From Candidatus Hydrogenedentota bacterium (GTDB lineage Bacteria; Hydrogenedentota; Hydrogenedentia; Hydrogenedentales; SLHB01), in NCBI GenBank assembly GCA_029552745.1, contig JAKPDK010000172.1:124001-188000 (forward strand): a stretch of DNA of 64,000 nt. The letters run 5' to 3'. The notes below the pieces were generated by a model that was not told the DNA's origin, made no database searches, and saw only the letters and a program-made list of their open reading frames with translations. Each line of letters begins with the position of its first letter. Positions within the stretch are counted from its first letter, which is position 1. Position numbers and translations under genes: made by a program. Shown one piece after another: positions 1 to 64,000 of this stretch.

Positions 1-176
1 AGTCCTTCGAGAATGTATTCGGGAGGAAGGTTCCCCTTTGAAACAATATCCTTCACCCAATATTCCCCCTGGGCATAAGTCGTTGGTTCCCCTTGTTTAC
101 TCGCTTCCATACTCGCTTTGAAAAACCTTATGTAATTCCAACAAACTTGACGTAAATTGGCGGCTGACACCTTCAT
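1..176 (-). CDS. Hypothetical protein, 3' end beyond window
   Basis: An open frame starts at ATG 176-174 on the minus strand and runs without a stop to the window edge, giving 58 visible residues beginning MKVSAANLRQVCWNYIRFF. The visible part is mixed helical, with no signal peptide or membrane segment, and I do not recognise the family. It starts 14 bases after the stop of the uridine kinase-like gene, in the same direction, so the two are probably co-transcribed. There is no clear ribosome binding site. The open frame and tight spacing support a real gene; the function cannot be given. Confidence 0.55.
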   Translation of the reverse strand, partial: MKVSAANLRQVCWNYIRFFKASMEASKQGEPTTYAQGEYWVKDIVSKGNLPPEYILEG

Positions 177-189
177 CCAATACTGATTT

Positions 190-825
190 TTACAACAAAC
201 CCAATGCGTCCTTTATGCGCTCTCCAATTATTTCAATAACAATGGCTTCATCCCTTGTGCCGTCGACAATCAAATCAGCTCGTTGCTTTGCAGACCACAC
301 ATATACTTCAGCCGCGGGACGAACGGTCGTTTCATACTGTCGTATCACAGATTCCTTCGTACGTCCGCGCTCCACTATATCCCGTTGACAACGTCGCATA
401 AAACAAACAGCGTCCGGAGCGTCTACATAGACCTTCAACTGTAACTTGTCGCATGGGAAAGGAACGTGTAGGGCATGCAATCCCTCCAAAATCATCACCG
501 GACAAGGGCACACTCGTTGTGTTTCCGCTTTTCTGACATGCTGTGCAAAGTCATATACAGGTATTTCAACTTCCTCATCTCTCCTCAACAAATCAAAATG
601 ACTCTTAAGAAGTTGCCAATCTAGCGCATCCGGCACATCAAAATTAACCCCACTTCTTTCCTCGAAAGGGACATGGGACAGATCAAAATAATAAGCATCC
701 AAAGGCAACAACCTCGCGCTTCCTTCAGGTAGCTGTTCCAAGAGACGCCGCGCCAGAGTGGACTTGCCCGCGCACGAGGGACCACCGATGCCAACCCAGA
801 ATTGTCTCTCGAGCATATTGCCCAT
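190..825 (-). CDS. udk: Uridine kinase-like P-loop kinase
   Basis: Predicted cytoplasmic kinase of the uridine kinase/phosphoribulokinase family, which phosphorylates uridine or cytidine in pyrimidine salvage. The Walker A motif GGPSCAGKST lies near the N-terminus, followed by the PLDAYYFDLS segment (YYxD is typical for nucleoside binding), then VMILEGLHAL (Walker B-like strand) and an RRCQRDIVERGR lid segment. The length of 211 residues is usual for the family. A GTG further upstream lacks a ribosome binding site; ATG 825 has a purine-rich GAGAG eight bases upstream and ATG 816 is another option. The substrate is not certain, because other small-molecule kinases share this fold. Confidence 0.75.
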   Translation of the reverse strand: MGNMLERQFWVGIGGPSCAGKSTLARRLLEQLPEGSARLLPLDAYYFDLSHVPFEERSGVNFDVPDALDWQLLKSHFDLLRRDEEVEIPVYDFAQHVRKAETQRVCPCPVMILEGLHALHVPFPCDKLQLKVYVDAPDAVCFMRRCQRDIVERGRTKESVIRQYETTVRPAAEVYVWSAKQRADLIVDGTRDEAIVIEIIGERIKDALGLL

Positions 826-840
826 ACCCCAATCTCTCAC

Positions 841-1119
841 TTAACAAACTAATAATACAGCATTTATGTTACCCTAACAATTTACCAAGATAATAAAGAC
901 GGTGTGGAAAAAGAAAAATGAGTTCACCTGGATGGGTTTGATACCAGTCATCTGGTTCAAACAAAAGATACTCCCAGCATTGCGTTGCGAAAAACCTTGC
1001 CCCCCTATCAAGCGAGGTTACGAGGAATTACCCACCGCCTTGTAACAAGCTTGTTGCCCTGTCTGACCCCGCAGGAATCCCCGCATCCACACAGGGGATT
1101 CCTGTCTACTGACAAAAGA
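841..1119. other. Intergenic, hairpin only
   Basis: This 279-base gap lies between the end of the hydrogenase regulatory operon and the uridine kinase-like gene. It should hold the kinase promoter, but no convincing -35/-10 pair was seen. The only clear structure is the inverted repeat at 1072-1104. Confidence 0.4.
1072..1104 (-). terminator. Hairpin downstream of hydrogenase operon
   Basis: Perfect 11-bp inverted repeat (CAGGAATCCCC / GGGGATTCCTG, 11-nt loop), 15 bases past the stop codon of the last gene of the leftward operon. No T-run follows it, so it may act as a transcript 3' end or processing hairpin rather than a classic intrinsic terminator. It could also be a remnant of a dispersed repeat. 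Confidence 0.45.
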
Positions 1120-2295
1120 TTATGCCGTTGTCGCGTTGGCGGCGGGCTCTGCGGACGGAACAACTTCCTCCGCACGAGGTTCTTTCAGTATCACGGTAAA
1201 GGTACTTCCCACGTCCGGCTGACTTTTGACACGGATCTCCCCAGCATATAGCGTCACCAATTTTTTCACGATGGAAAGCCCCAAACCGCTACCCAAAATG
1301 TTGCGGGTTTTCTCATTCTTAATTCGCACAAAGTCCTGAAAAAGCTTCGCACGTTCTTCCTCAGTCAACCCAATTCCGGTGTCGGTAACACTCATCACAA
1401 CTTCGCCGTCTCGTTTCCGTATTTGAACCGTTACCTTGCCATTATCACGGTTGTATTTGACGGCATTCGTGACAAGGTTGCCCAAAATCATCTCAATCTC
1501 GCTCCTGTCCGCGGTCATAATGACAGGAGCCTCTGCATCCAAATGGATTGAGATATTCCGACCCTGCGCCGAGGGCAACGCCGTTTCGATCACGGTACGA
1601 GCGACGTCACACACGTTGACCTCCGTAAGTTCGCGGCGTTTGTTCCCAGACTCGATACGCGTCAGGTCTAACAAATCATTAATAATTTTTCTCATCCCGC
1701 CTAAACGTTGCACACAGCGGTCAAGTATTTCCTCACGTGTCTTCGGGTCGTCGCCGGCAACACCGGAACGTAACACAGACAGATACCCTTCCACGGCGTT
1801 AATAGGCGCTTTCAGTTCATGAGCCACCAAACTAATAAATTCAAACCGAACCCGACGGCGCTCTTCGGCAAGTCGTTGTGCTTGGCGCGTAATAATGAAA
1901 TGTTTGGCGGCTTTCGCAACCGTGCTTTTCAGCTCACTGGGCGTAAATGGTTTGGGTAAGAAATCGTAAGCACCTTGTTTCGTGGCACGCACCGCCGTCT
2001 CAATCGACGCATATGCCGTTATCATGATCGGCAGCGTTTCGAGATTCTTCCCACTCAACCGTTCCAATACGTCCAGTCCGCTCAGTCCAGGAAGCTTGTG
2101 ATCGAGCAACAAGATATGAGGCGGATCTATGGAAATTAGGTCCAGCGCTTGCTCACCAGATTCCGCTTCTTCCACCCGAAACGTAACTTCCCCTTCGACT
2201 TCAGGCACATGCACCGTAAAATCGCGCAGCGCCCGACTAATCGCGGCGCGCATGCCCGCTTCGTCGTCACAAATCAAAATCCGTAAGGTTTCCAA
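1120..2295 (-). CDS. Receiver-histidine kinase hybrid
   Basis: Two-component protein of 391 residues with reversed hybrid order: an N-terminal receiver domain (acidic pair in ILICDDEAG, phospho-acceptor Asp in ILLLDHKLPG, Lys in FLPKPF) followed by a histidine kinase core. The H-box is FEFISLVAHELKAPINAVEG, with LVTNAVKYN (N-box), VTDTGIGL (G1) and GSGLGLSIVKKL (G2). There are no membrane segments or DNA-binding domain, so it is cytoplasmic and passes or tunes a phosphoryl signal. It probably starts at TTG 2295, five bases after the stop of the lone receiver gene, with a GAAGAGA purine stretch upstream. It is the last gene of the rex-hyd operon and likely works with the hydrogenase-domain kinase. 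The downstream target is not visible. Confidence 0.85.
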   Translation of the reverse strand: METLRILICDDEAGMRAAISRALRDFTVHVPEVEGEVTFRVEEAESGEQALDLISIDPPHILLLDHKLPGLSGLDVLERLSGKNLETLPIMITAYASIETAVRATKQGAYDFLPKPFTPSELKSTVAKAAKHFIITRQAQRLAEERRRVRFEFISLVAHELKAPINAVEGYLSVLRSGVAGDDPKTREEILDRCVQRLGGMRKIINDLLDLTRIESGNKRRELTEVNVCDVARTVIETALPSAQGRNISIHLDAEAPVIMTADRSEIEMILGNLVTNAVKYNRDNGKVTVQIRKRDGEVVMSVTDTGIGLTEEERAKLFQDFVRIKNEKTRNILGSGLGLSIVKKLVTLYAGEIRVKSQPDVGSTFTVILKEPRAEEVVPSAEPAANATTA

Positions 2296-2300
2296 AGCCG

Positions 2301-2684
2301 TTATCTCTTCAGTAGACGGTTGATCTCACGCAAAAGTTGCTCAAAACGAACCGGCTTCGCCAAAAGGGCATCCGCCTTAATCCAAGAACGTTCTTCTTGC
2401 GTCGCGGCGTCAAATTCCATACCGGTCTCACTGGCAACTCCCGTAACCATAATAACAGGAATAGCCGGGTTCTTGCGTTTAATATCACGTGCCAAAACGA
2501 AACCCGCATCCAGATCTTCCATCATCAAGTCCAGAACAGCCACATCAAAGGTATTGGAATCCACGATTTGTTTTGCTTTTTGTCGGTTGTCAGCTTCCAA
2601 TACTTCAAAGCCGGCATGTTCCAGCTGCAACTTCTGCTGCATCAGAAAATCCGGATCATCATCAACGATCAAGACTCGTATCAT
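2301..2684 (-). CDS. Single-domain response regulator
   Basis: CheY-like protein of 127 residues made of a receiver domain only. It has the acidic cluster [11 protein letters not shown], the phospho-acceptor Asp in VAVLDLMMED, and the conserved Lys in LLAKPVRF. There is no output domain, so it probably relays phosphate or binds a partner rather than DNA. Its ATG overlaps the 3' end of the upstream sensor kinase gene by 23 bases and has a GAGG ribosome binding site within that gene, which suggests translational coupling. The likely phosphodonor is the hydrogenase-domain kinase encoded just before it. Confidence 0.85.
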   Translation of the reverse strand: MIRVLIVDDDPDFLMQQKLQLEHAGFEVLEADNRQKAKQIVDSNTFDVAVLDLMMEDLDAGFVLARDIKRKNPAIPVIMVTGVASETGMEFDAATQEERSWIKADALLAKPVRFEQLLREINRLLKR

Positions 2685-4761
2685 GCCAAACCTCTTCTGC
2701 TCGTTTCTCTACTGCCGCCAAGAAATCCATGCTTTGAGACCCAATAGGTTTCATATCCTCGGCGGAAGGTGTCCTGGGTACCATTACTTTAAACGTTGTG
2801 CCCGTGGGACCGCGGCTTGGATCATCGTTCGACTCTACGGAAATGCTTCCACGATGCATCTTGACAATCCCGTAGGAAACGGCCAAGCCCAGTCCTGTTC
2901 CTTTTCCAACTTCTTTGGTTGTAAAAAAGGGCTCAAATATCTTATCGCGAATGCTTGCCGGAATACCAACACCGGTGTCAGACACCACGAAGCCCACTTG
3001 GTCATCCGTGTCCACCGTTTTCACAGTAACTTTACCACCTTTCGGCATCGCCGCAAAAGCATTCCCGATGAGATTCGTCAACACCTGCAACATTTGATCC
3101 CGATCGAGCATCGCCATAGGATCTTTCACTTCGTGAACCACCTCAACACAAATGTTCTCCGGAGCAGGGCAAGCCCGCACCGCACGCGTCACCAGATCAC
3201 GTACATCTATACTCGTCCGGCTGACTTTGTTCTGTCGCGCGAAATGAAGAAGACCCGCCACGATTTTCTTACAGCGGTCAGCTTGTTCGGCAATCAATTC
3301 CAGATCCTTCTGCAACGGGTCGTCTTCCGGACGCTCATCTTTCAAAAGATGCGCATACATCAAGACAATCCCCAACGGATTGTTCAGTTCGTGCGCGATA
3401 CCCGCCGCCAACTGCCCCATCCCCGCTAGACGTTCCGAATGCAAAAGCGCCTCCCTCGTTTCCGCCAATTTGTCTCGGGAAACCGCAAGATCTTCCATCG
3501 TTTCTCGGAGCTGAAGGATGGTGTGGGGAAGGCACATCGTGTTTTCCGCCAAGCCGTTACAAATCGCAATCGCGTGTTCCCGACATGTATCATAGCCGCA
3601 CGCTCCACAGTTGAGTTCGTCCTGGGGGCTGTTTTTCCCCAAACTTCGCAGAATCTCCCGCAGTTTTTCTTCAGTAGGCACAGGCATTCGTTGGTCATTG
3701 GGAGCATACGTCCTGTCCAAAGGGATATCGTGAAATCGTTGCATGTCTGCACGCCACTGGTCCCAGTCAAAATGCTTCATACGTTCGCGCACAAACTTGC
3801 TCACATTGTTACGACGTATAAACAACGAATCTTTTCTGGAGACACCGGGACCGTTAATGCAACCGCTACAAGCCAAAACTTCGAGCAACCGCGCTTCCAA
3901 TTGGCCCGCAGCAAACCCCTCCACGGCATCCACAAACTGGGCGCGACCATCCGCGGCAACCACCAAGCCCTCTGCCAGATCCTCCGGAATATCCGCCGCC
4001 TGAAGCAATCCCCTACTGATAGGAAACAGGGCACCAGGTCCCCCATGGGGACCGTCAAAATCGCTGGGCTTGCTACGGTCGGGAGAAATGTTCTTTTGTT
4101 CGAACATCTGCCGCAACTCAAGAAAAGTCAATACCTCATCAACTTCCCCATCAAGATGTTCGCTCAACCGCTCCCCTTTCTTGGCAATACAGGGGCCAAC
4201 AAAAACAACACGAACACCGGTTTTATACATTTTCCGCAATACACGCGCCGTGGCGATCATCGGAGAGACGATCGGGGCTAACGCGTCCACATGCTCGGGA
4301 TAATATCGCTCAACGAAGGCAATAATCGCCGGACAATTCGTCGCAATATATCTTTTACCATCATCCCGCTCTAAAAGCCGCCTATATGCTGTCGCGACAA
4401 GGTCTGCTCCAAACGACACCTCGTGAACGTATGCAAAGCCCAAGGCACGAACCATGCTAACAAATTGTTCCGGCGTGCAGTTCGAAAACTCCGCCGGAAA
4501 GCTCGGAGCGATTATTGCCGCCACGGGTTCGCCGGACACCAGCAGGCGAAAAACATCCCCGGTGCTGTCCCACACGCTTTTCGCCCCTTGGCTGCAAACC
4601 CGCACACAATTACCACACGCGATGCACCGCTGCGAAATCACTTCCGCTTGGCCATCGGATATCCGAATCGCCTTCGCGGGACACTCTCGAACACAGGTAT
4701 AACACATCCGGCACCGCTCCCGGATGGTGGTTACCAGCGGTATATCGCCTCCACGGTTCAT
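2662..4761 (-). CDS. [FeFe]-hydrogenase-domain sensor histidine kinase
   Basis: Cytoplasmic sensor kinase of 699 residues. Domains in order: two [4Fe-4S] ferredoxin motifs (Cys 17/20/23/27 and 46/49/52/56); an Fe-hydrogenase large-subunit-like domain (about 75-330) with L1-like TNCPAII (Cys143), L2-like GPCIAKKGE (Cys191) and L3-like LACSGCING (Cys298, Cys301); an extra Cys cluster CGACGYDTC...C (385/388/393/410), as in corrinoid/FeS proteins; a short coiled coil; and a HisKA/HATPase core with His457 in GIAHELNNP. The four positions for the H-cluster cubane are cysteines, but the proton-relay Cys position of TSCCP is Asn, and L3 is one residue shorter than usual. This fits a sensory rather than catalytic hydrogenase domain. 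It follows hydA by 15 bases with a GAGGGA ribosome binding site. H2 or redox sensing is inferred from family and context. Confidence 0.88.
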
Positions 4762-4776
4762 TCAGTTTCCCTCAGT

Positions 4777-6549
4777 TCATACTAGCACATCGCGCTTATG
4801 ATAATGGGTATGTAATAAGTGGTGACTTTTCTCACTGAGCGGTTCACCCAGGAACTCTTGGTAGATACGCTTGATCGCGGGGTTTCCGTGCGCTGTACGT
4901 ATCGTGCCTTCCCTGTCAATCCGGTAAAGCGCTTGCATGCGTTCCTTGACGGCATTTAGATTAGTCGAATGGGGTTGACCCCCGCCGGCAATACACCCGC
5001 CTGGACACGTCATGACCTCGATAAAATGCAGATCATTTCTACCCGCGCGAATTTCGTCCAACAAACGGGATGCATTACCCAAACCACTGACCACAGCAAT
5101 ACCGATATCCTTCCCCTCGATATGCAATCGGGCTTGCTTCACACCGGTCATGCCTCGAACGGCTTCCACCTTCAAGTCGGGCAGGTCGGTTCCCGTTAAC
5201 AGATAATGCGCCGTTCGGACGGCCGCCTCCATAACGCCACCCGTAGCTCCAAACAACTTGCCCGCTGTACTTCTATCGCCAAACGGCGTATCGGCAACTT
5301 GCGGCGTCAACGACTTAAAATCCATACCTCGCATCCGCAAAACGCGCACAAGTTCGCGCGTGGTAAGTACCGCATCAACATCGGGTATACCTTCGTGGAG
5401 CATCTCCATACGCCCACACTCAAATTTCTTCGCGGTACACGGCATGACAGCGACGCTGAAGATCTTCTCTGGAGCAATGTTCTGTTTTTCAGCAAAATAG
5501 TTCTTAATAATGGCGCCGAGCATTTGTTGCGGGCTCTTGCATGTCGATAAATTCTCTATGAAGTCCGGATAAAACTCTTCCACATACTTTATCCATCCGG
5601 GAGAACAACTCGTCATCATGGGCAATTTCCCGCCCGTTTTAATCCGATGGACCAGTTCTGACGCTTCCTCCATTACCGTTAAGTCAGCAGCAAAAGCCGT
5701 ATCAAAAACACGGTCAAAACCTAACTCTCGCAGTGCCGCGACCAAAAGCCCCTCCACGTCAGCGCCTGGTTTTAGCCCAAATTCCTCTCCTATCGTCACA
5801 GAAACACTGGGGGCGTGCTGCACCACAACAAACTTCTCGGGATTTTTCAAAGCGTCCATAACTTCTTTAATGTGACTTTGCTCCCGCAAAGCACCTGTTG
5901 GACACACCATGATGCACTGGCCACAATAAATACAGCTGGAAAGATTAATCCCCTCGTCAAATGCCACTGCTATCCTCGTGGCGCTTCCTCTACCTACAAA
6001 ATTGATCGCTCCTACACCTTGCACTTCCTCGCATACACGCACACATTTGCCGCAAAGAATACATTTCTCAGGGTCGCGAACAAGCGCAGGACTGGAGAGA
6101 TCCTCTTTCTGTTGGCGACGCTCGCCAACGTAACGACGTTGCCGGACACCAAGCTCTGCAGCCAAGGCACGGAGCTCACAGTTGTCATTTCGCACACAAT
6201 ACAAGCAATCGTCCGGATGATTCGCGAGAACCAGCTCCAAAATCGTCTTTCGCGCACGTAATGCCCGCGGACTGTGAGTTTTCACGCTCATTCCCTCAGT
6301 GACCGGACAAGCACAACTGGGCACGAGATTCGCGAATCCGTCGACTTCTACCACGCACATGCGGCAAGCACCGCTCGGAAAAAGGTTCTCCAAATGACAC
6401 AACGTCGGTACGCGGATACCGGCGCGTTTGAGCGCAGTCAACAGCATCTCGCCTTGACGAGCCTCAACCGAACGCCCATTTACAGTTATGGTTACGGTTT
6501 TCGCGCTCTCGGTGGCACCGCTTCGTTTGGTTTCAGCACTAACCGTCAT
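4777..6549 (-). CDS. hydA: [FeFe]-hydrogenase catalytic subunit HydA
   Basis: Catalytic subunit of a soluble NAD(P)-linked [FeFe] hydrogenase, 590 residues. It has an N-terminal [2Fe-2S] domain (Cys 51/62/65/79), a His-Cys [4Fe-4S] motif (His111, Cys 115/118/124), two [4Fe-4S] motifs (163/166/169/173 and 206/209/212/216), then the H-domain with L1 TSCSPGW (313-319), L2 MPCTAKKFE (Cys371) and L3 EVMTCPGGCIAGGGQP (Cys 515, 519), and a C-terminal small-subunit-like domain. This is the layout of the CpI and HydABC/Hnd class. In L1 the second Cys of the textbook TSCCP motif is Ser; I recall this variant from multisubunit NAD-linked members but could not check it. It lies 12 bases after hydB with an AAGGAG site. 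H-cluster maturases HydEFG are not in the window. Confidence 0.95.
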   Translation of the reverse strand: MTVSAETKRSGATESAKTVTITVNGRSVEARQGEMLLTALKRAGIRVPTLCHLENLFPSGACRMCVVEVDGFANLVPSCACPVTEGMSVKTHSPRALRARKTILELVLANHPDDCLYCVRNDNCELRALAAELGVRQRRYVGERRQQKEDLSSPALVRDPEKCILCGKCVRVCEEVQGVGAINFVGRGSATRIAVAFDEGINLSSCIYCGQCIMVCPTGALREQSHIKEVMDALKNPEKFVVVQHAPSVSVTIGEEFGLKPGADVEGLLVAALRELGFDRVFDTAFAADLTVMEEASELVHRIKTGGKLPMMTSCSPGWIKYVEEFYPDFIENLSTCKSPQQMLGAIIKNYFAEKQNIAPEKIFSVAVMPCTAKKFECGRMEMLHEGIPDVDAVLTTRELVRVLRMRGMDFKSLTPQVADTPFGDRSTAGKLFGATGGVMEAAVRTAHYLLTGTDLPDLKVEAVRGMTGVKQARLHIEGKDIGIAVVSGLGNASRLLDEIRAGRNDLHFIEVMTCPGGCIAGGGQPHSTNLNAVKERMQALYRIDREGTIRTAHGNPAIKRIYQEFLGEPLSEKSHHLLHTHYHKRDVLV

Positions 6550-6561
6550 TGCATATTCTCC

Positions 6562-8682
6562 TTATTGGTCGTCGTCCATTCGCAACAGCGATTTGCCCTC
6601 ATGCCAACCCTCGAAAACGTCGGGAGCAAAAATGCTGCGAACGGCTCCACTTTCGGCTTTCTCCGCTACGGTGGCTGCCGCAGGCTCCTCTTCGGCAAGT
6701 TTCACGGCATGACTCGGGCATACGTCCGCGCAAGAACCACACCCAATGCACTTGTCTGCCACGATATAATGAATACGACGAGGCAAGCCCACAATTGCCG
6801 CAGTGGGACATTTGGAAACGCATAAGCCGCATCCTTCGCAAAGATCCGGTTCGATTTCAAACGTACGTAACTCCGTACATACGCCAGCCGGACACCTACG
6901 CTCATACACATGCGCCTCGTATTCATCCCGGAACCAGCGTAGTGTACTTAACACAGGATTGGGCGCCGTCTGGCCTAAACCGCACAAGCTCGTGTCTTTG
7001 ATAACCTCCGCAAGACGCGTCATATACAAAACACCCATAAACCGTTCCAGGGCTTCGTTGCCCTTTTCAGAACGGCGGCCCCGGGTAATCCGTTTCAAAA
7101 TCTCCAGCATGCGCAGTGTGCCTTCCCGACAGGGAATACACTTGCCGCAACTCTCTCGCTGGATAAACTCCATGAAAAACTTGGCTACGTCCACCATGCA
7201 GGTGTCCTCGTCCATGACAACTAACCCACCGGACCCCATCATGGCGCCTACCGTCTTTAGTGACTCGTAATCTATCCGGGTATCCAGGTGTTGTTCTGGA
7301 ATGCAACCGCCGGACGGGCCGCCGATCTGAACCGCTTTGAAACGTTTACCGTTTGGAATACCTCCGCCTATTTCCATGACCACCTGACGCAACGTGGTAC
7401 CCATTGCAACTTCCACCAGACCGGTGCGGGACACCTTCCCGGAAAGCGCGAATACCTTGGTGCCTTTACTTGTTTCCGTTCCCACGGCGCTAAACCACTC
7501 CGCCCCATTACCCAAAAGGGCAGGAAGATTCGCCAAGGTCTCCACATTGTTAATAACTGTGGGTTTCTCAAAAAGGCCCCGCACCGCAGGAAATGGAGGA
7601 CGCGGACGCGGCATGCCTCGTTTCCCTTCGATACTGTGAATGAGTGCGGTCTCCTCGCCGCAAACAAATGCGCCTGCCCCCTGTTTTATATTGATTTCCA
7701 AATCAAATCCGCTATCAAGAATGTTGTATCCCAACAAACCATATTGCTGGGCTTCTTGAATGGCACGTTTCAACCGCTCAATGGCTAAAGGATACTCAGC
7801 GCGAATGTACACGTAAGCCTTTGTCGCCCCAATGGCATAAGCGGCAATCGCCATCCCCTCCAACAAACGGTGCGGATCCCCTTCAATTACCGCCCGGTCC
7901 ATAAAGGCGCCGGGATCTCCTTCGTCTGCGTTGCAAACGAGGTACTTTTGGTCGCTCGCCGTGTTCAGCGCAATCTTCCACTTTTTGCCGGTCGGGAAAC
8001 CTCCGCCCCCTCTTCCCCGCAAGCCGGCTTGTTCGACAATGTTGCATACCTCTGCGGGCGTGTTCGCCTTTAACGTATTCGAAAGGGCTCGATAGCCTCC
8101 CCGAGCAATGTATTCATCAATCCGATTCGGATCAATAAGACCACAGTTCGTCAACACCCACCGTTTCTGAGGCGCAAAAAACGGATGCTCGTCAAGATAT
8201 GGAACTGTCTCCCAAGGGCTCTGTTTGGGATTTCGATGCTGCCCAAGCACCATTTCATGCGGAATCCGACCGGCGGCGATCGCGTCCATCAAAGGCGCCA
8301 CTTTCTCCTCCGTAATACTCGCAAAGGCTACACGCGTCCGACCAGGTAATTGAATATCCACCAACGGCTCCGCTGAACACAATCCAATACATCCCACCTC
8401 AACAATCTCGGCTTCCACACCGTGACGCGCTAACCAGCTCCGTAAGGCACGTATGGTTTTTCGAGCCCCCGCTCCAAGTCCACACGTGCCAGCGCCAACG
8501 TAAACCACCATGTGATCCACTTCATCACGCCGTAACCGCGCCAGCCGACTCTCCACCGACTCAGAGTGGGCATGGGCATCATGACACTTCGACCCGTTCA
8601 GGAGACACTCGATCAACTCCGGACACGGTTTTTCCGGAGTGTGCCAACAGGCGCTGCAACAAACCTTCGGATTAGTTTCCAT
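6562..8682 (-). CDS. hydB: Hydrogenase NADH-binding flavoprotein subunit HydB
   Basis: NuoF-like subunit of 706 residues that carries FMN and NAD(H) and moves electrons between NADH and the FeS chain of the hydrogenase. Order: an unusual Cys-rich N-terminus (CCSACWHTPEKPC...C...C); a thioredoxin-like [2Fe-2S] domain (GTCGLGAGA, later VGCIGLC); the FMN/NAD core with GRGGGGFPTGKKW and CNADEGDPGAFMDR; the [4Fe-4S] motif ESCGKCIPCREGT; and two C-terminal ferredoxin motifs (CEGCGLCVSKC, CIGCGSCADVC). This set is typical of electron-bifurcating or NADP-reducing HydB/HndC. ATG 8682 is preferred over an upstream TTG because of the GGGCGGAAG purine stretch; it overlaps the hydC stop, which implies translational coupling. 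Confidence 0.95.
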   Translation of the reverse strand: METNPKVCCSACWHTPEKPCPELIECLLNGSKCHDAHAHSESVESRLARLRRDEVDHMVVYVGAGTCGLGAGARKTIRALRSWLARHGVEAEIVEVGCIGLCSAEPLVDIQLPGRTRVAFASITEEKVAPLMDAIAAGRIPHEMVLGQHRNPKQSPWETVPYLDEHPFFAPQKRWVLTNCGLIDPNRIDEYIARGGYRALSNTLKANTPAEVCNIVEQAGLRGRGGGGFPTGKKWKIALNTASDQKYLVCNADEGDPGAFMDRAVIEGDPHRLLEGMAIAAYAIGATKAYVYIRAEYPLAIERLKRAIQEAQQYGLLGYNILDSGFDLEINIKQGAGAFVCGEETALIHSIEGKRGMPRPRPPFPAVRGLFEKPTVINNVETLANLPALLGNGAEWFSAVGTETSKGTKVFALSGKVSRTGLVEVAMGTTLRQVVMEIGGGIPNGKRFKAVQIGGPSGGCIPEQHLDTRIDYESLKTVGAMMGSGGLVVMDEDTCMVDVAKFFMEFIQRESCGKCIPCREGTLRMLEILKRITRGRRSEKGNEALERFMGVLYMTRLAEVIKDTSLCGLGQTAPNPVLSTLRWFRDEYEAHVYERRCPAGVCTELRTFEIEPDLCEGCGLCVSKCPTAAIVGLPRRIHYIVADKCIGCGSCADVCPSHAVKLAEEEPAAATVAEKAESGAVRSIFAPDVFEGWHEGKSLLRMDDDQ

Positions 8683-9175
8683 GTTCTTCCGCCCTTTCCC
8701 GAATCTCTTCAATCAAACGCCTCGTCTTTGCGGGGGTCATACTCGCGTAAAACTCCCCGTTCACACAGATAACAGGAGCAAGGCCGCAAGCCCCCACACA
8801 GGCAACCACTTCCAAACTGAACAAACCATCGCGCGTGGTCTCACCCGGCTCAATCTTCAACTCCCGACGTAATGTATCCAACACCGCCGTCGAATTCTTC
8901 ACATGACAGGCCGTGCCACGACACACCTGTATATGAAACTTACCCAGCGGTTGGAAACGAAACTGATTGTAAAAGGTTGCTACTCCGTATATCTTGCTTG
9001 CTGCAAGCCCTAAATGCTTCCCAATTTTTACAATCGCTTCTCTCGACAAATACCCCTGCTGCGCCTGCACCTCCTGAAGAATCGGAATTAGCGCATCGCG
9101 CTTCCCTTGCGGGTATTCTGTCAAAATACGATCCACCACAGTCGTCTTTTCTTGTGTTGTCTCTACGTCTGTCAT
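8672..9175 (-). CDS. hydC: Hydrogenase [2Fe-2S] subunit HydC (NuoE-like)
   Basis: Thioredoxin-like [2Fe-2S] subunit of 167 residues in the NuoE/HydC family. The cluster ligands are visible as CRGTAC (C-x4-C) and CVGAC (C-x3-C). The N-terminal helical part contains QQGYLSREAIVKIGKHLGL and KIYGVATFYNQFRF, both typical of the family. ATG 9175 is chosen over a start 54 bases upstream because it is preceded by GAGGTGA at proper spacing and lies just after the rex stop. With HydA and HydB it forms the minimal trimer that can couple H2, NAD(H) and ferredoxin. Bifurcation itself is an inference. Confidence 0.94.
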   Translation of the reverse strand: MTDVETTQEKTTVVDRILTEYPQGKRDALIPILQEVQAQQGYLSREAIVKIGKHLGLAASKIYGVATFYNQFRFQPLGKFHIQVCRGTACHVKNSTAVLDTLRRELKIEPGETTRDGLFSLEVVACVGACGLAPVICVNGEFYASMTPAKTRRLIEEIRERAEEHGN

Positions 9176-9185
9176 CACGTTCACC

Positions 9186-9836
9186 TCACTCACCTCGAAC
9201 GGCAGATAGTCTACGCGCAAAGAACGCAACGCGTTCGAGAGCCGCCATCACATCCAAGTTTTCCACGTAAACACCAACGGGTACCCTCACGCGCACCGGC
9301 GCAAAATTCATCAGACCTAGGACACCTCCGCGGCAGAATTCGTCCACTACCTGCTGCGCTTCCGCAGCCGGAACCGCGACAATACCTACTTGAATATTCT
9401 CTTCCCGTACCACACTCACCAGCTCATCTACAGGATAACACCGGCAACCATGAATAACACGATTCACTTTTGTCGGGTCAGAATCAAACGCTGCTGTTAT
9501 CACAAATTGGGGCGTACGCCCAGAAAAATAAGCCAATATTGCCCTGCCCAAGTTGCCAACACCCGCAAGCCCCACCTTTTGCGGCGCATCCGAATCCAAG
9601 ACCGAACTAATTCCCGCCATCAGTTTTTGTATCTCATAGCCTTTTGCGGGACTGCCCAACACCTCCAAATTCATAATGTCTCGCCTGACCTGTGCCGGGG
9701 TGCAGCCCGCACGTATTGCCAGCTCATGAGAAAACACCTGGCTGCGGCCATTTTCCAACAGCTCCTGGAGAAGCCGCCGATAGAGGCTAAGTCGACCAAC
9801 CGCCTTGTCGGAGATATCGTTCTTAAGTTTCATCAT
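9186..9836 (-). CDS. rex: Redox-sensing transcriptional repressor Rex
   Basis: Rex-family repressor of 216 residues that binds DNA when NADH/NAD+ is low and lets go when NADH rises. It has an N-terminal winged helix (SLYRRLLQELLENG...SHELAIRAGCTPAQVRRDI, matching the Rex recognition helix region) and a Rossmann domain with GLAGVGNLGRAI, then the domain-swapped C-terminal helix (AALERVAFFARRL). It is the first gene of the hydrogenase operon, and two Rex-type operators lie directly in front of its start, so it should regulate itself and hydCBA. Two tandem ATGs lie at the start and no good Shine-Dalgarno sequence is seen. Confidence 0.95.
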   Translation of the reverse strand: MMKLKNDISDKAVGRLSLYRRLLQELLENGRSQVFSHELAIRAGCTPAQVRRDIMNLEVLGSPAKGYEIQKLMAGISSVLDSDAPQKVGLAGVGNLGRAILAYFSGRTPQFVITAAFDSDPTKVNRVIHGCRCYPVDELVSVVREENIQVGIVAVPAAEAQQVVDEFCRGGVLGLMNFAPVRVRVPVGVYVENLDVMAALERVAFFARRLSAVRGE

Positions 9837-9839
9837 AGC

Positions 9840-9872
9840 TGTGATCTATTTCACGCTGTGAATTGTTTCACA
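9840..9872 (-). promoter_or_regulatory. Two tandem Rex operators
   Basis: Site 1, at 9857-9872, is TGTGAATTGTTTCACA, a perfect 6-4-6 inverted repeat matching the core of the Rex consensus TTGTGAA-N4-TTCACAA. Site 2, at 9840-9855 (TGTGATCTATTTCACG), matches at most positions. They are 17 bp apart, so on neighbouring helical faces, and cover the expected transcription start and leader of rex. Binding here would block initiation or early elongation of the whole hydrogenase operon. Confidence 0.85.
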
Positions 9873-9875
9873 TAG

Positions 9876-9904
9876 TGTATACCACAAAAACGAGTAAATG
9901 TCAA
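9876..9904 (-). promoter_or_regulatory. Sigma-70-type promoter of rex-hyd operon
   Basis: On the minus strand TTGACA (9904-9899) is followed by exactly 17 bases and TATACA (9881-9876). The predicted start, near 9869, falls inside the upstream Rex operator. This is the best promoter for the leftward operon that ends at 1120. Confidence 0.8.
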
Positions 9905-9956
9905 GCATTCGTGAAGAATAGCACAATTTTGGGCAGGAGATAAGAATATAGTTAAT

Positions 9957-9983
9957 ATAAGTTATTATTAAATAATAACTTAT
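9957..9983. repeat. 27-bp perfect AT-rich palindrome
   Basis: ATAAGTTATTATT at 9957-9969 is mirrored by AATAATAACTTAT at 9971-9983 around a single central A. It sits between the 3' end of the sulfatase gene and the rex promoter, about 50 bp upstream of the -35 box. It could be an operator for another regulator or a transcript-end hairpin; no T-run follows on either strand. Confidence 0.7.
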
Positions 9984-10072
9984 GACATCAAAATCAGCAC
10001 AGCCAGTAATACACAACCAAGACAAAAATCGTGAGTCTTAGCGCGATTTTGCGAATCTGAGTCTAGAAATAA

Positions 10073-11491
10073 CTAAATGCGCCAATGTTCGGAGGGTGTT
10101 CTTGCAGAAGCCAAGTAGTCCTCGATTTTAGATACGATCTTCTTATGGAGCCCTGCGACATTGTGGGTCTCTCCCTCATCCTCAGCCAAATTGTACAACT
10201 CCAGGGGAGCGTCCTTTGCCAGTCGCACGGCTTTCCAATCCCCCATCCTCACCGCCTGCTTAAAACCGTTTTCATGAAACTCCCAGTACAAGAAATCGTG
10301 GAAAACGTCCGAACTGTCTTTTTCGAACAATGCCGAAGCCACGGAAACTCCGTCAAGTCCCTTTGGGCAAGGAACCCCTGCAATGGCTGCTGCCGTAGGT
10401 AAGAAATCCCAAAAAGCCCATACGGTATCACGCGTAACGCCTTTAGGAACGCTACCAGGACCCCACACAATCATGGGGACACGGATACCTCCTTCGTACA
10501 AATCGCGTTTGAATCCTCGAAGAGGTCCTGAACTCTTAAAAAAGTTGGGGTCAGCACCCCCTTCTTTGTGAGGGCCGTTGTCGCTTGTGAAAAAAACGAT
10601 GGTATTATCCGCAAGTCCCAATTCACGCAAGCGCTTGATGAGCAATCCCACATCACGGTCCAGCCGAGTGATCATTGCGGCATGTCCCTTTTGCGGGGTA
10701 GGCCAAGGTTTGTCTGCATAGGGACCATAGTCGGGCACCTCCATGCCATCACCGCAAAAGACTCCCCTTTCGTTATTCGCATGGGGTAATGTGTAAGCTA
10801 GATACAGGAAAAATGGGTGTTCTTTTTCACGCTCCACAAACTCAAGTGCCTCCCGAGTAAACAAATCGTGGGAGTACTCCTCGCATTGTGTGGACACGTT
10901 GGGTTTATCCTTGTCTTCCCGATTTTTCAGGAAAACCTTCTCCGTATTTCTCCAAAGATATTCCGGATAGTAGTTGTGTGCATGCCCCTGATTAAGATAC
11001 CCAAACCAGTAATCAAAACCTTGTCGATTGGGAATACCAGTCGTATCGGGTTCCCCCAACCCCCACTTGCCGATAATACCTGTGCGATATCCCGCTTGCT
11101 TCAGCACTTCCGCCACAGTGACATCTTCTTCTTCTAACGGTACGCGATCGTTTCCACGTATACGGCAATGTCCGGTGTGCAAACCGGTCATCAAAGCACA
11201 GCGTGAAGGGGCACACACGGTGCTCCCCGAATAACACTGCGTGAAACGTACACCCTCTGCTGCGAGGGTGTCCAAATTCGGCGTTTGAATCTGCTCTTGA
11301 CCGTAACAGCCCAAATCGCCGTAGCCCAAATCATCAGCAAGGATGAAAATGATATTGGGCTTTCGCACAGGCACCTTCTTATCAAATCGTCCTTGAGTGT
11401 GGCTATGGGTGTTGCATGCCGCGGCGATAATACCGCTGCCTAAAACGGCAAGATTCTTGACTGCGTTTCGTCTGTTCATTTTTGAGGGCAT
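10073..11491 (-). CDS. Type I sulfatase, Tat-exported lipoprotein
   Basis: Formylglycine-dependent sulfatase of 472 residues. The start at ATG 11491 has a GGAGGAG site and gives a Tat-like signal (MNRRNAVKNLAVLGSGIIAAAC) ending in a lipobox-like Cys, so the enzyme is probably a lipoprotein on the periplasmic side or outside. Metal ligands ADDLGYGD lie near residue 53. The modified residue is Cys93 in the CAPSR motif, followed by CALMTGLHTGHCR, which is typical for family S1. Further motifs are YLAYTLPHAN and FFTSDNGPHKEGG. The substrate is unknown: sulfated polysaccharide fragments are common, and aryl sulfates are possible. It is divergent from a uroporphyrinogen decarboxylase-family gene. 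No maturase with an intact active site is in the window. Confidence 0.92.
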   Translation of the reverse strand: MPSKMNRRNAVKNLAVLGSGIIAAACNTHSHTQGRFDKKVPVRKPNIIFILADDLGYGDLGCYGQEQIQTPNLDTLAAEGVRFTQCYSGSTVCAPSRCALMTGLHTGHCRIRGNDRVPLEEEDVTVAEVLKQAGYRTGIIGKWGLGEPDTTGIPNRQGFDYWFGYLNQGHAHNYYPEYLWRNTEKVFLKNREDKDKPNVSTQCEEYSHDLFTREALEFVEREKEHPFFLYLAYTLPHANNERGVFCGDGMEVPDYGPYADKPWPTPQKGHAAMITRLDRDVGLLIKRLRELGLADNTIVFFTSDNGPHKEGGADPNFFKSSGPLRGFKRDLYEGGIRVPMIVWGPGSVPKGVTRDTVWAFWDFLPTAAAIAGVPCPKGLDGVSVASALFEKDSSDVFHDFLYWEFHENGFKQAVRMGDWKAVRLAKDAPLELYNLAEDEGETHNVAGLHKKIVSKIEDYLASARTPSEHWRI

Positions 11492-11539
11492 AGGAAACAC
11501 GCCTCCTCCAAAATTTTCTTTGCCTCCTACCTGTGGGAT

Positions 11540-11568
11540 AGTATGATATGTTTCTTTAAGAGGGTCAA
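11540..11568 (-). promoter_or_regulatory. Candidate promoter of sulfatase gene
   Basis: Minus strand TTGACC (11568-11563), a 17-base spacer, then CATACT (11545-11540). The predicted start, near 11533, leaves a leader of about 40 bases holding the GGAGGAG ribosome binding site. Confidence 0.45.
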
Positions 11569-11607
11569 TAGGAAAGTTGGGTCTTACAAGAACCGTGAGG
11601 TGACGCA

Positions 11608-12744
11608 ATGAACGATTTGGAGCGTTTCATAGCGTGCATGGATTACAAATCCGCCGACCGAAGACCAAACCATGAATTAGGGGCTTGGCCTCAAACGCGC
11701 TTACGGTGGGAAAAGGAAAACGCGGCTGCCGTACAGAATTTCACATGGAATTGGTTTGTGGAAGAGCCCTCCTTGCAACTCGATAGAAGAGAATATGTGC
11801 ATGTAAATTATGATTTCATCCCACCGTTTGACGCCCGGGTGCTGGAGGAAACTGACGAATACGAGATCGTGCGAAATAGCAAAGGCATTATCAGCAAAGC
11901 TCTAAAAGCTGGCACGGTAAACGGTGGACGGATGTGCATGGATCAATATCTTTCCTTTCCCGTGCGGGAGCCCAAAGACTTTTACGATATAAAGAAACGG
12001 CTGGTAGCGGCTATCCCAGAGCGATATCCAAACGATCTCGACCAGCAAATAACAAAATGGAAATCGCGCACGTGTCCTTTGATTTTGGGCACGAATTGCG
12101 CTGCCAACGGTTTTTATTGGCGCGCGCGGGAGTTTATGGGTACAGAGGCTCTATCAACCGCATGGTACGAGTATCCCGACCTCATGCACGAAATGATGGA
12201 GTTTTACGCTGACTTCATCATCGAGACCAGCAAACCTGTCTTACAAAAGTTATCGGTTGAGTATTTCACTCTGAACGAAGATTTTGCAATGAAATCGGGG
12301 CCCCTGTTGAGTCCGGGGATTTATCGTGAATTTATCTACCCCCACTTAAAACGCATGGTCGACTTTTTCCGCCGTCACGGAACACGCTATTTTGCTGTAG
12401 ATTCGGACGGGGACCCCTCTCTTTTGATCCCCATCATGATGGACGCGGGCGTGGACGTTGTCTGGCCAATCGAACGTGCCGCAAACGTCAGCCCAGTAGC
12501 ATGGAGAAAACAGTTTGGCAAATCACTTCGTTTATGGGGTGGGGTCGATAAACGTGAGGTGGCAAAGGGACCAGAAGCCATCAAAGCACACCTTCGAGAA
12601 CTTATTCCGCTTATCGAAGAAGGTGGATACATACCCACCCTGGACCATACTGCTCCGCCCGATATTTCGTGGGATAATTTCCGATATTATATGGATGCTA
12701 AAATGGCACTTCTCTCTGGGGACTTCTCCAAACTCGACAGCTAA
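11608..12744 (+). CDS. Uroporphyrinogen decarboxylase-family protein
   Basis: Protein of 378 residues with the URO-D/methylcobalamin:CoM methyltransferase TIM-barrel pattern. Family-like segments are HELGAWPQTRLRW near the N-terminus, FTLNEDFAMKSGPLLSPGIYREFIYPHLKRMVDFFR in the middle, and WGGVDKREVAKGPEAI and GGYIPTLDHTAPPDISWDNFRYYM at the end. Such distant members in anaerobes and Planctomycetes-like bacteria are usually not in heme synthesis; some move methyl groups to corrinoids, many are uncharacterised. No heme genes or corrinoid protein adjoin it. A GAGGTGA site lies before the ATG. It is divergent from the sulfatase, and a shared regulatory region of about 116 bases is likely. Confidence 0.8.
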   Translation: MNDLERFIACMDYKSADRRPNHELGAWPQTRLRWEKENAAAVQNFTWNWFVEEPSLQLDRREYVHVNYDFIPPFDARVLEETDEYEIVRNSKGIISKALKAGTVNGGRMCMDQYLSFPVREPKDFYDIKKRLVAAIPERYPNDLDQQITKWKSRTCPLILGTNCAANGFYWRAREFMGTEALSTAWYEYPDLMHEMMEFYADFIIETSKPVLQKLSVEYFTLNEDFAMKSGPLLSPGIYREFIYPHLKRMVDFFRRHGTRYFAVDSDGDPSLLIPIMMDAGVDVVWPIERAANVSPVAWRKQFGKSLRLWGGVDKREVAKGPEAIKAHLRELIPLIEEGGYIPTLDHTAPPDISWDNFRYYMDAKMALLSGDFSKLDS

Positions 12745-13033
12745 CATGGCTTAGCCCCCACAAATGCGAAGAGCTGTTCTTGCCGACGTCTGCGTCGGGT
12801 TCGGAGAAACTGCAAGTTGTACGAATCCGACAAAACATTGACAGGTTTTGTCGCATGGTCTTTGTCGGAACTTACTAAGCGCAATTCCATGCAAGAATGG
12901 CCTCAATCCCAGACATAAGGTCAAGAACGCAAAACCAGAAAAAGCCCCAAAACAGGGCGTAGAGAATTGTTGCATGAGTTCAGAAACCTTTGGCACTGCG
13001 CCGGGGAGTTGTACCTGGGCTTATACGGCCGGT

Positions 13034-13178
13034 TGTCATTGTGAGAAGCGAGTCCTCGAGCGACGAAGCAATCCCCTCAACCACGCAGTGTCAGAGTGCC
13101 CAGAGCGGAGACGGGGAACTTTCCCGAATTCCTGAGGGGATTGCCTCGTCGTGCCTGGCGGCACTCCTCGCAATGACA
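13034..13178. repeat. Nested REP-like inverted repeat in copy A
   Basis: The ends read TGTCATTGTGAGAAGCGAG on the left and CACTCCTCGCAATGACA on the right, an inverted pair; ACGAAGCAATCCC and GGGGATTGCCTCGTCG form a second inner pair. The same structure occurs at 16998-17143. Repeats of this wording (GTCATTGCGAG...GAAGCAATC) are known as dispersed palindromic elements in many unrelated bacteria. Confidence 0.75.
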
Positions 13179-13225
13179 CCGGGGGACGCCTTTCTATCCC
13201 CTGCGCAGGCTTCAGCCGCGCGTGT

Positions 13226-13314
13226 CCCACCGCGTGCGGGGGGACTAAAAGGGGGGCTGAGCCGTGTGACGGGGACGTGGTGCCATCTCCCCGCGTGCGG
13301 TGGGATTAAGGGGG
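13226..13314. repeat. Two GC-rich palindromic repeats
   Basis: CCACCGCGTGCGG...GGGACTAAAAGGGG at 13227-13256 and CCCCGCGTGCGGTGGGATTAAGGGGG at 13289-13314 (internal bases omitted) are near-identical short palindromes around CCGC-GT-GCGG followed by an A-containing, G-rich tail. They sit in the right half of MITE-like copy A and are absent from copy B. Confidence 0.55.
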
Positions 13315-13564
13315 CATAGGATCAAAGCTACCTATGACACAACGCGTAAATGCCTTCCTCTCAATAACCTTTATGCAAAGTCCTATGTGCAATTCCTATG
13401 CAACATAACAAAAAGCGCCAAAGGTACTGGACTAATACATTGTTTTTATTAGATCCAGCCGATGGATATACTAGTAAGTTTCAGAGTTTCCTTATTAACC
13501 CATCGTGGTCGCTAGCTTTACACAAAAACCTCGATGGATATCTGTGGTAAAAAGATGTTGTCTC

Positions 13565-14962
13565 ATGCAATTACCCATAATTTCTAATCTGAGAGAACTT
13601 GATAACGCACCGCGTCGGTTCTTGCTTTTCATTGCGTTTAACGTTGTTTCTTGGCAGTGCATCGTAGGTCCAGCCCTCGTGCTTTTCGCCCGCAAAATAG
13701 AAATGCCGCCCACTTGGGTCGGGTTTCTCATCTCGTTCATGCCGATTTCCACCTTGCTAGTGGTATTTGTGGCACCTCTCATTACACGGGTGGGTCCGAA
13801 ACGAATCATGCTGAGGGCGTGGTTCTTGCGCAACCTACTCGCGTGCACCGTGTTTCTAACCCCTCTTGCGATTCAATACGGTTCCCTCCGTTGGGGGTGG
13901 TACATTTTAGCGACGTCAACGCTATCTTTCTGTCTGATGCGCGCCCTGGGTTCCGGGGGATGGCTCCCCTGGTTGCACGAAGTGGTCCCGAACGGCCAAC
14001 GCGGCCTTTATTTTAGCACCGAAGCCGCGATAACCCAGTTACTGAACGTCATGATCATGCTAGGCCAGGCGTATGCGCTTCGCTCAGCAAAAACACTCAC
14101 CCCTTTCTTGGCGATCTATGCCGTAGGGATTGCGTCGGGCCTTGTCAGTCTTCTTTGGATGTGGCGTGTTCCCGGGGGCGAAGGGAAACCGGTCGAAAAT
14201 GCGGTCAAAGAAACCTATAAAACCTATGGTGTTGCGCTGAAAGATAAATCTTTCCTATTGTTCGTGCTGACGGCCGCGCTTTGTTTTTCTTCGACGTCAT
14301 GGCTAGGGTCGGCGTCTGTGATGTACATGCGCGACGTACTGCGTCTCAGTCCTCGAATCATCATGGAACTGAACAGCGCAGCTAGCCTGGGAGTATTGCT
14401 TACGATAAGGGCGTGGGGACGTTATGCGGAACATAACGGAAGCGGCCGCGCGATGTTCAAGTCATTAACGGGACACGCGCTCGCCGCATTCATGTTTCTC
14501 TTAGCGGAACCTACCGCCCGTTACCGCCTGCCTATCCTCGCGATCGCCATGGTATTATCGGGCATTTTTGGAGCAGCGTTCTGGACGGCCACTCACCGCG
14601 CCATGCTCGGCTACATGCCGGAAGAACATCGAGTCGGCTATTCTAATATTTGGACTGCGGGCACCGCCCTGGCTCTGGGACTGACGCCAATTCTGGCTGG
14701 AGCGACCATTCAACATTTCGACGGTCTGGGATTTCAGATCTGTTTTCTCGTGTCTGGGATAGCCGGAATTGTTTGCGCTATTGCTTGTCGCTACGTAGTG
14801 CGTGACAACGCGGACAGCCCATGGGGCCTTCGCGACATTCTCAATCCCGTCTTACCGGTCAGAACGCTCGCTCGTATCGCATGGATAACATTGGGCTTAG
14901 ACGAAAGCAATCGCGACAAGAACCTGGCTAATCAAGAACGCCAAAGAATAGTCTCAAACTGA
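13565..14962 (+). CDS. MFS transporter
   Basis: Inner membrane protein of 465 residues with about 12 hydrophobic segments. An early loop, LITRVGPKRIMLRAWFLRN, resembles the MFS loop 2-3 signature (G-x-x-x-D/R-x-x-G/R-R), and a long cytoplasmic stretch lies between the halves (WRVPGGEGKPVENAVKETYKTYGVALKDKS). The substrate cannot be read from sequence. ATG 13565 is preferred because the frame upstream opens only with a GTG without a binding site, but neither start has a good Shine-Dalgarno sequence. It is convergent with the Nramp-like gene (15 bases between stops), and the pair is flanked by two MITE-like elements. Confidence 0.75.
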   Translation: MQLPIISNLRELDNAPRRFLLFIAFNVVSWQCIVGPALVLFARKIEMPPTWVGFLISFMPISTLLVVFVAPLITRVGPKRIMLRAWFLRNLLACTVFLTPLAIQYGSLRWGWYILATSTLSFCLMRALGSGGWLPWLHEVVPNGQRGLYFSTEAAITQLLNVMIMLGQAYALRSAKTLTPFLAIYAVGIASGLVSLLWMWRVPGGEGKPVENAVKETYKTYGVALKDKSFLLFVLTAALCFSSTSWLGSASVMYMRDVLRLSPRIIMELNSAASLGVLLTIRAWGRYAEHNGSGRAMFKSLTGHALAAFMFLLAEPTARYRLPILAIAMVLSGIFGAAFWTATHRAMLGYMPEEHRVGYSNIWTAGTALALGLTPILAGATIQHFDGLGFQICFLVSGIAGIVCAIACRYVVRDNADSPWGLRDILNPVLPVRTLARIAWITLGLDESNRDKNLANQERQRIVSN

Positions 14963-14977
14963 TTCGACCAAAGACGC

Positions 14978-16723
14978 CTACGTCTCCGGCACGCCAGTTT
15001 TTCGACCAATCCGGTAGAAATGAACCGCAAGCGTCAAAACGGTGAACAACACGATGACCAGAACACCATACCAACGGATCTTCGACCATATTGACCAAAC
15101 GCTTCCAAAGGCCGCCAGGGCGGTGGATATCCCCATGAGTACATTCCAAATCACACGGCTCGCGCCCCGCGGAAGATCGTCCTTCAAGAGCGCTTTTTGA
15201 TTCATCAATAAGAAGAAAGAAAGATAAGCAAGAGGCAACAACGTCATACCAAACACAGACGTGGGTATAGCCAACCACATCTGCGCTTCTTTCCAGAACA
15301 ACACGCCCAACAAGGCAACCGACGTCATCGCTCCTCCCAGAAACTGAGGCCACCCGCGAGCAGGACGATTTAACAATTCGCAAAAACAAACACTGTTTAT
15401 CACCATCAACATTGTGGCAGCGCCCAACCCCATGCCCAGCACGCCAAGCCCAAACACATAACGGGCTATTGTGGTTCCTGTGAGCGGGGCCAAGGCTGCG
15501 GATAGCTGAAAAGCATCTCGTTTCACCAACATCGCCGCCATTCGTCGGTCCGCGATAGGCAATTTGGATACCGCTTCTGCTTTCTGCTCCGCAGACAACT
15601 GAGCAAATGAAGCAGCGCCTAACTCCGATGCCACACGCTGCTCCAAAAGCGCATTAAACCCAGGGACCAAACGACGATCCGGTTCTACCACACGCCCTTC
15701 CGAGTCCGTCTCGCCAAGAAAACCAGGTGCCGGTTTTGCGTGAAACTGCGCCGCTGCGGCAATGACAACACAGCTGGTAGCCGCAATGAATGGGAAAAAC
15801 AACCCCGTTGAAAGATCAAAAATAGCAAGGCTACGGAAATCTCTGTCCCAACCTTTCCGCAACATAGAATAAGGAAACAAAAAAGTCATATTAATGCCAA
15901 CGGCCGTTGCAGCAGCACTGATCATGATATCTCGTTGCTGATTTACGATTAGACGAGTCCAGAAAGCACGCCCCGCCTCTGAGAGTTCTTGGATATAGGG
16001 CGCAAATGCCGGACTCGGTTCCGAAAGAAGACGCAGGCGCGGGATGAAACCGGACATGTATTCACGCCAATCCAATTGCCCTGATGCGGTTAAGGTGAAG
16101 ACAACTCCGAAAAAGCAAACGACAACCGTGCCAACCATACATTTGACAACGATTTCGAAAATCTTAACACCGCGGCCTCCCAACGTATACAGCGTCAAGA
16201 ACGTGAAATTAATGGTCAAAATCACACACGCGGCAAGAATCTTGCCTCCCATTTCCGAAACCGTAGGAGGTCCGAAGACCGTTGGTAAAAGATTTTGTTG
16301 AAACGAGGCAATTGCCAACGAGAATTGCGGCATGGACCACACAATATTCGCCGCCATGGAAGCAAACAACCAGCCCCAACCCAATACAGGATTGACGTGT
16401 TCGTTGATTGCTCGAAGAGGCCTTTCACCTGTGGACAACGTCACATAGGCAATAGCGCTCAGCATCACAATCCCCGCAATCATCGCCACAGGTTGCAACC
16501 AAAGAAAACTGAACCCCACCAAGACCCCGAGATACATGCTCGACGACAAGGAGCCCCCGCCCAATGTTATGGCGCTCTGTAACCATCCCGGTCCCGACAA
16601 TCGAACAAATACCTTCAAGGTAGCCCCGCGTCCACGTTTTCGGGCATCGGTTATGAGTTGCCGATCGTGTTCAATTCGGGGGTTCATAGAAAAACTGCGT
16701 TCATCAGGTTTCTGATCTGTCAT
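14978..16723 (-). CDS. Nramp-like membrane protein without metal motifs
   Basis: Integral membrane protein of 581 residues, about 11-12 membrane segments, with the overall look of the Nramp/APC-fold family. The first segment, LSGPGWLQSAITLGGGSLSSS, lines up with the Nramp GPGFLxSIAYIDPGN segment, but DPGN is replaced by GGGS. The sixth segment, VGINMTFLFPYSMLRKGW, lacks the MPH motif. The metal-binding residues of true Nramp transporters are therefore missing and manganese/iron transport should not be assumed. A soluble insert of roughly 90 residues sits before the later segments (PAPGFLGETDSEGRVVEPDRR...). ATG 16723 has a GAGGAG site about 12 bases upstream. It is convergent with the MFS gene. 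Confidence 0.7.
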   Translation of the reverse strand: MTDQKPDERSFSMNPRIEHDRQLITDARKRGRGATLKVFVRLSGPGWLQSAITLGGGSLSSSMYLGVLVGFSFLWLQPVAMIAGIVMLSAIAYVTLSTGERPLRAINEHVNPVLGWGWLFASMAANIVWSMPQFSLAIASFQQNLLPTVFGPPTVSEMGGKILAACVILTINFTFLTLYTLGGRGVKIFEIVVKCMVGTVVVCFFGVVFTLTASGQLDWREYMSGFIPRLRLLSEPSPAFAPYIQELSEAGRAFWTRLIVNQQRDIMISAAATAVGINMTFLFPYSMLRKGWDRDFRSLAIFDLSTGLFFPFIAATSCVVIAAAAQFHAKPAPGFLGETDSEGRVVEPDRRLVPGFNALLEQRVASELGAASFAQLSAEQKAEAVSKLPIADRRMAAMLVKRDAFQLSAALAPLTGTTIARYVFGLGVLGMGLGAATMLMVINSVCFCELLNRPARGWPQFLGGAMTSVALLGVLFWKEAQMWLAIPTSVFGMTLLPLAYLSFFLLMNQKALLKDDLPRGASRVIWNVLMGISTALAAFGSVWSIWSKIRWYGVLVIVLFTVLTLAVHFYRIGRKTGVPET

Positions 16724-16933
16724 GGTTGGACATACTCCTCACGTTTCTAGACCACAACTTCACCCCATTCTGGTACTTTATCGCGAAACGCATCGGTTTT
16801 TCAAAACACTAGCCAGCCTCTTTGCGTCTTTCCTCATTATACAAAGAAGTTTCTTAAGGTGTTTCCCCGGAAAGTATTTCGTCCGAAAAGGAGATGCTCT
16901 CCACGGCGTCCTCTTGCACTAGGCATACCGTAC

Positions 16934-17341
16934 TGCATAAGTTCACAAACCTTTGGCACCGCATCGAGGATGTAGACCAAGCTTGTGCGCCCCCGGTTGT
17001 CATTGCGAGGAGCGAGGCCCCCGAATCGACGAAGCAATCCTCTCAGCCGCGTAGCGCAAGATGACCTGGGGCATGGGTCGGGGTAATCTCCGGATACCTA
17101 AGGGGATTGCCACGTCGCCCCTTCGGGGCTCCTCGCAATGACAGGGGGCGGGCCATAGCGCAATAGGACGTGGTACGGAAAAACGAGTAATCCCAAGTGG
17201 TCAAACGGATTCGTAAGTAGTTTAAACGTACTTCGGGATACCACGCGTCGGTGCCTTTCCCTGAATGATCTTCACGGAAAATCCTCTCTTCAATTCCTCA
17301 TCCCACATAACAAAAAGTGCCAAAGGTACTGGACTTATACA
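16934..17341. mobile_element. MITE-like element, copy B
   Basis: A 408-bp relative of copy A. The left end is TGCATAAGTTCAC then ACCTTTGGCAC; the right end read backwards is TGTATAAGTCCAG then ACCTTTGGCAC, about 26-bp inverted repeats. A stretch near the right end (ACATAACAAAAAG then GCCAAAGGTACTGGACT) is shared with copy A. It carries the nested inverted repeat 16998-17143 but lacks the GC-rich palindromes. No clear target duplication is seen. Its right edge lies 5 bases before the -35 box of the next gene. Confidence 0.65.
16998..17143. repeat. Nested REP-like inverted repeat in copy B
   Basis: TGTCATTGCGAGGAGCGAGG at the left is mirrored by GCTCCTCGCAATGACA at the right, with inner pair ACGAAGCAATCC and GGGGATTGCCACGTCG and a small CCCCTTCGGGG hairpin. 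It is the second copy of the repeat at 13034-13178, in the same orientation. Confidence 0.8.
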
Positions 17342-17346
17342 AGGTC

Positions 17347-17375
17347 TTGACATAGGGTGTATAAAATGATAAACT
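17347..17375 (+). promoter_or_regulatory. Candidate promoter of small secreted protein gene
   Basis: TTGACA (17347-17352), a 17-base spacer and TAAACT (17370-17375). The -35 box is consensus; the -10 box is weak. A TATAAA lies inside the spacer, so the exact start is uncertain. Confidence 0.45.
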
Positions 17376-17464
17376 AATGATGGTTGCGGTACTCAAGTCA
17401 TACAATGAAGGATTTAGATATGGCTTGTATGTTGGGGAAAAAGGGAGTGCCCGAGAAACAGAAT

Positions 17465-17510
17465 ACGTCACGCCTGTAAGAAAAAAGGGGTGACGTGTTT
17501 TTTGTTTTCA
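17465..17510 (+). terminator. Leader terminator/attenuator hairpin
   Basis: ACGTCACGCC (17465-17474) pairs with GGGGTGACGT (17487-17496), one mismatch, and is followed by GTTTTTTGTTTT. This is a good intrinsic terminator on the plus strand, but it lies 66 bases upstream of the start codon of the secreted protein gene and downstream of the promoter-like pair. It could attenuate that gene or end a small RNA of about 120 nt starting near 17382. Confidence 0.65.
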
Positions 17511-17576
17511 ACGGGACCACGAATCACCAACAAATGACCGCTTTTACGGTATTTGACAAGAAAGGAGGTGTAACGA

Positions 17577-18053
17577 ATGAAGAAAGTTTTAGTGGCGATG
17601 GCTCTTTTCGGGAGTGTAGCATTTGCTGCGTCGTTGGCCGTTCCGTGGTTCTTTGACACGAACGACACCGACTCGTATCCGCCCCCCGCACAGGGTCCGT
17701 TCGATGGGTCGAACACGTACATCACCCTGAAGAACCAGACCAATGCGCCAATCACCCTGACGATTCGGTATTGGCGGGGAACGGGCGAGGAAGTGACGCC
17801 AGCGGTCAATACGTTTGTATTGCCAGCTAATGTGGCGCGTAGCTTCACGCCGGCGAGCAATCTGTCGTCTTCTGAAGGCGCGGGCGCTGCGATTCCGAAC
17901 TGCGACGAGAGTGGCGGTAAGGTTTACGGCGGTAGCGCGACCATCTCGTGGTCGGGCGGCGCGAGCGACATCGTGGGCCGTGTATACCAGGTGGATAACT
18001 TCACAGGTTCCGGTCTGTTGACAGCTTCCTACACTCTTCCTCCGGGCCAGTAA
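17577..18053 (+). CDS. Small secreted protein of unknown function
   Basis: A 158-residue protein with a clear Sec signal peptide (MKKVLVAMALFGSVAFAASLA; cleavage expected near residue 18). The mature part is rich in Thr, Ser, Gly and Pro, with beta-strand pattern (TYITLKNQTNAPITLTIRYW, GGSATISWSGGASDIVGRVYQV), like an extracellular beta-sandwich. It holds a single Cys. I do not recognise the family. It has one of the strongest ribosome binding sites in the window (AAGGAGGTG, 6 bases before ATG) and its own strong terminator, so it may be abundantly expressed as a single-gene unit. The leader hairpin suggests regulation. Confidence 0.85.
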   Translation: MKKVLVAMALFGSVAFAASLAVPWFFDTNDTDSYPPPAQGPFDGSNTYITLKNQTNAPITLTIRYWRGTGEEVTPAVNTFVLPANVARSFTPASNLSSSEGAGAAIPNCDESGGKVYGGSATISWSGGASDIVGRVYQVDNFTGSGLLTASYTLPPGQ

Positions 18054-18080
18054 TTTACTGGTCTAGAATAATTAGCTGAG

Positions 18081-18119
18081 AGGTGAGAATGTCGAAGGAC
18101 GTGCTCACCTTTTCTTTTT
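18081..18119 (+). terminator. Intrinsic terminator after secreted protein gene
   Basis: AGGTGAG (18081-18087) pairs with CTCACCT (18104-18110), with an inner GTC-GAAG-GAC stem, then TTTCTTTTT. It starts 28 bases past the stop codon. Confidence 0.85.
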
Positions 18120-18133
18120 GGTTTATGTGTTAG

Positions 18134-18148
18134 CGCATTTAAAATGCG
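18134..18148. repeat. Short palindrome before TPR gene
   Basis: CGCATTT and AAATGCG around one central A. It lies about 80 bases upstream of the TPR gene and could be an operator; no matching regulator is known here. Confidence 0.4.
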
Positions 18149-18227
18149 GGCATGAAATCCTTTTTGTTAAAATGAGTAGAAACGGTAGTGTGATTTCAAC
18201 AAATGTTGACATTTGGGTTCCTGAAGG

Positions 18228-18701
18228 ATGAAAAGCTTGATAAGAACAATAGGTACCCTCGGGAAAAATACGAAAATTCACTTTGCGCGCATTTTCACAG
18301 GACAAGAGCCCGTAGTTCGGGGACTACTAGGTATTTTTCGGGACGTTCAAAAATTGGTTCGGTTAGCAATACCGAACGGCGAAAGGGCTGATACGAGACG
18401 CGCAAAACACTACCTGAACAAAGGGCGACAAGCCTACAACCAAAAGCGTTACGAAAGTGCTGAACAGGCATTTCGTGAGGCAATTCTGGCTGATTCCAAT
18501 TGTGCCTTAGCTTACACCTATTTGGGACACACACTATACAAAATGGGACGGTTTCGGGAGGCTATTGTCTATTGGGGCAAAGCGGTTGACATCGCTCCAC
18601 ATTCGGAAGCGGCTAGTAAAGCGCAGGAGAAAATTACAATGATGCAACAAAAGAGAAGCGAAGCGGCGTCTTGGATTGAAGACCGTTTGGGAGATGCATG
18701 A
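18228..18701 (+). CDS. TPR-repeat protein
   Basis: A 157-residue soluble protein with at least two tetratricopeptide repeats in the second half: AKHYLNKGRQAYNQKRYESAEQAFREAILADSNCALAYTYLGHTLYKMGRFREAIVYWGKAVDIAPHS shows the W/L-G-Y-A-F-A-P spacing (residues about 58-125). The N-terminal 50 residues are basic and amphipathic. TPRs bind other proteins; the partner is unknown. Its last codons overlap the start of the alcohol dehydrogenase gene by 8 bases, so the two are translated together. GAAGG touches the ATG directly, which is too close for a normal Shine-Dalgarno sequence, so the start is not certain. Confidence 0.75.
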   Translation: MKSLIRTIGTLGKNTKIHFARIFTGQEPVVRGLLGIFRDVQKLVRLAIPNGERADTRRAKHYLNKGRQAYNQKRYESAEQAFREAILADSNCALAYTYLGHTLYKMGRFREAIVYWGKAVDIAPHSEAASKAQEKITMMQQKRSEAASWIEDRLGDA

Positions 18702-19872
18702 CTTGAAATCGTTTCGATACTTCACACCGACAGAGGTCATTTTCGGGTGCCATGCTCTAAAAGATTTTGCCGAAAAGGATCTTAAAAAGAAAACAGAACG
18801 TGTCCTCATTGTCACCGGCAAAACCTCTGCGCTAAAGTCGGGAGCATTAGAGATGCTTCGCAACGCCTGCCCATCCTCCATCATCTTTGACCAAGTTCCA
18901 GAGAACCCGACCACGGAAGTCTGTGACAATGCCGCGAAAATCTGCCGGGAATATGCCTGCGACATGATTCTTGCTGTAGGTGGCGGCAGTCCCATGGATG
19001 TCGCAAAAGCCGCAGCAGGTCTTATGAAAAACGAAGGGCTTTGTAGCGACTTTTTCGGCTCGGGACTCTTTCGGAACGGCGCGCTCCCCGTAATTGCCAT
19101 CCCCACAACAGCAGGCACGGGGAGTGAGGTAACACCTTATTCTGTCATTGTAGATTCTCGTACCAACATGAAAAAAAGTATTGCGGACCCCTCTATCTTT
19201 CCCAAAACAGCAGTATTAGACCCCGTGCTTACCGTCACCATGCCCCGACATGTTACCACCAATACCGGTTTGGACGCGTTGAGCCAAGCAATGGAAGGCT
19301 TCTTGTCTGTCAACTCCACTCCTCTAGGCGACGTATTGGCACTCGAGGTCTGTCGTTTGGTGAAAGCGTGGCTCCCCCGTGCTATTGCTGATGGCAACGA
19401 CCTGGACGCCCGCTCCCACATGCTATTTGCCGCCATGATGTCGGGGTGCGTCATTGCACAAAGCGGTACGACGCTCGTACACGGATTGGGATACGCGTTC
19501 ACGACGCATTGCGGAGTCCCACACGGTCTCGCCAATGCACTCCTACTGGCACCCGTATTTCAATTTAACGCCCGTATAACACCGGAAAAAGTAGCTCAAC
19601 TCTCTGCTGCGCTTGGGTTTCCTACGAGACCGGAACCTGGCGCGGCTAGTCAGTCTATCGGCATAGCAGTTCACACGTTATTGCAGGAATGTGGTGTCTC
19701 GCCGGCTGCAAAAATGGTGGGAGTAGATGAAACACGTCTGGCAGATTTCGCCGAACAAGTGGCGGCGGAACCCTACCGTTTCCGGAATCAAATTGGAAAA
19801 CCCACCTACGACGATCTATTACGCATGTATCGGGCATCTTATGACGGGGTGTTTCTCGACGCCGCTGAATAA
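18694..19872 (+). CDS. Iron-containing alcohol dehydrogenase
   Basis: Family III (Fe-dependent) NAD(P) alcohol dehydrogenase of 392 residues, cytoplasmic. The N-terminal Rossmann-like half has AVGGGSPMDVAKA, and the nucleotide loop is IPTTAGTGSEVTPYSVI. Metal ligands are the Asp in NTGLDALSQAMEGF and the His residues in LVHGLGYAFTTHCGVPHGLANAL. Such enzymes reduce aldehydes to alcohols in fermentation or oxidise diols; the substrate is unknown (butanol- or propanediol-type are options). ATG 18694 is preferred over an upstream TTG; it overlaps the TPR gene. Its stop is one base from the stop of the convergent phosphatase gene. Confidence 0.92.
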   Translation: MHDLKSFRYFTPTEVIFGCHALKDFAEKDLKKKTERVLIVTGKTSALKSGALEMLRNACPSSIIFDQVPENPTTEVCDNAAKICREYACDMILAVGGGSPMDVAKAAAGLMKNEGLCSDFFGSGLFRNGALPVIAIPTTAGTGSEVTPYSVIVDSRTNMKKSIADPSIFPKTAVLDPVLTVTMPRHVTTNTGLDALSQAMEGFLSVNSTPLGDVLALEVCRLVKAWLPRAIADGNDLDARSHMLFAAMMSGCVIAQSGTTLVHGLGYAFTTHCGVPHGLANALLLAPVFQFNARITPEKVAQLSAALGFPTRPEPGAASQSIGIAVHTLLQECGVSPAAKMVGVDETRLADFAEQVAAEPYRFRNQIGKPTYDDLLRMYRASYDGVFLDAAE

Positions 19873-19873
19873 G

Positions 19874-21187
19874 TCAGAAATTGTTTGCCAAAGTGGTTGT
19901 ACCGTCTGCCGCCTTACGCAAATCAAAGGAATCCACCAACTCCCCACCCACTGCAAACGCACGAAAACGCAACAAATCTTGATCGATCTCAATGATTTGA
20001 TACATCTGGATATCCCCTTTCATAACCGCCATGAGATGTTCGAATTTGGGATTTCTTGAGTACATTTTGGAACCACAAACTGATGTGACATATACTACCC
20101 CTTTCCCCGCAGGATCCGCGATGTTTCCATCAAAGATTTTGTGTGTACGACTGTAATAGTGATCATGCCCCTGCAACACCAAGTCCACTCCTGCCTCTTG
20201 ATAAATCGGCATCAACAACTCACGCATGGTGGCGTGATCTCTATTTTTCCCCGCCGAAAAAACGGGATGGTGTTGTATTACAATCGTCCACCGATTCGGA
20301 TTATTTTGAAGCACCGTTCTTAACCACTCCGTCTGAGCCTTGGCGACCTTGTCACGAGCTTCTTCTACATAATCTTCGTTAGCAAAAACGTTGGAATCGA
20401 TGGCAACAAATCGCACGTTTTGATAGTCTACGTAATAGGCTGCCTCACGAAGTTGCTTTATATCGGAAGGACCATTCATGGGAAAAACAAAGTGCGTTCG
20501 GAAAAGAGAATGGGGACCTTCTACTTTTTCTGTATTAGGCTGATGCGCATCGTGGTTGCCTACAACAGCCAAAGAGGGAATAATTGCAGATAGAAACCCG
20601 GTAGCAGCTGACCATTCACCCCAAAGGTGATCATCGTACCCTTCGGCGACTAAATCTCCGGCAAAAACGAAGAATTTCGAATCTGGCGCGGCAGAATAGG
20701 CTTCACGAATCGCGCGCGCGCCCAGGGAAAGTATGTCATTCTGCACATCACCTAGATAGATAAACTTAAAGCGCCCTGGTTCCGCTTCCGCCGTAGTAAA
20801 CTTGTGCCATTCACTCCAGGTTTCGCCATCACCAACACGGTACCCATACGTCGTATTCGGTTTTAACCCGGTAATAGTAACAGAATAGTGAAAAACCGAC
20901 TGTAAAGAGGCATCGTCTGATTCGACAAGTTTTGCTGCGACCCTCTGTGCATTTTTACCAAAAGTAGGTTCGGCACCCCACAGCGCTACCTCTACAACCG
21001 GGTTACTCAACGGCAAGCTACTCCGCCAGCTGACGCTTTGGGTGGTCGTCGGGTCGCCTTCCCAAGACAAGACGACTCTGGAATAGGACGGCGTTTCACG
21101 AGCTGGGTTTTCTGCGTGAACTCCAAAGACAACTACAAAAAACAACAATAACACGCAAAAACGCTGCAAAAGGGACTTGTATCTCAT
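19874..21187 (-). CDS. Secreted purple-acid-phosphatase-like metallophosphoesterase
   Basis: A 437-residue exported enzyme. After a signal peptide (MRYKSLLQRFCVLLLFFVVVFGVHA) comes a fibronectin-III-like N-terminal domain with the PAP-typical SRVVLSWEGDPTTTQSVSW and FHYSVTITGLKPNTTYGYRVGDG, then the metallophosphoesterase core: GDVQND, FAGDLVAEG, VVGNHDAH, IQHHPVFS and QGHDHYYSR, which carry the metal ligands (Asp, Asn, His). It probably hydrolyses phosphate monoesters outside the inner membrane. ATG 21187 has a GGAG site and begins the signal peptide; the frame is open further upstream. It is downstream of the prepilin-like gene in the same direction, separated by a strong hairpin. Confidence 0.9.
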   Translation of the reverse strand: MRYKSLLQRFCVLLLFFVVVFGVHAENPARETPSYSRVVLSWEGDPTTTQSVSWRSSLPLSNPVVEVALWGAEPTFGKNAQRVAAKLVESDDASLQSVFHYSVTITGLKPNTTYGYRVGDGETWSEWHKFTTAEAEPGRFKFIYLGDVQNDILSLGARAIREAYSAAPDSKFFVFAGDLVAEGYDDHLWGEWSAATGFLSAIIPSLAVVGNHDAHQPNTEKVEGPHSLFRTHFVFPMNGPSDIKQLREAAYYVDYQNVRFVAIDSNVFANEDYVEEARDKVAKAQTEWLRTVLQNNPNRWTIVIQHHPVFSAGKNRDHATMRELLMPIYQEAGVDLVLQGHDHYYSRTHKIFDGNIADPAGKGVVYVTSVCGSKMYSRNPKFEHLMAVMKGDIQMYQIIEIDQDLLRFRAFAVGGELVDSFDLRKAADGTTTLANNF

Positions 21188-21220
21188 TTCACACTCCGAT
21201 CTTGTTTCATCCCCAACTAA

Positions 21221-21292
21221 GGGCAATCAACATTCCATAAATGAGGAAAGGTGGAGACTTCAGCTCTCCACCTTTCCTGGGCTATCAACATT
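21221..21292. repeat. 14-bp direct repeats flanking a strong hairpin
   Basis: GGGCAATCAACATT (21221-21234) and GGGCTATCAACATT (21279-21292) differ at one base and bracket a perfect 14-bp inverted repeat (21244-21278). Confidence 0.7.
21244..21278 (-). terminator. Strong hairpin after prepilin-like gene
   Basis: AGGAAAGGTGGAGA (21244-21257) pairs perfectly with TCTCCACCTTTCCT (21265-21278) across a 7-nt loop. It lies 25 bases past the stop of the prepilin-like gene and before the phosphatase start. The bases after it on the minus strand are AT-rich (CATTTATGG) but hold no long T-run, so termination may be partial. Confidence 0.7.
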
Positions 21293-21303
21293 AAAAAAAC
21301 CTG

Positions 21304-22452
21304 TTATTCCCACATACCGTCAGCCAACGCCTTGCTGAATTTATATCCGGCGCCGCACAACTTGGCATGATAGTCCGCATCATTTCCGGCGCCGTTGCGA
21401 ACGGGATACTTGCCGGCAAGCCCTTGATAACGAACAAACTCCACATGACCGTCCATGTAGAGCACATTGCTACCGCCAGGAACGTGATTGAAGACTTCCA
21501 CGCCCGACTTATTAATGTTGCTACCACCGGATTCGCCAACTTTTCTGTCTTGCGTCCAGCCATCCAGCATTACCGGGTATTCACTCTGTGCCTTTATGGA
21601 AGCTGCTGGATTATTTATGTCCGTAATTGCAAATCGCTCAATTCCTTCTTTCAGACGGAAGATGGTATCAGGTGTCTTTTCAGGACCGTAATCGTATAAA
21701 CGCCGGTACTGTTTTGAGGAAGAATAACCGGTGCGAGGCGTGGCATTTCCTTGGCCATCGGTGTATCCTTCGGCGCTACCATACTGCCAGCGCAGCCCTT
21801 CCGGTAATTCCCAAACGCCTGTTCCATCCCACGGATCGTCAACATACCGAATCGTGTTGTACGGACATCCTGCACCCATGTCTATTTTGAGAGCCGTTAC
21901 GAAGCTGGGGTAAGAATCACGAACTTCTTCGGCAGCGTTTTCCCACATGTCTTTGGCACAGTAACCATCACTTGGATGCTTTGTAGCATATCCCAAATAA
22001 CAGTAAGACCGAGGAAACGTCAAATGGACGATCATGCAGTTTACGTTCGCCTGCCCGGCGTTAATCAGCTTTTGGATGGTGTCCATACCCTCTTCCAAAG
22101 GAAGTACTTCGGCACCAACGCCGTAGTCCTGACTGTCCACGTGAGAGTCCGAAGGACAAATACAGATTTTAGCGTCATTCAAGTACTCAGGGTAGATCGC
22201 TCGCATATCCGGCGCAAGTAATTCTTCCCGTCCGCCAGGCATTATATCACTCAACTTCGGCCAGCTGTCCCTATTTTCCCCGGCGAACATCTTGAAAATA
22301 AGACCCCATTGCTTCAGATTGTTTTGACAAGAAGCTCGGCGTGCCGCCTCGCGTGCCCTTGCCAGCGCTGGTAATAAGATCGCCGCCAAAATCGCAATGA
22401 TGGCGATCACAACCAGCAGTTCGATCAACGTAAACCCGCTTTTTTTTCGCAT
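21304..22452 (-). CDS. Prepilin-like protein, H-X9-DG type
   Basis: A 382-residue pseudopilin-like exported protein. The N-terminus [39 protein letters not shown] is a class III (prepilin) signal: cleavage by prepilin peptidase after the Gly before FTLIE and N-methylation of Phe, with Glu at +5. The C-terminal part holds [20 protein letters not shown], the H-X9-DG motif (DUF1559-type), which marks a large paralogous family in Planctomycetes and relatives. The body between is large and globular with several Cys. It may be assembled or anchored by the type IV pilus/type II-like apparatus encoded elsewhere in the window. An AAGGAG site precedes ATG 22452. Confidence 0.93.
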
Positions 22453-22625
22453 CCCTTTTCTCCTTCTTCTCTTTTTTGTTTCTTCCCGCGGTACCTCTCA
22501 GCTGCATGGTACGTTCCGCGGTACCGAGACCATGCCTGTGACGGAGAAAAAAGTAGCAGCGCTATGTTAAGAAAAGATTAAGGCAGGTTTTACTTTTGGT
22601 TAAGAAAGACCGTTGGACGGAAACG

Positions 22626-22652
22626 TGAGGTGCATCGAAGGACAAGACCTCA
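22626..22652 (-). terminator. Weak hairpin after fliS
   Basis: TGAGGT (22626-22631) pairs with ACCTCA (22647-22652), 2 bases past the fliS stop. The stem is short and no T-run follows, so this is only a weak candidate. Confidence 0.25.
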
Positions 22653-22654
22653 GC

Positions 22655-23119
22655 TCATCCCGTAATATTCATGACCGCGGCACCATGCACGTTGGGCGTA
22701 GGGGGGGTAGGTGGAACATTGGCGCCTGCATTTTGCTCCCGTTGGGCTTTTTCAAAAGCAAGCTGCCAGGTATCACGCATTTCGGTCATCAACTCCACGC
22801 AGAGATCGATCGGCTCTGTTTCTTTGCGAAGATTGGCGCGAATGAGCAAATGTTGGAAATATTCGTAAATCCGATTCAAATTATGGGCAATTTCGCCGGC
22901 TTTCATATCGAGGGCACTTCTCAGCTCTGTAATAATCTCTTGAGCCTGAATGAGTTTGTTATGCGCTTCTGGATAGTTTCGGGCAAGGATGTGTCGTTTC
23001 GCCTCTTCCGCACGCTGAATCGCCCCATTAAACAACATAACGACCAACTTGCCTTGAGACGCCGTCTCCACATCGACGCGTTTGTACACTCCGTAATCGA
23101 TGCCGCCCGTTGTAGCCAT
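22655..23119 (-). CDS. fliS: Flagellar export chaperone FliS
   Basis: A 154-residue cytoplasmic four-helix protein of the FliS family, which binds the C-terminus of flagellin and keeps it unfolded for export. The hallmark N-terminal pattern is visible: YGVYKRVDVETASQGKLVVMLFNGAIQRAEEAKRHI, then NLNRIYEYFQHLLIRANLRKE. The last 30 residues are Pro/Ala rich and longer than usual. It is 29 bases after fliD with a GGAGGG site, in the same operon. The flagellin gene is not in the window. Confidence 0.92.
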   Translation of the reverse strand: MATTGGIDYGVYKRVDVETASQGKLVVMLFNGAIQRAEEAKRHILARNYPEAHNKLIQAQEIITELRSALDMKAGEIAHNLNRIYEYFQHLLIRANLRKETEPIDLCVELMTEMRDTWQLAFEKAQREQNAGANVPPTPPTPNVHGAAVMNITG

Positions 23120-23148
23120 GACGCCGACCCTCCTTCGTAGTTTCTGTA

Positions 23149-24882
23149 TCAGAACCCTAAAGACGAATACATAGACGCTAATCCAGAAAGCGAAGTGCCC
23201 TGCTGTTGAAACGATGACGCGTATTGTTCCATGCGGGTAAATTGTGCCCGCAACCGCTGCTCCTTCATCTGGATGCGATCCTCTAACCTACTTATTCTAT
23301 CATTATAAGCTTGAATCTGTTGATCAATCAGTCCATTGGAACGTGACCGTTGATTCAGAAAACCATTGAGTCCAGTCACATCATTCAGATAATTGTAGAC
23401 CCTGTCCCCCACGCCTGTGGCGCCCGTATTGGAGAACAGAAAAGCAACGGCGGAACGATTGGTGCGCAATGCTTCGCGAAATTTCTCCTCATCGAGTTGG
23501 AAATCCGAAATGGTGCTAGAATCAAACGTACTACCTGTGCTAACTCCAACATCGACAAGAGACTGATAATCTCCTGTTGCCCCAGACACAGTACTGAAAA
23601 CAATAGATCGGAGATAGTCTTGTATGGACCGAATGCTATAGTCCGCTTCCAGTGTCCCGTTGCGTCTTGTCAGTTCCTGAATTCGGGATACTGCGTTATT
23701 GATTTCGCTCAAGAAATTGCGCACGGCCGTCACTGCAGCCTCGTCGTCATTAGCCACTGTAACCATGCTTGTCCCCGTGCTCAAAAGGTTTAGTGTCAAT
23801 CCACCGATTGCATCTGAAATCTGATTCGTGCTGCGTGTTTGTGTCGGGCCTCCATCTATAGAAAAAGTAGCGTCACGCCCGACTGTCTGAGTGGCAGTTG
23901 TCAGATTGACCACCGACAAGAAATTGCTGGTATCCGATGGGGAACCGAAGGCAATTGTGCGGCTGCCAAATTCTTTTGAGACTACTCGAATGCCGTCTGA
24001 AACACTGTCGTAAGTCGCTGTAACTCCGGCGTTCGAGTTATTGATTGCTGAAATAATGTCCGACAAAGACTGATTGGCTGGGTCAACCGTGATGGCGACG
24101 CCATTGATGCGGAACAGGCCCGCTGTTACTGCCCCATTCGCGAAATTGATATCCTGCAATTTGGTACCGGGCACCACAGCACCCAGGTTCCGCGTGCTCG
24201 TCACTTGGGTGGTGCCGTCTCCGAGTGCTCCTTGCGACGCTCCCCGCAGATTGACCGCCGTCAGGAAATTACTGTCATCACCGGTCGCTCCGATATTGAT
24301 GATGCTGGTGTCCCCGGCGGTTTTGTTGGTCAAAACAACCTTATCATTCAGCGAATCATACGTCGCGTTGACACCGGCACTACTACTTGTAATAGCAGAC
24401 AGAATATCGTTAAGACTCTGTGTTGCCGGGTCAACTGTGAATTCCACCCCGTTAATAGTAAATTTTCCCGCAGTAACTGCTGTCGAAATCCCGCTGGAAG
24501 AGAGGGCGACGTTGGGGTTAATCGATGCGCCCATTTTTGCACTGCTCAGCGCGACGGTCGCGCTCGCCAGCTGAGTTACATTGACCGAATAGGAACCCGT
24601 TACAGGCGACTGCCCCGACACGGTGGCTGTCAGTACTCCCGTTTCGCTGGAAGTTGCCGTAAACTGCGAGAAAACATTCGCAGTACGAAAATCTCTGGCG
24701 CGGTTCGAGACGGTGAAAAGAAGATTTCGAAGGTCGCGTATAGCCGTCTGCTGTTGCTGAAGGGTTGATATTCGTTGTTGAATTCGGGTAATTGGCTGTC
24801 TTTCAACCTGCATCAGCTGCTGAATGATTTGATTCCAGTTAATTCCGGTCACCATTCCGGACGCATTAACCGCACCAGCCAT
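23149..24882 (-). CDS. fliD: Flagellar filament cap protein FliD
   Basis: Hook-associated protein 2, 577 residues, the cap under which flagellin subunits insert. The N-terminal coiled-coil signature (SGMVTGINWNQIIQQLMQVERQPITRIQQRISTLQQQQTAIRDLRNLLFTVSNRARDF) and the C-terminal helical part (GLIDQQIQAYNDRISRLEDRIQMKEQRLRAQFTRMEQYASSFQQQGTSLSGL) are classic. In between, two related segments, about residues 134-215 and 250-330 (both with INGVxxTVDPAxQSL...GVxATYDS), form a tandem hook-IN-type duplication. An AAGGAG site precedes ATG 24882, and a full-consensus sigma-28 promoter lies about 60 bases upstream. Confidence 0.95.
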   Translation of the reverse strand: MAGAVNASGMVTGINWNQIIQQLMQVERQPITRIQQRISTLQQQQTAIRDLRNLLFTVSNRARDFRTANVFSQFTATSSETGVLTATVSGQSPVTGSYSVNVTQLASATVALSSAKMGASINPNVALSSSGISTAVTAGKFTINGVEFTVDPATQSLNDILSAITSSSAGVNATYDSLNDKVVLTNKTAGDTSIINIGATGDDSNFLTAVNLRGASQGALGDGTTQVTSTRNLGAVVPGTKLQDINFANGAVTAGLFRINGVAITVDPANQSLSDIISAINNSNAGVTATYDSVSDGIRVVSKEFGSRTIAFGSPSDTSNFLSVVNLTTATQTVGRDATFSIDGGPTQTRSTNQISDAIGGLTLNLLSTGTSMVTVANDDEAAVTAVRNFLSEINNAVSRIQELTRRNGTLEADYSIRSIQDYLRSIVFSTVSGATGDYQSLVDVGVSTGSTFDSSTISDFQLDEEKFREALRTNRSAVAFLFSNTGATGVGDRVYNYLNDVTGLNGFLNQRSRSNGLIDQQIQAYNDRISRLEDRIQMKEQRLRAQFTRMEQYASSFQQQGTSLSGLASMYSSLGF

Positions 24883-24948
24883 ATACCAACTCCTTGCGTT
24901 TGAAAGGCACAGCAGCTTTCTTCTACATAGTCTACGACTCTATCGTTA

Positions 24949-24975
24949 TTATCGGCATACGTAGAAAAAACTTTA
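24949..24975 (-). promoter_or_regulatory. Sigma-28 (FliA) promoter of fliD-fliS
   Basis: On the minus strand TAAAGTTT (24975-24968), an 11-base spacer and GCCGATAA (24956-24949) match the enterobacterial FliA consensus at all 16 positions. The predicted start, near 24940, gives a leader of about 58 bases before fliD. Confidence 0.88.
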
Positions 24976-25045
24976 GTAAAAGCAACAAATTAGGTATTTT
25001 CGAGGAAATCCTGTTTCTTACATCCCCGAAAAGGCCTCAACCATC

Positions 25046-27031
25046 TTATGGACATGGGGATAGAGAAAAACAACGGGTTTCTCGAGGGACTAACGAAAAA
25101 CGCAATTCCGTTCCCTCACCACAAAGCGGGGCATCACACAATACTTCGGAGTAACGAATCGGGTGCGGAAAACGTATCACCTTCTCCGTCCCTGTGTTGT
25201 CACTTCCGTGCAACGCGACCAGTCCGTTACCGACATAAAAGGCATCAGGCTGACTGTGATAAATAAACACGCCGGCGTTACGAGCAATGTTCCTCAATTC
25301 GTCAATGGAAGGAGGGCTATCGCGATACCAAAACACGTCCGCCTTTTGCACTTTCTCTGTGCGGCAGGGCTCGTCCTTCGGCAAAAACCCTAAGAGACGT
25401 TGCATGTTTTCTGAGGAACTGGAAACCCTCCCACGGTTGACTTTTCCCATTCCTGCAGGCCCGAAGAAAACCAGACTGACATCCCGTCTTTTCAGCTCCT
25501 CGATGGCGCGTCGTTCTTCTGGAGTCAGATCAAAGGCGTTTGGGAACACATAAAGTTTATACTGACCGACGCGCGAAATGTCGGCAAGCAAGAACGTATG
25601 GTACGGCGCGCCCAATCGCGGCATCTGGGACATGAACTCCGTGACACAATGATTCAAGTAAGGTTCGTCGGGACGTATTCGGAAGTTGCTCTTGTCATCT
25701 ACGAAGACAGCCACTTCGGTCTTCGGTTCCCATTGGGAAGGTGCGGTGTGGGTCCATGCGATCATCCCCTGAAATAAGCGTGCTATTTCCGGATCGTCGT
25801 ACCATCCTCCTTCCATATCAAACCACCACATACCTACATGATGCGCCCAAACATTCGCAAACTCTCGTTTTAGTACGTTCAACGATTCAAACAGGTTCCT
25901 CGCGGGACACACGGGGTTATTCGGTGTTAAGTGCGTCCTGTTGTCGGCTTCGTGCCACCAAAACTTCCCGCGTTGTCGAATAGAGTCCGTGTATGACATG
26001 AAGGTACTGGTGCCGCCGGGTTCTCTGAGTGTGTACATCGCAGGACTGCAGAAAAAATCAATGTGGGGGCAATCGAGTAGCTGGCGCATGCCAAGGTGTT
26101 GACTTTCCTGCACCTTTCCGCCGTACTGAATAGCGTATCCATAGAAGACTCCTACTAACCATTCCTTACCGCCCCCGCGTTTGGCCGCTGCGGCAATTTC
26201 TTCAATGGCTTGAGTAGTCCCTTCTGAGTAAAACGTATAGAAATCTATGACATCCTGATAGTACTGGGGATCACGCAATAAACTGTGGTCTGTCTCTTCC
26301 CTACGCTGTCGCGATGGAATTTCTGCATCAGCAATCGAGATTTCTCGACCCCATGCTTCCTTCAGGCGGCGGTCAGACTTGTATTTGCGTTTTAGAAAGT
26401 TGCGCCAAGCATCGAGAGCCACAGGGCTAAAATCACCTCTTAGATCGTCCCAAAGCCCCCAAGATTGCCACTCGCCCGTGTAACCCGTGCAAATATGGAT
26501 GCCCAGAACGTGAGGAGCATACGAAGAGTTGCGAATATAACGCGCGTAGGATTCAATCCACTCACATGCCGCGCTTCGCCATGCTTTAGAAAACATAGAC
26601 TGGGGCCCCACACTGCCGTCGTCAAAGACGACACGATCGTCGGGGTGTTTCTCCAGCCACCAGACAGGCGCAGTGACATCAACACGCGGAAAGATCAAGG
26701 CATTGGGTTGTTGACGGATGATTTTAAGAAAAGGCTCGTCACAACCTTGTGGGTTAAAACCTTCCGGCGTATTGCCTATGGGCGCGGCCATCGTAAAAAA
26801 ACGAATCCCCGCAGCTGCCATCTGGCTGTATTCTCGGTCGAAATCCCCTTGATGCATTAAGAAAGCCATAGGGAACATGGGTTCCCGATTGACCCACACA
26901 CCTGGATAACCCCGCCAATTTCGGATCTCTGCGCGGCACGCCTTGCCCTCGGCGCCATAAGAAGCCACAAAAGTACCCCCCCAAAGCCCAATTAATACGA
27001 TGAATACAAAAAACCTGGAAGACACAAACAA
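25046..27031 (-). CDS. Secreted glycoside hydrolase-like protein (GH42/TIM-barrel type)
   Basis: About 661 residues with a signal peptide (FVSSRFFVFIVLIGLWGGTFVASYGA). The body resembles a beta-galactosidase-like (GH42/GH-A) TIM barrel: RVDVTAPVWWLEKHPDDRVVFDDGSVGPQSMFSKAWRSAACEWIESYARYIRNS, then HVLGIHICTGYTGEWQSWG (a candidate acid/base Glu), LDAWRNFLKRKY, FFCSPAMYTLREPGG, and KFWWHEADNRTHL, in which a Glu may be the nucleophile. A trimerisation-like and a C-terminal beta domain follow. The substrate is unknown. The start is uncertain: GTG 27040 lies inside the GGAGGTGG sequence that looks like the ribosome binding site for TTG 27031. It lies downstream of pilC in the same direction. Confidence 0.75.
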   Translation of the reverse strand: MFVSSRFFVFIVLIGLWGGTFVASYGAEGKACRAEIRNWRGYPGVWVNREPMFPMAFLMHQGDFDREYSQMAAAGIRFFTMAAPIGNTPEGFNPQGCDEPFLKIIRQQPNALIFPRVDVTAPVWWLEKHPDDRVVFDDGSVGPQSMFSKAWRSAACEWIESYARYIRNSSYAPHVLGIHICTGYTGEWQSWGLWDDLRGDFSPVALDAWRNFLKRKYKSDRRLKEAWGREISIADAEIPSRQRREETDHSLLRDPQYYQDVIDFYTFYSEGTTQAIEEIAAAAKRGGGKEWLVGVFYGYAIQYGGKVQESQHLGMRQLLDCPHIDFFCSPAMYTLREPGGTSTFMSYTDSIRQRGKFWWHEADNRTHLTPNNPVCPARNLFESLNVLKREFANVWAHHVGMWWFDMEGGWYDDPEIARLFQGMIAWTHTAPSQWEPKTEVAVFVDDKSNFRIRPDEPYLNHCVTEFMSQMPRLGAPYHTFLLADISRVGQYKLYVFPNAFDLTPEERRAIEELKRRDVSLVFFGPAGMGKVNRGRVSSSSENMQRLLGFLPKDEPCRTEKVQKADVFWYRDSPPSIDELRNIARNAGVFIYHSQPDAFYVGNGLVALHGSDNTGTEKVIRFPHPIRYSEVLCDAPLCGEGTELRFSLVPRETRCFSLSPCP

Positions 27032-27130
27032 GGTTACCACCTCCTCGATGAAGAAAAACGGGTAAGGTCGTTGCCCGACAAACCCAAGAAGATTCTTTCT
27101 TCAAAAATTATGGAAACACGGAAAAAATGA

Positions 27131-28333
27131 CTATTGTTGGACCAAGGAGGAAAGCTGCAAGATGGGCATAAACAAGGCGATCACAATCCCGCCCACTACA
27201 ATACCCATCATCATGATAAGAATGGGTTCGATAAGACTTGTCAAACCATCGACGGCTGCTTTCACTTCTGCGTCGTAGAAGTCGGAGATCTTGGTTAGCA
27301 TCTTGTCGATGGCGCCCGCCTTTTCACCGATCCCAATCATGCGAGTCACCATCGCCGGATACTCTCCGCTACGCGCCAGGGGTTCTGCAAGGGTTTCACC
27401 CCGACGGACACAATCCCCTGCCTCCCGAATCGTCTTTGCAAATACCTCATTACCGGCGGTTCGCTCGGCGATCTCCAAAGCGCCAAGAATAGCGACACCG
27501 CTCCGCATGAGAGTACTCAATGTGCGCGAAAAACGACTGATGGCAACTTTACGAAGAAGTTTTCCGAACACGGGCAGGCGCAATTTGATTGCGTCCAACT
27601 GATAACGCCCGGCGGGCGTCTGTGCATAAAGTCGTACCGCTATGACAGCCATCACCACCACTGCCACCACGCCAAGTGCATAAACACTGCGCAGAACCTT
27701 GCTGACGTCGATAAGTATTTGGGTAGGCACCGGCAATGCCTTGTCGAAACTGGAAAAAATCTCTTCGAATTGAGGAACAACCCAGATAATCAAACCCGCC
27801 GCAATCAAGATAATCATAGAAAACGCCACAACGGGATAGGTCATCGCCGACCTAATCCGCCGTTTCAGGTCCTCCATGGCCTCCATGTATTCGGCAAGTT
27901 GAAGCAAGACTTCACTCAGATTACCCCCCGCCTCGCCCGATGCGACGATACTGATATAAAGGTCAGTAAAACACCGCGGGTGCTTTCGTAGCGCCTCCGA
28001 AAAAGACTCTCCACCTTCAATATCTAAAGCTATTTCTTGGATAATCTGCCCAAAACGCGGGTCTTCCGCTTGTTCTGCTAAAATATCCAGACCCTGTAAT
28101 AGGGGCAACCCCGCATCCACCACAGTGGACAATTGTCTTGTAAAGACCATAACCTCATGGGTTTTAATCTTGGGACCGTGCTTGCGCACCGAGCCGCTTC
28201 GCTCCTGGGCTCGTTCCAGAGTGAGGCCACGTCCTTGCAAAACACGCACCAAGGCTGCTTTGTTTTCCGCGCTCAGGGTGCCTTTTTGGACCTTCCCCTC
28301 GCGAGATCGTGCGACATACATATAGGTCGGCAT
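27131..28333 (-). CDS. pilC: Type IV pilus / type II secretion platform protein PilC/GspF
   Basis: Inner membrane platform protein of 400 residues. It starts MPTYMYVARSREGKVQKGTLSAENKAALVRVLQGRGLTL, as usual for PilC/GspF, and has the two GspF domains: first around VFTRQLSTVVDAGLPLLQGLDIL...GESFSEALRKHPRCFTDLYISIVASGEAGGNL, second around FSRTLSTLMRSGVAILGALEIAE...GETLAEPLARSGEYPAMVTRMIGIGEKAG. Three membrane segments follow the usual places (MTYPVVAFSMIILIAAGLIIWVV, YALGVVAVVVMAVIAV, PILIMMMGIVVGGIVIALFMPI). ATG 28333 has a GAGGAG site. The partner ATPases PilB/PilT are not in the window; PilM-N-O-P-Q lie 15-22 kb away. Confidence 0.95.
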   Translation of the reverse strand: MPTYMYVARSREGKVQKGTLSAENKAALVRVLQGRGLTLERAQERSGSVRKHGPKIKTHEVMVFTRQLSTVVDAGLPLLQGLDILAEQAEDPRFGQIIQEIALDIEGGESFSEALRKHPRCFTDLYISIVASGEAGGNLSEVLLQLAEYMEAMEDLKRRIRSAMTYPVVAFSMIILIAAGLIIWVVPQFEEIFSSFDKALPVPTQILIDVSKVLRSVYALGVVAVVVMAVIAVRLYAQTPAGRYQLDAIKLRLPVFGKLLRKVAISRFSRTLSTLMRSGVAILGALEIAERTAGNEVFAKTIREAGDCVRRGETLAEPLARSGEYPAMVTRMIGIGEKAGAIDKMLTKISDFYDAEVKAAVDGLTSLIEPILIMMMGIVVGGIVIALFMPILQLSSLVQQ

Positions 28334-28534
28334 AGCAATTATCTCCTCGCTTTCCCCATTTAAGTATACCAAAACTCTTTACAAAAAAAATAATTTAACT
28401 TCAATAGGTCATCCGCTAAAATTGGTTAGTTGGATTCCTTCCATAATACAGCCAGTTCGTATTATGACAAACACAGGGCGCTGTTTGTGCAAGAACAGAA
28501 CTCGCCAAAACCCATAAAAGAAAGAAGTGGTTCT

Positions 28535-29968
28535 ATGCAACGTGAAGGCCGAACCCCGCTCGCAGACGCTCCCTGCTGTTGGACAGAGCCCGAAAAAAGG
28601 ATCCCCGTTATAGGAGAATATGACGTGGTAGTCGCCGGAGGAGGACCTGCCGGATGTGCAGCGGCTCTTGCTGCGGCACGCCACGGTGCAAAGACCCTGT
28701 TAGTCGAAAAGGCAGGTTATCTCGGAGGGGCTCCGGTGACACAGTTGGTTGCCGCCATCCTGAGTAATAACGGCGTTGATTTTCAGGGGGTTTGGCACGA
28801 ATTCATGACTTGCATGAAAGCGCAAGGAGCCGTAGAACTGGGCAGATTTTCTGACCAAGGTACTCCGTTCAGAGGAACGCTCGATCCAGAAAGGGTAAAA
28901 TTCGTTTGGGAAAGTTTATTATTTGCAGCGGGGGTAGATGTGCTGTTTCACGCTCTCGTTTGCGGCGCCTTCGCAGAAGGGACGGGTCTTAAGGGGATAG
29001 TAGTAGAGACTTTGGGGGGAAGGTGCGCCATTCGTGGAAAATGTTTTATTGATTGCACTGGAGACGGGGCTTTGGCGGCGGCAGCGGGGGTGCCATGGGA
29101 ACAAGGAGATGGAACCCATAAGTACGCTATGGCGCTGACGAAAGTGTTTCGTCTCGGAAACGTGTACGATCTTGATGAGCCCCTGGATGAGCATGAAAAA
29201 GCCCGCATCGAAGACCACTGGCGAAAAGCATGTGCCGAAGGCGAGTTCTCGAGTCCCGTCATCACCTCGGGAAGGGTGTTAAGCTACGCCAAAAATCTCC
29301 GATGGGCGTTACCTTCATATAGAAAAGAACTTATGTTGATTACCAGCCGTGTGCTTGAGGTAAATCCACTCGACCCATGGGAAATCTCCGACGCGGAAAA
29401 AGAAGGCAGAGAACAAGCCCGACAAGTTGCCGACTTCTATAGGCGTTACGTAGACCGGTGCAAACACGCCTATCTTTTGGACACCTCCAATCAAATCGGT
29501 ATACGCTCCTCCCGCCGGATCAAAGGAATGTACCGAGTCACCGCAGAGGATGTAATCGAGTTCCACAAGTACTCGGATGGCATTGCAAAAGGTTCTTGGG
29601 ATATCGACGTTTGGCCTGCAGATAATTACACTGCATCGCCTGTTGATCGTTCCTCACCTGAGTACCAGGCACGAAGAAAACGCTTAATCGAGAAAAGGGA
29701 GTATTATGACATTCGTTATGGCGCCTTACTTGCCGACAGACTCGATAATCTCCTGGTAGCTGGAAGGTGCTTGTCTGCTGACCATATTGCCCAGTCATCG
29801 CTGCGCATACAACAGACATGCATGTCAACAGGACAGGCCGCCGGCAGCGCCGCCGCCTTAAGTCTTATCGAAAAGACGACCCCACGCAAACTGGACGTGA
29901 ACAAACTGATTCAAACCTTGGATACCGACAGAAAAGCTATCTCCCCGGCATTCGATTTTCTGATGTAG
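28535..29968 (+). CDS. FAD-dependent oxidoreductase (FAD_oxidored family)
   Basis: A 477-residue flavoprotein. The dinucleotide-binding motif VVVAGGGPAGCAAALAAARHGAKTLLVEKAGYLGG lies near residue 30; a later IRGKCFIDCTGDGALAAAAGVPWEQG (the second FAD contact) and LLVAGRCLSADHIAQSSLRIQQTCMSTGQAAGSAAAL at the C-terminus are the hallmarks of the FAD_oxidored (PF12831) family. These proteins are common beside sugar and sulfatase genes in Planctomycetes-like genomes, and their substrates are mostly unknown. ATG 28535 is the likely start because the FAD motif then lies at the usual distance; an upstream frame is open but poorly conserved in style. It is divergent from pilC. Confidence 0.87.
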   Translation: MQREGRTPLADAPCCWTEPEKRIPVIGEYDVVVAGGGPAGCAAALAAARHGAKTLLVEKAGYLGGAPVTQLVAAILSNNGVDFQGVWHEFMTCMKAQGAVELGRFSDQGTPFRGTLDPERVKFVWESLLFAAGVDVLFHALVCGAFAEGTGLKGIVVETLGGRCAIRGKCFIDCTGDGALAAAAGVPWEQGDGTHKYAMALTKVFRLGNVYDLDEPLDEHEKARIEDHWRKACAEGEFSSPVITSGRVLSYAKNLRWALPSYRKELMLITSRVLEVNPLDPWEISDAEKEGREQARQVADFYRRYVDRCKHAYLLDTSNQIGIRSSRRIKGMYRVTAEDVIEFHKYSDGIAKGSWDIDVWPADNYTASPVDRSSPEYQARRKRLIEKREYYDIRYGALLADRLDNLLVAGRCLSADHIAQSSLRIQQTCMSTGQAAGSAAALSLIEKTTPRKLDVNKLIQTLDTDRKAISPAFDFLM

Positions 29969-30012
29969 TAAGAGAAGTCCCTGACCAACGCAAAAAAAGA
30001 AGGCTTGAAAAA

Positions 30013-33173
<3,161 letters not shown>

Positions 33174-33211
33174 TGGAAAACGCTTTCAGACTCGTACACA
33201 ACCTGGTCTGT

Positions 33212-33841
33212 TTAGTATACCAACCAAGATTCTCCAGAGAGAAACGGGTTTTGACGACGTTCCTGACCGACCGTTGTAACTTTACCATGGCCAGGATAAA
33301 TAACTGTCTCATCCGAAAGATTTAGCAATTTTGTTCTTATAGAGGTGAGAAGCTGGGAATGGTCTCCACCAGGGAGATCTGTCCTACCAACACTTCCAGC
33401 AAACAAAACATCCCCTACAAAAGCGTTGTTTTGTGCCAGCAATGTAATGTGTCCGGGAGAATGTCCTGGTGTATGACAGACTTCGAACACGACGGAACCT
33501 ACGGAAACCGTATCGCCCTCGTCTAGGAAAACGTCCGGCATCGGTGATTCAGGGAAAAACACGCCAAACATGAGACCCTGCTCTTTCACCCTTTGCAAGA
33601 GCGGCAAATCGGCTTGGTGCATGGCAAGTTTCGCCCCGGTCAAACGCCGCAGTTCAGCGTTTCCACCGCAATGATCACAATGGCCATGCGTGTTTACTAT
33701 CAGACTGACCGAAACCCCCTGAATCGCTTCCAATAACCCCGGCGTCACGTCACCCGGGTCGATAACGATTGCCTCATTTTCACTGCGCACCACATAGCAA
33801 TTTGTTACAAAAGGAGTGACGGGTATGGTGACGATGTCCAC
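33212..33841 (-). CDS. MBL-fold metallo-hydrolase (glyoxalase II-like)
   Basis: A 209-residue cytoplasmic zinc hydrolase. The metal motif THGHCDHCGG (H-x-H-x-D-H) lies near residue 54, VCHTPGHSPGHITLL gives the next His ligand, the metal-bridging Asp is in AFVGDVLFAGSVGRTDLPGGD, and IYPGHGKVT is the final His. The short C-terminus is typical of YcbL-like glyoxalase II-type thioesterases, and RTDLPGGD also occurs in persulfide dioxygenase relatives; the substrate is undecided. The start is GTG 33841 with a GAGGGG site at good spacing. It is the first gene of the unit with the LysM protein and pfkA. Confidence 0.88.
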   Translation of the reverse strand: MDIVTIPVTPFVTNCYVVRSENEAIVIDPGDVTPGLLEAIQGVSVSLIVNTHGHCDHCGGNAELRRLTGAKLAMHQADLPLLQRVKEQGLMFGVFFPESPMPDVFLDEGDTVSVGSVVFEVCHTPGHSPGHITLLAQNNAFVGDVLFAGSVGRTDLPGGDHSQLLTSIRTKLLNLSDETVIYPGHGKVTTVGQERRQNPFLSGESWLVY

Positions 33842-33991
33842 AGTTATCCCCTCATTTCTAACTCTAAACGATTCATCTTAACACATTTCGAAAACAATCC
33901 AAATATGCATAAGGATACTGGTTTTACCAAAAGGACTCTCATACAATATGGCTGTAGTTAAGTCTTCAGACTCGATTTTGTAGGGAAACGT

Positions 33992-34180
33992 TCAGGGCGA
34001 GTGAGCTTTGGGACTTCTTTCTGCCCCACAAGATGGACACACCATACGTCCGTCAGGAGTCGAGACAGCTTTTGAACCGCACGTGCCCCCAATCAAGCAT
34101 TTGCCTTTCAAAAAATAACCAATGGACATCCCCAGAAAAACAAGGACAAAAACAAGAGCGCTAATCAACAATGTCGCCAT
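33992..34180 (-). CDS. NqrM-like small membrane protein
   Basis: A 62-residue protein with one N-terminal membrane helix (MATLLISALVFVLVFLGMSIGYFLKG) followed by a cysteine-rich tail, GKCLIGGTCGSK...MVCPSCGAE. The pattern of membrane helix, G-x-C-G and C-x-x-C-G recalls NqrM (DUF539), which delivers iron to the Na+-translocating NADH:quinone oxidoreductase. If so, an nqr operon should exist elsewhere; none is in this window. ATG 34180 has AAAGG just upstream; a GTG four codons earlier is possible. The assignment is by pattern only. Confidence 0.6.
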   Translation of the reverse strand: MATLLISALVFVLVFLGMSIGYFLKGKCLIGGTCGSKAVSTPDGRMVCPSCGAERSPKAHSP

Positions 34181-34192
34181 GATGCCTTTCAC

Positions 34193-34415
34193 CTTTATTT
34201 AAAGAAGAACAATTTTCGCGCCTAAAACTACACCCCAAATGTTTTCCATACGGCATGTGTTACAATTATATAGTGGACTTTTGTTAAAGAAGGGTTGTAT
34301 ACCAACAGTTTTTCAAACCCATTGCTATTCATAACTTAACGAAAAACATGGCAAAAGAATTTTTCATTCAGTTTGTAGCTAAAACTTTAGCACGAATTTG
34401 AAAGAGGAGGCGAAG
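34193..34415. other. Intergenic region before small plus-strand gene
   Basis: About 220 bases between divergent small genes. It is AT-rich, with an AGGAGG site at 34405-34410. No clear -35/-10 pair, hairpin or operator could be supported. Confidence 0.4.
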
Positions 34416-34619
34416 ATGATATTTGTTAAGAGTTTCAAGGGCTACGAAGACAAAGTAGCAGATATGGACGCTGAGGTGAACAAATGGATACTGCAAAACC
34501 GAGTGGATGTGGTTGGAGTCCAAACTGCCTTGAGTCACGAGCGTGACGGAGGCAGCCGTATGCACTCAGGTGACCTAATCTATACCATCTTATATCGCAG
34601 TAACGCACCGATAGCATGA
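34416..34619 (+). CDS. Small conserved-looking protein, function unknown
   Basis: A 67-residue soluble protein, MIFVKSFKGYEDKVADMDAEVN..., with a beta-alpha-beta-beta-like pattern: a short strand, an amphipathic helix (KVADMDAEVNKWILQNR), a strand (VDVVGVQTALSHE) and a last strand (SGDLIYTILYRS). It looks like a small ligand- or protein-binding alpha/beta fold but I do not know the family. The ribosome binding site AGGAGG lies 5 bases before ATG 34416, among the best in the window, which supports a real, well-translated gene. Its stop faces the NamZ fusion gene. Confidence 0.7.
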   Translation: MIFVKSFKGYEDKVADMDAEVNKWILQNRVDVVGVQTALSHERDGGSRMHSGDLIYTILYRSNAPIA

Positions 34620-34626
34620 GGCTTTT

Positions 34627-36861
34627 TCAAGAGTATAGTCGCGGCAACAAAGGGACCAAACGTTCGAGGTCCTTCTCAAAGGACGCCACTATCATTGACG
34701 GCGTTTCACCCCGTTCGATGCTGTGTCTCAACTCATCCGTACCTGCAAGGGTATCAAAAAAGGCTGCCGTGTCCCAGGCGAATTCCGATGGGTGAACCTT
34801 CTTGAAGGCGCAAAGCAAGGCAACACCGACTCGAAAGGGCCTGAAGGCGATTCTGTCGGTAACTCGTATGTGTATGCCACGACAAGCCTTCCCCTCATAA
34901 CGGGGGTGGGATGCCTTCCCAGGAATGCTCTTGGGGACGTACTCAGTGGGCTCCATTTCACATCCCTCCCGATCTTGTTCGGAGACAGCGTTGATAACCT
35001 TCTCGGGAGATACCCAGGGGGCGCCGATGACTTGAAACGGCATGTCTGTTCCTCTGCCCTCATTCAAATTAACCGCTTCGAAAAGACAGGTTCCCACATA
35101 CACCAACGCAGTTTCGGGAGACGGGATATTCGGTGATGGGGCCACCCAAGGAAGAGAACATGCCTCAAAGAAAAGTCCCCGCCGCCAATTATCAAGGGAC
35201 AATACATCCACTTTAACTGCTTGTTTCTCCCCAGACTGTTTCGCGAACCATAACGCAATTTCACCCATAGTCATACTATGGCGAACAGGCACCTCTCCCC
35301 AACAAACGGGCGAACCTGTCTTTGTGGCAACAGGTCCTTCCACGAGAGTTCCCCCAATCGGATTAGGACGGTCAAGAATAAGCACGGGTTTGCGTGCACT
35401 GCGGCAAGCCTCCATACATGCTTTCATTGTCGCGGCATACGTGTAGTACCTTGCGCCGACGTCCTGCAAATCCACCACAAGAACATCTATTTGAGCCAAC
35501 TCGTCCTGAGATGGTGCCTTTCGTTCTCCCATTAGGCTAATGATAGGAATCTCGCCTTGTTCGGATTTCACCGGTTCACCCGCTTCCGCTTGCCCACGCA
35601 AGCCATGTTCGGGACTGTATAGAAAACGCAACGAGACGTCTCGGGCAAAACGAAATACCTCTTGGATGGGGCGATTCAGTTGGTCGACCGCGGCATGATG
35701 GGTCAAAAGCGCCACGCGTTTGCCCCGCAGCGGGGCGAACTCAACCCGCAAAAGTCTGTCCAAACCTGTGTGAACGGCGGATTCATCGGGGTAGAACAAC
35801 TCGGCTACTTTATCATGAAAACGTCTACGAAGTTCTTCGTTATTTCTGTTTTTGCGACTTGGATGACAGGTATTGCTCAAAAGGATCACGAAAAGACCCT
35901 TTTTTCTGTCTATCCAAAGCGATGTGCCCGTCCAACCGGAATGACCAAACGCCATCCTCGAGGGCAGGTAACCTTCACTGCCACTTCCCCATGGGTCAAG
36001 TTGCCAGCCCAACCCTTGCCACGGGTAGTATGGAACCTGCCCCAGCCGCGTCATCTCGCCCAAGGTCGTGCTTGAAAAGATTTTTCCATGAAGGAGCGCT
36101 TGGCAAAACCGTGCCAGATCATCGACGGTGCTAAACAGCCCGGCATGCCCTGCCACGCCCCCAACGGCGTATGCGTTCTCGTCATGGACTTCTCCGATCA
36201 AAAGTTTGTCCCGCCAGGGACATTGTTCGGTAGCCGCACACCGATGTTTTAACTCCGGAGAAGGATTAAAGCCAGTAGACGACATGCCGAGGGGACGAAA
36301 TATTTTCTCCGTGCAAAATACATCCAGACGATTCTGAGTCACGAGTTCTATCGCCCTGCCTAAAACGATAAAGCCCAAATCAGAGTACCGCCGTCGTGTC
36401 CCTGGTTGGCTATCCAGCCCTCGCTCGGAAATCCGTTGAATCATCTCGGTAACAGAACTCGTCTCCTTATACAAAGGCAGGCTACTTGGCAAACCGGCGG
36501 TATGAGTCAACAAATGACGAAAAGTGATCTCTCGAAAAGAGGGTATCGGCAGGTACTTGAAGATAGATTCATCCAGATCGAGCGCGCCCTCCTGCCAGAG
36601 AAACAACGCCCCTGTACTGGTCGCAAGAACCTTGGTCAACGACGCAAGGTCGTATATCGTTTCCCTATCTGCTGTTTGTGCCGTCGGAATCAGCGTTCTA
36701 AAACCCACCGCCCCGCAAAACAGCGTTTCTTCGGCGGTACCAACCAGCGCAACCGCCCCAGGACTTTTCGATGCCTGAACCGCATTCTGTAACGCCGAAG
36801 AGAGCACTGCTGTCATGTATTCTCTGTCCACTGATACGTTCCACTCACTCGCTGAAGCCAT
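34627..36861 (-). CDS. Beta-lactamase-fold hydrolase fused to NamZ-like muramidase
   Basis: Protein of about 744 residues with two domains. The N-terminal half is a class C beta-lactamase/serine hydrolase: SxxK in IYDLASLTKVLATS, RHLLTHTAGLPS, the Y-S-D motif RRYSDLGFIVLG and the late loop AFGHSGWTGTSLW. The C-terminal half matches exo-N-acetylmuramidase NamZ (DUF1343): LRGKRVALLTHHAAV, LRFLYSPEHGLRGQAEAGEPV, LVVDLQDVGARYYTYAATM, PVLILDRPNPIGG and YVGTCLFEAVNLNEGRGTDMPFQVIGAPWV. It probably acts in peptidoglycan fragment recycling, joining a peptide or ester hydrolase with removal of terminal MurNAc. No signal peptide is obvious; the start is unsettled (36861 or 36816). Confidence 0.88.
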   Translation of the reverse strand: MASASEWNVSVDREYMTAVLSSALQNAVQASKSPGAVALVGTAEETLFCGAVGFRTLIPTAQTADRETIYDLASLTKVLATSTGALFLWQEGALDLDESIFKYLPIPSFREITFRHLLTHTAGLPSSLPLYKETSSVTEMIQRISERGLDSQPGTRRRYSDLGFIVLGRAIELVTQNRLDVFCTEKIFRPLGMSSTGFNPSPELKHRCAATEQCPWRDKLLIGEVHDENAYAVGGVAGHAGLFSTVDDLARFCQALLHGKIFSSTTLGEMTRLGQVPYYPWQGLGWQLDPWGSGSEGYLPSRMAFGHSGWTGTSLWIDRKKGLFVILLSNTCHPSRKNRNNEELRRRFHDKVAELFYPDESAVHTGLDRLLRVEFAPLRGKRVALLTHHAAVDQLNRPIQEVFRFARDVSLRFLYSPEHGLRGQAEAGEPVKSEQGEIPIISLMGERKAPSQDELAQIDVLVVDLQDVGARYYTYAATMKACMEACRSARKPVLILDRPNPIGGTLVEGPVATKTGSPVCWGEVPVRHSMTMGEIALWFAKQSGEKQAVKVDVLSLDNWRRGLFFEACSLPWVAPSPNIPSPETALVYVGTCLFEAVNLNEGRGTDMPFQVIGAPWVSPEKVINAVSEQDREGCEMEPTEYVPKSIPGKASHPRYEGKACRGIHIRVTDRIAFRPFRVGVALLCAFKKVHPSEFAWDTAAFFDTLAGTDELRHSIERGETPSMIVASFEKDLERLVPLLPRLYS

Positions 36862-37019
36862 CGTATTACTGCAAAACGTTTTGGAGTTATGCCCTCTTTG
36901 TCCTGCAGACACAAATATGATAGATTCTATAGGGTTTCTAGACTCAAATACAGATTCCGGAAAAAAAGGGAATACCATGAGTGGGCCTCACGCCCAAAAA
37001 CAGCAAAGGGAAATGGTGT

Positions 37020-37340
37020 ATGGCTGACGATATTAAAGGATTCTTCTCCGAGTTGGAACAGCGAATTGACCCGAAACGCACGGCAGGAATCACCGCCGTC
37101 TTTCAGTTTATTATCACGGGAGATGAAAGTGGGGAATGGTTTGTGGAGTTTGCCGATGGGGTTCCCTCGGTACAACAAGGTACACATGAAAATCCTAATC
37201 TCAGCCTCATGGTCGACGGGAAAGACTGGCTCGACATCGTAAACGGAAAACAGAACGCTCAAGTGGCTTTTCTCACTGGAAAACTAAAATTACGCGGAGA
37301 CCTTGCGTTAGCGATGAAAGTTCAAAGTCTCTTGGGATGA
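37020..37340 (+). CDS. SCP2 sterol-carrier-domain protein
   Basis: A 106-residue small soluble protein with the SCP2-fold pattern: VFQFIITGDESGEWFVEFADGVPSVQQGTHENPNLSLMVDGKDWLDIVNGKQNAQVAFLTGKLKLRGDLALAMKVQSLL. These proteins form a hydrophobic tunnel that binds lipids or other hydrophobic ligands; the ligand is unknown here. It likely starts at ATG 37020 (a longer frame is open but extra residues do not fit the family). Its stop overlaps the next gene's start as ATGA, so the pair forms an operon with translational coupling. Confidence 0.88.
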   Translation: MADDIKGFFSELEQRIDPKRTAGITAVFQFIITGDESGEWFVEFADGVPSVQQGTHENPNLSLMVDGKDWLDIVNGKQNAQVAFLTGKLKLRGDLALAMKVQSLLG

Positions 37341-38158
37341 CATTTCCACCTAGCGGGAATAGAGGAAAAACAGTTCTCGGAAAAACGCACCCTGTGCCAG
37401 TTCTTCTGGTTAAGATTCTTCTTGCAGTATTAGCATTCACATGTTGGGTTGGCGAAGTTTTGGGTTGCAAAAAAAGTAGCCCGAGCGATACATCTTCCAT
37501 ACAAACGATTACGATAACCTACCCCGAAAAGATCCCCATCAAAGCCCTCTTCTATGCGGCGCACCAACCGACCCAAATGGGGGCTCTTATTATGGCCTCC
37601 ACTCCCTCAGAACTCTACCAGTGGGACATCCTTGCTGCCAGGCTCCAACAGTCTGGGCTGACCTGTATCGTGGCTCCACTGTCTCCGGAAAACGGAGACT
37701 TGCATGTAAACGAATCCGACGCGGCTAGTTCGCCGCAACAAGCACAGAGGTTTCTCAGTAGAATTGACTCGGGACGCCGCGCACTCGTAGAACGAGGTGT
37801 ACAACCCGAGAACATCGCGCTGATTGCCGGAGACAGCGCGGCATTTGCAGCGCTGCTATATGCGGTCTCGCGCCCGGAAATAGCCGCTGTGGTATTACTG
37901 TCGCCGCCTATCAACGAATTCGGACAAAACGGTGCCGATGTCATGAATGCCTATGGCAAACGTGCTTGTTTAATCATGGCAGCCGAAGGAGATACATTTG
38001 CCGCGGCTGCGGCTCACACCCTCAAACAAGCTGCCATAGGGTTTTGCGAACTCCGTATTTACAGCGGTTCGGCACATGGAGTAGACCTTCTTCATTCATC
38101 CGAACAAGCACGCGAGCAGATACTGGTCTGGCTCAAAGAAGTCCTTGGGCTGCCTTAG
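37337..38158 (+). CDS. Predicted lipoprotein alpha/beta hydrolase
   Basis: A 273-residue protein with an N-terminal hydrophobic signal ending in a lipobox (LLVKILLAVLAFTCWVGEVLGC, Cys at about 44). The rest has the alpha/beta hydrolase layout: IQTITITYPEKIPIKALFYAA, the nucleophile elbow IALIAGDSAAFAALLYAV (G-D-S-A-A), CLIMAAEGDTFA as the acid region and YSGSAHGVDLL as the His. It could be an esterase of the dienelactone hydrolase type; the substrate is unknown. It is coupled to the SCP2 gene, which suggests that both handle a hydrophobic compound. Confidence 0.75.
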   Translation: MTFPPSGNRGKTVLGKTHPVPVLLVKILLAVLAFTCWVGEVLGCKKSSPSDTSSIQTITITYPEKIPIKALFYAAHQPTQMGALIMASTPSELYQWDILAARLQQSGLTCIVAPLSPENGDLHVNESDAASSPQQAQRFLSRIDSGRRALVERGVQPENIALIAGDSAAFAALLYAVSRPEIAAVVLLSPPINEFGQNGADVMNAYGKRACLIMAAEGDTFAAAAAHTLKQAAIGFCELRIYSGSAHGVDLLHSSEQAREQILVWLKEVLGLP

Positions 38159-38172
38159 TCGGCATATGCCGA
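38159..38172. repeat. 14-bp perfect palindrome after hydrolase gene
   Basis: TCGGCATATGCCGA starts directly after the stop codon. It could be a short transcript-end hairpin or an operator for the promoter just downstream. Confidence 0.5.
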
Positions 38173-38197
38173 AGTATAGTGGCAATATTTTACACTC

Positions 38198-38226
38198 TTG
38201 ACGATTTTCGAAGTTTATTTTATACT
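38198..38226 (+). promoter_or_regulatory. Strong sigma-70-type promoter
   Basis: TTGACG (38198-38203), a 17-base spacer and TATACT (38221-38226), each one base from consensus. It drives the small DRR-rich protein gene 44 bases downstream. Confidence 0.75.
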
Positions 38227-38269
38227 ATTGACAGATAGACATGTATATGCGCCAAAAAGGAGGGGAACT

Positions 38270-38497
38270 ATGGAAGAAGAAATCCGCCCCGGCTACTACA
38301 AAGACAAGGACGGAATCTGGCAAAAGGATCGCCGTAAACAACCCGATAGGCGCAATCGGGATGTGCCGTTTTTCCACCACGACAGACGCGCGATCTATCG
38401 CCGCAAAACCGACAGGGTAATCCGCGAACGTGACGCAAGGATGCAGATAGAGGAAGCTCTCCAAGATTTTGCCGCTGAACACGAAAAAAGGGAATGA
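38270..38497 (+). CDS. Small charged DRR-repeat protein
   Basis: A 75-residue highly charged soluble protein, rich in Arg, Asp and Lys. It has a motif YYKDKDGIWQKDRRKQPDRR followed by a second HHDRRAIYRRKTDRVIRERDAR, so D-R-R occurs at least three times, and an acidic helical tail (EEALQDFAAEHEKRE). I do not know its function; the charge pattern suggests nucleic acid or ribosome contact, but that is a guess. A near-consensus promoter and a strong AGGAGGGG site 5 bases before the ATG argue for high expression as a single gene. Confidence 0.75.
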   Translation: MEEEIRPGYYKDKDGIWQKDRRKQPDRRNRDVPFFHHDRRAIYRRKTDRVIRERDARMQIEEALQDFAAEHEKRE

Positions 38498-38580
38498 GTT
38501 GCTCTGGTAAAAATGGAATATTAGAATCGAAAAAACGCTTCACTATAATACGTATTGGATTGGAACTCGTAATAACTAAA

Positions 38581-39867
38581 TTACATAGCGAAGTCTTTTA
38601 ACACCTGGTCGGCGCTTTTCTTTAGACTAATGGCTGCCTCCTCGGCGGACTGTTTCCCAGTAAACACAGCGGTTTCCGCCTTTTCAATAAGGTCACGTAC
38701 CTCTTGCCACCCGCCCAAATTCGGCTCACTAACCGCAAAAGGCAAGCAGTCAAAGGCGGCGCGGTTATATTCCCATTCTTCCCAAAAAGATTTCATTCTC
38801 GGGTCTTCCGCCGCGGACTTCCTTACTGGAAGATACCCCGTGCCGAGAGCCCAGCGCACCGTCACATCTCGAGACGTGAAGTATTTCACAAATTCCCACG
38901 CGCGCCTCTGTTGCTCTAGTGTAGTCTTGAAAATAGACACATTGGGTCCATATAACACGGTGCGCGGGTTATTCGGATCCTTTTGAGGGATACGTGCCAT
39001 GCCCCAGCGGTCTCTTGAATTCTCCATAAGACGGTCTACATACGCCCGGTGAGAACTGGACCTAAAGAAAAACGCAATACGATCCTGGGCAAAGGCATCC
39101 CGGTCGTCATACGACTCCGGAGGAATATGATAGGCAAGTTGTTCTTTCGCCAAGGTCTCCAAGAGCTTAAATACTTCCTTGGCTGGTTCCGAGTCGAATA
39201 GCGTTGTTCTTCCTTGAGTGACTTCCCCGCCCATACTGAAAATCATGCCATCAATCGTGGATGCATCGATATTGGCGGCATAGGCAAATTTCCCTGTTGT
39301 CGCTTTTATCTGGCGACATTGCGCCAAGAACTCGTCCCACGTCGCAGGGGGATGATCAATACCTGCTTCTTTCAAGACGTTTTTGTTGAAATACATGAGG
39401 AGCACACTTTTGCAAAATGGAAAGGAATACATTTTGTTTTCAAAATCAGGATAACGGTTCATCTCAAGAAAAGCAGGGAAGAAGTCATCCAGTTCTTGCT
39501 GAGTAAGGCCAATTTCAACATCCTGTACAAACGGATCCAGTTCGACGACTGCCCCGGCAAGAACATACTCGACTGTCATGCTTTGGTAGCCTACTGCCAT
39601 AGCCGGCAAAGTGCGCGCTTGAATACTAGCGGAAACTTTCCGGTTTATCTCGGAATACCCGCCGCTATATTGCGCCTCTATCGGCAACCCAGGATACGCA
39701 CTGTTGAAATCGGAAATGATGGCGCGGAGCAAGTCACCCGTGTCGGTAGTTTGTCTGTCCCAAAACAACACCTTGCCGCTTTCAATCGGCTTGAAATCTT
39801 TGGAGCCAGTGCATGAAATCATCACCGATACCATGCAGAGAACAGCGAGGACAATGCGCGTTGACAT
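38581..39867 (-). CDS. ABC transporter sugar-binding lipoprotein
   Basis: A 428-residue extracytoplasmic solute-binding protein of the carbohydrate (family 1) type. The start at ATG 39867 with AAAGGA gives a lipoprotein signal, MSTRIVLAVLCMVSVMISC. Family-typical parts are GKVLFWDRQTT, LRAIISDFNSAYPGLPIEAQYSGGYSEINRKV, YPDFENKMYSFPFCKSVLLMYFNKNVLKEAG, PPATWDEFLAQCRQIK, and WEFVKYFTSRDVTVRWALGTGYLPVRKSAAE near the end. The sugar cannot be named (glycerol-3-phosphate or oligosaccharide types are close in style). It is the last gene after two permeases; the ATPase is missing from the window and is probably shared. Confidence 0.9.
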   Translation of the reverse strand: MSTRIVLAVLCMVSVMISCTGSKDFKPIESGKVLFWDRQTTDTGDLLRAIISDFNSAYPGLPIEAQYSGGYSEINRKVSASIQARTLPAMAVGYQSMTVEYVLAGAVVELDPFVQDVEIGLTQQELDDFFPAFLEMNRYPDFENKMYSFPFCKSVLLMYFNKNVLKEAGIDHPPATWDEFLAQCRQIKATTGKFAYAANIDASTIDGMIFSMGGEVTQGRTTLFDSEPAKEVFKLLETLAKEQLAYHIPPESYDDRDAFAQDRIAFFFRSSSHRAYVDRLMENSRDRWGMARIPQKDPNNPRTVLYGPNVSIFKTTLEQQRRAWEFVKYFTSRDVTVRWALGTGYLPVRKSAAEDPRMKSFWEEWEYNRAAFDCLPFAVSEPNLGGWQEVRDLIEKAETAVFTGKQSAEEAAISLKKSADQVLKDFAM

Positions 39868-39872
39868 GTTGT

Positions 39873-40685
39873 TTATCCTTTGAGTCCTGTACCGACCAAA
39901 CCTTCCGAAAAATACTTTTGCGCAACAAAGTATAAAACCACCGTAGGAGCAATAACAATGGCAGAAGCACACATCAGCAAATTAAACTGTACTCCCTCGG
40001 CCCCAGAAAACACGGTCAGACCCACTTGCACCACCCTCATGCGATCGGTGCCCGTAACAACCAAGGGCCAAACCAGCGAATTATAACTGCCGAGAAAAGC
40101 AAAGAGGCCCACGGTGACCAGTATAGGCTTGACGAGAGGTCCCGCAATCCACACCAGAAACCGCAAATGACCACAACCGTCTATTTTTGCCGCGTCAAAA
40201 TAATCGGACGGAAGACCCATAAAGGCTTGGCGGACGAGAAAAATGTAAAAGGCATTGGTGCACCAAGGAACAATCAGCGCGGCATAGGTGTCGTACCAAC
40301 CGAGACGGTTAACGATTAGAAAATTGGGAATGAGTGTAACTTCGAAAGGTACCATGACCGTAGCCAGCACGACTGCAAAGGCTTGTTTTCGACCTGGAAA
40401 GTCCAAACGTGCGAATGCATAGCCTGCCATCATTGACGTGAGCACGACCGACGTCGTCACCACAAAGGCAACAAAAAAGGAATTCTTAAAATACGTGCCG
40501 AAAGGCGCCGCTTGAAATGTCTCCACCAAATTATGCCATTGCCACTCGCTTGGAAACAGTTGAAGACTTGGGGTAGCTGCTTCTTTGTAGGTTTTGAATG
40601 CCGTACCTATCATCCAAGCAAACGGGAACGTTGTGATCGATGCGCCGCATAGCAAGAACAAATACATGACATACCGGCGGATCAT
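39873..40685 (-). CDS. Sugar ABC transporter permease (MalG/UgpE-like)
   Basis: A 270-residue inner membrane permease with six hydrophobic segments. The EAA loop reads YFDAAKIDGCGHLRFLVWIAGPLVKPILVTV, the site of contact with the ATPase, and the N-terminal part (MIRRYVMYLFLLCGASITTFPFAWMIGTAFKT) is typical of the second carbohydrate permease. Its start overlaps the end of the first permease gene as ATGA, and the binding protein follows after 5 bases. Confidence 0.93.
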   Translation of the reverse strand: MIRRYVMYLFLLCGASITTFPFAWMIGTAFKTYKEAATPSLQLFPSEWQWHNLVETFQAAPFGTYFKNSFFVAFVVTTSVVLTSMMAGYAFARLDFPGRKQAFAVVLATVMVPFEVTLIPNFLIVNRLGWYDTYAALIVPWCTNAFYIFLVRQAFMGLPSDYFDAAKIDGCGHLRFLVWIAGPLVKPILVTVGLFAFLGSYNSLVWPLVVTGTDRMRVVQVGLTVFSGAEGVQFNLLMCASAIVIAPTVVLYFVAQKYFSEGLVGTGLKG

Positions 40686-41725
40686 TCGTAGTGAACCTTT
40701 CTACCCACGTAACGCCACTGTACGAGCGTCAAAATCACAATGGCGACAGCCAACAACACCGCAACGGCGGCGCCATAGCCGAGACGCTGGTATACATAAA
40801 GGTTTGTAAAAATGTAGACCGTCATATTTTGAGTACTGTCATATGGCCCTCTGCCGTCGCCGGTCAAAGCGTAAAAACTATTAAACGCTTGAAACGCTTT
40901 GATTACACTCATGATCAGGAGAAAGAAGATTGTGGGGGAAATCAATGGCACGATAACATAGCGATTGCGGGCGTACCATCCCGCGCCGTCGATCACCGCC
41001 GCCTCTTCCAACTCACGTGGAATAGCAGTCAATCCGGCAAGCAAAATGACGATCATAAACCCACTCGAATGCCATATATCGAACAAAATCACACAACACA
41101 AGGCAAGACTAGGTCCCCAGTTTTCCGGAAAGGCGCCGTTCGTGAGCAGGTGTAACACCCCTTTGGGCTCCAACAACCATCTGGGTAAGTTTTCGGGTGA
41201 AACCCCAACGTATGTCAGTAAAACGTTTACGGGGCCTGCATACGGATGTAGGAGAACCCGCCATATCGTAGCCGCTGCAACGACCGAAGTGATATAAGGC
41301 AAAAAGTAGACGGTGCGGAAAAATCCCCTGCCGCGTGCCAAGCGAAACAATACGGAGGCGATTACGAAACTGATTAAAAACGCCCCAACAATCGTGCCAA
41401 GGGCATAGTAAAACGTGTTTAACAGGCTACTCCAGAACTCTTCGCTGCTGAGGGCTCTCGTATAGTTAGCGAGGCCAGCAAACTGCATATTAACGCCCTT
41501 GCCCGTGAATAGGCTTAAATAAACCGCCAGGAGTAAGGGCAAAAGCCCAAAAACCCCTAACAACCCCAGGGATGGTAACAAAAGCAGCACGGCCGTCGGA
41601 AGGTCTCGCAGGCGATTTCCGCCCATTCGCTCTAATAGGTCATCGCAGACAGCAAGAACGGTATCCACGACGGCAGGGATGCGGTTGATCCATCCCAGGG
41701 CTCTACTTTCCATCAGGTTAGGCAT
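40682..41725 (-). CDS. Sugar ABC transporter permease (MalF/UgpA-like)
   Basis: A 347-residue inner membrane permease. After an N-terminal extension of about 40 residues come hydrophobic segments starting LLLLPSLGLLGVFGLLPLLLAVYLSLF; the EAA loop is ELEEAAVIDGAGWYARNRYVIVPLISPTIFFLLI. It pairs with the next permease in one heterodimeric channel. Its ATG lies 2 bases after the stop of the Kdo transferase gene, without a clear binding site, so translation may depend on the upstream gene. Confidence 0.92.
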   Translation of the reverse strand: MPNLMESRALGWINRIPAVVDTVLAVCDDLLERMGGNRLRDLPTAVLLLLPSLGLLGVFGLLPLLLAVYLSLFTGKGVNMQFAGLANYTRALSSEEFWSSLLNTFYYALGTIVGAFLISFVIASVLFRLARGRGFFRTVYFLPYITSVVAAATIWRVLLHPYAGPVNVLLTYVGVSPENLPRWLLEPKGVLHLLTNGAFPENWGPSLALCCVILFDIWHSSGFMIVILLAGLTAIPRELEEAAVIDGAGWYARNRYVIVPLISPTIFFLLIMSVIKAFQAFNSFYALTGDGRGPYDSTQNMTVYIFTNLYVYQRLGYGAAVAVLLAVAIVILTLVQWRYVGRKVHYE

Positions 41726-41727
41726 GT

Positions 41728-42990
41728 TCAGATCGTTTCAAAAAAAGGGGCTAGCTTGTCAAGTGTACGTTGGATAGCCCCCTGGTTAGCGACAACGGCT
41801 TCTCGCCCACGCGTCCCCAGCAAAACCCGCTCTTCCGACGAATTTAGGAGGCGGCGCAGCTCTGCAAGCAGGTGTTCCGCAGCGGAAACCTGACTGGCAC
41901 CACCGTGCTTCACCAGTGCTTCCGCGGGATCGATGAAGTTCCTCATAAAGGGTCCAAATACAGTCGGTATCCCCAATGCGGCGGATTCCAAGGGATTATG
42001 ACCGTTCACGCCAGGGAAAAAACTACCCCCTATGACTGCAACGGTAGCCAGCGAATAAAACTTCACGAGTTCGCCCATCACATCCACGAGGATTATTCTC
42101 TCGCATGTCCTACGAACACCCGAGCGCAAATCGGACCGCAAGATCACAGATTCCCCTTGAAACTCTTGAATCACATCTTTCAAACGTTCGAGGTGTCGGG
42201 GCACGATTACAAAATAGAGTTCCTCGAATTCTTGCTTCAAAATACGCCAACACGCCGCGGCGAGCCTTTCGTCTCCGGGACGTGTACTTCCAAAAACCAC
42301 CACTTTCGAATTCGGGGGTATACCGCACTCCTGGCGCAATTGGTCTGTAGTCGCCGGATCAATGCTTAAGGCAACTCCATCAAACTTGGTGTTACCTGTC
42401 ACGCACACACGTTCGGGCGAAACGCCCAACTCAACGATCCGTTCGGCGTACTCGCTATTCTGCATACAAGCCAAGCTGATTTTGGAAAAGACAGGACGCA
42501 GCCATCTCGAGAATCTCATGTAACGGTGGAGATGCTTGTCGCTGATGCGCCCGTTGATTACAACGACAGGTATGTTTCGGTTCACACTGCAGCGAATCAA
42601 GTTTGGCCATATCTCCGTCTCAACCAAGATGAGTGCCCGAGGAGAAACCCGTTGCAGAAATCTCGAAACTGACACCCGGTGATCAAAAGGACACCAAGTA
42701 ACAGGTACATCCGACCGAAATCCATCCGCCATTTTTCTGCCCGTGACGGTCGAAACGGTCAGCAAGACCGGCAAGTCGGGCCAGCGTTTTCGCATCGCAT
42801 CTATAACAGGTTTCGCTACACTCACTTCGCCCACACTACATGCATGGACCCACACGGGGGAACTGGAAAAACGCGGCACGTGCGGTACGAAACGTCCTAT
42901 TAGTGCACGATGTTTCGAGGAGCATGCAAGCGCTACCGCGCTAACCGGTACGGCAATTGTAGTGGCTATGTCGTATAAAAATAATGCCAT
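41728..42990 (-). CDS. waaA: 3-deoxy-D-manno-octulosonate (Kdo) transferase
   Basis: A 420-residue membrane-anchored glycosyltransferase that attaches Kdo to lipid A precursors in LPS core synthesis. After an N-terminal anchor (MALFLYDIATTIAVPVSAVALAC) the family pattern follows: PVWVHACSVGEVSVAKPVIDAM with the catalytic-type Glu, VSTVTGRKMA, LILVETEIWPNLIRCSVNRNIPVVVINGRISDKHLHRYMRF, TGNTKFDGVA, VFGSTRPGDE and AVIGGSFFPGVNGHNPLESAALGIPTVFGP. Its presence implies an outer membrane with Kdo-type lipopolysaccharide. ATG 42990 with AGGA is preferred over a start 12 codons earlier. It heads a unit with the sugar permeases and follows a terminator for pilQ. Confidence 0.95.
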   Translation of the reverse strand: MALFLYDIATTIAVPVSAVALACSSKHRALIGRFVPHVPRFSSSPVWVHACSVGEVSVAKPVIDAMRKRWPDLPVLLTVSTVTGRKMADGFRSDVPVTWCPFDHRVSVSRFLQRVSPRALILVETEIWPNLIRCSVNRNIPVVVINGRISDKHLHRYMRFSRWLRPVFSKISLACMQNSEYAERIVELGVSPERVCVTGNTKFDGVALSIDPATTDQLRQECGIPPNSKVVVFGSTRPGDERLAAACWRILKQEFEELYFVIVPRHLERLKDVIQEFQGESVILRSDLRSGVRRTCERIILVDVMGELVKFYSLATVAVIGGSFFPGVNGHNPLESAALGIPTVFGPFMRNFIDPAEALVKHGGASQVSAAEHLLAELRRLLNSSEERVLLGTRGREAVVANQGAIQRTLDKLAPFFETI

Positions 42991-42996
42991 CGTCCT

Positions 42997-43033
42997 GAAA
43001 AGAAACCAGCCCCTGACGCTTGCCAAGGGCTGG
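42997..43033 (-). terminator. Intrinsic terminator after pilQ
   Basis: On the minus strand CCAGCCC (43033-43027) pairs with GGGCTGG (43012-43006), and the stem is followed by TTTCTTTTC. It lies 30 bases past the pilQ stop and directly before the waaA ribosome binding site, so it separates the pilus operon from the LPS/transporter unit. Confidence 0.8.
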
Positions 43034-43063
43034 ACTCACACATGTACTAATGTACTTTCCGGC

Positions 43064-46000
43064 TTATTGCGTTGCCGCCTCCGCGGCGGGTTCAGGTTGC
43101 GTCGGTTGACTCGCCGGGGGAGGCGTTGTAACCGTTGACGCCGGCGTTGATGCAGGAGCAGAAGCCTCCTCTGAACTTTGAGAAGCTGTGGATTCGAAAT
43201 ACCGCGCGCCAGTCGTATCGATAATATCGGTTGTAACGAAAATCAACAAACTCGACTGCTGAACTACTTTGGATTTACCGCGGAAGAAATACCCTAACAC
43301 AGGTATGTCACCAATGTAGGGCACGCGCTCATCGCGATGCGATGTATCATCCCGAATGAGACCGCCCAAGACCAACGTATCCCCGTCATGCACAATGACG
43401 TTTGTCCAAACTGATTGAATCCGCTCGCGCGGCCACGTGACCGTCGCTTCTTGCCTGTTCCCATTGACAATCGTTGTCACAGGGAATTGGTCGCTGACCG
43501 GGTCCAGTGTTGTCACTTGAGGATTCAACCACAAGCGAACTTGGTCGCCACCTGTAATGGATGGCGTCACGGACAATGTTATACCGTAAATGAAGCGGGT
43601 AAACTCTAACTGCTGCGCCGACGCAACCACTGGAGTCCCGCCAAACCCTGCTTCACTGGTCTGCAATTCAGAGTAAACGTTCGTATTAAACGTCTGTGTC
43701 TGAATATCTGCGATAATCGCGGGTTTACGGTTCAACGTTGTCACACGCGGAGCGCTGAGTAACTCGCTATTTGCCTGACTCAACAGATAGTTCAACGTGA
43801 CGTTGAGAGTATCACCATCCGCATTATCCGTTATGATACCAGACAAGCGGAAGGTATTTGTTGCCGGTAGTGGGTTAATCAGCGCATTCATTACCCCTTG
43901 TGTCACAACATTATTGATAACATTCGTACCATCCGGCCTGGTGTAGAATGGAATGTCTTCCAAAGCTCCATCGCCGTTTACGTCAAACTGATACGTTGAG
44001 TCCTGCAAATCAGCAATCTGACGAGGCCTGCTCCCTAAATCGCTCTGCGTGACCTCCCAGGTGAAACCGGTCTTATTCTGATCCGTAACAGCAATCGTGA
44101 TAAACTTGGCTTCAATGCTTACCTGCTTCGGGGTCACGTCCAACTCCGCCAGTTGTTTTTCAAGCAACGCCAAATTGGTCGGCGTGTTGTGCACAATAAG
44201 CTGGTTCGTCGTCGGGTTATAAACCATGAAGGACAACACTTCTTTGGTTACCGGGTCCACGATGTCGGGAATAATACTCGACAATATCAGAATAATCTCA
44301 GCGGTTCCGCCGTAACCACCGCCACCGTAGCCGCCGTACCCGCCACCACCGTAGCCACCGCCGTAGCCACCACCGTAGCCACCACCACCAAAGCCGCCGC
44401 CACCGTAACCACCACCGTAGCCACCGCCGTAGCCACCACCGTAGCCACCGCCGTAGCCACCACCACCAAAGCCGCCGCCACCGTAACCACCACCGTAGCC
44501 ACCCATACCGCCACCGTAACCGCCACCGCCGTAGCCGCCCATGCCGCCACCATAGCCGCCCATGCCGCCACCGTAGCCGCCTTCCCCACCATAGCCACCA
44601 TAGCCGCCGCCATAGCCGCCGCGCATGCCATATCCGGTGAGACCACCACTCAAACCAATGATAGCGGGGGTTTCGCCAACCATCATGTCAGAAACTGAAT
44701 AGAACAAGTCCGAGATATTGGAAACGATGGAACCACCACCGTAGCCGCCACCGTAGCCGCCACCGCCGTAGCCACCGCCGCCGTAACCACCACCGCCGTA
44801 GCCACCGCCACCGCCGTAGCCACCGCCATAGCCACCGCCGTAGCCACCGCCGCCGTAGCCGCCACCACCGTAGCCACCGCCTGTGGTTCCGGTACCTGTC
44901 GTAGTTCCCGTGGCGCCACCCAAAGAAATGGATGTTGTACCCGATATGCCTCCGGGATTACGTACCACAACCTTAAACAGGGTTTCAGACCCCGCATTAC
45001 GTAATTCATAGTAGCGAGTTTCAAGCGTCTCGAAGGATTCTGTTCTTATTTTTTCGGAAGTCGTGATCCACAAGAATCCAGGGGTCACGGTAAAATCCAA
45101 ATTGAGGGGACGCAGCATAGCACGCAACGCATCGCGTAAGGGCACCTCAGTCAGCTTGATATAGGGAATAATACCGTCAGTAACAGTTTCATCGACTATT
45201 CCCCCAGCAGCACCGACGCCGCCCATGCCTAATCCATACTCACCGGCGGCAAGACCGGCACGACCGCCATATTGCCCTGCTATACCTCGTCCCGCAAAGG
45301 CGGTTCCTCCTAGCCGGCGGCCGCCTCCGCCCCATTCCTCATCTTCTTCAGATGTACCTGCAGCCATACCGGGATAGGCCCCAGGCGCTCCGGGATAGGC
45401 TGCCGCGCCTGGAACCCCCATGGCACCGCCGGGCATTCCCATACCAGGCATCGCGGCGCCGGGTGCGCCTGGGACACCTGGTACAGCTGCGCCGCCATAG
45501 GGCATACCTGGAACAGCCCCCGCCGCGCCGTACGGCATTTGCCCGGGCATACCCGGGACTGCTTGGGCCCCATAAGCCGCTGCGGGGATTTCTTTCACTG
45601 GCGGGAGAACCACGCGGGAATCAACCACGATATTTATATTTGTATATTCCGACAAGAAAGATACGATCTCGTTGAGATGGGTATCTTCGAATTCCAAAGT
45701 TACGGGAGAATCGAGAGCCTCTTCAATAGGATTCTTTTTAATGACTTCTTCGTATTTTTCTTCACGCACTTCCACCGGCAAGCGCCATCCCTTGATCCCT
45801 TTTGCATCCGCACCTTCAGGAAGTTTCTTGGTTTCTTCGACCATCACCCGCATTTTTTTGCGTTCGACTTCGATCTCGCGGGATGTCTCCTTTAGATCTT
45901 CGTCGTAGGCTCCGATGGTTGCTTGCTGATATCCATGCAAAGCGGTCTTGTTCTTCGGGTCAATGAGCAACGCTTCCTCAAAAAGGGATTGAGCACGCTT

Positions 46001-46540
46001 GAACTTTCGATTTTCCAAATAATACTGCCCGTCTGTTATCAGTTTCTTAAGGCGTTGGATCCGCAATTCGTCCACCGAATATGCAGGCTCCCCGGCTTCT
46101 TGTTTGGCACGCAAAGTCTCCGGATCAAACGTCTCAAAAGTGGGTGTAGCGCTAGGGTTCTCGCCGGAAGCCAACATTTGAAGTTTTGTCTCACACTTTT
46201 TCTTAAAAATCGCTGCGTCCATGTGACCCGGATCAAGCGCCAAGGCACGGTTGAACTCGTTCAGGGCTTCACTATACAAATCTTTTTTGTACAGATTCAC
46301 TCCCTCCCGAAAGGCTTGCTCCGCCGGGCTAATCGAGGCTTCTGCGGCAGATTGGGATCCTTCGGGGGCACTGGGCGGCTGGTCACCGCTGGGATTTGCA
46401 GCGGCACCGGCGGTGCCTTCTGGTGAGGCGCTCTGTTGTGCCATCCCAGGTGCCATCATTGACCACATCGCAGCGCACAATAAAAACGCCACGGTCGTCA
46501 TCGTAACTTGGGTCAACGTATGCGGTTTCCGACTATTCAT
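43064..46540 (-). CDS. pilQ: Secretin PilQ/GspD-like with glycine-rich inserts
   Basis: Outer membrane secretin of 1158 residues, larger than usual. Signal peptide-like start (TMTTVAFLLCAAMWSMMAPGMAQQ); TPR-like helices (about 60-210); an STN/N0-type domain (VTLEFEDTHLNEIVSFLSEYTNINIVVDSR); an AMIN-like/N1 domain (YIKLTEVPLRDALRAMLRPLNLDFTV); then two stretches almost wholly of GGYGGG units (about 552-603 and 641-744) around a short spacer. A second N-domain follows (NQLIVHNTPTNLALLEKQLAELD), then the secretin core (SELLSAPRVTTLNRKPAIIAD and LVLGGLIRDD...RVPYIGDIPVLGYFFRGK...SLLIFVTTDI). The gate and pore features are intact; the Gly-Tyr inserts are unlike known secretins. A GGAGGAG site precedes the ATG. 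Last gene of the pilMN-O-P-Q operon. Confidence 0.92.
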   Translation of the reverse strand: MNSRKPHTLTQVTMTTVAFLLCAAMWSMMAPGMAQQSASPEGTAGAAANPSGDQPPSAPEGSQSAAEASISPAEQAFREGVNLYKKDLYSEALNEFNRALALDPGHMDAAIFKKKCETKLQMLASGENPSATPTFETFDPETLRAKQEAGEPAYSVDELRIQRLKKLITDGQYYLENRKFKRAQSLFEEALLIDPKNKTALHGYQQATIGAYDEDLKETSREIEVERKKMRVMVEETKKLPEGADAKGIKGWRLPVEVREEKYEEVIKKNPIEEALDSPVTLEFEDTHLNEIVSFLSEYTNINIVVDSRVVLPPVKEIPAAAYGAQAVPGMPGQMPYGAAGAVPGMPYGGAAVPGVPGAPGAAMPGMGMPGGAMGVPGAAAYPGAPGAYPGMAAGTSEEDEEWGGGGRRLGGTAFAGRGIAGQYGGRAGLAAGEYGLGMGGVGAAGGIVDETVTDGIIPYIKLTEVPLRDALRAMLRPLNLDFTVTPGFLWITTSEKIRTESFETLETRYYELRNAGSETLFKVVVRNPGGISGTTSISLGGATGTTTGTGTTGGGYGGGGYGGGGYGGGYGGGYGGGGGYGGGGYGGGGYGGGGYGGGYGGGSIVSNISDLFYSVSDMMVGETPAIIGLSGGLTGYGMRGGYGGGYGGYGGEGGYGGGMGGYGGGMGGYGGGGYGGGMGGYGGGYGGGGFGGGGYGGGYGGGYGGGYGGGYGGGGFGGGGYGGGYGGGYGGGGYGGYGGGGYGGTAEIILILSSIIPDIVDPVTKEVLSFMVYNPTTNQLIVHNTPTNLALLEKQLAELDVTPKQVSIEAKFITIAVTDQNKTGFTWEVTQSDLGSRPRQIADLQDSTYQFDVNGDGALEDIPFYTRPDGTNVINNVVTQGVMNALINPLPATNTFRLSGIITDNADGDTLNVTLNYLLSQANSELLSAPRVTTLNRKPAIIADIQTQTFNTNVYSELQTSEAGFGGTPVVASAQQLEFTRFIYGITLSVTPSITGGDQVRLWLNPQVTTLDPVSDQFPVTTIVNGNRQEATVTWPRERIQSVWTNVIVHDGDTLVLGGLIRDDTSHRDERVPYIGDIPVLGYFFRGKSKVVQQSSLLIFVTTDIIDTTGARYFESTASQSSEEASAPASTPASTVTTPPPASQPTQPEPAAEAATQ
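44308..44884. repeat. Tandem GGY-coding repeats in pilQ
   Basis: Two blocks (44308-44620 and 44731-44884) of short tandem units, read on the minus strand as GGTGGCTACGGCGGT-like codons giving G-G-Y-G-G-G. Unit length varies between 9 and 15 bases, synonymous codons differ and most units are in frame. Such DNA can gain or lose units by slippage while keeping the frame, because units are multiples of three. Confidence 0.85.
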
Positions 46541-46624
46541 GATAGGATGCTCCTCCCGCTTCCTGTGGTCATATGAACTTCCACTATACTAAATTTCCTT
46601 CCGCTAAACCAACTCATATAATCT

Positions 46625-47164
46625 TCATCGTGTCGCGGTTCCGGCTTTTGCTTCTTTGGCTTGCAGCACAAAAGTTTTTCCGTACTGTTCCGACCAAATT
46701 TCCACGGAATTATTCGCGGCATCGATACGATTTAACCGAAAGTTTTCAAATTGCTCCCCTTCTTTGTAACGCTTCGGACGTCTCCCTTTTGTTAGCAACT
46801 CCGCCCGATATTCGTTTTCCTTCCAGGGCACAATCCGTACGAGCGTCACGCCTATTGAGTCTGCAGTAACCTCCTGCGGTTTCGACTCGTCAACCGGTCT
46901 GCCGTACACGGTAAACATGTTGCTTCGTATCAAGGATTCTTTTGGGGGTTTCGGCACTGCCGGACGCACAGGGGGCTTCGGCGGCGCCCCGTTCCAATCT
47001 TCCGGTAAATCTGACTTGACCGGCGGATGTACTTTTGCTTGTTGGGGTTCTGCGCCCATCACAACGCGATACGTGCGGACACATAGAAATAGAACGAGAA
47101 CAACGAGAACAACTTTCTCTTTGTTCCGCCACAACCACACGCCGAACTTATACAGCTGGTCCAT
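46625..47164 (-). CDS. PilP/GspC-like pilus assembly protein
   Basis: A 179-residue protein with an N-terminal membrane anchor (VVLVVLVLFLCVRTYRVVMG), a Pro/Lys-rich linker (PPKPPVRPAVPKPPKE) and a small C-terminal beta domain (GVTLVRIVPWKENEYRAELLTKGRRPKRYKEGEQFENFRLNRIDAANNSVEIWSEQYGKTFVL). This layout is that of GspC/PilP homology-region proteins, which link the inner platform to the secretin periplasmic domains. It lies between pilO and pilQ, where pilP is expected, though sequence similarity is not obvious. An AAAGGA site lies upstream. Confidence 0.75.
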   Translation of the reverse strand: MDQLYKFGVWLWRNKEKVVLVVLVLFLCVRTYRVVMGAEPQQAKVHPPVKSDLPEDWNGAPPKPPVRPAVPKPPKESLIRSNMFTVYGRPVDESKPQEVTADSIGVTLVRIVPWKENEYRAELLTKGRRPKRYKEGEQFENFRLNRIDAANNSVEIWSEQYGKTFVLQAKEAKAGTATR

Positions 47165-47207
47165 TAACGCAGTGTCCTTTCACGATGAGCGAACGACACA
47201 CTCCAAA

Positions 47208-48143
47208 CTAAAATGGCAATATTTTTTTCCACCAGGACTGCTTCTTCTCTGTTGCGGTGCTACCTGTGCCTGATTGACCGGATGAACCTAAACCAAACCC
47301 GCCAAATGGGGAACCGCCGCCAAAGGGTGAGGCACCGGGTGCACCACCACCAGCAACGGCAACTGTAGCCGGCGCCGCCGTTTCATCAAACTTGGCACGT
47401 GTTAACACCATCGCAACTTCCAATAACGGGTCGGCTGATAGCCGCAAGCTTCGATTCGCTATACGAATCGCATTGATATTGTAATATTGCCGTGGATCTC
47501 CGGTGAGATTATCAATGAAATCCACCAGATTACGCAATGTCATAGAAAAAGAGAGCCCAACGGATCGCATTTCCAAAGTGCCTTGCTGCCAAGGGGGCCA
47601 CACTTCTATGGCAAATATCTGCACGGCGCCATTGTTCATTAACAAACGTACCGTATCCGAACCAAAAGCAATGAGCTGCAACCAAGCATGTACCTCTTCG
47701 GCGGTGGGCGCCCTGCCCGTCAACGTAGAAGGAGCAGGCGCCCCAAAGGAGGTTTGGGGGAAATACACGCCTTTCTGGTAGGTTTCTTGTAACAAAGTAG
47801 CGAACATTTGATTGTATTGTTCTTCGTAATGGAACCGTGGTATTTTCCCCTCAGGAACCGGAACGATTTCGGTAGCGGTTCCTAAATTGAATATCTTTTT
47901 TCGGTCATTGACAGCCTCTACCCACGGTTGAACCGCAGCGCTCCAAACTTCCAACACGCGATCGGGTCGGGTGTTCGAAAACTTCGACTCCAGCTCCGAC
48001 AATTTTTTCTCCAAATCTTGGTAGACTTTCTCGTCTTCGGCATACTGCTGAAGACGTTCTTTGAAGTAAAATTGATACCCACCGCCGAGCACTGCAGCGA
48101 GTATCACTAAAATTATCGCGAGAAATACCGACTCTCTATACAT
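47208..48143 (-). CDS. PilO-like pilus assembly protein
   Basis: A 311-residue protein. One N-terminal membrane helix (VFLAIILVILAAVLGGGYQFYF) is followed by a coiled coil (YAEDEKVYQDLEKKLSELESKF) and a periplasmic alpha/beta domain (ending FSMTLRNLVDFIDNLTGDPRQYYNINAIRI), as in PilO, which pairs with PilN in the inner membrane alignment complex. The tail (GGGAPGASPFGGGSPFGGFGLGSS) is Gly/Ser/Phe rich and not typical of PilO. It lies 79 bases after the pilMN fusion gene. The sequence ends in a basic KKQSWWKKILPF. Assigned by topology and gene order. Confidence 0.78.
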   Translation of the reverse strand: MYRESVFLAIILVILAAVLGGGYQFYFKERLQQYAEDEKVYQDLEKKLSELESKFSNTRPDRVLEVWSAAVQPWVEAVNDRKKIFNLGTATEIVPVPEGKIPRFHYEEQYNQMFATLLQETYQKGVYFPQTSFGAPAPSTLTGRAPTAEEVHAWLQLIAFGSDTVRLLMNNGAVQIFAIEVWPPWQQGTLEMRSVGLSFSMTLRNLVDFIDNLTGDPRQYYNINAIRIANRSLRLSADPLLEVAMVLTRAKFDETAAPATVAVAGGGAPGASPFGGGSPFGGFGLGSSGQSGTGSTATEKKQSWWKKILPF

Positions 48144-48222
48144 GAAGAATCTTTAGGTTCCCTTCTTTCGTCGTCCCCACATGAACCACCTATCAATCAC
48201 GTAAGATATAATCACGAAATCC

Positions 48223-50472
48223 TCAGTACTCTTCTTCCTCTTCTTCCTCTGCGGAGTAGGAAACACCACCGCCCATGACAGCCTCTTTCGGTTCAGAAAA
48301 CTGTAAATCCATTTTGAATGACACAATATAGAATCCAGGGTACGTGAGCTGAATACCTGTATTGGATGCGCCGCTCGAATAAGGCACTACCCCGCCACCC
48401 CCTCCTCTATACCTTCGTTCACCGTCTTCATCGCCCCATTCCCCAGCGGCACCTGGCATCATGCCTGGCGCCATACCGCCACCAAAAGCCCCGCCCCGCT
48501 GCGAACCACTTGAGACATCCGCGTTGTCCAAAGCGCTGATATCCACCTTGTTGACCGATCGTTCATCCAAATAGACACCGTTTTCGACAAACTTACCGCT
48601 TTCGAGTAATCGCTGCTTAAACGCTAAGACCGTCTCCGGATCGGTTGCATACCCCCGAATGAGAAAACCGTTCGGGCGAATACCGGCTGGTATGCCCGGT
48701 AGTTTCTGATTCAGTTTGGACGCCCCGCTCGTGGGCAGTCCTCCACCCATCATCCCAGCCATCATATCACCCATGCCGCCCATGCCCCCGGGACCTTGAC
48801 TACTCGCACCCCCCGAAATCAGTGGCGTAATACCCGGAAAACCGGAACTTGCTATTTGTGGTTGTTCCCGTTCCGTCATGGCACCTGGTCCTGCCGCGCC
48901 CATGCCACCCAGACCTGCAGCAAAGGGGTTACCCATGCCACCCATCATTCCCATAGGCCCAGCTGCTCCCGCGCCACCGGGACCAACAACGGAAGACTCG
49001 ATGCAACTAATCCAAACGGATTTACCCTGCTCCTTCGGACGTGCTTCGTTGATTACATTAAGATATTCCAACCAAATGACTCTGTCCTTAATTGCGTTAT
49101 CCAGTTCCGCAACGATGTTTTGTTGCGCCGTGACTCTGCTTTGCAGGTCCGCCAATTCCTTTTCGTATTGAGATTGCAAGCCGGCGACGTTCTTAGAATT
49201 GAGCATTGGTAAGAGGCGGGGATCATACTCAGCCAAACGCGATTTCAACTGTTCAATTTTTTCTAACGTTCGCTTGTGCTCGTTTGCTTTTGATGGAATA
49301 ATCGTCAGGAACGTAAGCGCCACAGCAACCGCAATTAACCCCCAATAAAACACTTGCTCTTTTCTGCGGGCGGCTTCCCTCACTCGAGGAGGTATCAAAT
49401 TGACCTCGATGGGCGCCGCCTCAACACACCGCAATGCAAGCCCTAAAACGACAGCGGCTTGCTCAGGATGTTCATTCACCTGTTGCGCACCGGGTCCGAT
49501 AGCCAATCCCGCCAACGGTTGCGCAATTCGGACCTCTACCCCCAGTTGGCGTTGCAAATAGGGAACAATGTTCTTGAGACACGCGCCACCGCCCGTTATG
49601 ATGACACGCGAAACCGGACCGCCGCCGGGCTGTGAACGATAGTAAGAGAACGAACGGTTTATCTCGCCCACGAGTCGGCTAAGTACTCTGCCGATCACTT
49701 CCCCCAGTTTGCCATCACGGTTGGGGTCACCCGTAGGTGCGAACCCCTTTTCACGTTTGGTTCGCTCGGCTTCCTCAAAACTCATACCAAACTCAGAGCT
49801 GATCGCCCGAGTAATGTCATTTCCACCCAGACTCAGCGGTCTGTTCCAACGGAACTGGTTTTCCCGCTCAATGACAATTTCCGTGGTCGCCGCGCCCAGG
49901 TCAATCAGGGCAACGCATTCACCCTGGTCTCCAAACTCGCCCGCATACTTCAGCCAATTGTACGCAGCAAGCGGGCACACGTCGACCGTGTCGATTGCCC
50001 GCTTAACGTCCCGGATGATTTCAAGGTAACGCTCGACGATATCCACCTTGATGGCGGTCATCAAGACGTAGTACCCTCCCCCTTCCGTTCTATCCAAGAC
50101 CTGAAAATCCATGGCGATCTGGTCAAGTGCAAAGGGGATCTGCTGTTGAATCTCGTAACGAACGATCTGCGTGAGTTTGAACTCAGGCACAGGGGGTAAC
50201 GTGCGGGGACGCGTGAAGACCGATTGACCCGGGACCGCCATAACCACCTTGCGCGACCTCACTTTTGCCTCTTTCAGCAAAGCGCGCAAGGCTTCCGCGC
50301 GCATAGCACGCCGCGTGGGTTCATCGGTGGAGGGATCGATCACTAGCTCACGTTGAAAATAGCGAGACAACTGCAAGCCCGTCTTCGTACGGGTCAATTC
50401 ACACAAGCGTATGGCACTGCTTCCTATGTCGAGTACCAGTCGCTTCTTTCGGGCACGTTTTTGTTTCGCCAT
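48223..50472 (-). CDS. PilM-PilN fusion protein
   Basis: A 749-residue fusion of two pilus proteins usually encoded apart. Residues 1-345 are PilM, an actin/FtsA-like ATP-binding protein: LVLDIGSSAIRLCEL, VVMAVPGQSVFTRP, QIPFALDQIAMDFQVL, VALIDLGAATTEIVI, RVIITGGGACLKNIVPYLQ. From about 355 it is PilN: the conserved VNLIPP start, a membrane helix (QVFYWGLIAVAVALTFLTIIP) and a coiled coil. Then come Gly/Met/Ala-rich stretches (GPMGMMGGMGNPFAAG, GGMGGMGDMMAGMMGGG, GGGMAPGMMPGAAG) and a ferredoxin-like PilN domain, ending in an acidic run EEEEEEEY. The PilM-PilN contact in other species is normally made by the PilN N-terminus, which here is fixed covalently. First gene of the operon. Confidence 0.92.
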   Translation of the reverse strand: MAKQKRARKKRLVLDIGSSAIRLCELTRTKTGLQLSRYFQRELVIDPSTDEPTRRAMRAEALRALLKEAKVRSRKVVMAVPGQSVFTRPRTLPPVPEFKLTQIVRYEIQQQIPFALDQIAMDFQVLDRTEGGGYYVLMTAIKVDIVERYLEIIRDVKRAIDTVDVCPLAAYNWLKYAGEFGDQGECVALIDLGAATTEIVIERENQFRWNRPLSLGGNDITRAISSEFGMSFEEAERTKREKGFAPTGDPNRDGKLGEVIGRVLSRLVGEINRSFSYYRSQPGGGPVSRVIITGGGACLKNIVPYLQRQLGVEVRIAQPLAGLAIGPGAQQVNEHPEQAAVVLGLALRCVEAAPIEVNLIPPRVREAARRKEQVFYWGLIAVAVALTFLTIIPSKANEHKRTLEKIEQLKSRLAEYDPRLLPMLNSKNVAGLQSQYEKELADLQSRVTAQQNIVAELDNAIKDRVIWLEYLNVINEARPKEQGKSVWISCIESSVVGPGGAGAAGPMGMMGGMGNPFAAGLGGMGAAGPGAMTEREQPQIASSGFPGITPLISGGASSQGPGGMGGMGDMMAGMMGGGLPTSGASKLNQKLPGIPAGIRPNGFLIRGYATDPETVLAFKQRLLESGKFVENGVYLDERSVNKVDISALDNADVSSGSQRGGAFGGGMAPGMMPGAAGEWGDEDGERRYRGGGGGVVPYSSGASNTGIQLTYPGFYIVSFKMDLQFSEPKEAVMGGGVSYSAEEEEEEEY

Positions 50473-50625
50473 CTTTAGCTTACTTTCCGAGTATCCTTTG
50501 GTATTTCAAGAGCAGTAGCACGCAGAATCTCGTAACCGAACATTTGTAATCGTATAAATCCGACTCCGTATGACGAAATCTGAGAAGGCGATACGTGCCC
50601 CTCTTTTCCTAAACCTTTCATTACG

Positions 50626-50654
50626 ATTCTAATATACATATGAAAACTTGTCAA
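50626..50654 (-). promoter_or_regulatory. Sigma-70-type promoter of pilMN operon
   Basis: Minus strand TTGACA (50654-50649), a 17-base spacer and TAGAAT (50631-50626). The -35 hexamer is part of one arm of the inverted repeat at 50647-50674. Confidence 0.75.
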
Positions 50655-50674
50655 GAGAAAACCTCGTTGACAAG
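50647..50674 (-). terminator. Inverted repeat overlapping pilMN -35 box
   Basis: CTTGTCAA (50647-50654) and TTGACAAG (50667-50674), perfect 8-bp arms with a 12-nt loop; on the minus strand TTTTC follows. It may serve as terminator for the PEGA gene while also overlapping the pilMN -35 box as an operator-like site. Confidence 0.5.
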
Positions 50675-50722
50675 AATTTTCCTCCTTCAAAAAGGACTAA
50701 ATGATACATAGGGCACTCTATC

Positions 50723-52117
50723 TTAGCGTTTTCTCGCATCGCGGGACCCTTCCTTCACGCTCAAAGCACAGCGAAAACCGTAGTCCGCGCGTTTGGCATC
50801 CATATGGTCGTAATATCGCCGAGCACAACGGACATCAAAGGCGCCTGTCATAAAAGAGCCGCCTCGCAAAACGCGAAACACTTGACCGTATTCTTTAATA
50901 ATATCCTTGTTTCCCGGGTAAGCTTGATACCAGTCCGATGTCCATTCGTAGGCATTGCCCGCCATATCCATGCAACCGTAGGGAGAAGCTCCCGCCCTGA
51001 AAAAACCCACAATCATCGGTTTCGCCCCTGGAGTGGCGGCAGAATTGCAGAATTTCGCATCAAATACATTTCCCCAAGGGAATTCACGTCCGTCCACGCC
51101 TCGGGCGGCTTTCTCCCATTCCAGCTCGGTTGGAAGACGTTTCCCCACGGCGGCGGCATAGGCCGTCGCTTGGTGCCAAGACACCCCTAAAACAGGTAAG
51201 TAATCGGCATCCGCCGGGTACTCGTGATCCGGAAATACTTGTTTGAATTGTTTGTTGGTCACTTCATACTTGTCAATATAAAAAGCATCCAAATATACCA
51301 CCCGTTTGGGGCGTTCATCGGGCGAGCCGCCGTCTACCCCTACGATAAACTCGCCTGCCGGAACGAGCACCATACCCATCGGGGCATCACCAGCTTCCAA
51401 CACAAACATCAGTTCTTGTTCCGCGTTCGATTCCAGGATAATTGTCCGTTCCGACATGACATAACCATTGGCATACACCGTGACGGTGTACGTTCCGGGC
51501 TCTAAATCAAACTCCGCAGGAGTACGTTTGTCTTGTTCAACAAAGTTTAGAAATATTTGAGCTCCCGTGGGTCTGGAGTACACCCGCAGTTTGGAAGGCC
51601 GAGGTTGTAATTCGTACGAAAAGTTATACCGAAAATCTTTTTCGACCTCGATTTCGGCCTGAACGGGGAAATAGTCTTTCCGCTCTACGAGGAGCGTATG
51701 TTTGCCTATTGGCACTTTTGCCTCTCGGAGGGGTGTCGTTCCCAAATGTTCAGTGCCATCTACGATAACATCTGCGCCATCCGGGATGGAGTAAACCGTG
51801 ATATACCCGACAATGGGTTCCATATCCAACACGACGCGTGTTTCTTCTCCGGGAAGTAGATCGATTGTCTTCCACGCCCGTTTGTAATTTTCCTTTTCCA
51901 CCTCAACAACCACCCGCCCCGGCGGAAAATTAGAAAATGTATGAGGTGTTTCCCCCATAGGTTGGCTGTTCAAAAAGATCTTCGCCCCACTCTCCGGACG
52001 GCTTGCGACCGTAAGCGTACAGGGGGTGGCTGCCTCACGCGAACCCAAACCGCATCTCGTAGTCCCGGTAAGAACCGTGAGACATATAAGCACGCGAAAC
52101 GCCCATTTGCAGTACAT
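50723..52117 (-). CDS. PEGA-repeat lipoprotein with SUMF1-like domain
   Basis: A 464-residue predicted lipoprotein (signal MYCKWAFRVLICLTVLTGTTRC). Three PEGA domains follow: TLTVASRPESGAKIFLNSQPMGETPHTFSNFPPGRVVVEVEKENY, YITVYSIPDGADVIVDGTEHLGTTPLREAKVPIGKHTLLVERKDY and KLRVYSRPTGAQIFLN...LEPGTYTVTVYANGY. The C-terminal half (about 245-455) has the formylglycine-generating-enzyme fold: MVLVPAGEFIVGVDGGSPDERPKRVVYLDAFYIDKYEVTNKQF, RLPTELEWEKAARG, EFPWGN, MAGNAYEWTSDWY, VLRGGSF. The two catalytic Cys that follow RGGS(F/Y) in true enzymes are absent (FMTG...), so it is probably a binding or structural member. ATG 52117 is chosen over a GTG three codons earlier. Confidence 0.85.
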   Translation of the reverse strand: MYCKWAFRVLICLTVLTGTTRCGLGSREAATPCTLTVASRPESGAKIFLNSQPMGETPHTFSNFPPGRVVVEVEKENYKRAWKTIDLLPGEETRVVLDMEPIVGYITVYSIPDGADVIVDGTEHLGTTPLREAKVPIGKHTLLVERKDYFPVQAEIEVEKDFRYNFSYELQPRPSKLRVYSRPTGAQIFLNFVEQDKRTPAEFDLEPGTYTVTVYANGYVMSERTIILESNAEQELMFVLEAGDAPMGMVLVPAGEFIVGVDGGSPDERPKRVVYLDAFYIDKYEVTNKQFKQVFPDHEYPADADYLPVLGVSWHQATAYAAAVGKRLPTELEWEKAARGVDGREFPWGNVFDAKFCNSAATPGAKPMIVGFFRAGASPYGCMDMAGNAYEWTSDWYQAYPGNKDIIKEYGQVFRVLRGGSFMTGAFDVRCARRYYDHMDAKRADYGFRCALSVKEGSRDARKR

Positions 52118-52245
52118 CTTTGTCACCCGAGTTGACGATCTCCCTACCCCGCACCGAGCGACAGTATTTTATTTGCCCGACGACATCGCCCCTGAGATGA
52201 CTATCATCATCCCTCTATGTCTATCAAAACATTACCTAGGGCTGG

Positions 52246-55200
52246 TTACATTTCCTCCATGCTCTTGATAGGCTGTTTATCGTAATCCCTCTTTGGATCG
52301 ACAGGATACGGCGTGACAACAAACGACACGTTTGCCCACGTCGGATCGCTGCGCTCACCCACATCATACTGGCCGTTGTTATTGTCATCAACGAAAGCCG
52401 ACGCGCGGAACACGTAATGAAGAATTTTCTTTGGCGGTGGGGGATAATCGCCCAGCGTCCGTGGGAAAGGACCCGGCGTCGGCACTATTGTGTCCCCCGA
52501 CAACGCTATACCGGAACGAATACGAACATTCTCTTCAAGAAGTTCCCACACGATCTTCAGACGTTCCGCCCCCGGCCCGATATACTTCGCCTCGAGAAGA
52601 AAACTCGCTTCCACGTTGGGTCGGTTGCTGTTTGCGGGCGGCATGACAATATAGGGGTTTGACCCCAGATTAATGTCCCCGTCATTGACGCTTAGATTGC
52701 CGTCCAAGTCGCCGTACCAATAGGTCGGCGTGACGAACGTGTCAGGTTTGGGCACGCCAGACCACTGGAATCGGCGCCAATTGGGCAGTTGTAAAGCGCG
52801 CGCCCGCCTATTAGCGCCCAACTCACCGGAGACGGTGAAATCGACCGGCTGGTCGGGCGGATCAAAAATATCTGAGGGCCAAGGCTCCACATTCCCTGCT
52901 TCATCGCATCCGAGCACCACCAAGAGCACCCAAAACTCTTGATTGTCCGGGTCCCAACCGGCGGCACGCAATGGATAGTAGAAATCATCCGGACCGAGTT
53001 GTCGATTCGTCGACCACGGTGACCAGCCCGTCACCGGACGGTAGACTCCATCGTATTGGTTTTGTTCCGGAGGAGTCATCGCCGTGGCATAAATCCGATA
53101 CATATACCCGGGTTTAGGACCGAAATAGGTTCCGGGGTCATAGGCACGGTCGGGACCCCACCGGAAATTAGGCCGATTCGTCTGCGCCGCTTCCCCAACT
53201 CCCACTTCGATTTTGGTCTGCATTTTCAAGAGCCACCATATATGAAGCGGGTCCAGCAGCAATTCACGTTCGGCGATATTGCCCGCCTGGTCTTGTGCGC
53301 GAAAACGTATCGCCAGATGGAACGGTTTGTCCGTCTCGTAGCTACGACGCACAGCATCCCAATCCAGGTCACTTAAATCCCACCGGGCGACTAGGACGTT
53401 ATTGTCATGATAGGTCGTTGCGGTGGGGTCATCACGACGGAAACCCTCGTTTCTCTTGTAATTAGAAGTCACGGTAACAGAAGGCGCCACCGCCGCGGTC
53501 ACAGAGGTACTGTCTTGTTCAGGCGTGAACTGCCCCGAAAAGCTTGCCAAATTCGTCGCCGCGGCCTGAAAAACCGTGCGTCCTTCGTCGAAAATCCAAT
53601 GCGCCTCACCGAATTCGAGGGCGTTCAAGTTACGCGTGTCTGAAAAGGCATACGGCTTAAAGCCAGACACTTCTCTTGTATCCGCGCTCGTAAATCTGTC
53701 CTCATTGGGTTGGTCCGCAAAGGAACCGCTTTGTCTTCCAGCCATTATCAGGTTCGCCGGGTCACTGTAGGGCGCGGCAGACAACACCGTAACATGCGGG
53801 TCCACAAAGCGCACCACGATGTCCATGTCGAGGTCCTCGCGAGGCAACCCATTGGACAACGAACCTACATTGAACAAAATCTGTGCTTTTGACGGACCGG
53901 GTGTAAGTGTGCCGCCGACACGGAACGGATTAATGATGACGCCGTTGTATTCGACCGGCGCACGATTTAACGGATTTGATGTATCCGCAGGAGAATAGTA
54001 TTGCCCGAACATGTAAGCGGGCGGTAACGGGAATGGATGAGTTCCCGGTGCCACATTGTTCGAGTTCGGGAAATACTCGTCATTGTGCGTCGCGCCATTT
54101 TCGGCCTGATATGGCACAAGGTTCCAGGGGAGTATTTGCTCGTCAGGGTACGCCTCTATTTGAATGCGAGGGGGCACCGTGTCAATCAGGAAATGTCTTC
54201 CATTGATCGCTTGTTCTACAATCACGTCGCCATCGGTGAGATCGACCGGGTCATCGCCCAAAAGCAACCTGCCGATGCCCGAAACCCCTGCCGGCATATC
54301 TACGCAGATTGTCGCGTGCCCATCCGCAAGGATGTCGCCCCATTGAGGCAACGTATCCGGCCCTGGAGGCGGTCCACCCTGCCTGAAAACAACGGTATTG
54401 ATTGCATCCGTATTGGTCAGAATGTAAGACCACCCGCCGAGTTCTTGCACGAATTTCAGGGGGATACGATGATCGGGACTCTGGGGCTCACCCCCTTGTG
54501 GGACGATGAAAACGCGTTGGTCCGGCGGCGGAAAGTCTCCCGACGACATCAACGATGCGCGCAACCCTCGGAACCGCACCTCAATGGTCAGAGACTCTTT
54601 CGGCAATTTCCCCACGGGATTTGGCAAGACTTCGGCGTAGTACCATTCCAGCCGGTCAGGACCATAGGGCAATTCATCCGCACCGATTTCCGACAGGGCT
54701 TGGTTCACCGGACCTGTTCCGTGGATATTGCGGTCAGGACCATTCGGCCGGTTGTCCAGTTCCAAGTCTTCACTGGTGAAGGGCGATAACTCGATTTTGC
54801 CCGCCTTATCACGCACAGGGTTGTCAAACGTATCCGAACGAACCGCTAATTTCCCCAGCCACCAATTCTGCGGCGCAGCGACGATCATGCGAGGCCCCGG
54901 GGTATGAATCGTCACGGGGCCCGGATCCAACAAGGGATCCACCGAAATACTGCCCTGACCTGGTTTCACATTGACGTAGTCTCTGTAGTTGATGAATACG
55001 TCGTTAAACTCCAATATCGGTACGCGCGGTTTGATGGGGCGGTCGTATCGGTCCGGATCGTAATAATAGATCGGCCCGCCGTTGTTGCTTTTCACCCGCA
55101 CAGGTTCGCCGAATTCCACCCGATTAACTACCCGAACGGCGGCAATCCGTACCACACCGTTAACGCCACCGTAACGTCCATCAAAGTCCGCATCAGTCAA

Positions 55201-58200
55201 ACCAAGACCCTGTCGGGGTTGGTCGCCGTTCCAAGCCGGTGCCACCACAGCAATTTCGAAGGGGGAAATGCTAAAGAATTCGTTACCAAATGTTTCTGGC
55301 GTGTCATCCCCGTCAATATCAAACTCTACACCAACCACGTCATCAAAATTGAATCCGCGAATTGTGAAATAGGTGGCGTCTTTGGGATTTTGCACCGTGG
55401 AAACCGTGTCTTCCCGATTGACGTGATTTGGTTGAATCTCAGTAATTACGGGAGCGCCGTCCATAACATAGACAAAACGTTGATCGTCTGGTGCGCGTCC
55501 CTCTTGCAGCCAGGTATTGCCGCCGATTATACGCTGCGAAATCACCGTCACATCCACCGTGCCCGGCAAACCCTGCGGCGCGGGTGGAGTCAAAACGTAC
55601 AATGCCGTATCCGGATTGCCGGGGACCGTATATGTTGTCCCATTGCGATGCACAAACGGACCAGGTGGCAACACGCGTGCTTCCGCACCCCCAAAACGCA
55701 CTCGGGGCGGCGCAGTGCCCGGCTGGAAATGGTTACCCTCAATCGCCACAAGGTCTCCGCCGAGAACCTCACCCCACCGCTGATCGGGGAAAGGTTGAGA
55801 ATTGGTCGGCGGGTCAAAATAACCTTGCAAGTCAACACGATACACGCGCGTGACCTCTGGCGGCGAGGAGTCCATCAAAACAAGAGCCGCCGGCAACACA
55901 AAGGTCAATGGCGTGCCATTACTGTCCGTCAGAACAACCCCATTTTCATCCACGTGCTCCACACGAACGTCCAACGCCTTATTTCTTGGAAATGCCGTGG
56001 TATTACTAAACACGGCATGAGTGGTCAAATCCACAAACTCAAAGGAGATCTCTGTCGGCGACACGACCTGGTACTTATTAACACCGATTGGATAAGGCTT
56101 TTGCGCATCGATTGAGTCCAAGAAAGCATCCAATGCTGGGTCCGTGGTTGTATCTGTAGGCGAAATCAGTGGGACCCACACATTGCTCTGGGTGCGAATG
56201 CTTATCCGAGTATAGGTCCCATTAGCACTTGGAGGATACGGGCCGATAAAGTCGGCACCGGAAACGCGAACGCGCACGCCGCCGGTGTCGGGAATGGTGC
56301 GCGGCGTAACGGCATAGGCGCGCGGTGGGACCACATCACTGTTCGCATCGACACGCGGAATCCAAAGGGCATCCTCGGCAACCCAGTAGAGGTCGGTATT
56401 GAGCGGATTATTTTCTGTATTTTTCGGCAACACCACCGTGACATCCGCGGGTCCTACAAAACCACGGTCACGAAGGTCAGGCACACCGTTGTTATTGGCA
56501 TCCGGCAAGCGGAACGAAACGGTATTCCCGCTGACGACACGATCCGCCGCCACTACCTCATCCCCTTCGACAAACAACCGCATGTTGTTTGTCCAATACG
56601 TCAGGTCTGCTTCAGCAAAATAAGGGTCTCCGGCAGGACGACGACGAACCGCGGTAATTTCAAAATAACGGGCTTCCCCGGAGTCAGGTGGGTCTTTGTC
56701 TTGCGCCCAGGCGAATTGAGTCTCAATACGCGGCCTGCCGAGACTTAGAGGTAGATAGACACCCTGTGCCGACCGTACATTCGCAATATATACATCCACC
56801 AAACGTACCGCATCGGCAAACCGTTGACGGAAGAGGGCGGAGGTCTCGTCCGCAGGCTCCTGCCGTGAGGGGCTACCCGGCATCCGAAACTTAACAATAC
56901 GTTGGGTATGCGATGCGTGCTGCCGCTGCAACTCATCCGGCAGGACACCATTACCGTTGGTGATTCTTCCTGCTATATCGTTGTTGCTATAAACGCCGTT
57001 CGCGGCATATGCGATCAACAAGCCCGCATCGAGCCCCCGAGCCAGAAGAGTACGTTCTGAATCAGCGCCTCCTGAATCCAGTCGGGCAAAATTCGCCGGC
57101 CTCCAAACGAAGTCCGTGCTGCGGTCAATACGCGGCGCAGTGTCCGCATAGTAGGTAAACGCATTCGGCAACACGTCCCGCTGCCCGTCATAGTTAATCA
57201 CTTCCACGTCATAAGAGCCGCCGGCACCAAACTCTGCCACCGGCACCCGCACATCGCGGATTTCGTCAAACGAATCGCCGTTCACATCGTTCTCACCTTG
57301 CCATATGCCGTTGTCGGAGTTTTCGGCAGAGCGCAGGGGTGCGGGCGGCGACGACTCGCGTTTAATTTCTCGGTAGGGACACACAATGCCGCCGATTTTT
57401 ACGATGACCGGCATGGGATACCACTGTCCTGAACCGGGAGGAATTTCAAGCATGCTAGGACCAAAATTCCATCCGATGATGTCTACGGTAACTTCCCTCC
57501 CGGCTCCCGCGGCAACTGACCCGTCAAGGTCACGATAAAAGTTTGGCGTCACCTGTGCAATTGAAGGACGCGGCAATTCAGGTGCCGCCCGGTACTCATA
57601 CTCCTTCAATCTACCGCCGCCATCGTTCAAACCCGAACCTAAATTGCGTACAAACACGTCAATTTTCCCATTGGTTGGGGTAGGCCATTCCGGGACCTTT
57701 GCATAGAGCTTGCTTGAAGAAAGCCAGATAACACGCTCGGATTGGGAATCTTTGGTCGAACCGACGGTTTGGAGTCCGGCAACGCCGTTGGTGTCCCACC
57801 ACACTTCGCATTCTTTTTCAAAACGTGCGCCATACACAAAGACCCAGTTCCCGCGTCGTTCGGTCGGATCGATTTGATTTTGTTTCGAAGTGGGTGTAGT
57901 CGGACCCCATTCGGGCAGTACCTGGGTCACTTCCGGCGGGTCAGTCGAGGCGGGAACTGTCCCTTCCACGTATGTGAAGGCGTTTCGCACGACCATTTCA
58001 AAACCGTCTTCCCGCAAGATATGGACATCGACAGGTCCCGGCGCGCCCAGATAGGACGGCGGAAGATAAGCGCTTAACGTCTGTTCACCGTCTACCGTTC
58101 CCGTGAATAGCAGGGTTGACGGGGTCGCGTGCCACAAGGTGACGGGTACCGTCTCTGTCCCATCCGTTCGCGTGGGGACATCCCCCATGGGACCAAAGTA

Positions 58201-59274
58201 CACGCGCGTTCCTATGGGATTGTCGATGTCACTGACAAGTCCATATCCGCGCAAGGTAACCCTTACGGCGCTTGGGTCTGGCGGCGAAGGCACGTTATAC
58301 GGCGCTTGATTGGGCGAAATAAACAGATCACTTTCCCAGACAAGCCCTCCTTCTGGAGCCGTGAACCCCGGCGCAGGCGCGTCTAAACCGTCACCGTTAC
58401 GATATACGACCGTGTTGCGGACCCGCGCGTTGGCTGCCTGATTGGTACGTGTCGCACCATTTTCAATGTACACGCCGTAATTCTCGTTCATCACTACCGT
58501 ACAGAAGAGCATGTCGGTGAAAAAATCAGCCGCTGGATTCGCAGGGGGACGCACATGCACCCCGACCAAACTGTTGTAACGTTCGGAGGCTTGCTGCTTT
58601 TGATAACCGCCAATGCTGCAATTGACCAACAGAGGCGCCGCATTATCCTGGATCATCACGCCGGCTTGAGACACCTGCGTTCCGTTCGGGTTGCTCCCGA
58701 GAATAATGCAGCGGCTGATGGTAGGACGTACAGGCGGATCGGTTGGGCTCGAGTTCTGATACGAAGGTATCGCCGCCCCGGTACCTTGAATCCAAATGCC
58801 ATATTGGCCATTGCGAAATGTCAAGCCTTCTATGAGCAGTCGGCTTAGGTTTGTGTCCGGATCTGCCGATGGATTGTAGCGAAACGCCGGTGTGAGCGAA
58901 TTGCTCGTATGGATGGTCAACACGGCGCCGCCGCCCGAAACGCCGCCCCCGTCCACGATGACTTCCCACGGACGATTTGCCGGCAAGCCACGAACATACA
59001 GGTCGGCATCCGCTGGTATGGAGAGAGTTTCGTTATAAACTCCTTGTTTCACCCAGACGGCGGCACGCTGGTTTGTAGTACGTGACAAACTCACCGCCGC
59101 ATCAATGGCGCCTTGAATGGTGGTATACACGCGGGGTCCGGGCGTTGCGTTGGGATCAACGAGAAAGACGTTCGTAGGGACAACTTCTTGCGACCACGCC
59201 TCAATCGTCACGGCAAACATCACCGCGAGAACCATCGGCGCCCAAGGTAGACCTGATCTGAAAACATGTCGCAT
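52246..59274 (-). CDS. Giant secreted beta-helix/TIG-repeat protein
   Basis: A 2342-residue exported protein. ATG 59274 has a GGAG/AAGGA site and opens a signal peptide (SGLPWAPMVLAVMFAVTIEAWS). The N-terminal 300 residues look like a right-handed beta-helix (DUF1565-like: VYTTIQGAIDAAVSLS...VWVKQGVYNETLSIPADADLYVRG). Several IPT/TIG-like Ig modules follow, each opening with a Pro-x-(V/I)-x-x-(V/I)-x-P pattern: PEVTQVLPEWGPT, PSIAQVTPNFY, PRAYAVTPRTIPDTGGVRVRVSGADFIG, PVITEIQPNHVN. Near the end are calcium-loop/dockerin-like DLDGNLSVNDGDINLG and DDNNNGQYDVGE. It is likely a surface or released adhesin-like protein; the ligand is unknown. It lies 58 bases after the next giant gene in the same direction. 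Confidence 0.82.
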   Translation of the reverse strand: MRHVFRSGLPWAPMVLAVMFAVTIEAWSQEVVPTNVFLVDPNATPGPRVYTTIQGAIDAAVSLSRTTNQRAAVWVKQGVYNETLSIPADADLYVRGLPANRPWEVIVDGGGVSGGGAVLTIHTSNSLTPAFRYNPSADPDTNLSRLLIEGLTFRNGQYGIWIQGTGAAIPSYQNSSPTDPPVRPTISRCIILGSNPNGTQVSQAGVMIQDNAAPLLVNCSIGGYQKQQASERYNSLVGVHVRPPANPAADFFTDMLFCTVVMNENYGVYIENGATRTNQAANARVRNTVVYRNGDGLDAPAPGFTAPEGGLVWESDLFISPNQAPYNVPSPPDPSAVRVTLRGYGLVSDIDNPIGTRVYFGPMGDVPTRTDGTETVPVTLWHATPSTLLFTGTVDGEQTLSAYLPPSYLGAPGPVDVHILREDGFEMVVRNAFTYVEGTVPASTDPPEVTQVLPEWGPTTPTSKQNQIDPTERRGNWVFVYGARFEKECEVWWDTNGVAGLQTVGSTKDSQSERVIWLSSSKLYAKVPEWPTPTNGKIDVFVRNLGSGLNDGGGRLKEYEYRAAPELPRPSIAQVTPNFYRDLDGSVAAGAGREVTVDIIGWNFGPSMLEIPPGSGQWYPMPVIVKIGGIVCPYREIKRESSPPAPLRSAENSDNGIWQGENDVNGDSFDEIRDVRVPVAEFGAGGSYDVEVINYDGQRDVLPNAFTYYADTAPRIDRSTDFVWRPANFARLDSGGADSERTLLARGLDAGLLIAYAANGVYSNNDIAGRITNGNGVLPDELQRQHASHTQRIVKFRMPGSPSRQEPADETSALFRQRFADAVRLVDVYIANVRSAQGVYLPLSLGRPRIETQFAWAQDKDPPDSGEARYFEITAVRRRPAGDPYFAEADLTYWTNNMRLFVEGDEVVAADRVVSGNTVSFRLPDANNNGVPDLRDRGFVGPADVTVVLPKNTENNPLNTDLYWVAEDALWIPRVDANSDVVPPRAYAVTPRTIPDTGGVRVRVSGADFIGPYPPSANGTYTRISIRTQSNVWVPLISPTDTTTDPALDAFLDSIDAQKPYPIGVNKYQVVSPTEISFEFVDLTTHAVFSNTTAFPRNKALDVRVEHVDENGVVLTDSNGTPLTFVLPAALVLMDSSPPEVTRVYRVDLQGYFDPPTNSQPFPDQRWGEVLGGDLVAIEGNHFQPGTAPPRVRFGGAEARVLPPGPFVHRNGTTYTVPGNPDTALYVLTPPAPQGLPGTVDVTVISQRIIGGNTWLQEGRAPDDQRFVYVMDGAPVITEIQPNHVNREDTVSTVQNPKDATYFTIRGFNFDDVVGVEFDIDGDDTPETFGNEFFSISPFEIAVVAPAWNGDQPRQGLGLTDADFDGRYGGVNGVVRIAAVRVVNRVEFGEPVRVKSNNGGPIYYYDPDRYDRPIKPRVPILEFNDVFINYRDYVNVKPGQGSISVDPLLDPGPVTIHTPGPRMIVAAPQNWWLGKLAVRSDTFDNPVRDKAGKIELSPFTSEDLELDNRPNGPDRNIHGTGPVNQALSEIGADELPYGPDRLEWYYAEVLPNPVGKLPKESLTIEVRFRGLRASLMSSGDFPPPDQRVFIVPQGGEPQSPDHRIPLKFVQELGGWSYILTNTDAINTVVFRQGGPPPGPDTLPQWGDILADGHATICVDMPAGVSGIGRLLLGDDPVDLTDGDVIVEQAINGRHFLIDTVPPRIQIEAYPDEQILPWNLVPYQAENGATHNDEYFPNSNNVAPGTHPFPLPPAYMFGQYYSPADTSNPLNRAPVEYNGVIINPFRVGGTLTPGPSKAQILFNVGSLSNGLPREDLDMDIVVRFVDPHVTVLSAAPYSDPANLIMAGRQSGSFADQPNEDRFTSADTREVSGFKPYAFSDTRNLNALEFGEAHWIFDEGRTVFQAAATNLASFSGQFTPEQDSTSVTAAVAPSVTVTSNYKRNEGFRRDDPTATTYHDNNVLVARWDLSDLDWDAVRRSYETDKPFHLAIRFRAQDQAGNIAERELLLDPLHIWWLLKMQTKIEVGVGEAAQTNRPNFRWGPDRAYDPGTYFGPKPGYMYRIYATAMTPPEQNQYDGVYRPVTGWSPWSTNRQLGPDDFYYPLRAAGWDPDNQEFWVLLVVLGCDEAGNVEPWPSDIFDPPDQPVDFTVSGELGANRRARALQLPNWRRFQWSGVPKPDTFVTPTYWYGDLDGNLSVNDGDINLGSNPYIVMPPANSNRPNVEASFLLEAKYIGPGAERLKIVWELLEENVRIRSGIALSGDTIVPTPGPFPRTLGDYPPPPKKILHYVFRASAFVDDNNNGQYDVGERSDPTWANVSFVVTPYPVDPKRDYDKQPIKSMEEM

Positions 59275-59332
59275 GGTTTCCTTCTCCGCACGGTGTGTTT
59301 TCAATGATTTTTGGTGAATCATCTGCAAGCGC

Positions 59333-62300
59333 TTACCTCTCGTATACCGTACGCAGTTTACTTTCACCTGTCACCACAAAATCATTCCGGAAATCGATTC
59401 TCCCGTCGCCGTTCAAGTCGCGATTGGACACAAACCCGCTCTGACCCAGCGCATAGATCTCAAATAGGTCGGAACGGGTAGTAATGAGGTTCATCATGCG
59501 AGAGAATCGAAAGACTTTTTCCTCGTATTGTGCCGCGATATTTCCACCCGCCGTGTCTGCCACCAACGTGTCGGTGAATGCCAATTGCGGGGACCCTGTC
59601 ACATCGGTCGTCAGCAGGTCCGCAAGCAAGTCATAGTATCTACCGTCGGGATGCACGGGGCGATTGAACAACACACGATTGGTCTTCGCAAGGGCAACAC
59701 CGGGGCCTATGTAGTCAGACTCGGAATAATACTGATAACTAAACTGACCGGTAGTGGGATTGTACGTAAAGTTACGCGCTAGAATACCCGGCACACCGCT
59801 CAATACGTTGGCAAGATCGCCTCCCTCGTTGCGCGTGTCGACGGTGTTGATATTGATCTTGCCCGGCGTGCGCTCGACTCCCGTCAAAATCACCCGCGAA
59901 AAGCGGTTCAAAGCGCCCCCCTTCGCCCAGTTTCGTAAGAACACTGCCAGATAATTGTTCTCGACACGCACCCTACCGAAGTAAATCAAGCCTTCGGTAT
60001 TCGGCTGTGCGGCTTTCAAAGACCCAAGCATTTCGTCGGTGTTCAAATTACCCGGCAGGGGATAGCGGTCATCTTTCCAACACCGGCGGTTTCCGTCACG
60101 GTCGGTATAAACCGCAACGGTGATACCCAATTGCCCCGGTGCGGTGTTGCGTGCCGCATCGAGCACATCGGTACCCTGGAACGTGCCATTCGTGTTCGGC
60201 GTAAAGAGCGATTGTTTTTGCGCTGGGGTCAACGTGTCGAGACGCGTCAAGTCATCCGCTGTGGCGAGATATAGATCGTACCAACCGTTTTCCACACCAT
60301 CGTTTATATCCCACACAAACAACGCTTCCGCCACACTAGTGTCATTCCACGTCGCATGCGGCACGTTGTCCGGAGAATTTTGACTCGGCTCAAACGTGGA
60401 GGCGTTCGACGCAACGTACATCACAGGACGCTGGACAAGCGGCCAGCGCGCCCGCAACGACGTGTACCATTCTGTGAGATTTGCGAACCCGGGGGGCACC
60501 GTAGTCGGCGGATTTAACAAGTAATTTGCTTGAACGCGAATATTCGGCACAGGTCCAAAATTATCCACCCAGGCACCATCTACACCGTCTCCCAAGTTGA
60601 ACAAGAAAATAGGCGTCCAAACTCGCGGGAACTTGCCGGCGTTCCGGTCCCACGAACTCAACAAACCGTACTCCGCCGGGGACCCAACTCCGTTTGTTTC
60701 GGGCCTAGGCCAGATGGGGTAAAACTCCGCTGTGGCACATGACAATGTTTGGGAACAATTCGCACCAATGGAAAGAAGGGCGCGAATATCCAGGGCGCTC
60801 AGCGTCGGGTCGGTGAGATGAGGCGCACGTCCGACAAGCAGTTGATTCGGCACCGTGAGCCCGGGCGGACGCACGTCTCCCACGGTCGTCAACGCGCTTG
60901 TCATGGTAAAGTGCGGCAACCGCACCAGCTCCCCGGGAGAACTGTAGGGACGGTTTCGTACGACCGCACGAGGCAAATGCCAATAGGGAACCAACGTCGG
61001 GTCCCGCAGAATACGCACAGGCCGTTCGTCCCGAGGCGGGCTGAACTGCACGTTCTGGAATTGCGCCGTGCGAACGTCCTCCGCCTCGGCGGGGAGCTTG
61101 TCTTCGAAGGCACGTTGGAAGAAATTCATCCGCAAGGGAGAACCCGGAACACTATGGGCGTACCGCTGGTACGCGTGCGTCCCGTAGCCGCTATCCCACC
61201 GTACCTCTCCGGCAACCCCGAGCCAAGCCGGACCCATGCCGCTATCCCAGTCGTCGTAATTCCCATCTGTGGCTTCCCAGCGGTTGGTTGTACCAAAACG
61301 ATCGCCGGTATAGAGCGGGTGTTTGCGTTCCAGAGAGCGGTAGAAATCGACGCCCATCGTGTTATCGGGCCACATATAAGGATTTCTCGGGTCGAGCGTC
61401 GCACGTGTGCCATTTTCGTTTACATAAGGACACGCCAACGTGTCATTGATAGCGCGATTCTCCACATCACGTTGGGTATAGGTCACACGGTCCACCACAC
61501 GGTTGTCCGCCGCCAACCCCTGATAAAGCGTCACGACAACACAGTCCCCCGGGAAATACCGCCGCTCAATGAATTCTTTCCATTCTGGCGGCTCCGTACC
61601 GTTGGTTAGCCCTACAAACCCCTCTGCATTGAATCCACCCGGCACTCCCACTGCGTTGCCGGCACGCCGCGACTCCCGCAAGTATCGCCCCTCATCCACA
61701 CCTTCATAAGGCTCATCCACAATACCGTTCCCGTTATTATCGATCTCGTCGCTGGTCAAGACCGCATTGTCGTCATCGTTGTCGGCGCCATCTTCGTCAG
61801 GATAGTTTGGAAACACGCCGCCCCGCAGTAGCAGACGCGCCAACGCATCAAGGGAGGACCCGCCGACACCCATCGCCTCCAGTTCCGCATTTTGGAGTTG
61901 TACAATACGATCCCATGGTTTCTGAGCGACATTGGCAATGCCGTAACTCTCATGAGCGAAAGGCGCGCTGGATTCCACCGCGTCATCGGTCGTACCGACA
62001 TCTGCGGCGCCGTCGCCATTTCGATCAACAAAGTCCGCCAGCGTGTCTCGATAAAATATGCTCGGCGCAATCGGCGCGTTAATAGGTGAACTTGGATTGG
62101 CAGTCGGGAAAGGCGGTACGGTTATACTCGATGCGAGTGGAGATCCGGCGATACCAAATAGCGGGAACAAGGGAGGATTATTTGTTGCGCACATTCCTAT
62201 GCCGTTCCGATGGAGTATACTTTGTGTCGCGTATTGCCCGGTTGCTGCGCTGAACAGGTGCGCACCGTAGTCAAACTTGTCGACGGTCAGAAGTAAGGAT

Positions 62301-64000
62301 CCGCCCGCGGCAATCTTCGTACCGTCAGGAATGGTGAAGAGACGATGGTCATCTTCGCCACCTGCCCCGCCGGGACTACCCACCTGCAGTTGCCAACCGC
62401 TCAAGTCTACGTATTGGCTCTCCGGCGGCAGATTTGGGTCTGGCGCGCCGGCATGAACGATTTCCACATATTCGTGGTCCGGCTCCTGGCTGAACTCAAA
62501 GAAATTGATTACAAGGTCTTCGTCAGGGTCTTCGTCTTTCCAGATGGCAACGTATAAATACTCCTGCTCGGTAGAATTTGCCGCATACGGCGGGATGACT
62601 ACCGTATACGCCTCAAACTCCGGGCGATTACCATACGCCGCGCGAGGACCAGTCAAGCTAGTATCTGGCTCCGCTAAGCCCGGCAAAAACACCCAGCCCG
62701 TGGGATGTTCTATCCCATTGGCGTCCCGTACTGTTCCTACGATGGGTGTGCGTGTCAACCCTTGATCGTTGTTAAGAAAGTCTATGTAACCGGTGGAATC
62801 GCCAATAGCATCATAAACAATATCGTCACCTGCTCGGCCATATTTAAACGTAAACCGCATATGGCCTTCTCTGCCGGGCTGGACGGTTGCCGTATCGGCA
62901 TTACCATTCTTTGTGGTATTTGCAAGAAGGTAATACCGTCCGGGCGGAAGCCCTGGTCCCGGACCAAAACGCCATTGGACTAGATTGGGCACCTCATGCG
63001 ACCTGACAACCTGACCGTTCTCCCAGTAGTCGGCCCAGCGCAATTTCGTGGCGCCTATGCGATAATCCGTGTACCCGTCGTCGCCCGGTCTTTGGCAGGG
63101 AGCCTGGAAAGCAACATACGACGGCTCCCCAATATGGGGCGGCGTCGGCTGGTCATTAGTTTCATTGCCATCACCATATTTGCTCGGAGCATCCAAACGT
63201 CCCATCACGCTTAAGCAAGGACCGAATGGTACTGCGGCAGGAGGCTCGTTCGATTGCGGAATACCACCGGGCCACTCCGTACCGATCCCGACAGGAACAT
63301 TTCCATTGAACGCCTCTATGACGCGGTCCAACGGCAGGACACGCCGCCGCACGTCAAAATCCGCCTTATCAAACTCTGGACCGGAAAATCGATTCGGGTC
63401 GAACTGGACCTGACTGGCATTGGGCGGGAACAACACATTATTTCCGGGCTCCGTCCACGCCTCCGCCTCTACCCGCCGGGTGGCACGGACCATGATCTCG
63501 TTGATTCGAATACTTTCGACCCCTGCAAACGTGTAGGAAATACGGCGTTGCCTTAACCCGTTGACAGGCGCCCAAGGGTCTTCTACCGCGGTGGTAAGGG
63601 TTGTCCGAACATAGTCAAGGTCTCGGTTGTCGACAACATCCACACCTAACTGGTATGCGCGGAGTTCCCCATCAAACGGAATGCGAGCGCCGTTTGGAAA
63701 AACATAGGATACGCCTTCTTGGCGAAGCCCCGCCTCGAGACCGCCAAGAGCGAAAGGAAACGTCGAGGGACGATAGGGCCAGTCGTTGATAAGCGCAGAG
63801 GCAATCTGACCTGGAAATGCATAATTGTAATCGAGTTTTCTGCCGCTCACCGTGGGGAGAGGCAACGGGGCGCCGCCCCGGTCATAGTATTGATAGCGGT
63901 CGTTGCTGTCAGCCGAATTGACCGTTACCAAATTGCGAATGGCAGAAAATATACCGCCAGCAATTCCCGAAAGATCTTTGACGCCCTCGCGTGTTGAAAA
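59333..64000 (-). CDS. Giant protein with lamin-tail-like and GspK-like parts, 5' end beyond window
   Basis: The frame stays open to the right window edge, so at least 1555 residues are encoded and the start lies outside; the visible beginning is FSTREGVKDLSGIAGGIF. A lamin-tail-like domain is suggested by IRINEIMVRATRR and HEYVEIVHAGAPDP...YVDLSGWQL...RLFTIPDGTKIAAGGSLLL. Calcium-loop-like runs include DRNGDGAADVG, DNDDDNAVLTSDEIDNNGNG and DLNGDGRIDFRNDF. The C-terminus contains RTPGKININTVDTRNEGGDLANVLSGVPG and ends FVVTGESKLRTVYER, recalling GspK-type minor pseudopilins (G-K-I-N-I-N-T and a terminal helix). It is probably exported and may be a tip or surface protein of the secretion/pilus system. 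Confidence 0.8.
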   Translation of the reverse strand, partial: FSTREGVKDLSGIAGGIFSAIRNLVTVNSADSNDRYQYYDRGGAPLPLPTVSGRKLDYNYAFPGQIASALINDWPYRPSTFPFALGGLEAGLRQEGVSYVFPNGARIPFDGELRAYQLGVDVVDNRDLDYVRTTLTTAVEDPWAPVNGLRQRRISYTFAGVESIRINEIMVRATRRVEAEAWTEPGNNVLFPPNASQVQFDPNRFSGPEFDKADFDVRRRVLPLDRVIEAFNGNVPVGIGTEWPGGIPQSNEPPAAVPFGPCLSVMGRLDAPSKYGDGNETNDQPTPPHIGEPSYVAFQAPCQRPGDDGYTDYRIGATKLRWADYWENGQVVRSHEVPNLVQWRFGPGPGLPPGRYYLLANTTKNGNADTATVQPGREGHMRFTFKYGRAGDDIVYDAIGDSTGYIDFLNNDQGLTRTPIVGTVRDANGIEHPTGWVFLPGLAEPDTSLTGPRAAYGNRPEFEAYTVVIPPYAANSTEQEYLYVAIWKDEDPDEDLVINFFEFSQEPDHEYVEIVHAGAPDPNLPPESQYVDLSGWQLQVGSPGGAGGEDDHRLFTIPDGTKIAAGGSLLLTVDKFDYGAHLFSAATGQYATQSILHRNGIGMCATNNPPLFPLFGIAGSPLASSITVPPFPTANPSSPINAPIAPSIFYRDTLADFVDRNGDGAADVGTTDDAVESSAPFAHESYGIANVAQKPWDRIVQLQNAELEAMGVGGSSLDALARLLLRGGVFPNYPDEDGADNDDDNAVLTSDEIDNNGNGIVDEPYEGVDEGRYLRESRRAGNAVGVPGGFNAEGFVGLTNGTEPPEWKEFIERRYFPGDCVVVTLYQGLAADNRVVDRVTYTQRDVENRAINDTLACPYVNENGTRATLDPRNPYMWPDNTMGVDFYRSLERKHPLYTGDRFGTTNRWEATDGNYDDWDSGMGPAWLGVAGEVRWDSGYGTHAYQRYAHSVPGSPLRMNFFQRAFEDKLPAEAEDVRTAQFQNVQFSPPRDERPVRILRDPTLVPYWHLPRAVVRNRPYSSPGELVRLPHFTMTSALTTVGDVRPPGLTVPNQLLVGRAPHLTDPTLSALDIRALLSIGANCSQTLSCATAEFYPIWPRPETNGVGSPAEYGLLSSWDRNAGKFPRVWTPIFLFNLGDGVDGAWVDNFGPVPNIRVQANYLLNPPTTVPPGFANLTEWYTSLRARWPLVQRPVMYVASNASTFEPSQNSPDNVPHATWNDTSVAEALFVWDINDGVENGWYDLYLATADDLTRLDTLTPAQKQSLFTPNTNGTFQGTDVLDAARNTAPGQLGITVAVYTDRDGNRRCWKDDRYPLPGNLNTDEMLGSLKAAQPNTEGLIYFGRVRVENNYLAVFLRNWAKGGALNRFSRVILTGVERTPGKININTVDTRNEGGDLANVLSGVPGILARNFTYNPTTGQFSYQYYSESDYIGPGVALAKTNRVLFNRPVHPDGRYYDLLADLLTTDVTGSPQLAFTDTLVADTAGGNIAAQYEEKVFRFSRMMNLITTRSDLFEIYALGQSGFVSNRDLNGDGRIDFRNDFVVTGESKLRTVYER

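What the first reader, a model, noticed from the sequence alone, without database searches (positions are those of the whole stretch)
52246..64000. Two giant linked secreted proteins, one ending like a pseudopilin
A 2342-residue TIG/beta-helix protein is encoded right after a protein of at least 1555 residues with lamin-tail-like and calcium-loop segments and a GspK-like G-K-I-N-I-N-T motif and C-terminus. Both lie upstream of the pilMNOPQ cluster on the same strand. A giant GspK-type subunit could cap a pseudopilus and present or export the second giant protein: a candidate surface-delivery system not described to my knowledge.
Basis: inference. Interest (0 to 1): 0.65.

Follow-up and report, generated by a model that had tools for sequence, protein, structure and literature searches.

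The report
Giant tip subunit of bacterial pilus
In a little-known bacterial phylum (Hydrogenedentota), the small protein that normally starts and caps a type IV pilus appears to have grown into a 2,000-3,000-residue giant, encoded next to a second large exported protein, so these pili probably carry a very large built-in sticky or receptor tip.

Summary
Beyond the window edge the first giant is complete at 2005 aa. It starts with a prepilin signal (NEKG|AALLIVV...) and lies just after major-pilin, FimT/GspH-, PilV/GspI- and PilW/GspJ-like genes behind pilB and pilC. Position +5 is hydrophobic in 14/14 giants read but Glu in 40/40 neighbouring pilins (Asp in this genome's PilW), the mark of the GspK/PilX tip cap. 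Both ends match canonical GspK by profile (E 2e-8 and 6e-7; 20 shuffled controls no better than 0.02); about 1,300 residues are inserted between (lamin-tail domain, CBM-like beta-sandwich, Ca-type loops). The family is found in 50 of 68 Hydrogenedentota genomes (complete frames 2,006-3,081 aa), with a ~1,035-aa version in Omnitrophota. The second giant (2342 aa, Sec signal) keeps its place: giant1-giant2-PEGA/FGE-pilM. The filament is a type IV pilus, not the pseudopilus: a separate T2SS with an ordinary 361-aa GspK lies next door. Closest precedents are GspK, PilX+PilY1 and Thermus ComZ. I read it as a new, extreme variant of a tip-capping modular pilin with a PilY1-like partner. Display of giant2 is inferred. 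Structure models were low-confidence.

The parts
59333..64000 (-). giant1: GspK/PilX-class minor pilin, 2005 aa; residues 451-2005 lie in the window, the gene starts at window-numbering 65350 (G000:C26:189350)
62276..62422 (-). giant1 residues 977-1025: best stretch of the lamin-tail domain (weak in this member; 11 of 13 homologues hit)
59876..60763 (-). giant1 residues about 1530-1825: confident part of the model, beta-sandwich resembling CBM6/35/61 and laminin/ephrin-type jelly rolls (weak matches)
59843..59863 (-). giant1 residues 1830-1836, GKININT: helix-hairpin-helix motif of GspK type
59336..59539 (-). giant1 residues 1938-2005: predicted helix plus beta-hairpin, position and pattern of the GspK C-terminus
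52246..59274 (-). giant2: 2342-aa Sec-exported TIG/beta-helix protein; ATG 59 bp after the giant1 stop
50723..52126 (-). PEGA + FGE-sulfatase-domain protein conserved between giant2 and pilM
48223..50472 (-). pilM (749 aa)
47208..48143 (-). pilN-like by position (no Pfam hit)
46625..47164 (-). pilO-like by position (no Pfam hit)
43064..46540 (-). pilQ secretin, 1158 aa, with TPR repeats in the N-terminal part

Best explanation
Giant1 is the tip-capping K subunit (GspK/PilX class) of this phylum's type IV pilus. It is a normal prepilin at its N-terminus (leader, hydrophobic alpha1, no Glu5) with a GspK-type head into which about 1,300 residues of adhesion-type domains (lamin-tail Ig fold, CBM-like beta-sandwich, calcium-type loops) are inserted, between a first GspK-like helical region (about 303-520) and a second helix-hairpin-helix plus C-terminal beta-hairpin (about 1826-2005). 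With the FimT/GspH-, PilV/GspI- and PilW/GspJ-like pilins encoded just before it, it would form the priming complex, be built in first and be pushed out through PilQ as a very large pilus tip. Giant2, exported by Sec and encoded next to it as pilY1 is next to pilX, would be loaded on or displayed by that tip as a PilY1-like effector. Shown: gene structure, prepilin signal, missing Glu5, ends homologous to GspK, conserved operon order, phylum-wide occurrence. Inferred: tip position, calcium and ligand binding, interaction with and display of giant2. Likelihood: giant1 as tip cap about 0.75; giant2 as its tip partner about 0.45.
For: Prepilin N-terminus and upstream pilin genes (PilV above its cut-off). 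GspK N-terminal model hit in 11/13 homologues. hhalign to canonical GspK: N-terminus E 9e-10 and 2e-8, C-terminal 121 residues of the Omnitrophota member E 6e-7, against a best of 0.024 in 20 column shuffles and 0.021 in other windows. +5 residue hydrophobic in 14/14 giant1, Glu in 40/40 other pilins of the same operons. PilX/GspK caps lack Glu5 and sit at the tip (PMC7541494, PMC10191384). Operon order pilB-pilC-pilA-FimT-PilV-PilW-giant1-giant2-FGE-pilM conserved across families. 50 of 68 phylum genomes. Separate canonical GspK in 27/28 genomes. Weak Foldseek match of the mini-version to the XcpGHIJK pseudopilus.
Against: Structure models are low-confidence (mean pLDDT 48 and 43), no Foldseek match reached E 0.001, and the pilin fold formed by N- and C-terminal parts together was not demonstrated. 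The middle GspK region (T2SSK_1st) is matched only weakly (about 20% probability). The C-terminal match is significant for the Omnitrophota member; the Hydrogenedentota profile alone gave only the NTA motif (17%). A 2,000-3,000-residue cap must pass the PilQ pore. One genome (L064) has a giant1 copy outside the pilus operon. No direct evidence links giant2 to the pilus beyond synteny.
Confidence: 0.7

Rival explanations
1. Same tip-cap position, but the tip is a DNA receptor for natural transformation, like Thermus ComZ: the inserted lamin-tail and helix-hairpin-helix parts bind DNA.
For: ComZ is a GspK-type tip pilin with a large inserted beta-solenoid that binds DNA (PMC6561018). HhH motif matched EEPD1. 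Lamin-tail domains occur in extracellular nucleases (titles and abstracts).
Against: The HhH-like motif is also present in ordinary GspK and explains itself by descent. The inserted beta-sandwich resembles carbohydrate-binding and adhesion domains. No competence genes were examined.
Confidence: 0.15
2. The giants are cargo or cap of the neighbouring T2SS, delivered through the GspD secretin.
For: A complete gspC-M cluster lies about 9 kb beyond giant1 on the same strand; GspK-type ends.
Against: The T2SS has its own 361-aa GspK, also in 27 of 28 relatives. Giant1 sits between type IV pilin genes and pilM in the operons read.
Confidence: 0.08
3. Giant1 is a pilin-like membrane-anchored surface or periplasmic protein that is not built into the pilus; synteny reflects co-regulation only.
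For: Size is extreme for a subunit that must pass PilQ; an isolated copy exists outside the operon (L064).
Against: Conserved position directly after the H-I-J-type pilins, missing Glu5 and single copy in most genomes.
Confidence: 0.1

Closest known systems
T2SS minor pseudopilin GspK (tip of GspH-I-J-K)
   Same: Prepilin N-terminus without Glu5; same order H-I-J-K in the operon; matching N- and C-terminal profiles; ININTA-type HhH motifs in the head
   Different: About 300-450 aa, belongs to the T2SS; giant1 has about 1,300 extra residues and belongs to the type IV pilus locus
Type IVa pilus PilX plus PilY1 (FimU-PilV-PilW-PilX-PilY1 tip)
   Same: Minor-pilin cassette whose last pilin lacks Glu5, followed by a gene for a large Sec-exported protein
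   Different: PilX is small; no PilY1 propeller model hit was found for giant2 or anywhere in 29 genomes, although that search had no positive control; in this system the pilin itself is giant
Thermus ComZ
   Same: GspK-type pilin with a large domain inserted into the pilin head, argued to be at the tip
   Different: 554 aa, beta-solenoid of about 380 residues, different insertion point; DNA binding shown for ComZ only
Modular pilins (S. sanguinis PilB/PilC; survey in PMC8179133)
   Same: Functional modules carried by a pilin
   Different: That survey used the Glu5-type N-methyl motif, which giant1 does not match, and its most extreme multi-domain example was 860 residues; here 2,006-3,081
Verru_Chthon cassette proteins A-D (TIGR02600, 02598, 02599, 02596)
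   Same: Large A protein with a GspK-like N-terminus beside B, C and D pilin-like proteins (cassette make-up partly from the model names, partly from memory)
   Different: Only the first 58 of 1296 model positions match (31 bits against a 332-bit cut-off); giant1 is not a member

Membership tests
Type IV (pseudo)pilins | Class III signal peptide: short charged leader ending in G, then a hydrophobic alpha1 | tested here: met
   NEKG|AALLIVVFLLLIVVLLSLTFYTASRTELR; same pattern in the homologues with a readable start
GspK/PilX tip-cap class | No Glu at +5 whereas the other pilins of the set have it | tested here: met
   14/14 hydrophobic in giant1; 40/40 Glu in neighbouring pilins; Asp in this genome's PilW
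GspK (NF037980, PF21687, PF03934) | Full-length model above curated cut-off | tested here: not met
   Only the N-terminal 78 positions match (30.5 bits against 130); no PF21687 or PF03934 hit. Hence GspK-related, not filed as GspK
GspK | C-terminal HhH/beta-strand region homologous | tested here: met
   Omnitrophota member E 6e-7 with shuffle controls; Hydrogenedentota profile alone inconclusive
GspK | Pilin fold with inserted alpha-domain | tested here: inconclusive
   Right order of elements in the mini-version model, but pLDDT 43
PilX (PF14341) | PilX_N above cut-off | tested here: not met
   23.2 bits against 25.5; 2 of 13 members hit
PilY1 (PF05567), for giant2 | C-terminal PilY1 beta-propeller domain | tested here: not met
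   Not among the Pfam hits of giant2; genome search also negative but without a positive control
Verru_Chthon cassette A (TIGR02600) | Full-length model above cut-off | tested here: not met
   31 bits against 332, N-terminus only
GspK/PilX tip-cap class | Physical presence at the pilus tip | not testable with these tools
   Needs an experiment

The most novel reading that the evidence does not exclude
Hydrogenedentota run a type IV pilus whose obligatory tip is a two-giant complex: a 2,000-3,000-residue K-type pilin with adhesion or receptor modules built into its head, and a co-encoded 1,000-2,300-residue exported beta-helix partner that replaces PilY1, so that the pilus serves to deliver a very large surface machine through PilQ.
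Probability: 0.35. Interest if true: 0.68.

Novelty: new variant of a known kind. Interest (0 to 1): 0.52.

Why it matters
It would be by far the largest tip pilin known to me, conserved through a phylum for which every genome record I saw is a metagenome assembly. It shows that the GspK/PilX cap, which surveys based on the Glu5 pilin motif do not see, can carry huge inserts. It makes a size question testable: how large a folded tip can the PilB motor and the PilQ secretin push out, and can the cap itself be the adhesin instead of PilY1? The 1,035-aa Omnitrophota version is small enough for biochemistry and structure work.

Tried and rejected
AlphaFold of window residues 870-2005 and of the whole Omnitrophota mini-version gave low confidence; used only for the order of elements and the one confident beta-sandwich. 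A fragment-based alignment (A4) misplaced pieces and was dropped for a full-length one (A5). PilY1 (PF05567) genome searches found nothing in 29 + 10 genomes, but none of the control genomes rang either, so absence is not claimed. The apparent 24,498-aa open frame beside a giant2 relative in G005 is a 72-kb run of N, so the missing giant1 there is not informative. PDB sequence searches with A1 and A2 gave no pilin hit. Rejected: giant1 as the T2SS GspK (a canonical one is present), as a Verru_Chthon A member, and giant2 as a PilY1 family member. Paper searches for Hydrogenedentota with type IV pili and for GspK with lamin tail domain found nothing on this system.

Full report
OBSERVATION. The window is G000:C26:124001-188000. 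The second giant (giant2) is 2342 aa from ATG 59274, window 52246-59274 on the minus strand, with a Sec-type signal, a TIG hit (1.8e-7) and a weak beta-helix hit. The first (giant1) is cut by the window edge at residue 451. In the assembly it is a 2005-aa ORF starting MAMQRNEKG|AALLIVVFLLLIVVLLSLTFYTASRTELR: a prepilin signal, not a standard Sec signal peptide.

NEIGHBOURHOOD. On the same strand before giant1 lie, in order of transcription, gspC-D-E-F-G-H-I-J-K-L-M (a complete T2SS with a 361-aa GspK), pilB, pilT, a second pilB, pilC, a major pilin-like gene (248 aa), a FimT/GspH-like gene (278 aa), PilV (129 aa, TIGR02523 above cut-off) and a PilW/GspJ-like gene (360 aa); then giant1, giant2 59 bp later, a PEGA/FGE-domain protein, pilM, pilN- and pilO-like genes and pilQ. 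Names of ATPase and platform genes (pilB, pilT, pilC, gspE, gspF) rest on reading their sequences, not on a model search.

FAMILY AND CONSERVATION. The genome belongs with Candidatus Hydrogenedentota: nearly all near relatives found in named genomes carry that name. Relatives of giant1 occur in 51 of 60 family and order relatives and, by a profile of residues 870-2005, in 50 of 68 genomes of the phylum, 32 of 38 of good quality, with complete frames of 2,006-3,081 aa. In 20 loci chosen for contig length, 18 have type IV pilus genes directly around giant1, one contig ends too early, and one (L064) has an isolated copy. A large exported protein follows in all 16 loci where the next gene could be read in full or nearly so: 15 match giant2 by BLAST, some weakly (E up to 4e-6), one only by its beta-helix domain. 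The PEGA/FGE gene follows that in all 12 loci long enough. Omnitrophota have a mini-version of about 1,035 aa, followed by a ~600-aa protein and pilM-N-O-Q in most loci long enough to show them; homology is strong for the first head region (hhalign 99.9%, E 7e-38).

CLASS OF PILIN. After the cleaved G, position +5 is I, V, L or M in all 14 giant1 sequences with a readable start and Glu in all 40 neighbouring pilins read (Asp in this genome's PilW). In type IVa pili and T2SS the tip cap (PilX, GspK) lacks Glu5 (PMC7541494, PMC10191384). The GspK model NF037980 hits the N-terminus of 11 of 13 members. Against an alignment of canonical Hydrogenedentota GspK, the N-terminal region scores E 9e-10 and the C-terminal 121 residues of the Omnitrophota member score E 6e-7, covering the INTA helix-hairpin-helix motif and the last strands. 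Twenty column shuffles, a reversed profile and other windows of the same protein gave nothing better than 0.02. The Hydrogenedentota C-terminus alone only recovers the motif. In both phyla the order of motifs is that of GspK, with the new domains placed between the first head region and the second HhH motif.

INSERT. The insert holds a lamin-tail domain (11 of 13 members; lamin Ig-fold matches to the mini-version model), a beta-sandwich at about 1530-1825 with pLDDT mostly 60-90 that weakly resembles CBM6/35/61, ephrin-receptor and laminin jelly rolls, and calcium-type loops above chance. Both AlphaFold models are poor overall (mean pLDDT 48 and 43), so the pilin fold itself remains unshown; a weak match to a pseudopilus model is noted.

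MECHANISM. The most economical reading is that giant1 is the K subunit of the H-I-J-K priming complex of the type IV pilus and carries its own adhesin or receptor in the head, while giant2 takes the place PilY1 has beside PilX: separately Sec-exported, encoded next to the cap. In Myxococcus PilY1 needs PilX for stability (PMC7541494), which is the model for the giant1-giant2 link; here that link rests on synteny only.

NOVELTY. Inserted domains in GspK-type tip pilins are known (ComZ, PMC6561018), as are modular pilins; the most extreme multi-domain case in the 2021 survey was 860 residues (PMC8179133), and that survey used a Glu5-type motif that giant1 lacks. I found no paper on this family. 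It is a new variant of a known kind, notable for size, position of the insert and phylum-wide conservation.

Noticed in passing
50723-52126 (-): A PEGA + FGE-sulfatase-domain protein (lipoprotein-like signals in several relatives) sits between giant2 and pilM in the loci long enough to show it; an unexplained constant part of this pilus operon.
   Followed up: partly
43064-46540 (-): PilQ is 1158 aa with TPR repeats in its N-terminal part, and PilM (48223-50472) is 749 aa, both longer than usual.
   Followed up: no
L003 4127-16215: Complete T2SS cluster next to the type IV pilus cluster on the same strand; the genome has seven secretin-domain matches in all.
   Followed up: partly
L064 3520-12309: Isolated giant1-like copy (2929 aa) next to an alpha-L-rhamnosidase gene, outside any pilus operon.
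   Followed up: no
L103-L112: Omnitrophota mini-version (about 1,035 aa) followed, in most loci long enough, by a ~600-aa Ig-like protein and pilM-N-O-Q; repeated jelly-roll-like stretches (W.W...DG.YY...G).
   Followed up: partly
L142-L146 (G005:C80): A 24,000-residue 'open frame' is a 72-kb run of N; not a gene.
   Followed up: yes
L054 13827-17654 and L055 3200-6625: The giant2 counterparts here start with lipobox-like signals (..VLGGC, ..VIGGC) instead of a plain Sec signal, suggesting outer-membrane lipoprotein versions.
   Followed up: no
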